From Ulota crispa (Eukaryota; Streptophyta; Bryopsida; Orthotrichales; Orthotrichaceae), in assembly GCA_963920765.1 (NCBI GenBank), contig OY987250.1, positions 124,001-188,000 on the forward strand: a stretch of 64,000 nucleotides of DNA, in the 5' to 3' direction. Below the pieces are notes generated by a model. The model was not told the origin of the DNA, did not search any database, and saw only the letters and a program-made list of their open reading frames with translations. Below, piece by piece: positions 1 to 64,000 of the stretch; position 1 is the stretch's first letter, and the number at the start of each line of letters is the position of its first letter. Position numbers and translations under genes: made by a program.

Positions 1-3000
1 AGTCTCAACTAAAATACCACAACTTCCGACCGCAGGAGCACCATCAGTTTGTTCTAGGTCTGTGAACGTTTTGTCTTCTTCAGATCCTAATAGAAAACTA
101 TCTACAGCTGCTTGATGCTGCATAGATTGCAAGAGCTCGCAATTGGAATCCATTTCATCATGATTAAGTTTCTTATTTGTGGTCTTCTTATCTGCTTCAA
201 GTAATCTTCCTGCGCTCAATTTTCCTTGGTTTTCACAACGACCAGTGTTACCCCAGGATGGCGCTGCAGAAACAAAAAGAACGGTGATAAGCACTATTGT
301 CCTGATATAATGGCTAGAACTACGTTATGCATTCCGAAAACATAGATATCAGCAGAGAAAATTCATGACATGAAAGGAGCTGGCTTCCAATATGACATAA
401 CCGAAAATCTTACAATCACTACTAGAACAGCATGTACCATCATTAAAACCTGTTCCCACTCCAACGCCGCATCCCCTTACAGCACGGCCTGGACTTGTCC
501 CCACCCGATGATCTCCTCGGAACCCTAGAGGATATCCGCCCCTTATCCCTTTTCCAAACTTGCTTTTGACCTGTGGCTTCGCAAGAACCACTTTCACCTT
601 CAACTGCAAAATACGAAGCCAGTCATAGACGGAAGATCGATATATTAAGCGAAATTGAATTTCGACTAGAATGCAAAGATGACGTACCTTAACATCTTCA
701 TCGATCATTTCAGTGTTGTTTAAACCGTCAATACACGCCAATGCAGAATCACGTTTCACATAATTCACAAAGCCAAAGTCCTTCCGCTTGGCGGATAACA
801 TATTGCGGGCTAACACTATGCGCTCTATCTCGCCAAACTTGCCAAAACGCTCCCTGATTTTCTCTTCCTCCCATGTAGAAGGCATGCCATCCACAAATAC
901 GGATTTTACCTGTCACATATTATTTGACTTCAAAAAATACCTGAGAATATGAAATCTGCAGGGAACCCCATACTAGATGAAGGGTCGCCAATAGCAGGTA
1001 CAATAAAGATCATAAATGCATCATGCAAACCACTTACTTGAGACATCGTGTCTTCGTCAGGTTCGTAAAGAGGTTGAGCCCATCTCACTTTGGCTGAACG
1101 ATCAGTTCCAAAGATCGCATCCGGCTGCTGCAATTTTCGAAAAGCTTCCAAAGCATCCTTGTGCGTACCAAACTCAATAAAAGCAAATCCGCGGTTGACA
1201 CCCTCAGCCTGTACGTCGTCCATCAGTGTCAATTCCTCTATATTCTCGATATTAAAGCTCTTCAAGGTCTCCAATACCTGCAATCAAGATCCGCGCACCG
1301 TCAATGCTCACTTCAATCCATAAAAAATGTCCTGCAAAACCCCAGACATAAAGTTCTTGTCCAAGATTGACTTGTGGATGCACAGAAGCTACAATCCAAT
1401 AAAAACAGCAACGACAAATCACACAAACTCTTCTTTACACACAAGCCATGCATCGATGCTTGCACTCACCATCTCTTTTTTCCACAACTTATTGATATTA
1501 CCAAGGTGTAAAGTATCATTCTCCTCGCTAGGTTTAGCTGTGCATTCGCGTCCCCGAATCTGTACAAAAGAACGGATTCTATGCCATATTAGGACATGAC
1601 AACGAAAGAAGTTAAGCGTACTACTTATTCTACGTCACAATAGTCATATATTAAGCAGTTCACATGCATGTAAAACTCCTTTCGATCCTTCTAAGGGCTT
1701 CAGCATCTGACTTAATTAACAAGAGATCCATTCCAACAAAAAGAGCAGCAGCTGAAATTGAACTAAAAAGGACATAAGACCCAGCAGCATAAATATTTGC
1801 TTTAATAAGACAACCCTGGTATTATGTATATAGATGTCATTCTGGAGCCCAGCAGCTATCACTTAATTCATGTGACGATAAACCGACCTCAATAATTCCC
1901 AATTCTTCTGCAGCACGCCTAGCCATGGCAGCGGAGGCATAGCGAATAAATGCATAGCCTTTGTTTCTGCCAGTCTGAGGATTTCTCATCAGTCGAACCT
2001 GAACCACCTCCCCAGCTCTTTCAAACAAAGACTTCAACTCTTCATCTGTTGTATCCTTGTCAAGTCCACCGACATAAACCTCCAGTCTTTTATGCTTCCT
2101 TCTCTCTGACAACGGTAACGACTGTTGTGCATCAACATCGTATTCTGCCCCCTCCCCACACAACTCCTTCGAATCCTCAAAATTTCCATCTCTGTCTTCA
2201 GTTTGCTCGTGAGACTTCTTCTCTATCTCATCTGTCGTGTAAGTGACAAAGCCACAATTTAACCGAAAATAGGTTTCCTCGAGAACAAAGTATACCCATT
2301 AGACAATCCTTTGTCGCATAGAGGAACGTAAGTACTAGACCGACTTCAAAGTTCATTGACCAGAGCAAAAATACCTAGGCAAACCTAGCTTTGAATACCC
2401 AGTAGCAGATTAGCAGGGACAAAATAGAGGACGTGACATGCGCATAGATGAGAAGGATTTGAATATAGATTCAACATAATGCGCCCCTTATACCTTACAT
2501 ACTTCAAGCGCGTCAAAGCGAGGCTATAAACAATGACCACAAAATAAAAGTTCCTCTTTATAAGCCATGAGTGAGAAATCCACGATAAGGACTGCATTAC
2601 GGATAACACAGAGAAGACGACCAGTTTCGAGGAATGTCTAGAGGATCTTGAGGCATGCATTACCAGGCTTGCAGTTTTACAAAATGCACTCTAAGTTGGA
2701 TCGATCTTATAATAGGCGTTCATCTCAACTAGATGATAAGTGACTGTAACGTCCTCGCACACCCAGAAACATGTCCCTAAAAATCCAAAATGACTACAAC
2801 AGTTTTCTAACTTCTTTCAGAAAAAGAACATCATCTCAATGTGCAGTTTGTCCTTACCGAAGATGGTTAATACCGAAGTGCCCAAGCTAAACTAGAAGGC
2901 CACTTAGAAGTAATATTCAAATATAATAGTTTTCAAAACATATTTCTGTTGTTCAAAGACGTAATGCGAGATTTATTCGTTCTATCTCTACGTTGTGCTA

Positions 3001-4678
3001 CCTCCTTTGGAGCTTCCAAGAAGATTTACTTCCGACTAATATAGATGTGTAAGCGGCTACACTTGACCATTCGGGCACTTCCGACTTTAAAAAGTTAAAT
3101 GAATCTCAGATGCGCTGAAGAAGTAGCATCCTGAGAAGCTTGAAAAATTTCAGGCAGTATGCCTCGCTGACAACAGAGTAGAAAAAGGGATACCAAACAC
3201 CCGACCTTCCTTACGGTTCGTGCCGACAATTTCAAGATTAAAAAAAGCCATCAAGAAAATACAGGGAAAGGTCAAATTTAACAACAAAATACCAAGCGTA
3301 ACCCTCGAAGCTACAGAGAGAAACATAGAAAGAAGCACATACAACGTGAATTCGAGAGACTAAGGAAAATTGACCGAAAATTTTAAGTTCCTCGACACGA
3401 CCCTAAGGGACGCTTGAAGCATACCCCTCGTCTGGGATGTTGCTTGCCCTGGATGGCCATTATGAACAACAGGTTGAACGTTCGGTAATAGCACCAGATT
3501 AAAACCAACAGACGTCGCAAAACGTGCTTCTGAGCATATTGGGAGGAGCAGTACAGAATCATCATTGACATTAGGTCAAACAAGTCGCCATGGCTCTGCT
3601 CACCTGGTGTATCATCCATTCCCCATTCAATAGTTTTTCCAGCTTGGTTGCTGGTGTTTCCAGCATTCTCCGGCGGATCTTCGTTATCTTCGTCCAACCT
3701 GTCAACCGAAACATCGGCGTTCCTTCTCTCGTCTCCTATTTCCAGTTTCACAGATCCTAAATCCCCAGTAATGTGTTCTTCTTTCTGTTCATCGGCTCCA
3801 AAATCCAATTCTACAGCGCCTACTTTCAACTTCTTCGCCACGGCAACCTCAACGTGAGAAGTGATTGTAGAAATAGCCTCCACAACTGCAGGCCCTTGCA
3901 ATGGAATTTCGACAACAGTCCCCATGCGCGCTGCTGAAGGAGACTGCGATCCAATAGATGCATTGTGCACCACTTCTGCTTCCTCCTTGTTCATAGTTCC
4001 AAGCGCGGCACTCTCAATAACTTTCTGTTTGAGAGGCTCATCTTTCACAATGTTCTGTGATAACAAAAGAGGAATTTTCTCTTGAGAGGTAACAAAAGAG
4101 GTTTCAATTATCGAGAGGTCCACATAGGACAGAGCTTCAACCGCTTCCTGTGAAACATCAACTTCAAACTCTGCGGTTTCTACTACTCCAACATCTTGTG
4201 GCATTTTCTCGTGCCCATTTGCAGGAGCACTCATCCCTGTCTCAGCTGGTGCCTCCTCCACTTCCTCGAGCCCTGCCTCAGAGAATTCCGTAATTGCTCC
4301 AGCACCATTGCCTGTAAGAAGAGTACCAGCAGCGTCACCCAATCCTACAAGTTCTCCACCTCGCGGCTCCTCTTTAGACCTCTCCTCAGAAACGAAATAT
4401 CTCTCACTAATCACTTCTAAACTTGGCTCCAGTTCAATAACCGTCCCGTCCACCGCTTCAGTTGTCTCCATTACAACCAAAGTTTTGGTCTCGGTAACGG
4501 GCACAAGATTGGAAGGGCCATTGGCTCCCACAGGGGCAGAAAGTGGTGAGTCTTGGTCTGGCGCTTGTTCTTGCGCTACAAGCTCTGCTTCAGCTGCAGC
4601 AGCTCCAAATAGCACAGCTCCCCGTCCACGACCTCTGCCCCGAAACCTACCTCGTCCTCTGCCTGGACTTCGCCCCAT
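1..4678 (-). CDS. hnRNP Q/LIF2-like RNA-binding protein with three RRM domains (3' end beyond window)
   Basis: I assembled seven exons from GT-AG junctions with consistent phase: 4678-3604, 2231-1888, 1559-1470, 1277-1038, 909-688, 603-438 and 263 to the window edge, giving 800 codons before the edge. The first exon encodes an RG-rich start (repeats of GRGR, residues about 4-20) and a long acidic, low-complexity region to about residue 358. RRM1 is about 409-480 (RNP2 VYVGGL, RNP1 KGYAFIRY), RRM2 about 488-565 (LHLGNI, RGFAFIEF) and RRM3 about 586-662 (VFVDGM, KDFGFVNY), followed by a G/R-rich tail. Spacing and linker residues (WAQPLYEPDEDTM between RRM2 and RRM3) match the plant LIF2/hnRNP Q-like (SYNCRIP-type) family, nuclear proteins that bind RNA and, in Arabidopsis, partner LHP1. 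Exon 3 (30 codons) supplies the first half of RRM2. The junction of exons 1 and 2 restores a GAT codon. The last exon remains open at base 1, so the C-terminus is missing. Confidence 0.88.
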
Positions 4679-5215
4679 CTCGCCGACCTCCGAAACGACC
4701 GTCCCCTGTGATCAGCGTCGACTGCAGATAGATTGCAAGCCTGCTCTTCAAAACCGAAGTATCACAGAGTCCCAAAAAGTATCAAAATCCCTTGCAAGTT
4801 TGAAAGAAACGAGAGAAAGGGGATTATTATTCTTTTTTTACTTGAAGAAAATAAAACAGCTCACCCAAACAACCGGCAATGATGCGAATAGCGCACCTGA
4901 GGATCGCCCTTAGTGAGTCATCAGAAACAAAAGCTACGACTCCTTTGGAACCAGAGATGAGCGAAGAGACAGACGCTGCGAATGTTAAAAGGATGCCATG
5001 ACAACGGGGTACCGCCCCAAGATTGAATGCAGAAAGACACTTGCGAGGATCTAGCCTACGCGGAACAAAGAAAAAGGGTGATGAAGGAGCAAACCAACGT
5101 CCCCGTCGTGATCAGAAATGCTGTGCTATACTGGAATCATACACCGAGCGAGTATCAACGAAGTGCACTGCCGTGAAGGAGAAGAAAAAGCGCTAGGGTT
5201 TGACGTTGCTCACTC
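4679..5215 (-). promoter_or_regulatory. 5' UTR and promoter region of the LIF2-like gene
   Basis: Mixed-composition sequence lies upstream of the start codon at 4678-4676. It is less AT-rich than the spacer beyond 5300 and has no convincing open frame on the minus strand. The start is the first ATG of the RG-rich frame. I could not assign a TATA box or transcription start. Placement is by position only. Confidence 0.4.
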
Positions 5216-7440
5216 CTCAACGCAGAAACGGAGGTGCTGAGCAATGCGCGAAATACGATGACGAACGTCTTCCTAACGGGGTTGCCATCGTTAGGGCATC
5301 TCCACCGAACTCCATGACCAGGTCCCCATATATGAGCTTTTTCATTTGTGTATAATTAGGAATTGTTTCTAAGTTACTAAATTTTGCCTTCTTTTTAAAA
5401 CACAAATTTGATTTTTTACATCATCGCCACAACTTTTACAAAGTTTATATTTGATGGCATTGCACCTTTTTAGAAGGTGGTGCATATAATATTTAGTTAC
5501 TTAAGCACAAGATGATTCCACCTAGCACATCAGCAATATTAGAAGATAACTATTGTGCAAAAGAATTATAGTTTTGAGTATTTCTGATGAATTTTAAAAT
5601 TGAAATGTTTTATTTGTTTTCTAAATTAGTACATTTCTTAGATAAAATTATCACAAACACTCATAATACATTACTTTGTTGTAAATAAGATTATTCTATA
5701 TCACAATATGTCAAGTTTTTAGATATTCTACAAATTGCCTATTGTTGCAATCACAAAAAATTCATTTTTATTTCCTTATTTTTTGCTTTAGATATTTTAT
5801 GTCATTTTGCATATTATGTCATATTTAAAGTGTTGTAATTGAAAAAAAGAGATTAAATTTTCTTAATTCTCATGCATCACATGATTTCACAAAATTGAAG
5901 AGCTTTTGTGATTCTTCTTATTAAATTTAACGTAAAAATTATTCTACTTGTTAAAAATGAGCACAATAATATTATGGATGATGAATTCAAAGTTGCCTAA
6001 AAACAATGTCTTGAAAACAACCTCAAAAAAGATGAGGAACAAATGATTATACTCAAATGATATAGATAACCAATACAGGTCAAAGAGTTATTAAAAATAG
6101 TCTATGGTCCAAATGCTACTGTTTTTTATATTCATTTGTTTATTTTTAGTTACTCACTTACACATTTGCATCATTCAAAATTTCAAAGTTATTATGTATT
6201 GCCTTTCATTCATGTAGTTTTTTTTGTTTTCAAATTCTAATAATGATTACCTCTTTCTTTAATCACCTTGGTTACAATTTGAATAAAAATCATGAGTTTA
6301 GAAGCATCCAATCCAATTATTGAGTATAACCATACACAAGATTCAACTATTATGTTCTATCAATCTCTTGCCACACACGTGATAATCACCTTTTAAATAT
6401 TTCTAAAATCAATTTTGCAAAATGACCTTTAAGGATTTAGCTTAATCTTTTCAAGTTAAGACAAGAGAGAAATTCATCAACATTTGGTTTTCTAAAGTTC
6501 CACCAAATCATTCTACATCCATAGTATCTCTACTTTACCTTTCATATGGTTTGCTTCCTTGCAACTCCTTAGCATGAAAACATACATTGGCTTTGAACTA
6601 CTACCTAATACATGTATCTTGTTATTTTGTAAATTGTTGCCTCCATTTTTTATTGATTGTATTGTTAGAAATTCAACTTGCCTAAACACAACAAGAATCT
6701 TGATTGCATCAAATATTTCACTTGAAGTTTGTCATGACAACCTTCTAGCAGCTCTTAACTTGCAAATTGAACAAAAGCATTATTATTAATTAACATTTGA
6801 CTTTGAATGAAATGTCAAATTTTTCTAAGTTGTTTTCACATTGATTTTATTATGCAAAAAGTGTATTAATAGAGCCAAACTTGATATTTCCGCATTTAGA
6901 CTTATGACTATGCACTTTATTGGCATACTATACAAAAGAAAAAAAAAGGCATTTTCAAAGAATTTTTGACGCTAATTGTGCCCCTCAAAAGGAAAAATGC
7001 ATTTAGGTGAAGGAACAACTATAATTACAAAAAAAACCTATTATTTCTAAACCTTGCAATTGCAAATGAAAAACAATTTTGATGCAAAGTATACTTGCCA
7101 AGCTAGTGCCTCATTGAAGAAGTGTTTGAATTTGCAATTTTACACAACTATAAATTGTACCTAGCATCAGCTAAGATAATTTCTAGTTACAAGTAAAGAA
7201 TCTTGTTTCTTAGAAATAACAAACTAGGTAATTAGTATTCAATTTGACATGAGATTGTTTATACTTTGGTGCTTTAGTGAAGATTAAGTCAACTTAAATT
7301 CATCATACATTATTTTGAAATTTCACCATATTTTAAAATGTGCACAAAGTGTACTTTAGCAAATATAGAAGCAACCCACTATGACAAATGCATCCTATAT
7401 ATTGAACATTCACGCACATGCATACATACATGTGTATGCA
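5216..7440. other. AT-rich intergenic spacer, no gene seen
   Basis: Both strands contain only short open frames of low complexity with no family resemblance. Base composition falls sharply compared with the gene to the left. Nothing beyond homopolymer runs is visible. An alternating purine-pyrimidine stretch (ACATGTGTATGCACATG type) sits at about 7415-7480. Confidence 0.6.
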
Positions 7441-8940
7441 CATGTGTGCACATACATGTGTATATATATTCATATTATAAAATGTGGATTATCTCATGAT
7501 ATAATGACTTGCCATGACAAAATTCTCTATTAACATAGCAACTTCTAATAAAGGGGCAAAAGGGAGGAAGGGTATCCAAAGGATGGGTGAAATGTCACAA
7601 AAGGAGAGAAAAAGGCACCCAAATGGATGGTGAAATGTAATTGAAGTATTTCAAAAACTACATTTTAAAAGCATTGAATGGCTATGTGTCATTTTAAACT
7701 TGAAATTCATAAAATTCTTCAAAAACATTTTTGAAGTTCTCTATTATAAAATCTTGGGTGTCAAGCATTAAGGTATGTACACCCATAAGCATCAAACTAA
7801 GGGTTTTGAACATGATGAATATCAATAAACAACTAGTAAATTATAGAATCCTATTAGGAACAAAAAAATAATGAGTTTGCACTTTTGAATGTATTATTTG
7901 GATACTGTGAGAATAAGTTGTGAATTTTTAAAGAGCAAACTACCATTGCACCCATAACCACTATTGAGATTTCATGTTAACATGTTGTACATCCTTATCG
8001 TTACATCTATTCACTTCCACAGATTTTCCAAGATTTCAGAGGTGATGGTTATGGGGACACTGACGCTTATGGGTGTACATACCTTAGGTGTATCTTTGTC
8101 CCTCATATTTTGAAATTCAATACAAGGGAAAGAGAGAAAAAGACACTAAAAGCAATTTGGGGAAGGGAGGAAAAGGGAGCTTGAGAAAGGGAGCTAGGGA
8201 AACAGAGAGTTTACATGAAAAGTCGCACGCAGCGTATCAAGTGCAACACATACTTATATCTTAAAAAAGGGTTGTTTATCTCATGGTATAATTATTTAAC
8301 AAGAATTGTCCATCTTGTGATATAATTTTCTATTTGAATCACAAATTCTATTAGGGAAGGGAGAGGGGAGAGGAAAAAGCATCAAAAGGGAGGATGAAAA
8401 TCCATTGGATTTTTTTCTAAACTCTCATTCATACAAGTCAGAAACTCTTTCTTATGAACTAGAGGGTGTCATGCATTAAGTGTCATTTTGTCACTCAAAT
8501 TTCACAATTCAAAAGAGGAGGAGGGAGACCCAAAGGCATGGATGGAAAATTGAGTAGGAGAAGGAAAGGAAATTGTAGGAAAGGGAGGGTAAAAAGTTAC
8601 TTGAAAAGAGAGATATGAAGTACATGCAAGGCATACTAGTATATTAAGAAGAGTAATTTGTTTGTCACATGATATAATCCTTTTTTAAAATCACAACTTG
8701 TATTAGAAAGAGGGGTAGCAAAAGAAAAAGGCACCCAAACAAAGGTAGAAAAGTCATGGCATTTTCTTTCAAAATTCTCTTTTATAAGTTTGAAAAAAAA
8801 TCTTACAAAAGAATTTTATGTCAAAAATTGGTTGTTTACCCATCACCCAAACATAGAAACTCAAAAGGCACACAAAGAAAAATACCCATGGAATGAAAGG
8901 GTGAAAACTTACTTCAAAAGTTATAAAAAATTAAGATTTG
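7441..8940. repeat. Three diverged tandem units of a 0.3-0.4 kb repeat
   Basis: Three units start near 7470, 8243 and 8635. Each begins with a segment like TATCTCATGATATAATGACT, then CAACTTCTAATA/AAATTCTATTAG, a purine-rich block (AAAGGGAGGAAGGG), a GGCACCCAAA-type stretch and a TTTCAAAATTCTCTTTTATAA-like end. Unit 1 is lengthened by a MITE at 7771-8084. A further copy in reverse orientation lies at about 27,390-27,910, so this is a dispersed family. No coding capacity is seen. Confidence 0.6.
7769..8086. mobile_element. MITE family A, copy 1 (TA target duplication)
   Basis: The element spans 7771-8084 and is bounded by TA dinucleotides at 7769-7770 and 8085-8086. Terminal inverted repeats are AGGTATGTACACCCATAAGC and its complement, perfect over 20 bp. 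The 314-bp interior has no coding frame and is about 80 percent alike by eye to copy 2 at 59,481-59,796. A paralogous empty site (GTCATGCATTAAGTGTCATT, near 8467) lies 0.7 kb downstream in the next unit of the host repeat. The TA duplication points to a Tc1/mariner-class non-autonomous element. Confidence 0.85.
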
Positions 8941-8954
8941 ATCATGGTTTTCTT

Positions 8955-8962
8955 GTATAATA

Positions 8963-9016
<54 letters not shown>

Positions 9017-9036
9017 TATGTTCATATATATGTATA
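8955..9036. repeat. (TA)n microsatellite, left array
   Basis: Almost pure TA dinucleotide run with a few GTA and CATA interruptions. It directly abuts the MITE beginning at 9037. Confidence 0.9.
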
Positions 9037-9419
9037 GGGAATTGCTAATGCATTATCCTAAATTGCTAACGAGACACCCCTTGTGAGCATGAAACAAGAT
9101 TTTTAATGCTGATTATTTTAATTTGAATCAAAAGATTTGTTTCACCTATATCATTCTAAGGCTATACCAAAAGGAAAGGTGTGATTAAATTTGGAACTAA
9201 AAATACATGACTATTCAAAAACACATCAAAAATTAGTATTGATGCAGTAACATTTCAACAAAATTTGTATTTGACATGCTCTCCTTTAAAGAGGTGGTAA
9301 TGCTATGATTGAATGGATAATAGACCACTTGAATAAATCCAAAATGCTACTAAACTATCAAATTTCATGCTCATAGGGGTGTCTCATTAACAATATAGGG
9401 TGTTGCGTTAGCAATTCTC
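9037..9419. mobile_element. MITE inside a TA microsatellite
   Basis: The left end reads GGGAATTGCTAATGCA and the right end, reversed, GAGAATTGCTAACGCA. Similarity continues inward for about 60 bp through GAGACACCCC and TGAGCATGAAA, giving a 383-bp element with imperfect long terminal inverted repeats. (TA)n arrays lie on both sides, as if the element had inserted into one array. A target duplication cannot be read in the dinucleotide repeat. No coding sequence. Confidence 0.75.
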
Positions 9420-9427
9420 TCAACATA

Positions 9428-9429
<2 letters not shown>

Positions 9430-9465
<36 letters not shown>

Positions 9466-9485
9466 CATACACATGTGTATATATA
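9430..9485. repeat. (AT)n microsatellite, right array
   Basis: AT dinucleotide run followed by ACATAC-type repeats. It flanks the right end of the MITE at 9037-9419 and may be the other half of a single split array. Confidence 0.85.
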
Positions 9486-12400
9486 CATACATGTGTCTTG
9501 TAAATATATAGACATGCACATGCACTGACATTGTACACACAAGTATATCTTTTGTAAGAAAATTGGCATCATTAAGAATTTTGTCCATAAACATACCACA
9601 TTCAAAATATTTTATTATTGATTATTTACAATCCTCAACAAACTTGTACGTGATTTTGATGCACCCAATTCTAACAATTGTTTGTTGTGTATTATACAAG
9701 ATTGCAAATGTTATTCCTTGCCTCCTTTTAAAAGTATTGGTGTTTCTCAAAGCTCTTCAAAAGGAAAAATTCACATCCTCTTATGATTTTAAGTGTGCAC
9801 TTTGTTTATTTTTTTCTATAAGAAACATGGAAATGAATTCTCTATCAACTGCATTTGCATTTATGGCACAAGAAAACAAAAATCTATATCTAGATGTTGA
9901 TATGCAATGCTTGGCTTTTTAGAAGGGTCACATAAACAATATTCCAAGAAGTGGGGATCTTTTAGCTTGATGTTTGACATGGAAATTTTTGAACACAATG
10001 TCACTCAATCATCATTCAAAACACTTTTGGCAATGTAATAAGAGCAAACAAAATTTGGCTAAACAAACATCATCAAGAAACAACAATATTTGACATGTTG
10101 AGCTCTTTTGTAGGTGAAAAATGATTGGATTTGAAAACTTGGAGCTTGGAAATATGCATGCTATGTACATGGTGTTTTGATAGAGGTTGCTCAATTGGCT
10201 TCTAAATAGAATTGTTGTTTTGCGTAATTAAAAAAGGCAATAGAATGTTTCCATTTTCATTGTTGTTCAAGCTTGTTGTCTTTGCGTTGATTTATTTATC
10301 ATTACATATTATATAATTTCCTTGATCTTTGGTGTCCTATTTTGTGAATTCCTCAAATAGTCCATGTTCTTTTATAGTCTATTCATGTTCTTCAATTGTT
10401 GTACTTCACTAGTGCTTGTATTTCCTCCATGCTCCATCGTACTCCACTTATACTTGTTCTTCCTCCATGCTCCTTGTTCCTTCATGTTGCTTTGTACCCC
10501 TCACTCCTTTGTGCTCTTTGTTGCTCATTTGTGCCCATTTGTGAGGTTTGTCTTTGTTGTGCACTCCTTGTACATTATGCTTCTATGTTTGTACTTGACA
10601 TCCCTGTTGTTTTTGGTTCATTGAGCATTATATACCTAGGAGTTTTGAAATAATTTAATGGATAGAAGTATACCAACCATTTTTAATCCATGTGGAAAAT
10701 GTTATTCATTTAAAAAAATGCTATTTTGCACTTTTTATGAACTTGAAATTACACTACATTTGTTTCCCATCATAAAGTTTCTTTGCTATGCTTGAAATGA
10801 GTTCAAAAATCAAATGATGCTTCATTACAAAAAGCACTTCCTTATCATGCATAGATTTTTAAAATGCTTTCAACAAACTAAGTTGAAATCAAAAGATTTT
10901 TCCTTGAATTTGATTGGGTTTCATGTGTTGTGTTTTCAATTTTCTTTTCTTTTCTTATCAAGAGTAGTTTTTTTTTGTAAAAAACAAGCTTAGATACTAA
11001 TGCAAGTCAATACACTTGCTTACAATAAATTAGCTAATAGCTACTTCAAGAAGTTGTTGATATTTGTTTGACAACAAACTTATTGTGCACCATCTAAGAT
11101 TTGCAATATGCACTGTGATTTTTTTGTGTACCCAATTTCACCCAAAAAATGTTGTACTTCTAATTGAACAACAAAAAATGAATGCCTAGTCTCAAACAAA
11201 AAATGGTACTTATTTTTGTGTGTTACTTCCTCACACATGGTGAGTATTTATGTATCATAGCAATCTTCCTACAATATTACCTTATAGATTTAGAACCCAA
11301 TTGAATAACACGTATGTGGTGTACTAACTTGTTTGGTGCGTTACCTTACACATTGAAATTCCTATAGAAGTGTGATGTGTCCTAACATATTTCTTAGTGT
11401 ACCACCTTGCTCAATATACAACAATTGTGTATGAGATCTATTTTTAAAAACTACTTCAAAGGAATTTCAGTACTTTGTTATCACTCTTATCAAATCCCAC
11501 AAATATTATTAATTTATTAAAAATCAAATGTCTTATTCCAATTGAAAAATGGTAATATACCTTTAACGGTTAATACCTAAATAGTTGCATTACCTTCCTA
11601 AATTTATATTGGAGATGGGCCTCCAAACTACCTTTACTTTGCATTGCTATTCTAATACCTCATGACTCCACATCCTCTTACTACTCGTCCTAAGATGCCT
11701 TAAAGCTATCTAAGGCAATCTTAAGACACCATATGACCATGTTTAGCTGCATTAATTAGTGTAATGATTGTTCAACGACCTTGAACCTATCCAAGGACAT
11801 TGCTATTTATTATACTCTAGTGCAGATGCTCTAATTGATTTCAAAGTAAATAAAAATGAAAAAACAAAATGTAAAACCAAAAATCATAAAAAACTACATC
11901 ATCAATTCTAGAAAATGGTCATTTATAGTTTCAAACAAAGTTTGTAATGTTGTTGAACATGGGTTATGGTTTGGAAGGAGAAAAGGGTGCCTCAATACAA
12001 GTTTTGAACACCATTTTGGGTGCATTCAATTACGTGCTTTGAGTCATTGCAAATCACAATTCTTCTTGTAATATGTTCATCAATAGAGCTTTTCTACCAA
12101 ATATCTTTACAAGATACATTGATGTTTGAAAAATCTATGCCATGTAATTGAAAACCTTTATCTTTTTGGAAGATTTGAGAGATGCAAATTGAATTGAAAT
12201 ATTCAAAAAATGTGAAATGTGGATAATTACAAAACAAATCTTAGTTTGAATATGATTTTTGTTAGTTCAAATAATTTTGTTAGATTATTTTCCACCTAAT
12301 CTTTTATAAACTGAATATTCTACCATGAATTGTTGTAAGTGAATAAACTTGGAGCACAAAGTAGCCGTTACATTTTTATATCAAATTCATTGACTTCTTT

Positions 12401-13084
12401 GAAACGGGATTCAAGTGTGTTGGAAAGGATTAGACATGTTATTTACAAAATTTAAGCACTAGAGAAGCAAAATAAAGATATTCAACAACATACTACCCAA
12501 ATTATGAATGGCAGTAAAACATTGAAAACTTGAGGACAACTAAGAAAGGAAAATAATACAACATATAGGTCCAAGTGTTCAAAGTTGCCTTTCTTCTTTC
12601 ATAAACGTTGCAACTGTTGGATGGTAAGAGACGCTATTGGAGGTCAAAAGCTTGGGGAGTGCAGTCCTCGTTTTCTTTTGGTACACATGCAATCAAATGA
12701 AAAGTTATTTTAATTACCTTGGTCCTAAATTTTTGACATGGCTTGGAAATAAAGAAGCTACACTTTTATAGGCTTTGGATCTTTATAAGTAATGAAGGGT
12801 AGTGTTTATTAATCATTATTACCTATTTTTTAGCTCTACAATAGAGTTGTTAAAATAAGGAATAATAAACCAATACTTTTCTTAGCTATAGGCCTAGGTT
12901 TTATTTCATGGTTATTACTCTTGCATGTATCCAAAGCAAGATCCAATGCCCTGTGTTAAGCAGCTTCTTCATGTTTATTTATGGGCAATCAAGACATGCC
13001 ATGTGTTGTTCAAGCATGCGGTTTAGAGATTTAGTATTGGGGTAAGATGGGAAGCAATTGATGCAAGCTTTATTGTTCAAGGGT
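9486..13084. other. AT-rich spacer, no recognisable gene
   Basis: The longest open frame (9563-9922, plus, 119 codons) is leucine/isoleucine-rich with no motif, and I do not count it as a gene. 10,364-10,625 is a C/T-rich low-complexity stretch with degenerate repeats of CTTGTTCCTCCATGCTCC type. The rest shows no long-range structure on either strand. Confidence 0.55.
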
Positions 13085-13331
13085 TAAGGTTCCTAGAAGG
13101 CTCTAATTTGGTCCAAGGCTCTAATTTGATTCAGCTCTAGGAAGGGCTGACATGTTACTTCAAATATCTTTTACTGTCATTGATGAGTTAGGTTGGCTTA
13201 GCAAGTTAACCTAATCTGCTAAGCGCACCTAACTCATCAATGACAGTAATAGATATTTGAAGTAACATGTCAACCCTTCCTAGAGTTGAACTGAATTAGA
13301 GCCCTGGACCAAATTAGAGCGTCCTACCTTA
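13085..13331. mobile_element. Hairpin MITE, AGGTA-type ends, TA duplication
   Basis: Two arms of about 110 bp fold on each other. Left arm landmarks are GCTCTAATTTGGTCC, GACATGTTACTTCAAATATC and TGTCATTGATGAGTTAGGT, all repeated inverted on the right. The element is 13,087-13,329 (243 bp) with TA on both sides. The right end reversed reads AGGTAGGACGC, like the other AGGTA-type MITEs in the window. Almost all of it is stem, with no coding frame. Confidence 0.8.
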
Positions 13332-14196
13332 GTTGATGTTATCTTCCTATGTGGGCACAATTAGTACATATAGGTTACTTTCTAGCCACATTGCTCAATG
13401 GCTAATTGGCAAGTGTTGTAAATGAGTTCATGATTAATCAAGGGAACTTTGCGTTTACAAGTGCAAGCCATAAGCCACTCTAAGTGCAGGGTTCAATTTT
13501 TGCATGCCTAAACCCTAACAATGAATGTCACTAATTCTACAACTAGTGGATGAATTTCTTCACATGTCATTATGAATTTGTAATGAACATAGGGTACAAA
13601 AAAAGATGATTTTTTTTTTTAAAAATGAAGTATAGGGTATATGAAATGCCTTCAATTTAAAAATTTGGGGAAATATAACCCTATGAAAATCTAAATAATT
13701 TTACCTACATAGCCCCTCCTCTTATAGGACCTTGCACGCACGTTACCCACGAAGACCCTATACAGTGCACTCCCCAAGGTCAAAAGACACACATCCAAAA
13801 AAAGTTTTGGACTCTTATATAATGATTATAGAAGCATTAACCATTTAATATTCATCAAAATTTGAAATTTCATTCATAGAATTTAAAATCTAGAATGATT
13901 GATCAAAAATAGAAATACTCTTGAAAACATCAAAAATGCCATCTATTTGAAGGAGAGAACATTTTTAGTTGCTTGAAATTGGAAATTTTGTAGCACTAGC
14001 AAATATTAAAGTGTTAATCTTTGAAAAAATTCTCTTTCATGATATTCAACTTGAATTGACATGAGTCAAATTGGGTTGGAAAGCAGACTTGCTTTTTGAT
14101 GAATTTTGCATTTATGTTTTTTCAAATCAATGATTTTTATTTGTTTTGGGCAGCCTGCAAAAAAGGGTAGCAACCACAAAATGGTCTGTTGGGCAT
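13332..14196. other. AT-rich spacer, nothing recognised
   Basis: No open frame of interest. A poly-T/poly-A tract sits at about 13,610-13,625. No repeats with other parts of the window were noticed. Confidence 0.5.
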
Positions 14197-14941
14197 TTAA
14201 CCCCTAAAGGACCACTTATCCCTACAGAGGACAAAAGGGATTTTGCGCATGTACTTATGACAAAACTACATTGTGTAATCTTTAAAACTTTTATGGAAGA
14301 TGGGAAATTCAAAGATTTGTGAGGGCATATAAATTTTTCCTCATTCCAACATTTATTGAAGAATTTAAAAATGTGTTTATGAGAATTTATTAGAATTTTT
14401 GTTTTGCAGGCAGCCCAAAAACTTCTTTAAGAATTGCATTTTCTTAAAATGAAAATTAGAGGTAAGTTCTTTAAACTTATGTATATGTGGGAAGCTTTCA
14501 ATCATCCAATTCTAATTGATGAGATGAAAGTTATGAGAGCTTTTAGTTTGCGAGTAGGTGTGGAAAACCTCAAAACTGCCTATATGCACACTAAAATTCT
14601 CATAACTTTCATCACAACAACTAGAATTGAATGATTCAAAACTTCCCACATATATGTAAGTCTAAAGAACTTACCTCAAATTAATATTTTTTTTAGAATG
14701 CAATATTTAAAGAAGTTTTTGGGCTGCCTGCAAAACAAAAATTCTCATGAATTCTCATAAATTCATTTTTAACTTCTTCAATAAATGTTGGAATGAGGAA
14801 AAATCTATATGCCCTCACAGATCTTTGAATTTCCCATCATCCATAAAAGTTTCAAAAAATTACACAAAGTAATTTAGTCATAAATACATGCCCAAAATCC
14901 CATTTGTCCCCCATAGGGACAAGTGATCCTTTAGGAGTTAA
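14197..14941. mobile_element. 745-bp fold-back element with TTAA ends
   Basis: Nearly the whole element is one inverted repeat, with arms at about 14,197-14,560 and 14,580-14,941 meeting in a short loop. Both ends start TTAACYCCTAAAGGAYCACT. Landmarks such as TTTTGTTTTGCAGGCAGCCC and CATTCCAACATTTATTGAAG occur inverted in the other arm. The TTAA at each end may be a target duplication, as in piggyBac-type elements, or may be part of the repeat. Short open frames inside are shadows of the hairpin. Confidence 0.75.
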
Positions 14942-17709
14942 GGTATAAAGGAAATCCCATCTATAGATGATGCCAACTCTTGAACTTGGACCATGCAAAC
15001 ACATAAAAATATCAAGAAAATAACATCAAAGCACTTAAAAAAACGGCATTTCTTTTCCTAAAATCCCAAATCCTCATTTTATCCAGTAATTGAAAACACA
15101 ACGATTGAAAGTGGTGACACAATCTTTTTCACATCACCAGTGAAACAATTCATGCATTAAATGAATCCAAGAGTAAGACAAAAAGTAATCATGAGACTCT
15201 TGTTGAGAAATATTGGAGGTGTGTAGGTCTAACGCAAATGAAATGTGTGCCACTATTTCTCACTTGTGGACTATCTAAAATCCATTGACAATGATCCGAC
15301 TTGATTGCGTTGGTTTGCAAAATGTCAAGAGACACTTCCAAAACATTGAAATATCTATTCATGTTTTGTAGGAAGTCCTAATGTAACAGTGGTTCCATTG
15401 AAAAGTTCCCATTGCCATGTGCACCTTGTCTTTTTTGGAAAACTACATTCCAGCTCATGATACATGGAAAGAAGTGCTATGGCACATGCAACATCTTTTT
15501 AGTTATGGTAACCTCATATAGTTGCCAAAATTCTAATTGTTGATGTCTTTCATGGGTTTTGTTTTTTAGCCTCTACCACAAGACTACATAATTCACTCAT
15601 ATTTTTAGAATTACTTCGATGATTTGAAAAATGTGAAGCATGTGCACTTTGAATATGGCACAAAAACTTTCACCAAGTTTTGGGTTGGGTATGCTTTTTT
15701 GATTTGTTGTTGTTAAGTCAAAAAAAAATCTTGCAATCTACTAAACATTGGACTTTGGTTCCATTTTGGATCTTGCTTACATGCTTGGTTGTTTGTTTGA
15801 TTGTTTGTTATCACCAATGCTTACACCATGTGTAATTGATCTCTACAACTCCACAAGTTTCTTTGAGAGTTGGAAGTTTTTGAAAGACAACTCCATTGTA
15901 AGTTCCACAAAGGCCATTGAATTTTCATCTAGAAATAATATGAATATAGTCTTTTGAAAGCTTTTTAGAGTATTCTTAACATTGACAAGTTCAAAAGGTA
16001 GCAAAAGACAATACAAAGTTTATGGGAATCTTTTTAAAGATAGAGAACTTCAAGACTATTTGTAGAACCCACAATGTGATTAAAGTTCATGAGGCTATTT
16101 TTGCTTTTCACTTACATTCTTACAAGTGGAGTGCATTTTCAATGAATTTTTGGAATGATGTGTGGCATGGATTAGGCCAATATTATAGTACAAAACACAA
16201 GAGCTTTTTGCAAGCCTTCCATATCCATAATTGTTGTTCTTGATGGTATTAGCATCATTGTGGATCTTGTTGTTTTTTTTTGTTTAAAAAGTGTATTACG
16301 GACTTTTAACTCTTTGATGACCAATTTGAGAATTGTCTATTGCACAAGATAACTACAACAAGCTCTATGGATTGCATTTATGAATTTATTATGTTTAAAA
16401 AATTTCATTTGAAAAATTGGCAAGCAAATTTTTGTTCTACATATCCATTGTACTTGCTTGGGGTGATATTTTTCTATGTTATTCTAGAGGCATTCATTAT
16501 ATAAGTTTTTTGATTGCATTGCAATTACCCCTCATTAGGTGAGGCTTTGCATAAACTCAAATTGTTGTCTTCTCCTTGGATTTTGTTGCTTTTGCCATCG
16601 TGAAACTGACCTCCAAAAACTACCATGATCAATTTTTGACAAAAGTTACCAAAAATGCACCTACCAATTGTTGCCTTGAATGTCATAGCTATGAATCACA
16701 ACCACCAATTCTAAACACTCAAGCACAAACACTCCCATCTCATACAAGTAAAATCTGAAAATTAAAAAGTTCTCCAAAGGAAGCTAGATTTGTTTTTGTG
16801 AAATTAAAAGAACCACCAATACTTTCACAAAAAACACATCCAAAAAATGTTCTCACACCCCTTCAAAAATGTTGCACAAAGAAGCCACCTATGACAAGAC
16901 TATGTCAATGTAGAAGTGCTGCAACCCCATCCCAAAACCCTATGCAAATAAAGATGCCACGTACACTATTTCAAAGTAAAGCAATAAAACTAAAGAAGAA
17001 AACAAAAATCAAATGCTCACCTATTAAACTGCCATATGCACACAAGATCTAAAGTGAGGCGGCCGCTAGATTTTTCTTCATCTTGCATTGTTTTGAGTTT
17101 TTGATTTATTGTTGTTGGAGCTTGTTCCAACTTCCAAGCATGGAGAAGAAGCACTTCTTCCTCTATGTGGCCGTGACGGGACATGAGAGAAACAAGTGGC
17201 ATTTATCTATTCAAACATTTAGAGGGATGGGGGAGGACTTTTTGAGGTGCTTGTTTTGGAAGGCAGCATTGGTTTCACTATAATGAAAAACAACTAGAGC
17301 TCCTTAAATGTAGTTATTTGTTTCTAACTTTTATTTCCAAGATGAGATACCAATGCACAATTTAATGTTTTTCAACCAATGTTTGAAATTGTTGATTTGA
17401 TTTCAATTAGATATACATGGCCATGGCATCCAACGACAACAAATGCAAAGATCTTGTTTAGTAGTTCAATATGTTGATATCATGTATCTTTTTTGGGAGG
17501 CCAATGCAATTACAACAAAGGCATCCATGTATGTTACAATCAAAGATCCAAATAATTGTTTGTCCCACACATGAGCAACTTGTGCATATATATTGAGCTT
17601 ACGTAAAAACCCTTTGTGCTTTGAATGTGCCTTGTTCTTTTGTTTCAAATTTGCATTTGAATACGTGCTCACTAGGTTTGCCAGATAAAATTAGAACTCA
17701 AACTCTGAA
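14942..17709. other. AT-rich spacer with possible coding fossil, no gene called
   Basis: Open frames at 15,748-15,957, 16,022-16,243, 16,576-16,758 and 16,798-17,052 (plus) lie in a row. Together they look like a heavily decayed coding sequence, the last one lysine/proline-rich. No domain can be named. A GCGGCCGC octamer at 17,059 stands out in the AT-rich context but has no clear meaning. Confidence 0.35.
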
Positions 17710-18038
17710 GGCCGGTTCAGTCTACGTCCCATGTCCCATTTGACAAAGTCCCACGGGAGTTTGAAATCCCATCTTTCTGGGCTAGAAAAGATGGGACGTG
17801 GGCTAAAAGATGGGTCGCCAAAATGCTAGACTCAATCTTGGAGTGAAGTCCCACTTTTTTTGGCGCCAAAACTTGGAAAAGTGCTGCCATGTAGGCTCCA
17901 TGTAAGCAAGTGGGATGTGGGACTTGGGACATAGTCTGAAATGCAAAGTCCCATCTTTTGCCTCTTCGCCAATTAGATTCTCAGATTTCTTCAAATTTCA
18001 GTGGGACTTAGGATGTGGAACGTAGTTTGAACCGCCCC
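17710..18038. mobile_element. MITE with GGNCGGTTCA termini
   Basis: The left end GGCCGGTTCAGTCTACGTCC matches the reversed right end GGGGCGGTTCAAACTACGTT. Similarity then continues into GTCCCAC-rich subterminal repeats (GTCCCATGTCCCA, GTGGGACTTGGGACA). Length is 329 bp with no coding frame. The G-rich terminus recalls PIF/Harbinger Tourist-type elements, but I cannot read a clean 3-bp target duplication, so the superfamily is uncertain. Confidence 0.65.
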
Positions 18039-18232
18039 TAAGGGTTACAAAGTTTTCAATAATCGTGACAAGCCAACGCCTGGTTTCTAGGATGAATCTG
18101 TGGTTACCAACTGTTGCAGGTGTGCAAGACTCTGCATCCGTTGCTTTCATTAATGCAAGGCCGGTTGAAAAACAGTGTAAAATGTTCAAAGCAAAATTTT
18201 GCTGACTGGGCCACCTAGAGAATGGGCTCGAG

Positions 18233-18642
18233 TAAGGTAGGAACACCCATACCCAACCATTTAAGGTTTTCGGGCACCTTAAGGTCTCGGAAAATTTCGG
18301 AAAAAAACCTGTAGGGTTAGCCTTTCAACAAGCTATCAAGGAACGTAATTTTTGTGGAAAAAAGTATTGTAGAGTATTTTATATTAAATCGCAAAACTGC
18401 AACTCAAAGGATGCTATAGGTAGCTCTAGACTACCCTTGGAAGTGCTTGAGTGTATTCCTATGAATGCATAGGAAGGTCCCAATCCCAACCGCCTCAAAA
18501 CAACTTAGCAACTGACATGTGACAAGATTTGCTTGTGCAAATGAAATTTAGTGCTCCACTTTAGGTTCAACAGTCCGTGGAAAACAGCCAAAAACTAGAG
18601 TGCAATATTGAGAGGTGGTCGCTGATGGGTGTGCCTACCTTA
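18233..18642. mobile_element. AGGTA-type MITE just upstream of RPL9 (TA duplication)
   Basis: The element spans 18,235-18,640 and is flanked by TA at 18,233 and 18,641. The left end AGGTAGGAACACCCAT and the reversed right end AGGTAGGCACACCCAT differ by one base. The right boundary is 281 bp before the RPL9 start codon, so the element forms the distal part of the gene's upstream region. No coding frame inside. Confidence 0.75.
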
Positions 18643-18923
18643 GTAACAAACCGCTCCAATTGGACACGGAGGAATGCTGGAGAACGACAGACGCACCGAA
18701 CGACCGGTATCGTACCGGGCGTGATACCGGGCGAGGTACCGGGATGCCGCGAGGCCCAGCCCTGGATTTCTTGGCCCGGCCCGGCGCAGAGGGGGCCGAC
18801 GCCAAGCAGGCTGAAGAGGAGCGGCGGCCGACGGGGGGAGCCCTCTTCTGCTTCCGAGCATCCGCTGTGCTGCCATCGCTGCAGCTGCGACAATCGGCCC
18901 CCGTCGTTCGCTCGGCAGCCACC
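18643..18923 (+). promoter_or_regulatory. GC-rich promoter/leader of RPL9 with 12-bp repeats
   Basis: A sharp rise in GC and CpG marks this segment. Three copies of TACCGGG occur at exact 12-bp spacing (18,713, 18,725, 18,737). A pyrimidine-rich CCCTCTTCTGCTTCC stretch at about 18,841 could be a transcription start of the type seen in ribosomal protein genes. No TATA box is evident. The RPL9 frame is open throughout this segment (see findings). Confidence 0.55.
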
Positions 18924-20288
18924 ATGAAGACGATCCAGGCGACGGAGACCATGGACCTGCCCGAGGGGGTGAAGGTGGAGATCAGGGCGAAGCAGATTAG
19001 GGTTTCGGGGCCTCGCGGCGTGCTCACTCGCAACTTCAAGCACCTCAATCTCGACTTCCAGCTGGTAGAGGGCGAGGGCGAGGGCGAGGGCGGCCGCAAG
19101 CTCAAGGTCGAGGCCTGGTTCGGCACCCGCAAGACCATGGCCGCCATTCGCACCGCCATCAGCCACGTGAACAACCTCATCACCGGCGTCACAAAGGGGT
19201 ACCGCTACAAGATGAGGTTCGTGTACGCCCATTTTCCCATCAACGCCAGCATCGGCGCAGACAAGGACAACATCGAGATCAGGAACTTCTTGGGCGAGAA
19301 GAAGGTACGCTTCGGATTCGGTGTCGCTCGGGGGGCTCGGGGAGGTTTTAGGGTTTTCGAGGTCGAAGGCCCGGTGTTGCAGAGCCGGAGACGGGCCACA
19401 GAGTGCCGATTAGGGCAATCTGAATGCGTAGAAATGCAGGGGTGGTGTTGGTCTTTCCCACGATGAAAGGCGAACGGCGGAGCTCCGGTGCTTGGCGTTC
19501 CCGGCCATACCCCATAAATTTGGAGCGGGATTAGGGTTAGGGCTTGGTGAGTTGTGCGTGGGGTGAGAATTTCGCATGGCTTGGCATTGTCTTGGCTGTG
19601 AGAGGTGAAGAATCTCGTCGCATGGCTTCTCCGGTTTTCCGCTGGTTTCCGCGGGGGAGAGCTGTTGGGTGCGGGGCTTTCACCTTTCTGTTGTGCCCAC
19701 TGGCTTGTGTGGAATTGACGGAAAATAGGTTCCCGAGGGGTTGGTCACGTCCGTCCATCTTTTGGTTTTTCCAAGTGCGCCAGCCAGGGTGCGCCAACGT
19801 TCGAGCCTTGTCCGCTTTGTCTGACCTAAGAACCGAGGGAGGGGGTTCGAAGCAGAGCAGTGCCCTCCCTCGGTTGTTGCGGAGAGTGATCACGTTGCAT
19901 GTGTTTTGTTGATCAGAAGAGTCTGAAGAGAATTGGAGTTGGTTTTGCAGGTGCGCCGAGTGGACATGTTGCAGGGTGTGACCGTGACCCGATCGGAGAA
20001 GGTCAAGGACGAGCTGGTTTTGGACGGGAACGACATCGAGCTTGTATCTCGATCATGCGCCCTCATCAACCAGGTATGCGGGGGGTTTGGGGTTTAGGGT
20101 TTCGGCAGTTTCAGCGACGAGCCAGCGATGAGCGATCGTGATGTTTGTTGTTTACGGAGGACTTTGAGAGGTGGCTGACATTGGTGGTGTTTGTTGGTAT
20201 CCAGAAATGCCATGTGAAGAAGAAGGACATCCGGAAGTTTCTGGATGGTATTTACGTGAGCGACAAGGGAACCATCGAGACCGAGTGA
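18924..20288 (+). CDS. RPL9: 60S ribosomal protein L9 (uL6), three exons
   Basis: Exons are 18,924-19,304, 19,951-20,073 and 20,205-20,288 (stop TGA), joining in phase 0 to a 195-residue protein, the usual length for plant RPL9. The first exon starts [18 protein letters not shown], contains the family-typical [15 protein letters not shown] and [11 protein letters not shown], and ends NFLGEKK. Exon 2 continues [12 protein letters not shown] and ends SCALINQ. Exon 3 encodes [22 protein letters not shown]. The protein is a structural component of the cytosolic large ribosomal subunit near the sarcin-ricin loop and stalk base. The start codon lies in GCCACCATGA, a near-ideal context. An EGEGEGEG run about residue 50-58 is a small local expansion of GAG/GGC codons. 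Introns of 646 and 131 bp contain TTAGGGTT telo-box-like words, which are common in ribosomal protein genes. Confidence 0.97.
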
Positions 20289-22898
20289 AATGGTGCAACT
20301 TCCACGTGTAACTCAATATATTCTATATAAACGCGGCGACTGGTGTGGCGAGCAATGTGGTCTCGGAGCGAGTGTCTGGTTTGTTTACGAGGTTTTACCA
20401 GCTGCCTGCCATGCTGCGTATTTGCAGCTGTTTTTTTTGAGTGAGTTTCCGGAGTGTAATCGGGAGGGTCCTTGACCAGCTTCTTGTTTGCGCGTGTTTT
20501 GGGAGGTCCTTGGTTTGAGTGGTTGAAGCTTTCTTATGCCATGTAGTGACGACCGAGGTCTTCTGCCTTGAGCTTTCCTTGTTTTTTTCTGGTTTCTAGC
20601 TTGCGGGCTTGAGGGTCGTATTTGTCCCTTGCATTCACCTAGCTCGCGAAGGGCCAGTATGGAATGGGTATGTCGGTCTTTCAACCATCACGGCATCTTT
20701 AATGAATTGTTGGTTTAAGTGGGATGCGTGACGTTTAATTGTCGTGAGTATCATGGAGGTTGGGAGCAATCGTGGCATAGTTCAAGTGTCGATTTAATCC
20801 CGCGGAGGACCTCGGGGGTAGTTCATAAGTGCAGCATTTCGGCACGGCTTACGTTTCATCTTCTAACAGGTGAAGGACTTTGGGTGTTTGGGTAGTTTCG
20901 GTAGTTTAAAGTTGCAAGGTGAGGAGGTGCTTCATGGTTTAGCCTGCGAGGATAGCTTAGTTTCGATCGTGAAAAAGAAGCTGGCACGCTGGTTCTATAG
21001 ATCTTGTCTATGCTTCCAGATAATGTGCATCTTTTTGGCTTTGCATTTATCTAAAGGCTTGGATTCTTTTGGTGAATTACCAACGTCTTTCTGGAAGCGG
21101 AAGCTCCACAATTTTCAAATCTAAAGAAATATATAGGAGAAGAAATGAGGTTCGGCCTGTCGTGTGAAATGTGTCCGTGTACTGTGGAGACTGTCTTTCG
21201 AAGTTTATTTGTACATCTGCTGCACAAAGCTGTTGAAGCATTTGCCTTCGAGAATTTGTATATTGGTCAGGCATTAGCTCTAGCATTTGGGATTGCTACG
21301 GTTATGCAAAGCTCAAGGTCTTTCCTTGAGTAATTAGATGATACAGGTACGAGATTTATTGATTGTGAAAGCACGAGTTTTCGTTGATCTACCTGGAAGT
21401 GTGATTGATATCGATCACGTCATTTAGTCGTCGTCATTATACGTATTTACCGTGTCCTTTCACACTTGGATTCTGCTATTTTTGCTTGGAGACGGCCATC
21501 GGTTTGGGAATGATTGGGCCTTCGTTTATTCATGAATATGGTTTTAGAGGAGATATTCTAACACCCCAGCGGTTTAGTTACATTGAGATTGTATTTGTTA
21601 GATTTGATTGAGATTGATATATGAAAAGAATGGAAAGCTTCACTCGCTTTGAAGAATACAATCCAGGGGCTGAATTATGTATGACTTGCTGGGAGTCTGC
21701 CATGGAGATATCAATTTATGTGATCAGTGATGTTTGTCAGTGATGTTTGTAAATATGAAACATCTTGATGTGATGCTTGTTTGGAGGATTTTGTGAAGGT
21801 GTAAGCTAGTAATATTCCAAGTAGTGTTGTTCTGGTCATCTAGTTCGTAGTTTATTATATTTTGTACTGTTGTTAGGTTGCGGTTCGTTTGGTTTACCAT
21901 GTGAGTGTTGGTGTGCTTAGTAGTTTTAGTTGTCTAAAGATTGTTGTTATTTCTTTTAGATGTATGTTGGCCTTGTTTTGGGCCTTGATGCGTTGTGATT
22001 TGCTGTTTAACCCCTCGACGCCACTGAAAAGGAGCTAAATTTTTGCCCCTTTGGCGTTGAGGGGTCAACGCCGAAGGGCTGAAATAACGACCCTGTCGAT
22101 TGCAAAAAAAAGGTGTGAGAGAGTGGATCTTTTCGATTTTTGCAATTTTTTTTTGTAGGTATGGGGGGTCACGGCTGTTCGAGGGGATCGTAAGATTCTT
22201 GGACCAAAGTACTGCAGAGATTTGTTGTGTTGGAGGGGAATTCTCCATGTTCAAAAACGAGGACAGGCAGTTGACTTGGAAGTGACTGGGAGAAGCTGGT
22301 CACTAGCAGTTCAGTGGGGCTAGGCCTCGGATCTGTCGAGGTTTAGCGCACTTCCCTCCTGGTCAGCTGGCCTGTGCAGGTCGAATTAACCAGCTCTCTA
22401 CTTAGAAGGGGCCAAGTCACCCACACTTACAGATTTGTTATGTGGAGCATTCGTGTCGGATGCTACTCAAAATTTGCAGGAACACGCCTAATCCGGCCTT
22501 TGTGCTATCATTCAATTTGGGGCGAATCCGATCACAGTAGGTTCCCCATTATTTCCCTACATGGACGAGGCAACCCAAAATCGACTACTTCAAGACCATA
22601 TCGGCCTTAGATTACAGTTTATAATTTGTCAATCCAGTCGGTGGATTTCCGAAACTAAACCATCACTAGGTTCCGGAAGTAGTTCGGTGTGCATTTCAAC
22701 GGTGAAGTCAACCCAAACTTAATATTGGGCATGCTATAAGCAGCAGACCCAAAGCATGTCACGTAAACGAGCTCTCATGAAAAAAAAGCACGGTGTTGAG
22801 GGATTAAAGACCATGGGATGGTAGCTATCAATTCAAGAAGAAGGTTCATGATTTTTTTTGTTTATATTTGAAGTTCAATACTTAACTCTTGCAAAATA
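20289..22898. other. RPL9 3' UTR and downstream spacer
   Basis: Sequence after the RPL9 stop keeps moderate GC to about 20.7 kb, then becomes AT-richer. No open frame shows a recognisable protein. A hairpin with arms ACCCCTCGACGCC and GGCGTTGAGGGGT occurs at 22,010-22,065. I could not place a single polyadenylation site with confidence. Confidence 0.45.
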
Positions 22899-24187
22899 CA
22901 GCGCCTTCCAAAAATGTTCAAATAGAAGCATATATATCAAACATTCAATGATTAGAAAAACAAAAAACAAATGTACCAACTTACAAATTCAAATTTAGTG
23001 AAAAAATATATGAAATATTTTACTGAAAATAAATTTCAGAATCACGAGCATCAAGAACAATGATAAATGGCATTTGAACATTTTTGGAACTCCATGAAGT
23101 GAATCACTCAATGTTTTGTCAACCTTTTTTTTGCTTCTATCATGGAAGCAATTTGGTGTGGCATGTTTTCTACAAACCTCCTACAATCATCTGCACTAAT
23201 AGAATAATAATTTTCATGTACTTGATTCCATAATTCAATTATTTTGCTTAGTGGGTGATCACATCAATAATAATTTTCATGTACTTGATTCCATAATTCA
23301 ATTATTCTGCTTAGTGGGTGATCACATCAATTTAATGCCTGTTTGAGAATTGCCCACAAATGTTTGATTGGATACAAGTCAGGTGATTGAGCTGGCCAAG
23401 GAAAGAGAGTAAATTGTTGTAAGTTGAGAAAACCACTCCATAATCATTTAGTAGAATGCACACAAGCATTATCCTACTGAAAAATAATAAAAGAAGGATC
23501 AAAATGAAACTTGGAAATTGTTCAATGCATGTTTTATTCCAAAATCTCTTGGTATTGATGTTGGTTTATGCGGTCTTCAACTTTGCATACCACTCCTAGT
23601 CCATGAATGGACATACTTCTCCAAATCATGATTCCTTTGCCACTATGTTTCATTGTTTGAGAAACAGTTCAAGATGACAATTGTTCTAAATCACGCATTC
23701 AACACAAAGACATTCCATCTAAACAAAAATAGTTAATGTTGGACTCATCGAAAGATAACTTGACTCTAATCATCTATACTTCAACGTTGGTGTACTCTAG
23801 CAAATTCTAAACGAACCCTAATATTTTCCTAGAAAGTTGAGGTTTTTTCTTCACTTGTGCATTCAAACCATGTTTACAAAGAGAATGTCTTACTGTGTTA
23901 GCACTCACTTGTACTCCAAAGTCTTTTTGTAACTGTCTAGATGCATCCGCTACAATACCCAATTGTCTTGTAGTAACTTTTAATACACACAATCTCTCCA
24001 TAGCTCTAGCCATCACACGTGGTCTACTGTAATGTCCAAGTTTTGCATCTGGAACATGTGCACATTGAATGTTATGAACACTACCTAAATTCACATGCAA
24101 AATCCTAGAATTTTTTCTCAATCCACATCCTCTCTGCAACATAGAAATGACATTCTCTCTTTGCTCAATTTACAATGCTCTAGGCAT
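22899..24187 (-). pseudogene. Tc1-type DD34E transposase relic
   Basis: Read from 24,187 (MPRAL) leftward to about 23,113. The N-terminus has the Tc1/Tc3 helix-turn-helix layout, then SRPRVMAR-like and VSANTVRHSLCKHGLNAQVKKK blocks. The catalytic core follows: VIFSDESNINYF (first D), HSGKGIMIWRSMS, FQ-DNACVHSTK (second D) and WPAQSPDLYPIKHLW, where the expected PIENLW glutamate is lysine. The C-terminus keeps a SADDCRRFVENMPHQIASMI-type end. Several stop codons and small indels break the frame. The downstream element end CAGCGCCTTCCAAAAATGTT at 22,899, preceded by TA, resembles Tc1 termini. The matching upstream end is not found. The gene is dead both by stops and by loss of the catalytic acid. 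Confidence 0.85.
23203..23328. repeat. 63-bp tandem duplication inside the Tc1 relic
   Basis: Two units, 23,203-23,265 and 23,266-23,328, differ at one base (TTTTGC versus TTCTGC). The unit is 21 codons, so it duplicates the peptide around IIELWNQVHENYY without shifting the frame. Confidence 0.92.
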
Positions 24188-24697
24188 TGTGTCTAGCTAT
24201 AAAAATTGAGGTAGAAGAATCAAAAACAATCTTGATAGAGCCCAAGTATAACCTGCAAGCACACAAAAACACACAGAGACAAAAACAAAATAGTGACAAA
24301 GGACAAAAGCAGTGAACATGCTATCCCTTCTTCTCTTTGTTATGGGGTTTCAAAAGTGTGCAAAAGTGACACTTGGCTTTTAACCAACCACATAGAGAAG
24401 TGCATGCATTTTCAAGAGATTAGTTAATAAAATTCACTATTAGTTAACTTGACTTGAAATTTAGGGATTTTGACAAATCTATATATATAAAAGAATCTCA
24501 TTTGGATGAAAAGTAAAATAGAGTAGAGTAAAATTAAAGTATGACAAATCAGTACAAGTTACATTGCAAGTTACACCACTCATGGCAAGTTACACTACTA
24601 CACTCTCTTTTATCCACTTCACTAGACATTAACAACAGGTCACTGGCAGTTGCACCATCACTAGCAGTTGCACCACAACTTCTTCTTGGCCAAAAGA
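24188..24697. other. Spacer between Tc1 relic and minisatellite
   Basis: No gene and no upstream Tc1 terminus seen. Short CAAGTTACA/CAGTTGCACCA repeats (24,555-24,680) precede the minisatellite. Confidence 0.45.
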
Positions 24698-24908
24698 GGG
24701 CATGGGGATAAGGAGGCACGGGGATAAGGGGCACGGGGATAAGGGGCATAAGGATAGGAGGCATAGGGATAGGGGGCACAAGAATTGGGGCACAAGAATA
24801 GGGAGGCACAAGGATAAGGGGCATGGAGATAGAGGGGCACGAGGATAGGGGGCACAAAGATAGGGGGCACAAAGATAGGAGGCATAGGGATAGGGGCACA
24901 AAGATAAG
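24698..24908. repeat. Degenerate 15-bp minisatellite
   Basis: About 14 copies of a unit like GGGGCACAAGGATAG with variants (GGCATGGGGATAAG, GGCACGAGGATAG). The opposite strand is open in more than one frame with proline/cysteine/leucine-rich peptides, as expected of a repeat rather than a gene. Confidence 0.9.
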
Positions 24909-25125
24909 TTTGCTATTGCAACAGCTTGTTTATTGCAAGGGTACTTTTGTTGCCTCCGTTGGTACAATGGATACGTAAATTAGTGTCATTATAAAAATAT
25001 GAGGATTTGAGCAGTGTCATGCCCTAGTTTGAACGTTTTTAGAAGACACTATAGTAACGTGCTCCTTGATATCTTCAACCAGTGCGTTATTTATAATTAA
25101 AACAATTGCTTGTTACATTTGCTCT

Positions 25126-25273
25126 ATTCACTAGAAGAAAAAATTATCTTAAACAACTTGTTCACAACAACTCAAATGTCTTAAACAACTACACAATGAC
25201 TCAATTATAGTTGTTTAGGACACTTGCAGTCATTGTGAACCAGTTGTTTAGGACAAGATTTCTTCTAGTGATT
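25126..25273. mobile_element. 142-bp CACTA-type MITE with ATT target duplication
   Basis: The element is 25,129-25,270 and both termini read CACTAGAAGAAA inward. The 3-bp ATT flanks it at 25,126-25,128 and 25,271-25,273. CACTA ends and a 3-bp duplication are diagnostic of the En/Spm class. Subterminal words TTAAACAACT and AACAACT/GTTGTTTA repeat in both orientations. No coding frame. Confidence 0.88.
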
Positions 25274-25758
25274 TTTTACTTTCAATATTTCTACACTTTT
25301 CATGTAAGATTGTTTTTGTGCTCTTTCAAAAACTCAAATACAAAATTAATAGTACAATCATATACTTGCAATAAAAAAGATGCCAATTCTTCCATTTGAA
25401 AGTGGTTCTAAATGCCCTCAACATGTAACATATCATCTGTAAAAATGATTTGTTGTGAAGTAGCAATGTGCTTATATTCCCTGATTTGGTTATAATAAGC
25501 CGTTAACCATTGTTTAAGGGTTTTCTCTTCTAAGTACCAGGAAAAGAACAAACACCATATGCAAGAGATTGAGGTAATATTTTTATTTTAAAATTTTACC
25601 AATTAAGTTTCAATGTGAATGCGAATTCATATATAAGCTTCAAAGAGAATTATTTTTTTGCATGTTTTTTTTTAAAAGTCTAAATTGTAGGCTAATTTTT
25701 CATCTAATACTCTAAAGAAATATTAATAGTTGAAGATGGTAAAGTTTGACATCAAATA
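25274..25758. other. AT-rich spacer, nothing recognised
   Basis: No open frame or repeat of note on either strand. Confidence 0.5.
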
Positions 25759-25837
25759 TTAACCCCTAAATGCATGAGGCACCAAATTCTAGTGGTTTTT
25801 ACACTAAAATTTGGTGCCTTGGGCATTTAGGGGTTAA
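25759..25837. mobile_element. 79-bp hairpin with TTAACCCCTAAATG ends
   Basis: Arms TTAACCCCTAAATGC and GCATTTAGGGGTTAA, with inner arms GGCACCAAATT and AATTTGGTGCC, close an 18-nt loop. The outer TTAACCCCTAAA matches the ends of the 745-bp fold-back element at 14,197, suggesting a related TTAA-associated family. It could also be a very small deletion derivative. Confidence 0.6.
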
Positions 25838-26059
25838 AAAGAATTAAACTTTGTATTGGTGGATTGTTCTTCCAAATTATTGAATACAAGTGTCTCTTGC
25901 ATATGCTTGGGTTGTATCTCTTAATTTTGCATGACTTTTTAGGCGGCCTTTCACCCTCCCTTTCCTTGCCATTTCCTAGTTCTCCTCTCTTCAAATTGCT
26001 TTTCAACCTCCCTTTCCCTCCTTTTTCCTCTCCTTCTCCACTCGAATTTAAAATTTTGG
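25838..26059. other. Short spacer, pyrimidine-rich
   Basis: A C/T-rich segment (25,940-26,040) gives overlapping low-complexity open frames on both strands. No gene. Confidence 0.45.
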
Positions 26060-27382
26060 ATGACAAACTCGGGGGGGTCACTTAGTGTATTCCTTCAAAC
26101 CACGTGCAATAAAACTTTGGCCCCCATATTTTATGTTCTAAAACTTAAATAAAACAATGAAATAAAACAATATGAGTAGATTTTCCTACTTTGAAAGTTT
26201 ATGATATGAATTATTGATAATTTTATATGTTAATTATAATTAGTTACAAATTTTTGAAGCAAAATGATACATTGCAAATCTAAAAATAACTTTCAAACCC
26301 CTATTTTATATAAGAAAACATTGTTTAAAAAATACACAAAAAATTCTCAAAAATGATGCTCTATTGAAAGTTTATATTTCTTGAATATTGATGCAATGGT
26401 CATCTAAACGTGTTCTCTATAGTTATTTGAGTTGAAAAACATGCCATTTTAGTTTATTTTTCAACCTTCTCTAGAAATCATTTAATGAGTGATTGCAAGA
26501 AACACTTGTACTATTTCTTGTCCCCTTCACCTCTCGCATGTGCTTTTTGGCTTGTAACTTTTGCGTTTGCAAGTTCTTTTGAGCTAAAATTTCAGAGAAA
26601 GGTACATGTCATAGTTATAGACCTTCCATAATTTTTGCAGTTTTTAAAAAATTATTTTACTATTTTTAAATAGCCCCTGAATAAGTATCTATCTTGGCCA
26701 TTTTGGGGGGTTTTTAGTACTATTTTGGGTCCAAAAAGCTTTTCTAAGGCTATAATCAGGGATGTTGTTTATGGAGCATGCTTACACGCATTCATAGAAG
26801 GGTTTTGCAAAATTATGAATTCCATGGCATCTACAAAGTGGGCATCCTATCTCCCTTCATTGGCAAAATACAAAGAAATTCCTCAGCAAAGCAATTGTAC
26901 CATGTAAATGTGTTTAATGGGTTCTCAAATGTTTAGTTTTATTTTATTTTTTTGAATTATTTTACTATTTTCTAAAAAGCAAGAAAGAAATTGGCTTTTT
27001 GTTGGTGATTTTGTTTTGCGCATAACTTTTAGAATAAAATTTTCCTAGGTCTGAATTTTCATGAGTATGCTATTTTAAGTGCTTCACAAATTTTCCATAT
27101 ATTATTTTATTTAAAAATAAATTATTCCAAAAACTCGGTAGTACTACTAGTACTACAAGTACTATTGGTGTTTGAGACAAAATTGGGAAGTGTTTCTTGC
27201 AATCACCCTGATATATTATTTGGATTGGAGATTTTGGCAATAGAATCATATAGCCATGTTTAAACAATGCTCAAAATTATAAGTTGAAATCATAGTTTAT
27301 TAAGAAATAAATAGGGGTCAAAAAATCACTTTATTGCACGTGGTATACAATAGATACACTAAGTGACCCCCCCAATGACAAA
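26060..27382. mobile_element. 1.3-kb terminal-inverted-repeat element, 8-bp duplication
   Basis: The termini are GGGGGGGTCACTTAGTGTAT and, after a short mismatch, CCACGTGCAATAAA, both present inverted at the right end (27,310-27,374). ATGACAAA occurs directly outside each end (26,060-26,067 and 27,375-27,382). Inner pieces such as GTGATTGCAAGAAACACTT also recur inverted (26,490; 27,190), so old arms extend inward. No transposase frame. An 8-9 bp duplication fits hAT or Mutator-like elements, and I cannot choose between them. Confidence 0.7.
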
Positions 27383-27389
27383 TAAACAT

Positions 27390-27910
27390 GTAATGCTTAA
27401 TACCCAGACAAACAAACAAACAATGAAGCTTTATAATACACAAGTATGCACCACGCGTATAAATATTTTATGTGAATTTTTACCCACCCTTTTGCTACTT
27501 CTTCCTCTTCTTTGCCCTTGAATTACAAAATCTGAGTAACATAGAGACATCCAATGCTATAGAGATTTTCAAACTTATAATGCTTCAAAATATCAAATTT
27601 GAAAATTTTAATGACTTCACAACTCCAAATGAATTTTTGAAATTCAAATGACTTTCCATGTTTCAAAATGATTGTTCACCAAAATTCCAATGACTATTCA
27701 CATTTCCAAATGACTCTTCACCCTCACTTTAGGTGCCCTTTCCTCTTCCTTTGTGATGTTTCCTTTGAGTGCCCTTTTCTCTCTTTTCTACCCTCTCTAT
27801 TAGAAATTGTGGTGTTAATAGAGAATTTATGGCATGACACATCATTATATCATGAGACACTTGTACATGAGACAGACACACCACACTTTAAAATATAGAT
27901 AGGTGAGTCT
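27390..27910. repeat. Inverted dispersed copy of the 7.4-8.9 kb repeat
   Basis: Reversed, it shows the same order of blocks: CTCATGATATAATGATG, AATTCTCTATTAACA, AATTTCTAATAGAGAGGG, AGGGCACTCAAAGG and so on. There is no MITE at the position occupied in unit 1. Confidence 0.55.
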
Positions 27911-28973
27911 TGTAATTCATTTACCAAGGTAAATGAATAGTGGTGAGATTTTCAATAAGGCACTTTTAAATTTAACCCTTTAAGGACCACGCGACCATAT
28001 TTTGGTTGCTGGGGGTGGTTTTTGGCCAATAGGTTGAAATTGCTCAATAATTTGGAATTTGGTCTTGAAGTACGCATGTGATTACAAGAATTTTGCATCC
28101 ATCTAAAAAAATAACAATGCAATCAGATGTGTGAGTTGACAATAATGGTATTTATACGGCATGGCTTCATAATGTATCCATTTTTTGTCAAAGATGGATC
28201 AAAGCAATAACACAATACATCAAGTACGTAAGAAGAATGCCAAATGTCAATTGCACAATTCTAAAAAAGTTCAAATTGATTAAAAAATACGCTTGTATTG
28301 TTTTCCTACACAATAGTAGTATAATTGTAGTATTTGAAGATCTACTAAAACGGTGTTGTCAATTTGGCTTTAAAATTTGTCATCCTTCATTTAAGGCCAT
28401 TAGAGCCAATTTGGGATCCTGAGAGGGCCCTTTGAATTTCCCACGGTGTGGATGCAAGGACGTTGCCCCTTAAAAAATTCTAGTACATCCTTATTGGCAC
28501 TATTTGTGTTGAATTGGATTGCCAGCATTGACTTCAGGAGGTGCGGCCAGTCATATTGTTTGCTTGTGTATAGCTTGTACTTGCCTTTAAACATTGAAAC
28601 AATTGAGTTGAAGGACTGGTGCGAGTTTAGACTAGTTTTTGTGCTGTCCTTGCTACATCCTCAAAAGAGATACTTTGTACCTAGCTATCCTTATTTTAAT
28701 CTACCCTTGAGAATAAAAAATAGATAAATGTTGCCATGGAGGAAGACACATAGGCACAAGGGAGACACAACAGCAATTGAAATGGCGGGAGAGGTGAAGA
28801 ATTACCAAGGACATTGACATACAGCTAGGAATGAACAATTTACTTAATCAGTTGTCCATATTTGGAGAAGAATGTGTAGTTGCAGCCGCAAGGTGTTGAA
28901 GTAGCCGATCACTGATCACACAAAGTTGAGTTCCTGCACGTCTCCATTGTGAACTCATGCTGCTTGCAGTTGA
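27911..28973. other. Spacer with weak coding remnants
   Basis: A TTTAACCCTTTAAGGACCAC word at about 27,976 resembles one end of the TTAA-type elements, but no partner is found. Open frames at 28,237-28,422 (plus) and 28,400-28,594 (minus) overlap without motifs. Confidence 0.35.
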
Positions 28974-30211
28974 ATGCCTGCACTATTAGATTGTAGCTGC
29001 ATTGGTAGAATAGTTGGGAGAATGTTGCGCAATTGTGTGCCAAAGCTAGAAGTATGTAGCATTGTTGTTTACAACAACCAAGATGTCAATGGAGCGTGGA
29101 TACCAATGCCATTGGAGATTGATTTGTGGGTGACACTACGAGCTGCATCTAGAGGCCATTGGGGAAGGGATGCTCAGGCTCATGGTGAAGAATCTGGTGC
29201 GGGAGCATGGAAGGCCCAGATCAAGTAGTTCAGATGGAGTGTTGAAGGTGCTACACTTACACAAGGACCCAAGCTAGAAGCAATCTTGGTGAGGCATGCT
29301 TACCTATGTAAACAAATTCAGTTGGATTATGTTGTCGCCCATCACAAGCCGCGTTGTGCCAACTACTTGTACGCATTGTTTTGGGAAGACTAGCTGCACC
29401 TCTCTTTAATACTAGACCTTATCCTTGTGTTGTATCACAAAGTGGAAGAAGCTATTAGGAACAAGAGACGCCATCATGACTTAATGGATAATGGCACCTT
29501 CTATCTAATAATAGTGTATGTACCGCCAGCAGTAGTTGAACTATTTGGTCATTCAGAACTAATTCCATTGCCAGTTTTAGATGAACCTGATTGGCCAATA
29601 CTTGACATGCAGACCTCTAAGGCATTCCGTTACAGACTGGCCACTGACTTTGCGGCCGCAATGAAACCTGTCCATCGGAAGCAAGGCTGCTCATATCTAG
29701 TGGTTTTTGCCCATGCATGTAATGGTTGATCTCTTTGCAATAGCAGCAAAGGACGTGCGTCGGACAGCAACCATGTACATATTTAAGGGTCCCAATCCTG
29801 ACCTACTGAGCAATCTCATGGACCCTAGTTGGATGGAGAAGTTTGTTATTGGTTAAGACAATTACCAAGTGTGTGGTGACTGTAGGTTCCATCATCTTTT
29901 GATACCATCTTAGGCGGCAAGTTTTGTATGCTAATTTCTAGTACGCAAAATTCAGAGCTGGTCTTGGAAGAGATAATTGGATTGCCATAGACCACTTAAT
30001 AGTTCCAGAAATGATGAAGATGACGGTCCAATTTGGCAACATGGAGCTGCCTTCTTTTGAGGTTGGTAAGTTGTGGCTAGTGTCTCACATTCAACATGAA
30101 ATTGCCATTGTATTAGGCAGAGAGTGTGTTCTAGATGAGTACGACCTCTTTATTGAACGACCTGGTCTTCCAGCATTCAAGGTAATTAAGCTATGGAGTT
30201 CTAGCAAATGA
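28974..30211 (+). pseudogene. Decayed coding sequence of unknown family
   Basis: Three plus-strand open frames (28,974-29,228; 29,427-29,729; 30,011-30,211) have more protein-like composition than their surroundings. Examples are the segments VVELFGHSELIPLPVLDEP and VLDEYDLFIERPGLPAFKV. Stops and frame changes separate them and no introns are obvious. I do not recognise the family. It may be a captured gene piece or the coding part of an unidentified transposon next to the CACTA element. Confidence 0.4.
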
Positions 30212-30719
30212 ATATGAAATTCAATGACTGGGTTTAGGATTTAGGATTATGCTTTAAGTGGCCATAGATGTACACTGACATGATTTCTGCTCATGTTTCT
30301 CTAGATTAATGCAAGGAGCGAGCAAAATATGGAAATACAGTAAATGCTGCCGACAAATAGGAGGATGACAATGGTTTTAGCATAGTAGAAGTAGTGCAGT
30401 GGATATGTGAAGATTGCCATAGACATTGACATGAGGTTTTAAAATTGTGATTCTACTTAATTTTGAAATTGCATTTGCAATTGTAATTCAATGTCTACAT
30501 TGCTTATTTATATGTGGTGGAACAAATTACGTTGCTAAGTTGCTTTAGTATTTGCCATTTAGGGCATCAATTGTAAACACTTTTTTTGGTTCAAAACACT
30601 TAAGCTGAAGTGCAAAAGATAACTTACAACTCTCCTACCTTCACTAAGATTCTTGCACTAACTACACATAAATACTCTAAATTGGTGTATATTACAATAA
30701 CATTACAAGGAAACGGCCT

Positions 30720-31690
30720 TTTTATGACTAGGCTTTTGAGTCCAAAAAGTCAGAAAAACCAAAAATTGACTAGACTTTCTGCAGTCATTTCGTAGTCATC
30801 CCGGTCAAGTCATATGCACAGATGACTGGCAATCATTTGGGTGGGCCAGTTGTTCCCAATGGAGTTTAGGGACCTCAATGGAGACTTGGCATGGGATTCT
30901 CAATCTCATGACTCTGTGTAGTAATGTTCTCTAACTGATATGACTATCTGCAGTCATAACCTATGACTACACGTAGTCATATCTAGTGGTTTAGGTGATA
31001 GTTGAACTCTCTTTAGTCATCAATTTCAATGTTTTTTAGGGTGGATCAATGACTATGGTAAGTCATTTTGGATTACATGATAACTTGTTCTAGTCAAGTT
31101 TAGGAGAGTTTAGGGGTTTAGTTAATTGTATGGTTAAGGATGACTTACACTAGTTAGATTTGTGTTAATTGTTACTAATACTAGTCATGACGGCAAAAAT
31201 TATGATTACATTTGGGTAGAGATGTGGTTTAGGGCCATATGACTATGGACAGTCATTATGGGATTCTAGTTATGACTAAACTTAGTCATTCTTGGCCAAA
31301 TTATGCATGGGTTGAGGGGGTTTAGTCTCAACAACTATGACTACATACTGTCATAGTTGAGTCATATTATGACTACCAACAGTTATTTAAACGTTTTTTG
31401 GTAGTGTTTGGGAGTGTGTTTTGTTAGTTTTGGGATTTAGGTTAGGACTAGAGATAGTGAGTTTAGATCCATAGATGACTACGTGCAGTCATAGGGACTC
31501 TTTAAAAGGGTTTAGACAATTGCATGGATATTACTCTAGGTAGCCACATATGAGAAATATGGCAAGGTAGGTTTGCAGTATTGACTACATGTAGCTATAT
31601 CTTCACACTATAGTGATTGCTGCCAGTCATACGACACTACTTGCATGCATTGAAGTGACTAACACAAGTCAGAAATTTGTACTCAAGGGG
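30720..31690. repeat. Left subterminal array of 16-bp TGACTA motifs
   Basis: At least nine copies of the form TGACTA-N4-(T/C/A)AGTCA or a one-base variant occur, for example TGACTATCTGCAGTCA, TGACTACACGTAGTCA, TGACTATGGACAGTCA and TGACTACGTGCAGTCA. Half-sites lie between them. Arrays of short motifs near the ends are where TNPA-type proteins bind in known CACTA elements, and this one likely plays that role. Confidence 0.8.
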
Positions 31691-32136
31691 AAAGGGTGGT
31701 TAATTCATTATAATAATGAAGTAACACAAGGTGGGAGGCCTCCATATACAAGCAAGGCCTAAACCCTAAGCTACCTCTTTAAGCGTGGATGCGAGGTATA
31801 TGAAGTGGACATGCCAAATCACAAACTGTCCAATGGCACCTATGGTCTCCCCCGGGGGGTCATCTAGGGTAACATGCTCATATAACTCAAAGCTATCGTC
31901 AAAGTTTTGAATTATGGCCAATGCCACGTGCTAAAGGAGTACATTTTTACCGTGCAAGAGCTTGTCTTTGTCCTTGTGCATTTTCCCCATAGCAACTATC
32001 TTGCCCTCCTTGCCTACCTTGTAATTGAAGATCTCATATACAAATCCCACTATAGGAACAACTATGTGAAAGACTTTAGCCTTCCCTAGAACAACTAATG
32101 AATCTGGTGGGATAGGCCGAATCTCATGGCCACTAG
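31691..32136. other. CACTA interior left of the LTR-like insertion
   Basis: Moderately GC sequence with a short plus-strand frame (31,907-32,089) and no recognisable product. No 5-bp duplication links the two edges of the neighbouring insertion. Confidence 0.4.
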
Positions 32137-35100
32137 TGTGAGTTCCAGATTCAACACCAGAAGTCTTGAATTCATTTTTTGTTTCACTTAGCTTTGAAAT
32201 TACGTTGATATAAGTGGAATAGCCATTTTTGTTGATTTGGATTAGTTAGACCAATAAATTAGCGGTACGCCATTTACCCTACCGCATTTGATCAGTCATA
32301 AAGAGTGACTTGGTGAGAATTAGTAGTTATTAGGGAGTTTGAATGACACACATACTAGGGGCTTGGGATCCCTTCTAAAAGTTCATACTAACCTAATTAG
32401 AGAGGATTAGTTTAGGATTTGCTACTAGGGGCTTGGGATCCCCTCCAAAAGTCCCCACTAACCTAATTAGAGAGGGTTAGTTTAGGCATAGATTAGCTAA
32501 GCCATGGCCAAGGGCCACATCACCTAGTTCACATTACAATATCAATTTGGTGCATCCATGCCCAAGGTTCCCAAGACTTTCCACTTTCCAAAGAGTGTGA
32601 TTCCAAGCAGTCAACCCTACTAGGCTACCAGTCAACCCCGGTCAAAGGAAGTTGACCAATGGCAATAAAATGCCACCAAAATTCATGAAAGAGTTTCTCA
32701 AGGATTTATGAAGATCCCCCAAGTTTCAAGTTGTTTCGATAGCAGCAAGACCTCAAACGATGACATCCATCCAATTTCAAGAAGGTGCACAACATCCAAT
32801 TTCAAGATTGTATCCATTTGGAGCCCAATTGATGGAAGCAATGAGTGTTTCCCGGCTCCTCCAAAAATGTTGGAAGACCTTAGGAAGTCAATTTCTCAAT
32901 TTGGTATGAATTCCCAATTTTAGATTTTTCATCTATCCACCCCTAACCCTTCATTCAAGTTTTCCGACGCCTCGTAGCTTGGAATTGGGAGTGTGAACAA
33001 CCTAAACCGGCTATTTTGGGTCCAAGGAATCCAATGCCACCATTTGTTTGTTGTTTGGAGCTATGCTCCAAAAGTTATGGCGAATTCATCCAGACTTCAT
33101 CCAATTTTGAGTTTTCTAAGATTTTAGGTAGATTTCAAGGGATCTATGGATCTCCTTGATAAAGGGCCGAGGTGTCCTCCCCTAAAAGTATAAAGGGAGG
33201 CCCACCTCCTCCCAAATGATCGTTCTCAGCACTTTCCTCATCCCTCCATGTTTTAGATCATTTGCCATCATACCTCATTGTCCTCTTTTTGGTTACCAAC
33301 ACTCACTCCCTTCCCTTGTGCTTAGGAAGAGAGTTGTTCTCTTTGTCTTTGGTCATACTAACCCCTAGGAAGTTGGATTACGATTGGCAATGCCGCTCTT
33401 CCATACTTCCTAGAAGTCCTAGTTCTTTTTCAGGCTGCTTAGTTAGTTGTCCTAACCACTAGTTAGAATAGACCCTCTCCTGAGGAGGATTGGCTTACCA
33501 CTGCCATTACCAAAACTCCTTTGCCAACCCAAGCCCTCCTAGCAGTTCTTTTGGAATTCTTCCAGCTCAGCCTTAGCTTGGCTAGTTGTCTTGATTCCTG
33601 AGGCAACTCTCTGAGAAACCGCTTTGCTCATCAATCCCATCAGCTTGAGGCCCTGCCTTGCTTACGGATTCCATCAGCTAGTGGCATTCCCTTGCACGCA
33701 GTCCCCTCAAGCTAGCCGCTTTGGCCCCTTCAATGTCCTATCTTGGCCTTAGCCCCTTTTCCCTCTTGAATCCAGCAAGCTCAGTCTCTCGGCTCACAAC
33801 CCATTTTCTATTTTGAGTCCAGCAGCTTAGTCCTCACAAGCTCACAGCCTCCTTTTCTATTCGAGTCGAGCAGCTCAGTCTCTTGAGCTCACAACCCATT
33901 TTCTCTCAAGTCCAGTTGCTCAATCCCTCTCAAATTCACGAGCTCAATCTCTATTCAAGTCTAGCAGCTCAGTCCTTCTCAAATTCACAGCTCAGTCTCT
34001 CAAGTCCAGCAAGCCCAGTCTCTCTCAAAGCTCGCAACCTAGTCTCTCTTGAGTCCAGCAGCTCAATCCCTCTTAGGTTCACGAGCTCAACCCTCCTTCA
34101 AGTCTAGCCACTCGGACTCTTGCCCTTTGTTCACAAGCTTAGTCTCACTCAAATTCACAAGCTCAGTCTCCCTTGAGTCCATAGCTCAGTTGTCCTTCGA
34201 GACCAACAGCCAATCTCTCTCAAAGCTTACGAGCTTAGTCCCTCCTTCGAGACTAGCAACCAATCTCTCTTAAAGCTCACAAACTCAGTCCCTTCTTTGA
34301 GTCCATAGCTCAATCCTCCCTTGAGTTCACAGCTCAATCCCTCTTGAATCTACCCTCTACCCTTGAATTCCCTACTCCGGCGCTCTGCCCTCGCATTCCC
34401 TAGGTCCGGCACTCTGCCTCACATTCCCAAGGTCCGGCACTCTGCCCCCGAGTTCCCAAGGCCCAACACTTTGCCCTCAAATTCCCTAGTTCGGTGCTCT
34501 GCCTTGCATTCCTAAGGTCTGGCACTTTGCCCTTGAGTTTCCAAGGCCCGGCACTGTGCCCTCAAATTCCCTAGTCCGGCATTTTGTCTCGCATTCTCAA
34601 GGTCCGGCGCTCTGCCTTGCATTCCCAAGGTCCGGCGCTCTACCTCGCATTCCCAAGGTCTGGCACTTTGCCCTTGGATTCCCAAGGTCCGGCACTTTGC
34701 CTTGCATCCCTAAGTTTGGCATTCTGCCCTTCAAATTTCCTAGTTGGTATCGGCCCTTGATTCCCTTTGGTGGCTAGCGATAGTCTCTCGCAAAGCCTGT
34801 AGCTCAATCTCTCGCAAGCCCGTTCAATCCCCGGAGTCAGACCCCCCTAGCCCTCACCCCCTGCAATACCCAACTGTGATACCTGGCCCGCCGGATCTCA
34901 ACCCCTCGACTTTGGGCTTTAGACCCTGCCTTGCCAAGCTAGTAAGCTCAATTTACATAATTTAGAATATTTTGACTTAAGGAAATTGGGTCCCTTAATT
35001 GGGCTCACCCACTTTTTGGCTTACTAATTATTTAATCAATTGTTCCAAAGCACGTAGAGATCTTTGGATTTGCTTAGCTTAGAAGTTGCTTTCATAGTGC

Positions 35101-35687
35101 ACATGGGAAACCGCAAACCATCATACATCCATCATTGACCAGATAAGAGGATAATCCTTGGCATTCGGGGTACAATTGTGACTAATCCAAGGATCAGTGT
35201 AATCCTCAACCTGTGTGGCTAGAAGCCGGTTTATGTTGTGATTATTCATCATAAGATAATTATATAAACCGGGCCATTCAAAAGGGTTAACTTAGTGACT
35301 CACTAGAGTGTTGTGATTAGTTGTCCCTAGGAGTAGAGCCACAACATGTTCAATCCTCCACCACCCTATTCCTACTTGCGCTGACATAGAGGCCGTTCAT
35401 GACCAAGCCATGGGGTATGTTGAACACCACGACAAGGTATGATTACTGATCTTTCCATTTCATTTAACCACGTCATCGACACGTGATATATCAAATAGAC
35501 CGTTCCCTTCTTTGCTCATCATTGTATGTTGTAGGCTTGTTAGTAAAGATCCATTGATTGGAAGGCATCTTTAGTTGGAAATCTACAACCAACCCCACCC
35601 TCTTGCTATGTTAGCCCAATTACTAGTTTTGTTAGAACTTGGTTGTGCTTGCATTCACTTCTTGAGGGGGAGGTTTGAGCACTCACA
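32137..35687 (+). mobile_element. LTR-like unit, copy 1 (3.55 kb), inside the CACTA element
   Basis: It begins TGTGAGTTCCAGATTCA and ends GCACTCACA, so the terminal 7 bp TGTGAGT/ACTCACA form a perfect inverted repeat in the TG...CA style of LTRs. A second copy lies at 52,577-55,887. A conserved TATA box (33,189) follows the words AGGGATCTATGGATCTCCTTGAT in both copies. The middle (33,760-34,760) consists of degenerate minisatellites (CAGCTCAGTCTCTCAAG type, then GGTCCGGCACTCTGCC type). No gag-pol, primer site or polypurine tract adjoins it, so it is best read as a solo LTR. The 5-bp flanks (ACTAG, TCCTT) do not match. Confidence 0.65.
33760..34760. repeat. Two minisatellites inside LTR-like copy 1
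   Basis: 33,760-34,350 repeats a unit near AGTCCAGCAGCTCAGTCTCT. 34,370-34,740 repeats a unit of about 35 bp centred on CCAAGGTCCGGCACTCTGCC. Neither family appears in the equivalent place of copy 2. Confidence 0.8.
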
Positions 35688-35930
35688 TCCTTTCCTTTCC
35701 GTTGTGCCATTTGGAATTCTACTTCAAGGGGTGTGGAAGGCCTCTCCAAATCTTTGGCCTACAATGATAAAAACCATGTAATGAGTTTAGGAACTTGGTA
35801 GAAAGAGTTCATACACAACATTCATACAATTTTTAGACCTACAAGCCATACGAGACAAGCTCCACAAACATTTTCAAGACCAAGACAATATAGTGAATAA
35901 GGTACTTACTAAGGTGTCTTGCACATCCTC
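35688..35930. other. CACTA interior right of the LTR-like insertion
   Basis: Short stretch between the LTR-like unit and the TNPA-like gene. No feature recognised. Confidence 0.4.
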
Positions 35931-36750
35931 CTTTGTGCGCCCTCTAGTTGAAGGAATCTGTACCATGGAGCAAGAAGCTTTCAGCCTGTTGGCTTCCTAA
36001 ATCTTCCTCTCGCTCTCAATGAGGGTGCAAAGGTTGGCCCAATGGTCTGCTTGCACCAACTCGGGCATCTTGTAACCCGCTAGCATGTGCCTCTTCATTT
36101 GGTACCTCTTGGTCTTGAGCTGCTCCTTCAGCTCAAAGTTGAAAGCATCGTTTGAGACGCGGCCTAACCCACCCACGTAGTCAAAGGTGCTATCCACGCA
36201 GTCTTTCACCGCCAACAACATGCCCTTGCTACAACGGTCATACTTATCCACACTGAATCAATATCTTGGGTATGACCTCTAAGACATTGAAGCCACCTAT
36301 AACGATTGTCACCCTTGGGTACCCCATCTGCATTGACCTCCACTATATTGCAAAGGTCAATGGTAGTCTCTCGCAGCGCGGCTTGGTCCATCTAGGCCTT
36401 CAAGGCCCTACCCCTCTTCCCGTGTTGATCTCCTCCAAGAGGCCGTATGCTTCCTCCTTCAAGCAATGGAGCCCTTTGTTGAGCTCCACGTTGCTGTAGC
36501 AATTTTTGCTTTTGCAAAATCTCCAATTGCTTTTGCAACAACCACATCTCAAGGTCCAGGGAATCCGGATCCTGCAGCTCCACCTCCACAGGCTCCTCCT
36601 TTGGGAAGGACTTGTCTTGAAACACCCAGTGAGCAATTGCCGGCTGCGCATACCCCATGCCCTCCTGAATGTAGTCAAATTCCTCATCCACCTCCTTGTC
36701 ACCCATCTTCTTCAGCGTCCTCTGCAACGTCCCACTTAGAAACTTGGATG
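35931..36750 (-). pseudogene. TNPA/Ptta-like (Transposase_24-type) protein gene, broken
   Basis: Reading leftward from 36,727, a glutamine-rich helix (KQLEILQKQKLLQQ) is followed by an in-frame TAG. The frame then resumes with VEVNADGVPKGDNRY and a YKMPEL-to-WANLCTLIESE stretch, after a frameshift near 36,250. A TAG then precedes EANRLKASC and a GTAAGT donor. The order (N-DG-P-G-N motif, basic middle, W-x2-L-x5-E, N-R, R-G) resembles the plant transposase family Ptta/En/Spm (Transposase_24), the TNPA-like DNA-binding partner of TNP2. It points away from the TNP2 gene, so the two would be transcribed divergently. The family call is by pattern only. Confidence 0.5.
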
Positions 36751-36829
36751 ACCTCTACACTCAAGCCTATTAAATACAATTCCTTTAATGTGACAAGATA
36801 TCAAATGGTTTAGGCTTTAGACAAAGCAA

Positions 36830-37060
36830 TCCAACAAAGTCACTGCAACATGCCTAAATACTGACTATAGGAGGTCAGCAAATGTTTAAGCAACCTACAG
36901 ATGTGACTAACCAGAGTCCAAAAGTTGGTGGCCAAAATGAAGCAATGACTACACCGAGTCATATGATTGCCCTTTGAAGTGAATCAATGACTATGGCCAG
37001 TCATATGACTAGCCTAAATGAATCAATGACTACACCTACTCAAGACAGCAGCGCTCTTGC
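36830..37060. repeat. Internal cluster of 16-bp TGACTA motifs
   Basis: Contains TGACTACACCGAGTCA, TGACTATGGCCAGTCA and TGACTACACCTACTCA in about 100 bp, just upstream of the minus-strand TNPA-like gene, where they could act on its promoter. Confidence 0.7.
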
Positions 37061-37225
37061 AACAAGTAATACCATTCACGGAAATCCCATTGTCAATAAT
37101 GAACATGGCCCCGCAATAGTCAATTCTCCATGACATCAATGCCAACTTGAAGAACAAAGAATCCATCCCACCCCTAAGCCCCTAGGTTTGACTAGCAACA
37201 CCAAAAACTGAAAAAAGGGGCATCA

Positions 37226-38345
37226 ATGAGCCTTGCCCTCCATAGCAGCTTCCAATTTTTTTTTAAACACCCAGCTGTCCTTTGTGAGCCAATTGATGGA
37301 CTAGCACTCTGAATCCACACAAATTGAGAGCCTCAATGGCCTTCCCTCATAGCAACTTCCAAATTTTAAAAAAGAAACACCCGCTGCCCTTGTGAGCCAA
37401 TTGATGGACCAACACTCTGAATACACACAAACTGAGAGCCTCGATGGCCTTGCCTCACAGCAACATCTGATTTTTTCTTAAAAAAACACCCGTTGCCCCT
37501 TGAGAGCCCCTTGATCGACTAGACTCCAAATACACACAAACTAAGAGCCTTGATGGGCCTTGCCGTCTCGACACTTTCCTTTTCTTTTTTTTTAAAACAC
37601 CCAGTTGCCTCTTGTGAGCCCTTTAATTGACCAACACTTCAAATACACACAAAATGAGAGCCTTGATGGCCTTGCTTCACAGCAACATCCAATTTTTTCT
37701 TAAAAAAACACCCAGTTGCCCCTTGTGAGCCCCTTGATTGACTAGACTCCAAATACACACAAAATGAGAGCCTTGATGGCCTTGCCATCTTTTCAACTTC
37801 CAATTTTTTTAGAAAAAACACTCGCTGCCCTTGTGAGCCAATTGATGGACCAGCACTTTGAATACACACAATTGAGAGCCTTGATGGCTTTGCCTCACAG
37901 CAACATCCAAATTTTTCTTGAAAAAACACCCGCTGCCCCTTGTGAGCCCTTTAATCGACTAGACTCCAAATACACACAAACTGAGAGCCTTGATGGGCCT
38001 TGTCGTTACAGCACTTCCAATTTTTCTTTTTAAAACACCCAGTTGCCCCTTGTGAGCTCCTTGATTGACCAGCACTCCGAATACACACAAAATGAGAGCC
38101 TCAATGGCCTTGCTGTCTCTTCAACTTTCACTTAAAAAAAAAAAAACATTTGCTGCCTTTGTGAGCCTTTTGATCGACTAGACTCCAAAAACACACAAAA
38201 TGAGAGCCTCAATGGCCTCGGCTTTATAGCAACTTCCAAATTTTTTTAAGAAAAACACCCGCTGCTCCTTGTGAGCCAATTGATGGATCGGCACTTTGAA
38301 TACACACAAACTGCAAGCTTTGATGGCCTTGCAGTCACAACAACT
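37226..38345. repeat. About ten copies of a 110-bp satellite, alternating two variants
   Basis: The word GAGAGCC-TGATGG recurs at 37,326, 37,434, 37,543, 37,656, 37,766, 37,874, 37,983, 38,094, 38,202 and 38,313, a period of 108-113 bp. Each unit has an A/T tract followed by ACACCCGCTGCCC. Two unit types differ in the segment after GTGAGCC: CAATTGATGGACCAGCACT or CCTTGATCGACTAGACTCC. From the second unit onward they alternate, so the array is built of dimers of about 219 bp. The minus-strand open frames here are repeat-derived. Confidence 0.9.
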
Positions 38346-39380
38346 TTCAACCCTAAGAAAAAACACAAGATTCCCCCTCCAAGCTTCTCACAAGCGGTAA
38401 TGAGGACTACATTTTAGGGCTTCACAAAGAAATCCAATGGAATCAAGTGATATATGTAGGCATACTTTGCTTCTTGGTGCAAGAGGCTTTTTGAGGGCGT
38501 TGTGTTGTATTTAGAGCTGGATCCTGGAACTCCTTTGTGGTGGTGGTCCTCCTTTGATCCTCGAAGCTTCAACAACATTGTTAGCTAAAGTTACTCTAGT
38601 CTTGTGCAAAATGATTACAGTGATAGATGGAAGGAGAGCAATTCTTTGGAAGATTTGCACTATATCACTATCCTCTAGGTTTGCTATAGCTGTAAACAAT
38701 GATTCTAACAAGGAAGTCATTGATTGAGAGAGATTGGACCTATAATGTGCGATTGAGAGGGCCAAGACGCTATGGGCGTTGACGTCCACCGCTCTCCAAA
38801 TGCTCTTCCAATCCGAGCAACCCTAATTCCCTCAACTTCTCTTGGTTACATTGAATGTTGGTGTTGTGGAGTTGTTCACAGATAGAGGTCTCTCCGAGCT
38901 CAGCACAAATAGCCAGCTTGAAGATTGTGCGTAGCTATGCCAAGCTTGAAGATTGTGCGTCGCTCCACTAATCTGTCCGAGCTAGATTCCAACCTAATTT
39001 GGTACTAGTACCAACTACAAGATCCACAATCTAGCTTCTCGGCTCTCTAGCTCAGCGGCTTGGCGGCCCTGCGTCCCTCAGCCTTAAAGTCCAGGTACAT
39101 CCAATTACAATCCACCCTACACACAAACATAGAATCCCAGCAGTGAGCCCAATGCAAAACCCCGTCTAAATCAAGGAAGAAATAAATGTTGATCCCAACG
39201 GGTAGCAAAAATCAAGATGAAATCATCCCTAAACCCAAAAATCTTTGCAATGACTCTCAATTGCCTCACCTCTTTCACAACCCTCCCCGTGCTTGGTTGC
39301 AAAAGTCTAGCTTTTCTCAACTGCGCAAGTCTGTGTAGCGTGCAACGGCGCAATACGGTGCAACACGGTTGAGATCAAGA
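38346..39380. other. CACTA interior with small duplication
   Basis: AAGCTTGAAGATTGTGCGT is repeated in tandem at about 38,915-38,962. Minus-strand open frames 38,511-38,789 and 39,171-39,353 have no known motif. They may be outlying exons of the TNPA-like gene, but I see no firm splice connection. Confidence 0.4.
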
Positions 39381-39384
39381 GCTC

Positions 39385-41340
39385 GGCTCTTGAGGGTGGC
39401 GTTCCAAGGACTTAGTCGCTCCGTGCCTGTGTGGCCCACCCCACAGGTGCCTCCTCTTTTCCCATTGGTTGCATTCCATGTCATTCCATGCCTTTATCTA
39501 GTATGAGTGCGTCTTGTACATATGGGAAAAACTAACCCCAAAGTCTTTCAATTATAGGCCTTATTAACCCACAAATGCCCTAAGGTGCAAAAAGTGAATT
39601 TATACAAAATTTTGAAGTTGATTAAATATCATCAAATCATAATGTTAACTAGTTTTTAGGTTTTAATACAATTTTGCAATGAAGGTTTATTTGAGATTCA
39701 CTAATTTGAGTTCAAAATGAATATGGATTATTGTTTGTTCAACATTTTGTTAAATGGTCTCCACTTCAACCTTGACTTACTAGATGATGGATGATATTGA
39801 AATTGAGCCCTAACAGCACTTTTTCTTTCATAGAAATCTACATTGGAAATTATCCAAAGCAATACATTTTTAAAGTTCTTATAAGAACAACAAAATGGGC
39901 ATTTTATGACTTTGGATTATGACTAGCATGAGTCATTTTGAGGTATACATGACTCTCAATAGTCATAACTTGCAGTCATAAAATGGCCATGCTATTCTAA
40001 TTAATTAGAATCCCTAAATTCATTAAAGTTAGACATGTCATGACTCTAGTCATATATTGTTGCTAATGACAAACTTCTGAGATTCAATTGGAGCAGGTGG
40101 CATCAAACACGCTTGGGAGCTTAGTTGGTGTGGGTGGCATTCTAGGGACTTAGTTGCTACTTGCGTGCGTGGCCTGCCCTTCTAGGCGCCCCTTTTTTTC
40201 CCGTTGGTTGCATTCCATGTCATTCAATGCCTTCATCTAGTTTGAGTGAGTCTTGTCTACACGTGAAAAGCTATCATTCAATGCCTTCATCTAGTTTGAA
40301 GGCGTCTTGTCTACACAAGAAAAGCTAACCCCAAAGTCTTTGAATTACAAGCCTTATTAACCCCCAAATGCCCAAAGGTACCATAGGTGCATGTGTACAA
40401 AATTTCAAAGTTGAATTAAACCTCATCAAATCATAACGTGTAGCTCTTATTTTCTAATATAAGTTAGCATTGAAGGTTTTATTGAGAATAAAAAATTTTA
40501 GGTTAAAAACAAATATGGATTGTAATTGCCTATTCAAAATTTTGTAGAATAGTCTCCACTAGAAGTTTCAGTTTCTTGATGTTGGAAGATTTTGAAATTG
40601 AGCCTTAAATGCAATAGACCTTGGATAGAAACCAATATTGTAACATATTTAAAATATATATAATACTGGCTTCTAGAAGCCCTAAAATCATTAAAGTGAG
40701 GTTTGCCATGACTGCAGACTCGTACTGTTGATAGTGACAAAGTTTTGAGATTTGGCTGCTACAGGCTATATGGAGGCACGTTGGAGAACTTAGTTGATGT
40801 GAGTGACGTTCCTCGCCTCTGTCTTTTTGTGCATTTGTGCCCCCTAGGTACAACCTAAATTCAGATTGATTGTATTGTACGCCATATATTCCATGCCTAC
40901 AATTCTAAGTGCTTCATGTACACTTGTAAAGATGTGACCCTAAACCCTTTGAATTACAAGTTTGAACACGTAACTGCTGAAAGTCACCCAAAGTGGGTGT
41001 TTCCCAAAAATTGAAGTTTAGTGAACCTCATGAAAGCATAATTTTCAATCTAAATTTTCAAATAGAAGTTTGTATTGAAGGATATCTTGAAAGCCTCGAA
41101 TCTAAGTTTGAAAATGAACCTTAAATATTCTCTTATTGAAAATTTTAGACCATGGTGTGCACGGCAATCTTAAGTTTCCTAATACTAAATGAAATTGAAA
41201 TTGAGACTTAAATGCACTAGAGCTTGGAGAGAAATCCATGTTAGAAATTGGGAATTTTTTTTTATAATAGTATCTCTTGAAAACCATGAATTGATTAAAA
41301 GTTATACATGTCATGAGCTGGAACCTATGTTTTTGCCAAT
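39385..41340. repeat. Three diverged tandem copies of a 0.6-0.8 kb unit
   Basis: Shared landmarks recur in order: a CTTAGTTG/CTTAGTCG start, GTTGCATTCCATGTCATTC, AACCCCAAAGTCTTTGAATT, CTCATCAAATCATAA, ATTGAAATTGAGCC and AGAAATC. They occur near 39,400-39,840, 40,115-40,630 and 40,780-41,240. Copy 2 carries an extra 46-bp duplication (CATTCAATGCCTTCATCTAG, twice). TGACTA motifs sit at the end of copy 1. No coding frame is conserved between copies. Confidence 0.75.
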
Positions 41341-41879
41341 GATAGACTTCTTGAATTTGACATATGAAATGAGGATTGGAACAAGCAAAGTCACCTTAGC
41401 AATTCTAAGAACTTTGTGTGAAGGGAGTATCATGTTTGAAATAGCAAGTCATATTGGTGTGCTTTTTTTTTCCATGGAATGTGTAACATGTTAAACTTAT
41501 AGTTAATTACATGAACAAAATTTGAGGAAACATGATAATTTTTATGAAATACTTGGTTGTATGATTAGTTTCATGAAAATGCCTAAAATCGCTAAGGAAG
41601 GCTTTGGGCATTTAAGGGTTTAACCAAAGTTGTAGGAGAGGGGTCCAACCTAATGAACCTTATTAGCATGGAGTGACTATTCTCCTAAAATAGTGCAATG
41701 AATTGAGATTGTCTCACAAAGGGGGGTATCAAACCAATATTTATGTATTATTGGTAAGAGTTCAGGATAAATTTAAGGAAATGCTGGAGCTTTCCATACA
41801 TATAACAAAGAAAAGAGCCCAACAATATGCCTTGAATATGTATTGAAACCCATGTTTGTGATAACACCAAAGAGTGTGA

Positions 41880-42020
41880 ATATATTGCAATATGACTTGA
41901 GCTAGTCATGCAAAATTGTAAATAGTTAATTTGTGACTATATATAGTCAAATGGGTGAAAATAGAATAATAGATGACTGCACATGGACAAGATTGATTGT
42001 GTGTAGTCACAAACTATTAT
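41880..42020. repeat. TGACTA motif cluster before the TNP2 gene
   Basis: TGACTTGAGCTAGTCA, TGACTATATATAGTCA and related half-sites lie within 120 bp, immediately upstream of the first TNP2 coding segment. Confidence 0.65.
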
Positions 42021-42185
42021 TGCCACTGTACACTGTGTCTTGTTGTACACACTATAAAGTGACATACAGCCCCTTCATATTAGAATTTACTTGCTATAGT
42101 TTGTGCCTTACTAATAATTCTTTTTTTCATAATTGTATGAGAAGGTCTGGGCATCATCAATGGGTCATCCCTCCAATGTACTAGA

Positions 42186-42420
42186 GAAGGACTTGGAGTT
42201 ATGGAGAAATGAAGAGGAACAAGCGGACCGCAAAAACCTCCCAAGATTCCCTTGTCCTTGCAAGGGGTGCATAGGTGGGATAATCCAAGTTTGAAATACT
42301 ATATGCAAGTACCTTCATATCTATCAACGCAACCCAATGCTTTAAAAATCCGTTTTGGTACGTGCCACTTCCATGCGTTGCATTCATTGTTTCTCTATCA
42401 GTATTTGTTATCTAAGTCTT
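42186..42420 (+). pseudogene. TNP2 N-terminal transposase-associated domain (fragment)
   Basis: The frame reads DLELWRNEEEQADRKNLPRF, then PCPCKGCIGG, a stop, then HIYQRNPM and a further stop. CPC-x2-C followed by a short H-containing helix is typical of the transposase-associated domain at the start of CACTA TNP2 proteins. It is the first of several plus-strand TNP2 pieces spread over 8 kb. Confidence 0.6.
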
Positions 42421-42481
42421 TATGTCAACTTTGAGTATCGTAGTCTAGATTTTGTACATTCTCAAAGTCATTTGTGTATAG

Positions 42482-42778
42482 GTAGCAACTGAGGCAGCAT
42501 TGGATGATGTGCTTAAAGATCATATTGTTGGACAATATTCTATCAATCGCAGCAACTTAACAAGTCAAGAGTTACAATTGATGAACTGGAAACCTAATTA
42601 TCTTGACGGGAAATGGGGCCCCTCTCATATTCCAAGTAACACCTTTCACGTATTAGAACCGAGAGTGGATAGTGAAAGTATCTATGTTTTCATTCATGGG
42701 GTGGGGTCTCTATATCATGGGTGCTGTAAAGGCAGAGGAGTTGTTACTGTTTGTGGAGTGATTGTTGACCCAGTCTAA
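42482..42778 (+). pseudogene. Unassigned open frame within the CACTA gene region
   Basis: A 92-codon frame (LTSQELQLMNWKPNYLDGKW) follows a possible acceptor (GTGTATAG at 42,474). I do not recognise the domain. It could be an exon of the transposase or a captured fragment. Confidence 0.35.
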
Positions 42779-43419
42779 GTTTAGGATCATATAAGCCTTG
42801 GATCTACAATTTGTGCACTATGCCATGCAACCTACAGCTAGTGTGTACCAAGACGGAGATGTAGAATATGGCAATGTAGCTATATTCATCAATAGTTCCA
42901 TGGGATGTGAGGATATTAGCAATGTCATTTGGGAGTACTCAAAATTGCCAAGGCCTTAGAACACGTCTGAATGGGAATACACAATGACCATAGCATCCCA
43001 TGACACTACTAGCGAGGAGGAGCTATTTGCGCACTACCCTATAAAGTAGTTAGATGTAGAGGGTTTAGGAAGTTATTTGTGTTTGGAGTTCTTCCCTCCT
43101 TGCATGATAATTTGCAAAAGCCTTTGTAGATAATGACTGCAAACGGTCATTGCTTCAACTAATAACTGATTCATCGTTGTTGAGTTGAAAGGAGCGCTTT
43201 GAAAACATGCAAGGTGTCTTGCTGCGATTGTGCATTGCCGACTAAAATTGTCTTTGGTCTTGATTTTTGCTCTTTGGATTTTTAGTCTTCAGTCTTTAAG
43301 TCTTCATGTTTTAATAAAAATAATGAGGAAAATCACAAATAACAAGTCCTAGAAAAGTTGCAACCTTCTATCTAATACCACAACTGGCTCAAAAATCCAA
43401 ATGCTAAGTGTAATAGCAG

Positions 43420-44260
43420 TTTGAGAAGGTCTTCTAACCTTCTAACACTCTTTCAAATTTCAATTCAATCTAAAGTATTGTCCAAAAGTTATACGGATTC
43501 AAAGTAGAGGTTCTTTTTCCACCTTACAAACTAAACACTGCCTTTGAAAACCTCTATAACTATTGTTCTACAAATCATCCGTAGAAACCTAATATCAATT
43601 TGAAAAGATAATATCACTGACTACAACCCGTAAAATTTCTACTTCAAAATGAAACTTTGTCCAAAAGTTCAAGTCAATCAAAGTGTAGGTCTTAATTTTT
43701 TAGAGAGCACCCAAACCCCCAACTTCTACATATTATAACTTCTTCAATAAGACTTCAAATAGAATGATTGAAAACAATTTGGAAAGCTAAGACAACAAAC
43801 TATCATTCCTAAAATTTTGAAACAAGACTTTCATACTGTCCGAAAGTTGTAGTTCTTCAAAGTTTTGGCCTTCTCATAACAAAAAACAGCCACCTCCAAC
43901 TCTTCACATTTCCATAACTTTCTCCTCTAAACTTCAAATCTCAAGTTTAAAGACTTTCTAAAAAGCTAAGACTAAGATAAACTCTCTCTTCAAATTATGT
44001 TGCAAAATGATATACAAGTTATAAGCTATGATTTGTCAAAGTCTCAACCTTTCTTCATAGTTTGGCTTTTTGACTTCAAAATTCAAACATTCATAACTTT
44101 TGCATCACAACTCCAAATCAAACTTGCAAATTAATTTTGAAAATTTAATCACACAAGGAACAATCCCTTCAAATTTCACTTCAAAATCATGTATATACAG
44201 AAAGTTCTCTCATTTCAAAGTTTTGGGATATCTCTCTTTTTCCCCCCCAACACTCACTCA
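43420..44260. repeat. Degenerate tandem repeat, period about 180 bp
   Basis: A phrase like TTGTCCAAAAGTT-N10-TCAAAGT-TAGGT recurs near 43,480, 43,656, 43,839, 44,016 and 44,200. Between copies lie CATAACTT-T-TCAAATC-type words. Copies are strongly diverged and there is no coding frame. Confidence 0.6.
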
Positions 44261-45306
44261 CTAACTTCCAATAACTAAGGAATCTCCCTCCATGATTTCG
44301 ACCCTATCTAAGGTAGGAAGGTAGGGCACATCAAACCATACCTCTCTCTATCCTAATCCCACCATAGATGCCAAACCCTTTTTTCTTTCACACATTTTCT
44401 ATTGACTTTTAAACTTTTAGTATTTTTATTCAAACAAAGACAAAATATATGAGCCTTCCAAAATATTTAGATAAACATATGAAAATGATTAAATTACAAA
44501 ATAAACACCAGCGTAAAGTGGCCACGTGCTCTTGCGAGCATATAATAGCGTAAAAAACTTGTCTTCAGTCGCCAAGTTGTGGACTTGGTTGATTGGAGAA
44601 GCGGTTGTCTTTAGCCGCTCGCCGGTCTAGGTTTGAATCTCATCGGACTCGTCGAGTGGTGATGGCGACTCACGGCTTGGCAGCTAGTGAGGCAGGAAAT
44701 TGATTCAGCCAACCCGCTACCTACCCCTCTGAGCTGTGCATGTGACAAGACGGCGCAGCGCACTGGAATCTATGGCCGCTGCGCTGTCACCAAACTGTGG
44801 TTTTTACCATGACCACATTTTTTACCACAACTGTTGATTTATTGAAATCAACACAAACATAAATAAATAACGAGTATCTACATGATGGAGATATCTCTAT
44901 CAAGACATCGTAGTTACATTTTGAAATTTACGTGACTACACTTAGTCATATTAAATGGATAATAGACTCATGTACTAGTCATATTTGCCAAATGACATGA
45001 CTGATTCTAATCATAACTATGAGCATATTTTCACATAGTTCTTTAAAATGAAAACATTATGGAGGAATTGAGGAGGAAGAATGATTTTTTTTGTTCTCTA
45101 TGTAGTTTATTAGACTTGCATTGACTATTGGATTAAGCAATGATAGATCTAGAATTTCTAAATGATTGTGGTTTCATTGCAAACTTGCACAATCCTATTG
45201 GTTAAGAAAATGCCTATGACTTGTGGGTAGTACATAAATGAGTATGTACTATACAAATATGCAAGTGCACCATATTGTCAATGTTCATAATTTTGATATG
45301 TAGAAC
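44261..45306. other. CACTA interior, GC-rich patch and motif cluster
   Basis: 44,520-44,800 is a GC-rich patch with a GGTTTGAATCT word that recalls a Pol III B box (see rejected items). TGACTACACTTAGTCA at 44,934 and TGACTGATTCTAATCA at 44,999 continue the motif series. No gene. Confidence 0.4.
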
Positions 45307-47492
45307 AATCCTCAGCAATATAATTTTGAATGAACATGCCAGTCTAGACGTTGGGGATGACATTGTCAATGATGTCACCAGTGAGGGAACTGAGCTGCAT
45401 GGCAATTTGGATGCAAATGGCATAGATGAGGTGGACGCAATACAAATGATCGCAAAGTATTTTCAACGCTTTGATAATCTTCCACATCGCGAGGATGATA
45501 TTGATTGTGATGATCTAGAATGTGCAGTAAAGCTAGAAAATGAGGCAGTGCAAAAGAGCATGGGTACAAGTGAGGAGGCCAGAGACACAGAGGATCTATT
45601 CAAACAATCTAGGATCCTCTTATACGCAGGTTCAAAGTTGAATCATCTGGTGTCTATACTCTTGCTCTTGAATTGTTTCTTAGTCTTTGGAGTTTCCAAT
45701 GCATGTGCAAACGAATTGCTGAAACTATTGAAAGAGCTACTTCTTGAGAACAACACCTTACCTAAATTGTATTATGAAGCAATGCGATATTTGTCCAAAC
45801 TAAGACTCTCCTATGTCTCCATCTATTATTGCAATAATGGTTGTTGTTTGTTTCGACTGGGGTTGAAGGATGCAGTGGAGTGCCCGACGTGTGGAGAACC
45901 TAGATACATCCTAAGAAAGCTTGGACGTCCCAAGAAAGTTTTTTGTCATTTTCCACTCATCCCTCGATTGCAATGCATGTATCAATGCAAGAAATTGGCC
46001 AAGTTGTGTACATGGCATGCCACTCGTACGAAGGAAGGGAGCAGCGTGGAGTGTGTGCTAGATTCAAAAGCTTGGAGGCACATAGACACCATGTATCTAA
46101 AGTTTGCAACGGAGCCAAGAAATATTAGGCTTGGATTGGCATTGGACGGTGTGAATCCATTCTCTGAAACATGTCTCTTAGTCACTTGACTTGGCCAGTC
46201 ATATTATTGAACTATAACTTGCCCCCATGGTTAGTGACAAAGAGGTTCTTCTTGATGTTGTTGCTCATAATCTCAGAGAAGGAAAGCGTTACATTTAGCA
46301 ACATCAATGTCTATCTGGCGCCGCTGCTAGAGGAACTAGCAGATCTATGGAAGGGTGTTGAGGCAAAAGACATGTCCGTTGTTGGTTCAAACAAGGATTT
46401 TTTAGTTTGAGCTGTACTCATGTGGTGCATCCACGATTTCCTGGCTTATGGGCTAGCGTCAGAGCAAGTCGCAAAGGAGTACAAAGGTTGCCAAGAGTGT
46501 GAGCCTAGCGTGAGGAGTTGAAGATCTACCGCCCTTGCAAAAATGTCTATCTAGGGCATTGCAAGTACCAATGGAGAGATTACTAGCCCATGTTTTATGG
46601 AATACTGTGTTTAGGAACTAAAGACCATTGAAGTGAAAGAGGAAACTGTTTATGTAATATGTACAATTATTGTAAGATTTATAGAATAATATATATTATA
46701 GTATATTCAACTCAGAGCATCTAAAAGCATTGGTTAGTATGAGTTAATTTACCCTAAGTAAATAGCCTAGGAAAATAAGAGTTGGGGAGATTCAAAGTCT
46801 TGCTTGTTGCTCTTTTATTTAAATTGATTTAAATACATGACCTATAATAGGGAGGTATTTGAAATTGGTCCATAATGATTGCTACCAGGACAATGGTCAT
46901 GTATTTTGTATGTTTATTAATGAGTGTCATGGATCTTAGCATGTACATCCATAAACCATAGAATGAGGATTTGTTTTTGAAGAATGAACTGAATATGAAT
47001 ACATTGGTAGAATGTATCTCTTCTATGATGTAACTCTACTTAGAAACTAAAAGAGTGAAGTTACAAAAAAACATATGGTAATGAAAATATGCTTTCCATA
47101 GCCGCTTGTATTAGAATAGAGTTACATCAAATGTAGTACGTCAAATTTGTAGCCACAAATGAAATTCCTTATTCACTAAGCTGTACACTTTGAACTTATA
47201 ATGATTGATCTCCCTAAGCAGATACCTTAGAAGAGGGCATCCGTACCAAGGTATGAGATTCGATTTCAATGGAACCATGGAGGCAAAGTTACCTCCAAAG
47301 TCCATGACAAGGGCTGACATCAAGAAATATGCACTGCAGAGGAGCAATTGGTTTAGGGCATCAATCCTAAACAAACCAAATGCACCAGGTGACCCAATTC
47401 ATACCACCGATGTGAAACGGTTGACAATCTTCTACAGCCTTCCATATTGGGAGGTAATTCTTGAACACATTGCTGAAGATGACAATGTATAA
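45307..47492 (+). pseudogene. TNP2 transposase catalytic region (Transposase family tnp2), frameshifted
   Basis: The best block, 45,640-46,189, reads ECPTCGEPRY, then a basic FCHFPLIPRLQCMYQCKK stretch, TWHATRTKEG, SKAWRHIDTMYLKFA and RNIRLGLALDGVNPF. This is the order of the tnp2 domain, whose RLGLATDGFNPF contains a proposed catalytic Asp. The frame then shifts and resumes with WPVILLNYNLPPWLVTKR and YLAPLLEELADLWKG (46,183-46,410), MWCIHDFLAYG and YLGHCKYQW. After a gap of about 0.6 kb with no similarity it continues to 47,205-47,492 (HPYQGMRFDFNG, LPYWEVILEHI). Stops, frameshifts and perhaps introns separate the blocks. The protein would have cut and joined the CACTA ends. Confidence 0.8.
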
Positions 47493-47599
47493 CAAGTGCA
47501 CAATACACCTTTTACTTGTATACGTCATCATTGGTTAATAGTTCATTTGTAGCACATGGAGAGGAACAGTAACTCTTATGCATCCACAAGAGTGTCACC

Positions 47600-47870
47600 A
47601 TTAATGAGGAAGTAGAGAACTTGGCTGACTAGTGACAATCATCAAATTATAGATTATGACTGCCACAAGTGCCAACAATATATGCAAGTGACTAGAACCA
47701 ACAGCATTGTTGGTGGGAATGACTAGGGGATAACTCAGTGACTTGCCGTAGTCATATCCCTAAAGATAATGACTACCAAGAGTTGTATTTTTGGATACCA
47801 TGACTACAATGAGTCAATTGTATGGATGATATGACTACCTAAATACATGTACTCCATCCAAATGACCCTA
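47600..47870. repeat. TGACTA motif cluster within the TNP2 gene
   Basis: TGACTAGTGACAATCA, TGACTTGCCGTAGTCA, TGACTACCAAGAGTTG and TGACTACAATGAGTCA lie within about 190 bp in a non-coding gap, probably an intron, between transposase blocks. Confidence 0.65.
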
Positions 47871-48095
47871 AACTCTAAACCCATAAGCAATGATAGTGCT
47901 CATTGTAAAGGATAATTTACTTCAAAATTGTAAATTACATGGATGACTAAACAATGTTTATGCATAGGGAAGTTGTCTAAGGTTTGAATTTAAAAATAAC
48001 GTCATGTTGGATACGTTGCCTGAACCTTACTGCATAATGTCTTTGCAATTGTACCACGCGGTGGTACTAATGAGACATAGTTGCCTCAACAGCGT

Positions 48096-49095
48096 CTTCT
48101 AATTAGACACGTGCTGGACCCCATGCACTGTGAGAAGAACTTATGTGAGAATATATTGAAGACCATTTGGGGATCCAAAGACGCTTTGAAGGTTTGTTTT
48201 GACATGTAGGAGGCTGGGATTAGATCTCATCTTCACCCAATGCCAGGGAGGGCACCTAGATCAATGGTGTTACCAACTGCACCGTACGTATTGACTAGGG
48301 CGGAGAAGAATACATTCCTTGGTATCTTGCAAACCTTGAAGACGCCAACAAACTACGTTGGGCAGTTGGCAAAGAGAGTTACCATGGATGGGGAGTTAAG
48401 GGGCCTGAAATCTCATGACCATCATGTTCTACTGCAGCAAATATTGCCACTATGCGTGAGGACGTTGCTGAATGGAGATGTCAAGTTGGCCATTATAAAA
48501 GTGAGCCACATACTTGTGCAGCTATGCACAAAATCTATAGACCCTTCATTGATGCTAGCGCTGTTGGAGGAGATTGGTGAAGCAGTGTGCATGCTGGAGA
48601 AGGTATTTCCACCGGCGCTCTTTGACGTCATGACGCACATACCAATCCACTTGGTACAACAATTAGATATATGCGGACCAATTCACCCAAGGTGGATGTA
48701 CCATATAGAATGGTATTTGAAAGTATTGAAGGGCTATGTGAAATAACAAGCCCAACCCGTTGGTTCCATGGCGCGTGGGTATACAATGGAGGAGGCATTG
48801 GGATTTTGCACGGAGTACATGCAAAACTATAGCGCCACAGAACGGAGAGTTTGGGATGATGGAGAAGAACTTGCAATGAGTAGCAAGAGGCCGAAAGGAA
48901 ACGGGCGGCGTATAATCCTAAGCCCATCAATGCGAGATTGGATCCACGAGTTTGTGTTGGAGAACGCAGAGCCTCTCCAACCGTTAAGGGAGTCAGTGAT
49001 TTCATGCCTGCATGTGTTCACAAACACCTACAATTATATCCAAGTCTATATTGCACCTTCAAAGCTTTGTAAAATGATGAAGCCCTTATATACCT
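48096..49095 (+). pseudogene. TNP2 C-terminal part with DUF4218 domain
   Basis: One frame from about 48,108 reads LDPMHCEKNLCENILKTIWG, then a TAG at about 48,207, then LKSHDHHVLLQQILPLCVRT, IHLVQQLDICGPIHPRWMY and HIEWYLKVLKGYV to a stop at 48,746. These are hallmark DUF4218 motifs, and the MH-EK-N-C-N stretch is the link from tnp2 to DUF4218. A following frame (48,768-49,095) continues YTMEEALGFCTEYMQNY, the usual next segment. This is the least damaged part of the transposase. Confidence 0.85.
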
Positions 49096-49129
49096 AAACC
49101 ATGAGTTTTTGTATTTGAGGACTTGTAGT

Positions 49130-49290
49130 AGGGCATTCACTACATGTAGTGAAGGATAAACCTAGACTATGACTAATGATAGTCATACTACTGCATGTAG
49201 TCATCACCCTAGTCAGAGGGTCCAATTTTTGTACTCATGACTACCCCTTTATGACTGCATGCAGTCATATGCCCCGTGACTCACCCCCCT
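49130..49290. repeat. TGACTA motif cluster after DUF4218
   Basis: TGACTAATGATAGTCA, a CTGCATGTAGTCAT half-site pair and TGACTGCATGCAGTCA lie within about 100 bp. Confidence 0.65.
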
Positions 49291-49443
49291 TCATTTGCTT
49301 TCCGCTTCAATGGAAATAGCTCCTTTGAAGTCAAGTTTGAATGTAATTGTCATTGTTAGTACTAGAAGTAACCTTTTTCAAAATGTCAATGCAAAATAGA
49401 CATACTAATAGAAGTTAGTGCGTAGAATGTTAATGAGTACGTA

Positions 49444-50430
49444 CAAGACATGGCAGCACAAGGAAGAGCAAGAGCGCAACATCGGCAAGAGAACCGGCGG
49501 AGGACCACCCCACATCCTGTAGGCATGGAGGAAGTCACGTTTAGACCATGGCTAGCTCAGGCGATGGAGTTGAAGATACAAGCACAAGAAGAAGTGCATA
49601 TGGATGTCTAGGTGCTAACGAAGCCACTGTCCATGTATGCAAAGTCATATTGCGCCATGTACGCGTATGGGAACCACATCTGAACGTGATTTGTAGAGGT
49701 AGACCTGATTACGTGTGACAGCGGCATAGCATCCACTTTTTGTCAGTTGCGCTGATCAAGCCATAGGGACTAGAATATGAGAACTGCAGATTTGGAGCAC
49801 ATCAGGTAGGTAGACCAAATTTTAGGCGTTGGCTACGGCCATTTTCAAATCAACGTGTTGGACTGCTCGTGGATGAAATTGAACATGCGAGGCCCTAATG
49901 CAACAATGAAGGATGCGTATGGGTTTACCATAGTGAGGTTTGAGCGTCTCATTCCTCGCTTTGCAAATTCATTTGCGTTTCCCTTACATGCACGTCAGGT
50001 TTTTTTCTTGGACGACTTGAGCAATGCGGGGTGGAAGGTGGTTTTACATATAGAGCCTAGAGGCATGAGAACAAGGGCGGCAGGAAATGACAGCCAAGAA
50101 GTTTGACACTTGAGCATTGGTGATGGAGGTGCCTTTGGAAGGACAACACAAGAGGAACAGATGCATCAGCCATGCACTACTGTAGACTCTTTGGCAGAAG
50201 GCAGGGTCTTGACAAGCGAGGAAGTGAGAGCAGAGATGGCAACTGCAGTAGATATTGAAGAAGAAGATGAAGAAATGGGAGCCAAAGAAGGAGGGGGGAT
50301 GCCAACAATTTTGACGAAGGAGGCAACAAAGCGCAAGAGGAGGATGTTGGCAACAACTATGAATGAGCCATTCACCAATAACATGGCACATCAAGATGAT
50401 TTACATGGGCTTGCAACCATATTGCCATAG
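49444..50430 (+). pseudogene. TNP2 C-terminal DUF4216 region and acidic tail
   Basis: Pieces MYAYGNHI and VEVDLITCDSGIASTF (about 49,630-49,740) match the segment before DUF4216. The frame 49,850-50,106 reads VLDCSWMKLNM, YGFTIVRFERL, ARQVFFLDDL and GWKVVLHIEPRG, the classical DUF4216 pattern. A following frame (50,110-50,430) is acidic and lysine-rich, as CACTA transposase tails often are. Several stops interrupt the first half. Confidence 0.75.
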
Positions 50431-50884
50431 CAAGAACATGGTTACAACCCCATGTAACACTTCACATCAAATTAGGAACGTACACGTACTTAGTTCCTAT
50501 CAAGTGCACCCGGTTTTCTTCCCCCACCAGGTTTCCAAATTTTTCCTCTAAGAAGGGGTTTTTTCACACATGTGTACGTTGTATCACTTTCCATTACTAA
50601 ACCCAACAACTTCGGCCGCACCTGGTTTGCTAAACCCAAACCCTCTTTTGCAGCAAAAACACAGCGCTGAGATGAGCTCCACAAGATGTATGTAATGGGC
50701 CCTGGAACTTATAGATATCACATAGCAAACCAACACTGTGAGTAGCAAGAATTAAATTTATGACAAGTAGAGGGAGAAAGTAAAATGTTGTAAATGGAAA
50801 TCAATCAAATGTCAATATTCCATAGGGTGCAACCCATAGATGACAAACAAGCTTTAAGTATAAACTCATGTGAATAACCATACA

Positions 50885-51125
50885 AAATTCTTCCTAAAAC
50901 CCTAAACCCCTAAACCCTAAGAAGATAAGACTCCTGAACCCTGAGCTTGATGAAATCTAAAAACACCAAACCCCTAAACCCTGAACACTCCAAAACCTCA
51001 CAAATTTTTGATGTGTACAATATTGTATCGCATAAACCAAACATGCACATAATGTTGTCCCTAAACTAGACAACCCCTAAACCCCCACCTCCACCCTCTA
51101 AACCGCCCACTCCAAACCCAATAAA
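50885..51125. repeat. Telomere-like CCCTAAA words in CACTA right end
   Basis: Scattered AAACCCTAAA, AACCCCTAAACCC and ACCCCCACCTCCACCCTC words form a degenerate CCCTAAA-like stretch in the right subterminal region. It is not a regular array. Confidence 0.55.
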
Positions 51126-51444
51126 TAAATGAAAAGCCCTGAATTACAAGGTCCCTAAACCCAATGTGGCTTGGGCCCTCCCTCACCCAAATTGTTATAT
51201 GACTAGAAGCAGTCATGTAGTCAAGAAACCTAGTCATAACCACTCACTAAATCCTGAGAACTTGTTCCCAATGACGTTCCCCTTGAGGTCCACAAAAAAT
51301 CTCAGTCACATTAACAATGTTATGACTAGAGCATGACTATGACTAGGAGCCCAAAACCACTTAACTAGTGGGTTGCCCATTTCAACCAAATATGACTACA
51401 CACTCATAGTGCCCTAGTCATAAAAAGGCCTTTTCCTTGTAGTG

Positions 51445-51661
51445 TGAGTTTCCTCTTTACCACATGATAATAGCAAATTTGAATAAACTCTAAATAACCA
51501 TGTAATAAAAGTGTTCAAAATATAAGGTATAAATTTTTAAAAGTGTATTCTCAATCCATTGTTCAAGATATCTAATAATATAAATTAATAAATTAATTGA
51601 TTTTCATCATGTCAAAGAAAGTAAAGGAATGAAACAAAAAATAGCAACTTGCGCACAAAGG
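51445..51661. other. Host repeat P1, left part
   Basis: Shares TTCTCAATCCATTGTTCAAG and neighbouring words with 60,287-60,420 (P3). Together with 52,078-52,340 it forms one copy of a dispersed repeat into which two MITEs inserted. Confidence 0.5.
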
Positions 51662-51928
51662 AAGAAACACCATATTATGTAATTTGGGAAAAAGAGAGGT
51701 ACTATTTTGTACCTCACCTAAATCCAAAATAGCCACCTAGAACCAGATTTGAAGGTATCAGATTCAATCTGAGCCACTAAGCATTATTCCCTCTCAAATT
51801 CCTCCTCTTAGGTGAGGACACGTGTACCCAAAAAAAACGCTAGAGCTAGATTTTAGGTGATCACCTAAAACCTTCAAAAGTCCCAAAAAGTACCTTTTTT
51901 CCCATATTACATAATATGGTGTTAAGAA
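51662..51928. mobile_element. MITE family B, AAGA(A) target duplication
   Basis: The element spans about 51,666-51,923. Termini AACACCATATTATGTAAT are identical inverted, followed by GGGAAAAA and GGTACT in both arms. The unoccupied paralogue at 60,401 reads AAGGAAGAACAAAAGTGG. Here AAGA(A) is found on both sides of the element, so the junctions are exact to one base. 257 bp, no coding frame. Confidence 0.85.
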
Positions 51929-51941
51929 CAAAAGTGGGATG

Positions 51942-52077
51942 TAAGGTAAGCTCACCCATACTTGAGCGGTACCTAAATGTGAGCGCTATGTACCCAAGTT
52001 GTTCATTTTAGTTTGAACAACCTGGGTGCATAGTGCTCACATTTAGGTATCGCTCAAGTATGGGTGAGCTTACTTTA
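51942..52077. mobile_element. MITE family C, 132-bp hairpin, TA duplication
   Basis: The element spans 51,944-52,075. Arms of about 62 bp start AGGTAAGCTCACCCATACTT (left) and AAGTAAGCTCACCCATACTT (right, reversed) around an 8-bp loop. TA flanks both ends. The paralogous empty site (GTGGCATGTACAACAAAAT, about 60,420) has a single TA. The ends resemble family A (AGGTAnGnnCACCCATA). Confidence 0.88.
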
Positions 52078-52576
52078 CAACAAAATAAATGCCTAGATAT
52101 TTTGGTCCAAGGATATTTGTGTAATTTTTGAAAAACCAAGGGTATCTTCAAAAATATTGTAAACGCAAACTCCAAGGGCATCCATGAAATTTAAAACCTA
52201 AAAGAAAAGAAAACTTCCTACTACTACAAAACAAGATTGCGTGCTATGGGATGTTTGCATGAGCTCAACGAGTGGATGGAAGGACAATTGGGTGGGCATG
52301 GTGTTAACAGGCAATGTGGGGAGGCATGGAGCCTACACAAGCCGGTCACACCATGGCCGGGTAATTGAAAGGGCTTCTAAATCACCACCCTTTATTTAGT
52401 GCATCATGCTAGCCACCAATGCGTATGGGATAACTTAGCGCTAATGCAGCTCGAGCGCGTTGGAAGGCCCGCGCTTTTGTAATGCTAGCGAGTCATAGCG
52501 CTTGTGCTTTTGCAATGCCGGCTGGTTGTAGCGTTGCTCTTTTGCATTGCTAGTTTGTTGCTGTGTGGTGTAGCCG
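52078..52576. repeat. Host repeat P1, right part, and AGCGC-rich tail
   Basis: 52,078-52,340 parallels 60,425-60,670. 52,430-52,565 contains GCGCTTTTGCAATGC-type words, a short version of the AGCGC minisatellite at 60.8-61.2 kb. Confidence 0.6.
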
Positions 52577-55500
52577 TGTGAGTCCCAGATTCAGCACCAG
52601 AAGTCCTGAATTCATTTTTTGTTTTACTTAGTTTGGAAAATACATTAATATAAGTGGAATAGCCATTTATGTTGATTTAGATTAGTTAGACCAAATGATT
52701 AGCAATACGCCATTTACCCTACTCCATTTGGTAAGTCATTAGGAGAGATTTAGTGAGATTTAGTAGTCTTTAGGGAGTTTGAATGACACACATACATGGG
52801 GCTTGGGATCCCCTCCAAAAGTTGCCACTAGCCTAATTAGGGAGGGTTAGTTTAGGTTTTGCTCAGTTACGCCATGGCCAAAGGCCACACCATTAGCTAC
52901 AACCCTACAACTATCAACAACAACATTTGGTGCATCTATACCGCAGGTGCCCATTACCCTTAGCTCCCTAGAGACCGTGATTCCCAGTGATCAACCTCGC
53001 AAGGCTCCTAGTCAACCCTGGTGAAAGGAGCTTGAAGAATGGCAATAAAATGCCACCAAAATTCATGGAAGAGTTTCTCAAGGATTTATGAAGATCCCCC
53101 AAGTTTCAAGTTGTTTTGATAGCGGCAAGACCCCAAACAACAACATCCATCCAATTTCAAGAATATGCACAACATCCAATTTCAAGATTGTATTCAGTTG
53201 GAGCCCAATTGACGGAGCAAGGAGTGTTTCCCAACTCCCCCAACAACATTGGAAGACCTCAAGAAGTCAATTTCTCAATTTGGGATGAATTCCCAATTTT
53301 GGATTTCTCATCCATCCACCTCTAACCCTTCATTCAAGTTTCCCAACGCCTTGTAGCTTGGAATTGGGAGTGTGAACAACCAAAACCGGCTATTTTAGGT
53401 CCAAGGAATCCAATGCCATTGTCCATATGTCATGTAGAGCTATGCTCCAAAAGTTATGGCAAATTTATCCAGATTTCATCCATTTTTGAGTTTTAATAGA
53501 TTTTAGGTAGATTTCAAGGGATCTATGGATCTCCTTGATAGAGGGCCAAGGTGGCCCCCCCTAAAAAGTATAAAGGGAAGCCCACCTCCTCTCCAAAACA
53601 CTCTTGTCTTGGATCACTTGTACTCCTTGGTCACTTGCAACCTTTCTAGTCACTTGTAACCTTTCCATTGTAATCAAAGTCTTGTCATTCCCCTCACTTA
53701 GAGCCATGGCCCACTCTTCCCCTTAGGATTTCTTCAGTGTTGACCGCAGAGGTGTCTTTCTAACCCCTAGGAAGTTGGATTATGATTAGCAATGCCGCTT
53801 TTCTATACTTCATAAAAGTCCTAGTCAGCCACTGTGGTTATTAGCAATCTCCATAGTCAGCCATTAGGATAGGAACTCACCTTATGCCCTATAGCTTATC
53901 ACTCCACTACTAGAACGCCACCCATGTACCAAAACTTTGCCCTCTTGCCTTCACCAACCGTCAGGCCCTCCTAGCAACTCGTAAGGAATCATTTCAGCTC
54001 AACTTTGGTCAGCTCACTCAATTCCCCAAGCAGTCCTTTAAGGGACCGCTTGATTCAATGATTTCTCTTAGCTTAAGGCCCTGCCTTGCTACAAAATTCT
54101 CTTAGCCTTGCGGCATTGTTCACTTGACCTCACCTCAGCTCATTAGCCCAACTCTTGAGACTGATCTCACATCCCAACTTGCCGGTGTCTTTGCCCTTGA
54201 GACTGACCCCCATAGCCAACTGCCAAATTCTCTGTCCCCTAGCCCTCGAGACTGATCTCCCCTCAGCTCACTAGCCCAGCTCTCAAAGATTGATCCCCAT
54301 AAGCCAGCTACCAAACTCTCTGTCTCCTCTAGCCTAGCTTTTGACTAATCTCATAGCCAGCTGCCAAATTCTCTGCCTCCCCTAGCCCTTGAGACTAATA
54401 TCACCTCAGCCCATTAGCCAACTCTCGACTAATCTCACCTCAGCTCACTAGCCTAACCCTTCGAGATTGATTCCCATAAGCCAGCTGCCAAACTCTTTGT
54501 CTCTCCTAGCCCAGCTCTTGACTGATCTCATAGCTAGTTGTTGAGTTCTCTGTCTCTCCAGCCTCGGAGACTAATCTCACCTCAGTTGACTAGCCAGCTC
54601 TCAAAGACTAATCTCATAGCCAGCTACCAAATTCTCTACCTCCCCTAGCCCTTGAGACTAATCTTACCTCAGCCCACTAGCCAGCTCTCGACTGATTTCA
54701 CCTCAGCTCACTAGCCTAGCCCTCCGAGTTTGATCTCACAGCTCTGCTGCCAAACCATCTGTCTCCCCTAGCCCTCAAGACTGATCCCCATAAGCCAGCT
54801 GCCAAATTCTTTGTCTCCACTAGCCTAGCTCTTGACTGATCTCACAGCCCAGCTTGCCAAATTCTCTGTCTCCCCTTGTCCTCAAAACTAATCTTGCAGC
54901 TCTATTGCCAAATTCTTTGTCTCTCGGGTCGATCAGCAACCGCAGCCCCCTGCGCCGGGACTTGCCCGGACCTACTCGGCCTTACTTGGACCTTATCCAG
55001 CCTTACCTGGACCTTACCTAGGCCTCACTTGGACCTTACCCAGGCCTCACCCGGACCTTACTCGGACCTCTGGCCCTCACTGACTCCCTCGAGCTTGGCA
55101 TCTGCCGCCCTTGCCTTCCCTGCCAGCCCTGCTAAGGCAGAGGGTTTGGCCCCCCGTTCTCAAAGAATAATTTTGACTTTGTGGGAATTGTTTAGGAAGC
55201 TCTTAAATGTCTTGCCTACTCTTTGATTTGGCATGATAAACTAACAAGTGTTCCAAAGCATGCAAAGACTCCTATTTTGTTTGAGGTGGAGATTGCGTCA
55301 TAGCGGGTACGTGAAACAATACAACGTCATATTTTGCCTATTAGCGGAGTTAGGAGGTACTCCCTTGCCTTAAGAACATTATCATGGCCCTCTAAATTAG
55401 GGGATACTCCCCTAAAAGATTGGGATGTGGGGACCGGTTTATGTTGTGATTATTTGTCATAAGGAAATTACATAAACCGGGCCATCAAGAAGGGTTACTT

Positions 55501-55887
55501 TAGCAAACCCCCAGAGTGTTGTGATTATTTGTCCCTAGAATAGAATCATTATACGTTGATCTGGCACCACCATACCACAAAGAAATGGAGGCCATTCATG
55601 ATCAAGACGTAGGGCATGTAAACCCCCATGACGAGGTATGATTACTTGTGCCTCCATTTAAATTGACCACGGAACCTTGAGTGTGAAATACTAAGTAGAT
55701 GGTCATTTTTTTTGTTCATCATTGTATGTTGTAGGTTTATTAGTAAAGATCCATTGCTTGGAAGGCATCTTTAGTTGGAAATCTATAACCAAACCCACCC
55801 TCTGGCTACTATAACTCATTTCCCAATTTTGTTAGAACCTAGTTGTGCTTGTGCTTATTTCTTGAGGGGGAGGTTTTGGCACTCACA
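52577..55887 (+). mobile_element. LTR-like unit, copy 2 (3.31 kb)
   Basis: Starts TGTGAGTCCCAGATTCAGC and ends GGCACTCACA, like copy 1 at 32,137. Both flanks match closely (TATA box at 53,569; CCGGTTTAT hairpin at 55,434-55,480; GGAAGGCATCTTTAGTTGGA near the end). The flanking 5-mers AGCCG and AGTCG differ by one base, consistent with an old target duplication of a solo LTR. The middle holds minisatellites unlike those of copy 1. No coding frame. Confidence 0.68.
54100..55080. repeat. Two minisatellites inside LTR-like copy 2
   Basis: 54,100-54,900 repeats units such as CTCACCTCAGCTCACTAGCC and AGCCAGCTGCCAAATTCTCT. 54,970-55,075 repeats an 18-bp unit near CTTGGACCTTACCCAGGC. Confidence 0.8.
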
Positions 55888-56705
55888 AGTCGCTAGGGGC
55901 TTTTTCCAAATTCCAAATCAATCAAGGAGTGGTTCTAACTTAGAAGAATTATATCAAGGGATAAAGTGCATAGGCCTAGTTAGCACTTGCTATTTGTACC
56001 TTGATGCAGCTCGTAGCCTGAGTGTTATCCCAAAAACCTGCGGTGGGAAAAAAGCGAGCGCATGAACCGAGGGTGATGAGCTCTAATATGACAGTGGTGA
56101 ATTCTAGAAAGCTTAAACTTAGCAATAGGTTATAGTTCAAAATTTGAGCTACTTGTTGTTTTTGAACTTCACAATAAATCTGAACTTGAGCTGTGACGAG
56201 ATAGGCTATTTCTAAACTTTGCAATGAAAGCTGAGAGTCTAGCTGCATCTAAATCCCAAGTTTTGCTCTGAACTTGACAAATCTAAACGTGAGGTGATAG
56301 AAGTTAGGCTGCTTTTAAATTCCCCATTGAATCTGAAAAGTTGAGGCTGTATCTTGCTCCCACAATGAATCTGAATTGTTGGGCTCTAGATGCTTCAAAG
56401 TTCCAAAAGTGGAGGGGATTTTGGGGTACAACACAATTTGACTAATAAGACCCTTTACTCAAAGTAGCAATGCACATGGATACAAAATTATACTCCCTAT
56501 GTCTGAAAATTACAAACACGTCTTCAGCTAGTTGTATTCCCAAAAATATGGTGAATTTGAAGAGGTGCTTGTAATATTGGGAAACAAGTTTTGATGCTTT
56601 GATGGATATACACTATGCACTATACACTATATCCTAAATGTTGTGATGCACTATATACATAGCAGCTGCTTTAGGCATAGAAAAAAGCATGTATGAGATG
56701 GTCGA
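55888..56705. other. Spacer, no gene seen
   Basis: Contains repeated TGAATCTGAA/GAACTTGA-type words at 56,100-56,420 without a regular period. No recognisable protein. Confidence 0.4.
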
Positions 56706-56910
56706 TGCTAAAGCATGGGTTCGTGTGTTGTTGCAGCCATGTCCACACGAGCCGCACCTGTTAATGCCGTCACACTTGATAGCGCCACCGAATGCTGCAA
56801 TGCTAAAGCATGGGTTTGTGTGTTGCAGCCGTGTCCACACTAGTCGCACTTGTTACTGCCATCACTTTTGTAGGGACCGCACCTAATAACGCCACTGAAT
56901 GCTATAAGCA
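56706..56910. repeat. About 100-bp tandem duplication
   Basis: Unit 1 (56,706-56,804) and unit 2 (56,805-56,905) both start ATGCTAAAGCATGGGTT, then TGTGTGTTG-CAGCC-TGTCCACAC, and end CGCCAC-GAATGCT. Similarity is about 80 percent by eye with small indels. On the plus strand unit 2 encodes a hydrophobic segment (VSTLVALVTAITF) that could be a membrane helix, but no gene can be assembled. Confidence 0.75.
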
Positions 56911-56977
56911 AGCATCTGTTGCTGCTACTACTTCATTTGAAGCTACATCAAATTGGTTATCCAAATTGACCGGGTTC

Positions 56978-58714
56978 CTACGAGTTCTTCATATGGAAGA
57001 ACACTGTCGCTTTGACACTGGCCACGAGGCATTCTTCTGAGTATGTGAGGCACATGCTAGATTCTCCTTTGCGACTTGAACGCATGTGCTTGTTGCCTCT
57101 CAATTTGTGGCAAATCCCCACTGCACCATCCACAACTTGCTTGGAGATGCGGCACACCACAGGCAAGCAAGAAGTTTGCATGAGGGCAATCTTGAACAAA
57201 CAGCGGGGGTGGAACAAGCATCCACAGCTGAGAGATGCTAGCGCTTGATTAACAAAAAATAATTGCAACTAGCACAAGGCTATAATGTCTTCAAAATACT
57301 CTGAATGTTGGTGGACTTTGAGGGAAGCAACTCAAAGTAGGGTTTAGGGTGGACTAAACTGTTTTGGACAATGAGATCGTCAATGGACAAGGTAAGCCCC
57401 AAAGATTCACATTTTGCCTCCTTCAATTGCAATTTGACAAACAGTGCTTCAGCCTTTGTTTTGGTGACCACAACTTCAACAATCTCAATAAAAGCATTGG
57501 TACTAATTGCTTCTTGCAATTTTGTCCTAATAGTAGCATTTACTTGGGACTTCTTTGCAAGGTCATTCCAACAAATTTGGCTTGCTTTCGCAGATCTGAG
57601 TGCTCATCCCAGAGTACGTTTTCTACTTTGGCAAGATTCTTGAACTGCAACTCTGCTGCAGCCAGATCTTCTGTCAAAATTACCGCCCTTTGCTGCAGCC
57701 AACCAATGTTGTCATCCGCAACACAATGCTTACCTTGTAAGGCTTGTAATTGAGAGAGATGACGTTCAGGTGCTGCTGGAGGACTTTGCACAGGAAGAGG
57801 ATTGTTTTTGCGCGCAAGAGTAGTAGGAGGACTTTGCACAAGAAGAGGACTATCTCTACGCGCAAGACTAAGCTCTCTATGCAAGGTCGGAGGGCTCTCC
57901 TTGGCCGAAGGCAACCGCTTACGCCGTGGCATCGTGGTAGGTGCAGGCATCCTTGATGCTGAAGCCACAAGAGCAGGATTTGCACCTGCGGCAATTCCTT
58001 GGGGCCTTTCTCTGCCTTTATCAATTGGTTTAAATAGGTAGCAAACACATCCAGCATTGCTTGAATCTGCTCCCGCAAACATGGAGGGGTGAGTTTCATT
58101 GGATTCTTACTAGGGGTATTTGCTTGTGTTTTTGCAAGGTACGCTGCTTTATCTATCCACCTGACATTCATGTTCTTCTGATAGTATAACGCAAGTCCAT
58201 GGATGAAGCTAGTCCCACATTCGCCATTGTCTGGGTGCATCCTGCCATAGACTCGCTGGTACATGCGTAGCGCGTCTCGTTGCGTACCCCTGTCAACAAT
58301 CAGCTTCAAAGGGTGTCAATTTCCCTTCTTATTAAGGGGGTACGTGCCCACAAGGTCATCCAATGGAAAAAGATGGTCATCAGACAACTGCTTGAATAGC
58401 AAGCCCTCATTACAGAGCCCATTAGTCTGCTGGAAGAATACAGCTGAGTACTGAGCTGGATCGCTTCCCAAGAAAAACGGAACTTGTTTGATTAGATCTA
58501 GCAGCATGGCTTGCAAAAGCTTTCCAAGGTCAAATGGATGTGACCACATTGTGGTAAAATTTGTCTTCGGCTCCAAATCTTTGGCCCTTCCATCCATACA
58601 TGTATCATCCTCCGTCTCCATTGAATCTTTGCTAGAAGATTCAAGATGAGATTGACCAACATCACGGGTACCCCCCACTCTAGCACTCAAAGCCATGTCT
58701 ACCTTACACAACAA
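56978..58714 (-). pseudogene. Minus-strand gene of unknown family, frame-broken
   Basis: The frame starts at about 58,714 and includes HPFDLGKLLQAMLLDLIKQV and SDDHLFPLDDLVGTYPL. An in-frame TGA follows near 58,306, then the same frame continues MYQRVYGRMHPDNGECG and WIDKAAYLAKTQ. Near 58,000 the frame changes into a basic and proline-rich stretch with repeated SPPTTLARKNNPLPVQ-like units. A helical region follows (AVILTEDLAAAELQFKNLAK), ending at 57,540. A third frame, 57,519-57,280, continues a helix (TKTKAEALFVKLQLKEAKCE). The composition is coding-like but the family is unknown. It could be a gag-like or plant-specific transposon protein. Confidence 0.45.
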
Positions 58715-59105
58715 CTTCTAGCTATAGCACACTACATGACAAACTTGCGGATGTACACTCACAAGGAAGAAACTCAAGAAAGGGAATGCAACCCTAACTG
58801 CTGCATTGTCTACCTTAAAACCAGCTTGTGACTAGAGCACTCCTACTTGGAATCAAACGGAACTACACATGCAAAAGAGAAGGAGAATACAATAACATGT
58901 TGCATCAGCAACTTCTGGCTATAGTACACTAAGTGACAAACTTTCGGAATTACACATGCAGGGAAGAAAGAGAATGCAACCCTAAAAGCTGCAATGTCTA
59001 CCTTAAAACCACCTTGCAACTAAAGCACTCCTACTTGGAAACAAATGAAACTACGCATGCAAAGGAGAAGGAGAACACAACAACATGCTACATCATCCAA
59101 GAAGG
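58709..59105. repeat. Tandem duplication of about 197 bp
   Basis: CAACTTCTAGCTATAGCACACTA at 58,712 (shared core CAACTTCT-GCTATAG-ACACTA) recurs at 58,909. It is followed in both units by GACAAACTT-CGGA, GAATGCAACCCTAA, TGTCTACCTTAAAACCA and AGCACTCCTACTTGGAA. It lies just upstream of the minus-strand gene remnant and may duplicate its promoter region. Confidence 0.8.
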
Positions 59106-59327
59106 GTATTTCCAACACAATGGAGTGGTTGGAGAGCTTTGTCGTGTAGAAATGTGATTGGTTAGTTGGTTATTATAAGCCATGACTCTTAGTCAGTACA
59201 AGTACTGCTGGTCACCTTCCACCTAGTGATACCCAATCAGTTATCATGACTTGGTAACTCTTATAATTAAGCTATGTTTTGACAAAATGGTTGTAAATAT
59301 CCCTCACATATGTCATCATTTATAAGG

Positions 59328-59970
59328 GAAAAATTCATGGATACCACTAGAGTTTTCAATAAATTTATAGATATCTGTGCTTGTACAAAAATTTCACAAA
59401 TACCTTTGGACTACAATATTTACGCAATTATTTGTTGTGCTTGTAATTCCTTCATGACCAATGTTGAAGAAGGGAATGTAAGGTAGCGGCACCCATAACC
59501 ATCAAATTAAGGGTTTTGAACATGATGCTTATTAGTAAATATCTTGCACATTATAGGATCCTATTATTAAAAGAAAAATAATGAGTTTGCACTTTTGAAT
59601 ATGTTATTTGGATATTGTGAGAATAAGTTGTGAATTTTTAAAGAGCTGACTGCAATTGCTCCTAATACTAAAATTAAATTTTCATGTTCACATGTTGTAC
59701 ATCCTTGTAAATTACATCCATTCACTTCCACAGATTTTTTCTAGATTTAAGAAGAGATGGTTATGGGTAAAGTGATGGATAAGGGTGTTGCTACCTTAAT
59801 GAAACAAAAAAAACAACGTGCGCACAAGGAAGAATGGAAGTGGCATGCACATCAAAACAAATGCCTGAAAGTTTTGGTCAAAGGCTGCTTGTGACATTTC
59901 TGAAAAAGTAGGGGTATCTATGAAATTATTACAAACTTTAGGCTAGGGGTATCCATGAAATTTTCCCTAC
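59328..59970. mobile_element. Host repeat P2 with GGGAAAAATTCATGGATACC ends
   Basis: The left end GGGAAAAATTCATGGATACC and the reversed right end GGGAAAATTTCATGGATACC form terminal inverted repeats. The interior shares words with P1 and P3 (GAAGAAGGGAATG, CGCACAAGGAAGAA, AAGTGGCATG, ATTTTTGAAAA). It is interrupted by the family A MITE. Non-coding. Confidence 0.55.
59479..59798. mobile_element. MITE family A, copy 2 (TA duplication)
   Basis: The element spans 59,481-59,796 with TA on each side. Ends are AGGTAGCGGCACCCATAACC and, reversed, AGGTAGCAACACCCTTATCC. The interior matches copy 1 at 7,771-8,084 (AAGGGTTTTGAACATGATG, GAGTTTGCACTTTTGAAT, TTCACTTCCACAGATTTT). The empty paralogue at about 60,366 reads GAAGGGAATGTAATGAAAC, confirming insertion into a single TA. 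Confidence 0.92.
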
Positions 59971-60286
59971 TTTTAATTATAACATTGGCTTGTGCAATTG
60001 CAAATATTTGTGGTAACTGATTCCATGCCCTCATGCTTTAGCATGAAGAAAAATGTTATTTGATAGGATATTGCTAACTTCTTGGCTTATATCTAAAATA
60101 AAGAATGAGACTACAACTAGATCCTTCTAACAATTGTTTGATGACTTGCGTCCACACAATAAATATGGGAATGTGAATTGATAGTGCTTTTCCATTCATA
60201 CTTTTGATAATTAAATCCAAAAGAAATTGAGACAATGAAAATGGGGAAAAAAATATCTACAAAAAATTAGCTACGATTTTAAACGT
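59971..60286. other. AT-rich spacer
   Basis: No gene or repeat recognised. Confidence 0.45.
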
Positions 60287-60680
60287 TGATTCTCAATTCA
60301 TTGTTCAAGATATCAAAAATAGATATAAATTAACAAATTATTTGATTATCACAACCTTGAAGAAGGGAATGTAATGAAACAAAAGATGAACAACTTGAGC
60401 ATAAAGGAAGAACAAAAGTGGCATGTACAACAAAATAAAGGCCCTGAATATTTTGGCCCAAGGGTCATTGTCTAATTTTTGAAAAGTAAGGTTTTGTATA
60501 AAACTATCACAAACAGAAACTTTGGAGGGCATAAAATTGAGAACAAAACAAATAAACCTACAGCTTCAAGAGACAGGGGGCAAACTACAATTGCACGGAC
60601 AATAGCAACACAGACAAATGGGCGTAGTATTAGTAGGTCGTGGAGGGAGGCATTGAGCCTACACAAATCAGGCATATTGA
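60287..60680. repeat. Host repeat P3 (no MITE insertions)
   Basis: Collinear with P1 (51,545-52,340) but lacking MITEs B and C, and with P2 around the family A site. It therefore serves as the unoccupied reference for three insertions. Confidence 0.75.
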
Positions 60681-60759
60681 AGCCAAATATTTGATAATAT
60701 GATTTAACAAGCACCAAAATACATCCTGCTACATGGTAAACGTTAAACATATGGGCTAT

Positions 60760-61235
60760 CTCATTGCATCTGCAACGCAGGCCTGCCCTTTTGCACGGCA
60801 GCTTGCAATGCAAGCGCAAATCACAAGCTCAACCACCCGCCACCACGCAGCGCTAGCGCTTTTGCAAGACCACGCGCAACAAGCACACTTTTGTATGCCG
60901 ATTAGCTGCGCCGGCGCATTTACACTCCAGCACATTGCTAGCTAAACCGCACAATAGCGCGCAGAGCTAGCAAGTAGCGCCAGTGCGCAGCTCTTACATT
61001 TATGCACGCCAGCGCACATCGCTATCTAAACCGCACGTCTCTACATAGTGCCAGCAAGCAGTGCCTCCTCTTTCACACGCTAGAGCGCAACACTAGCGCT
61101 TTCGCACACCACCGTGCAGTGCCAACAACTTTGCACTCCAACACACAGCGCCTGCTAAAACGCATGCCAGCGCGCACCAGCAGCGCTTGAGCATGCCAGC
61201 GCGTAGCGCCTTGTAGCGGGTGCGCTTTTGAACTT
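60760..61235. repeat. AGCGC-rich degenerate minisatellite
   Basis: Words such as AGCGCTAGCGCTTTTGCA, CACGCCAGCGCACA and CAGCGCGCACCAGCAGCGC recur at irregular intervals of about 40-50 bp. GC and CpG are far higher than in the surroundings. A small relative is at 52,430-52,565, also next to the host repeat. Open frames here are repeat-derived. Confidence 0.75.
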
Positions 61236-61839
61236 GCACTTTTGCAACCTCATTCCATCTCACTAGCTGTCGCAACCTGAAAAGTCAGCTTCAAGATTTT
61301 AGACAATAAAAGTATGTAAAATCTTCTCGTTCAAATAATTTTTTTGGTTTTACAAAGTAAAAATGAGAAGTTTATCGAAATTATCAATTAAGGAATTTTG
61401 CAATTCTTTAAGTAGTTAAAACGGTTAACAGGAGATTAACGATTCCCTGCCAAATCAAAAATTGTTTTATATTCAATTGGAAACATTTGCCCGGAATTAT
61501 AAACTAGGTTATATAGCGCGTTGGTGGGACAAATTCCGAAAACGGTAAACACGCTGCCCAGTGACCAATGGTCACTAACGGGAGAATTAGGAATAATGGC
61601 AATGGTTTATTCCGTAATTATTATTACAAGAACGGTTACAATGATTCAATGGGGGAATCCAGATCTTGAGCTTAAGAAGGAGAAAACAAGTTCATTTCCA
61701 AAGTCTCATTCATCTTGCTTCCTGATCTTTGCTTTTCGCACATTAATTTTGTGAGGAGAGTGTGGAGGCGCTGTGAGTGATAGGCTATCATGTGGAGTGA
61801 GTTGTTGGTTGCAGGTTTTCTTCACCCACTTCCGGAGCC
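61236..61839 (+). promoter_or_regulatory. Upstream region of the interrupted coiled-coil gene
   Basis: Contains TGTCGCAACCTGAAAAG at 61,268, GGTTATATAGCGCG at 61,508 and a possible acceptor TTGGTTGCAG at 61,806-61,815, just before the start codon. It may be promoter or LTR/leader sequence. A matching 3' LTR is not visible in the window. Confidence 0.35.
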
Positions 61840-63594
61840 ATGGATAGGACGGATAAGGAAAAGAAAGTGTCGATTGCGCTTAGGTCGGTAGTTCCAAGAG
61901 TTCCTGTAGATCTTGATGCAAGAAAGATGTTAGAAGAGGATCTGCGCCAAATGGGTTGCAAGAGATTCCTTAAGGTTCTTCTGGGTTTAAAAGACAGAGA
62001 GATGATCAAGGAATTGCTAGGGGATTCAGCAAGTCAATGGGACAACTCTAAACGAGCCCATCCGGATACTTGGTTGAAAGAGGTTTGGAATAGAGTATAC
62101 TCCTTTGCAAGTGCAGGAGAGGTGCTTTATCCTCGGGGAGAGGAGTACAGTGAGGGAAAGTTTGCAACAGCAGCAGACTCTAAGAACAGGTACTTGATCG
62201 CCAATTGTAAGAAAAACTAAGAGAGGCAAGTCCTAGAATTCATGGTTCCTATTTTGCTTCCAAATAGACCTATCACCCTCACTCTTACCTATACTAACAC
62301 CATCTTTGGTGCACTATCCTCAAAGAGAGCGGTGAATTGGAGGATAGTTGTCAAAGATTTAGTGTTGAAATTAGTGAACTCAATAGGGAACACTAAATCG
62401 TCAGGGCTTAGTTCCTTCTTATTCCATTTGTATAAACATCTGGAATTATTGAAGAATAAGGAGAGTAGAACTTATGAAGCTGGTAAGGTGATGATGAGAT
62501 TTGACATCACCCCAAAACTTGAATCAAAATAGGAACCAAAGCAAGAAGAAGAACCAAAAGTAGAGGCAAAAGAGCCCCTCGAACCAAAGAAACAAGAGCA
62601 AGCCAAACAGAAGGACATGGGACTTGCTGAGGCTTCCGGATCTCCAACAAAATTGGTCAGGTAAAACCCAAGGAACTACCAGGATAAAGAACATTTTTTT
62701 TACATTATTAGTCAGATTCAGGGGATTCTTGAGGTAGTCATGTCTGATAGAGATGTTTTCTACAAACTACTCATATTGAAGGACGCTGTCCATCAAAACA
62801 AGCTCTATGATAAGGTGAAGGATCTCTATTGGACTAAACAAAAGAGTTGGATGGAGGTGCAAAACCTATCCGAACAGGTGACAGTCCTCACTTCACAACT
62901 ACAACAGCAATCAGAGGAGGACAAGTTAGCCCCATGTGTCTACCAAGATATGGCTTGCCTCCGGAGTATGGTCGCCGTTCCAAGGGATGTGGTGGCAAAG
63001 GCTAAGCTGTTCAATGAGGAAGTGCCAAAGATGGGATCAGCAATGAGTGCCAAGCTTGTGGGGGTGTTGGTGGAATATGCAAGCAAGATGGAGGAAACGT
63101 TGCAAGAGATGCGGACAATCCTGCATGGTCAGAGCAAGATGCCGGAAGAAGGAGAAGGATCCGGGAGGAAGGAAGCCACACCTGCCTGGAAAATTCTACT
63201 TTTGCTATCTCATCATCCTATTGTTAAGGAGGGACCAAATGAAGTGAGGACACCTTGTTCCATGCAATTGCCCAGCAAGGTCAATTTTGGACCTAGAGAA
63301 GAGTCTACACCCAAATCATGTACCCGGAGTCAGACTCAGGTAACTCCTGACAGTGGAGGTGTTGTCCGGATACCGAGTCCTATTAAGAGGAAATGTACTC
63401 CTCAATGCTCTAGAGAGTTGACATCCCTTATCTCGACGATCGACTTGGATGACAAACCCTTTGCCTCCAGCACGAGTTGCAAAGAGGAGACCAAGACTTC
63501 AACAGAATCTTCCAAGGACACAGACCTGGAAGCTATAAGATTAACGAAGGGGAAGCGCATGAAGAAGAAACGGAAAGCGGCAAGAAATTCTTGA
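61840..63594 (+). pseudogene. Coiled-coil, lysine-rich protein with three in-frame stops (gag-like?)
   Basis: One reading frame of 584 sense and stop positions runs MDRTDKEKKVSIALRSVVPR to KKKRKAARNS, followed by TGA. Only three internal stops occur: TAA at 62,218, TAG at 62,530 and TAA at 62,662, with no frameshift. Parts are a helical N-terminal domain (ARKMLEEDLRQMGCKRFLKV), a second globular piece (AVNWRIVVKDLVLKLVNS), a charged linker rich in E, K and P, a coiled coil (KQKSWMEVQNLSEQVTVLTS) and a basic C-terminus with SPIKRK and KKKRK nuclear-signal-like runs. The layout recalls plant transposon gag or ORF1 proteins, but I do not recognise the family. Stops replacing CAA/CAG by C-to-T change would fit a recently silenced element. 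Confidence 0.5.
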
Positions 63595-64000
63595 GCTCTA
63601 GCTTGACAACCCCGCCTACATAAGGGCGCCACCAAACCTGCAGCACCTACAATAAAGAAGAAGAATAATAATAATTAGCTATCTCCTAGTATAGAGTGGT
63701 AGCTTGTAATTTGAAATAAAGAGGAGGCTGTTACAGGAAGTTAGGAATAGCCTCTTCTCTTGCTACTTTCTGGGATTGCAGATTCCAAATTTGAGGATTT
63801 GAGATCCACCTTTAGGGGCAGCTTGCAGTGGGAGTTCAGACCCTTTTTTTTATGGATCAGAGAATGAAATGTGTCATTCTCTAATCAGTAACTTTAACTT
63901 CAAGAAGCTTTTCAATGATTCCTAGGGATTAGTTATTAGGGGCAACTATACCATTGTTGCCTCAGGCAATTTTATATTTTTGATTTTCTTTGTACACAAC
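63595..64000 (+). other. 3' region of the coiled-coil gene
   Basis: Contains GAAGAAGAATAATAATAATTA (63,657) and AATAAAG at 63,715, a plausible polyadenylation signal. No further gene to the window edge. Confidence 0.4.

Follow-up and report, generated by a model that had tools for sequence, protein, structure and literature searches.

What is a short palindrome doing when it is spread along the whole of a CACTA-type transposon and not only at its ends? The question is raised by the window (the whole stretch of 64,000 nucleotides analysed here), in which the first-pass annotation had described about 30 occurrences of TGACTA-N4-TAGTCA, all with the same 16-bp length, and had proposed for them either autoregulation of the element or its growth by internal copying of end sequence.

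The element and its genes

The element (Table 1) is recognised as CACTA-type from its terminal repeats, its Transposase_21 and DUF4218 stretches, and its related copies. The terminal inverted repeats have CACTA, as CACTACAAGG at the right end and, one base off, as CATTACAAGG at the left end; there are relatives in which CACTA is present at both ends. The flanking triplets, where a 3-bp target-site duplication would lie, are TAA and TGA (one mismatch); among eight small relatives, they are identical in five (L078, L079, L081, L082, and L083) and differ in three. Subterminal repeats are present, with 15 palindromes within the left 1.1 kb. The coding parts are interrupted by stops and frame breaks, and the Pfam matches in the window (PF02992, E 5.1e-29; DUF4218, E 4.6e-29) were obtained on frames read with X at the stops.

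Table 1. Features of the element, in window coordinates (palindromes with up to two mismatches)
Feature	Position	Strand
CACTA-type element, 20.7 kb	30701..51444	+
Left terminal inverted repeat with TGACTA half-site	30701..30730	+
Left subterminal array, 15 palindromes	30909..31671	
TNPA-like second gene, further open pieces	31931-32245 and 36392-36754	-
Lone palindrome with two mismatches, possibly chance	34771..34786	
TNPA-like second gene, exon-like stretch, broken	36000..36313	-
Internal cluster, 5 palindromes at distances of 39-42 bp, immediately upstream of coding pieces of TNPA-like gene	36862..37042	
Degraded fold-back resembling small relatives, 2 palindromes (39920, 39950)	39887..39988	
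Internal cluster, 3 palindromes, upstream of SET gene	41893..42009	
CPCxxC-type stretch upstream of SET	42181..42330	+
SET-domain stretch, broken	42633..43043	+
Internal cluster, 2 palindromes, between SET gene and transposase	44933..45013	
Transposase_21 (tnp2) stretch, two frames	46058..46551	+
Internal cluster, 3 palindromes, in transposase intron (donor near 47453)	47626..47816	
DUF4218 stretch of transposase gene	48522..48839	+
Internal cluster, 3 palindromes, after DUF4218 stretch	49137..49267	
Right subterminal palindrome; half-sites up to 51420	51200..51215	
Right terminal inverted repeat with half-site	51415..51444	-

Two transposase genes had been proposed at first. There is instead one gene for a tnp2-type transposase (plus strand), accompanied by a second, TNPA-like gene on the minus strand and by a SET-domain gene on the plus strand, the last being absent from that first account. 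With 17.1 bits, the SET copy of the window does not reach the Pfam cut-off (22.4); in relatives, the domain is found above the curated cut-off (28.5 bits in copy A2 and 28.2–31.2 bits in L088, L076, and L089). In L088, the counterpart of the CPCxxC-type stretch gives a Transpos_assoc match that is below cut-off. The SET-domain protein is constrained between subfamily A and lineage D, in a comparison from which ratios of 0.0 (saturated dS) were excluded. From its sequence, the protein is predicted to have a chromatin-enzyme activity and, since such a chromatin-enzyme-like gene is aboard, the element may mark and regulate itself.

In 44 of the 56 merged SET loci, the SET gene is head-to-head with the TNPA-like second gene. 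Related copies of this second gene exist; Pfam searches with its protein returned no Pfam family, and on C1 no domain passed a cut-off. We call it TNPA-like because of the place of the gene and of our own reading of its sequence.

Number and layout of the palindromes

The window has 35 palindromes with up to two mismatches (the threshold used throughout unless stated); 100 dinucleotide shuffles of it had 3.02 on average and never more than 7. All 35 are within the element (30701–51444) and none in the flanks (43,256 bases). The spacer of 4 bp is the only one enriched, with 35 occurrences in the element and 0 to 5 for each of the other spacers between 0 and 12. The recurrence first noticed, its fixed length, and its excess over flanks and shuffled sequence are thus borne out.

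The left 1.1 kb holds 15 of the palindromes, the interior 19, and the right 350 bp one. For the interior, 60 first-order Markov simulations give an expectation of 1.07 and a maximum of 5. The coding stretches examined (about 3.4 kb) are devoid of them (0 of 35). Neighbouring sites are 30–33 bp apart in 25 of 57 distances, where 2 would be expected with uniform spacing; beyond the 28–35 bp class, the phasing of the sites is not significant (p about 0.08). In copy A2, the sites are flanked by A in 30 of 43 cases and by T in 29 of 43.

The clusters fall largely where they had been described, at 30.7–31.7, 36.9–37.0, 39.9–40.0, 41.9, 44.9, 47.6–47.8, and 49.2 kb. A further cluster at 46.2 kb disappears at the threshold of two mismatches and leaves a lone TAGTCA half-site at 46179, inside the Transposase_21 coding stretch. 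The one at 51.2–51.4 kb amounts to a single palindrome and half-sites, with no further palindromes. A half-site was found in both terminal repeats, as had been said of the terminal repeat.

Conservation and recurrence of the sites

Between the left ends of three copies of subfamily B and that of A2, the arms of the palindromes have changed at 32 of 435 bases (7%) and the other bases at 569 of 1962 (29%); in each comparison, 0 of 899 circular shifts gave an arm divergence as low, the three comparisons not being independent since A2 is common to all. In the C copies, palindromes occur at positions matching the left subterminal array. Over positions 404–900 of the C left ends (5 of 11 scanned), identity is 80.5–87% in the arms, 28% in the spacer, and 48.5–50% elsewhere, with the value for the arms favoured by the aligner, which can anchor on the motif. 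Over positions 150–404, the arms of the C copies are modestly better conserved, and hardly so in L028 (0.825 vs. 0.814). These tests with B and C bear on the left end. Many sites thus seem to have been kept by evolution while the surrounding DNA changed.

Among 15 young left ends of subfamily A, the arms are not clearly better kept (0.050 vs. 0.057; 152 of 929 circular shifts reach a value this low), and purifying selection on the sites within subfamily A is not supported by these ends. In the more distant family E, there are no palindromes in two 1.4 kb pieces. One perfect motif occurs about 7 kb from a family-E gene pair on C1.

The sites recur in lineage D. The homologous transposase intron (deduced as an intron from the homology of the exons and a conserved GT) contains sites in all six of the copies fetched, which represent a single lineage. 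In five of these six, a site lies at +277 from the donor, the corresponding offsets being +280 for A2 and +287 for the window, and the introns of the window and of D barely align. With at most one mismatch, four of the six introns have a site (L073 and L074 have none); in L069, the number of sites in the intron was matched in 59 of 2000 shuffles. In one D copy, a 1.5 kb piece of the left end contains 13 sites, there is a pair of sites on either side of SET, and another pair follows the DUF4218 homologue. The pair downstream of SET in lineage D follows the SET match at a distance of 0.14 kb; in copy A2, a cluster of sites follows it at about 0.1 kb. Because of the conservation between subfamilies and of this recurrence in lineage D, we consider that the sites do something.

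Putative binding sites and known systems

On balance, we lean toward a reading in which a protein encoded by the element would bind the palindromes as a dimer, for transposition where they are at the ends and for the element's regulation of itself where they are internal. The putative TNPA-like protein would be the binder. The end arrays, whose sites are often about three helical turns (30–33 bp) from one another, would help to bring the two ends together for the tnp2-type transposase; the internal clusters before SET, between that gene and the transposase, and in the intron would be bound by the same protein. Binding inside would control the transcription or the chromatin of the element, either by autoregulation or by anti-silencing, like VANC of Arabidopsis; both the effect of binding and a cooperation with the SET protein are what we infer. 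The autoregulation proposed at first fits the sites because they are dispersed, adjoin genes, and sit in at least one intron.

Two of the internal clusters have a simple origin in copying. The 39.9 kb cluster is a degraded fold-back that resembles, in an alignment made without shuffled control, the small relatives (eight of 105–269 bp, hand-picked among listed pairs of ends, with one or two palindromes apiece), and part of the 36.9 kb cluster is made up of a 42-bp tandem repeat (36935–37036). With one cluster a fold-back and another a tandem repeat, internal copying explains some clusters only: once the sites of A2 are masked, its remaining internal clusters do not match the ends at E < 0.1. 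Internal copying of end sequence, also proposed at first, was consequently retained for the 39.9 kb cluster and rejected as a general origin. It is possible, if rather doubtful, that the sites serve transposition only, the internal clusters being functionless by-products of inserted small relatives and of local tandem duplication. These two clusters agree with it, as do the array densest at the left end and the confinement of the B and C conservation tests to that end; the A2 clusters that do not match the ends argue against it, as do the lineage D sites in the homologous intron and at the corresponding gene borders.

Binding of the palindrome by the tnp2-type transposase itself, with the internal sites as decoys limiting transposition, appears improbable: half-sites are indeed in the terminal repeats, more of them in the right end, but in En/Spm the terminal repeats are bound by TNPD and the subterminal region by TNPA. 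Most improbable is a host transcription factor whose sites were taken up by the element as promoter parts, for although the arm TGACT resembles the sites of factors of WRKY or bZIP type, which contain TTGAC or TGA[C/G]TCA, the palindrome is fixed, with its 4-bp spacer, and is missing from the 43 kb of flanks and from the two family-E pieces of the same host.

Binding by an element-encoded protein has parallels in known systems. With the En/Spm type, the element shares CACTA-type terminal repeats, a tnp2-type transposase, a further gene product, and asymmetric subterminal repeats, which in soybean Tgmt* are able to form palindromes (PMC2613891). Here, on the other hand, the sites are one fixed 16-bp palindrome, the second gene is without Pfam family, and a SET-domain gene is carried; sites are found also at gene borders and in an intron, which may be a further difference from Tgmt*. 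TnpA of Spm activates Spm, and the activation correlates with demethylation (PMC10398659). In Arabidopsis, VANC21 binds a short motif that its VANDAL element carries in introns, between genes, and in non-coding terminal DNA, some of it in tandem repeats (PMC5735166); here too, one short motif is concentrated in non-coding parts along the whole element. The superfamily and the motif are different: the VANDAL/VANC type has a MuDR-type transposase, and the transposase found here is Transposase_21. Binding and loss of methylation were established there by experiment, whereas here a binding protein is predicted from sequence.

A transposon-borne SET gene is shared with the HarbingerS and MuDR families of Phytophthora, DNA transposons with a gene for a SET histone methyltransferase (PMC12730594); here, by contrast, it is in a CACTA element of a plant-like genome and head-to-head with the second gene. 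Among the literature matches listed, no title or beginning of an abstract names a SET-bearing CACTA element. We suggest, with low confidence, a CACTA lineage with its own chromatin system, in which the TNPA-like protein would mark non-coding DNA through the palindromes and the SET protein would modify histones there, so that the element would stay either expressed or hidden. From one lineage to another, the binder would change along with its motif. If this is true, sequence-specific self-marking would extend beyond VANDAL and would have arisen in CACTA elements too, here with a chromatin-enzyme-like gene aboard. The motif, the matched lineages, and the small derivatives offer material for testing how transposons escape silencing.

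Palindromes within the element

The first-pass annotation had described a 16-bp palindrome, TGACTA-N4-TAGTCA, as recurring throughout the CACTA-type element, and the counts bear this out: at ≤2 mismatches there are 35 matches in the window (100 shuffles: mean 3.02, maximum 7), with 35/35 inside the element and 0 in 43,256 flanking bases. The length is fixed, as claimed (spacer 4, 35 matches; each other spacer from 0 to 12, 0 to 5 matches), and the sites are not confined to the ends, with 15 in the left 1.1 kb, 19 in the interior (60 interior simulations: mean 1.07, maximum 5) and 1 in the right 350 bp. Palindromes are absent from the coding stretches (~3.4 kb, set by homology and open frames), and the cluster claimed at 46.2 kb is really one half-site within coding sequence. 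Genome-wide, at ≤1 mismatch, the pattern matches 2485 times vs. 359 for the pattern read backwards. Between neighboring sites 17–130 bp apart, 25 of 57 distances are 30–33 bp (uniform expectation 2); with the 28–35 class left out, the 10.5-bp phase gives p ~0.08.

Once the sites of copy A2 are masked, only one of its internal clusters, the homologue of the 39.9 kb cluster, resembles the ends at E <0.1 (E 0.004 and 0.015). The 39.9 kb cluster forms a fold-back akin to the small relatives (an alignment without shuffled control), and a 42-bp tandem repeat makes up part of the 36.9 kb cluster.

Coordinates of copies, loci and sequence features (first five rows, window positions)
Feature	Position	Strand	Remarks
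CACTA-type element	30701-51444
Tandem repeats	33771-34744		inside element; 23 to 94 bp, overlapping
Tandem array	37230-38350		inside element, near second gene; ~108 bp (or 219 bp)
Stretch of ~1.7 kb	43180-44906		between SET and transposase; missing from A2
G+C-rich stretch	18001-20000		0.545; rest of window mostly A+T-rich
Copy A2	C9:3763296-3779958		43 palindromes
Copy C1	C10:1954040-1967078		22 palindromes, two internal clusters
Family E SET frame (L088)	857-1447		unbroken, 197 aa
Family E SET frame (L089)	16-606	-	unbroken, 197 aa
Second-gene loci	C11:3925835; C11:3957304		identical scores
SET loci	C11:3919642; C11:3951151		identical scores

Conservation of sites among relatives

Comparisons of arm conservation cover the left end only. 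Between A2 and three subfamily-B copies, the ten arm bases are changed in 32/435 cells and other bases in 569/1962, and 0/899 circular shifts are as low for each B copy; A2 is common to all three comparisons. Among 15 young A copies, the corresponding values are 0.050 (arms), 0.098 (spacer) and 0.057 (rest), with 152/929 shifts as low. In five of 11 C copies, identity over positions 404–900 is 0.805–0.870 in arms, 0.281 in the spacer and 0.485–0.503 elsewhere, although the aligner may anchor on the motif; over positions 150–404 of the C copies, it is 0.825–0.95 in arms and 0.766–0.814 elsewhere. Copy C1 matches the window chiefly over the outermost 404 and 326 bp, with three short internal stretches besides. 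Eight small relatives (105–269 bp), hand-picked as paired ends from the genome listing, carry 1 or 2 palindromes each, five with identical flanking triplets.

In lineage D, a 1.5 kb left-end piece of the copy starting at C7:13624426 contains 13 sites; this copy also has pairs ~0.25 kb before and 0.14 kb after the SET match, another pair past the DUF4218-homologous stretch and three further sites to the right. No right end of the copy was identified within the piece examined. The homologous transposase intron contains sites in 6/6 D copies (≤2 mismatches; 4/6 at ≤1), at +277 from the donor in 5/6; the offsets for A2 and the window are +280 and +287. Shuffles matched the site counts of the six introns in 59, 2, 0, 1, 1 and 1 of 2000 cases; the intron alignment between the window and D (locus L071) scores 277.5 (shuffled mean 251.6, maximum 291.5). 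In the more distant family E, the palindrome is absent from both 1.4 kb pieces examined; on contig C1, a single perfect motif lies ~7 kb away from a different pair of E-type genes.

Genes of the element

The ends of the element are of CACTA type. A SET-domain gene (+) lies between a tnp2-type transposase (+) and a second gene (-), and the gene copies in the window element carry stops or frame breaks. We call the second gene TNPA-like, a putative assignment from its position and our own reading of its sequence; a Pfam search with its protein found no family. The genome, with 56 matches to the chlorophyll a/b-binding family, is that of a photosynthetic eukaryote and very probably of a plant. Element queries match it at least 38 (left end), 44 (right end) and 48 (transposase) times. 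The 6.3 Mb contig C11, 2.3% of genome bases, holds 12 of 38 left-end matches among the matches listed.

Pfam SET is above cut-off in A2 and 3/3 relatives scanned, and below it in the window copy. For SET, A2 vs. D gives dN 0.17 and dS 1.46 (ratio 0.12), and A2 vs. E2, a family-E sequence, a ratio of 0.32; dS is saturated in the remaining four pairs. Between A2 and D, the exon of the second gene is 50% identical (pN 0.34, pS 0.83). A CPCxxC-type stretch upstream of SET matches Transpos_assoc, below cut-off, in L088. Genome matches merge into 56 SET loci (from 67) and 58 second-gene loci (from 66); a second-gene locus lies ≤20 kb from 45/56 SET loci, head-to-head in 44, leaving 11 without partner (chance rate, ~0.8% per locus). 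Because scores are identical within the second-gene pair and within the SET pair on C11, a segmental duplication is suggested there. HarbingerS and MuDR transposons are reported with SET genes (PMC12730594); no CACTA element with one is named among the literature matches listed.

A putative binder

The palindromes are putative sites of a dimeric binder, to judge from the fixed spacer, the dyad symmetry, the conservation of the arms and the distances related to helical turns. Since sites are present through A–D and absent from the E pieces seen, such a binder may be encoded by the element. The Arabidopsis VANDAL anti-silencing protein VANC (PMC5735166) and the Spm-encoded TnpA (PMC10398659) would be its functional analogies.
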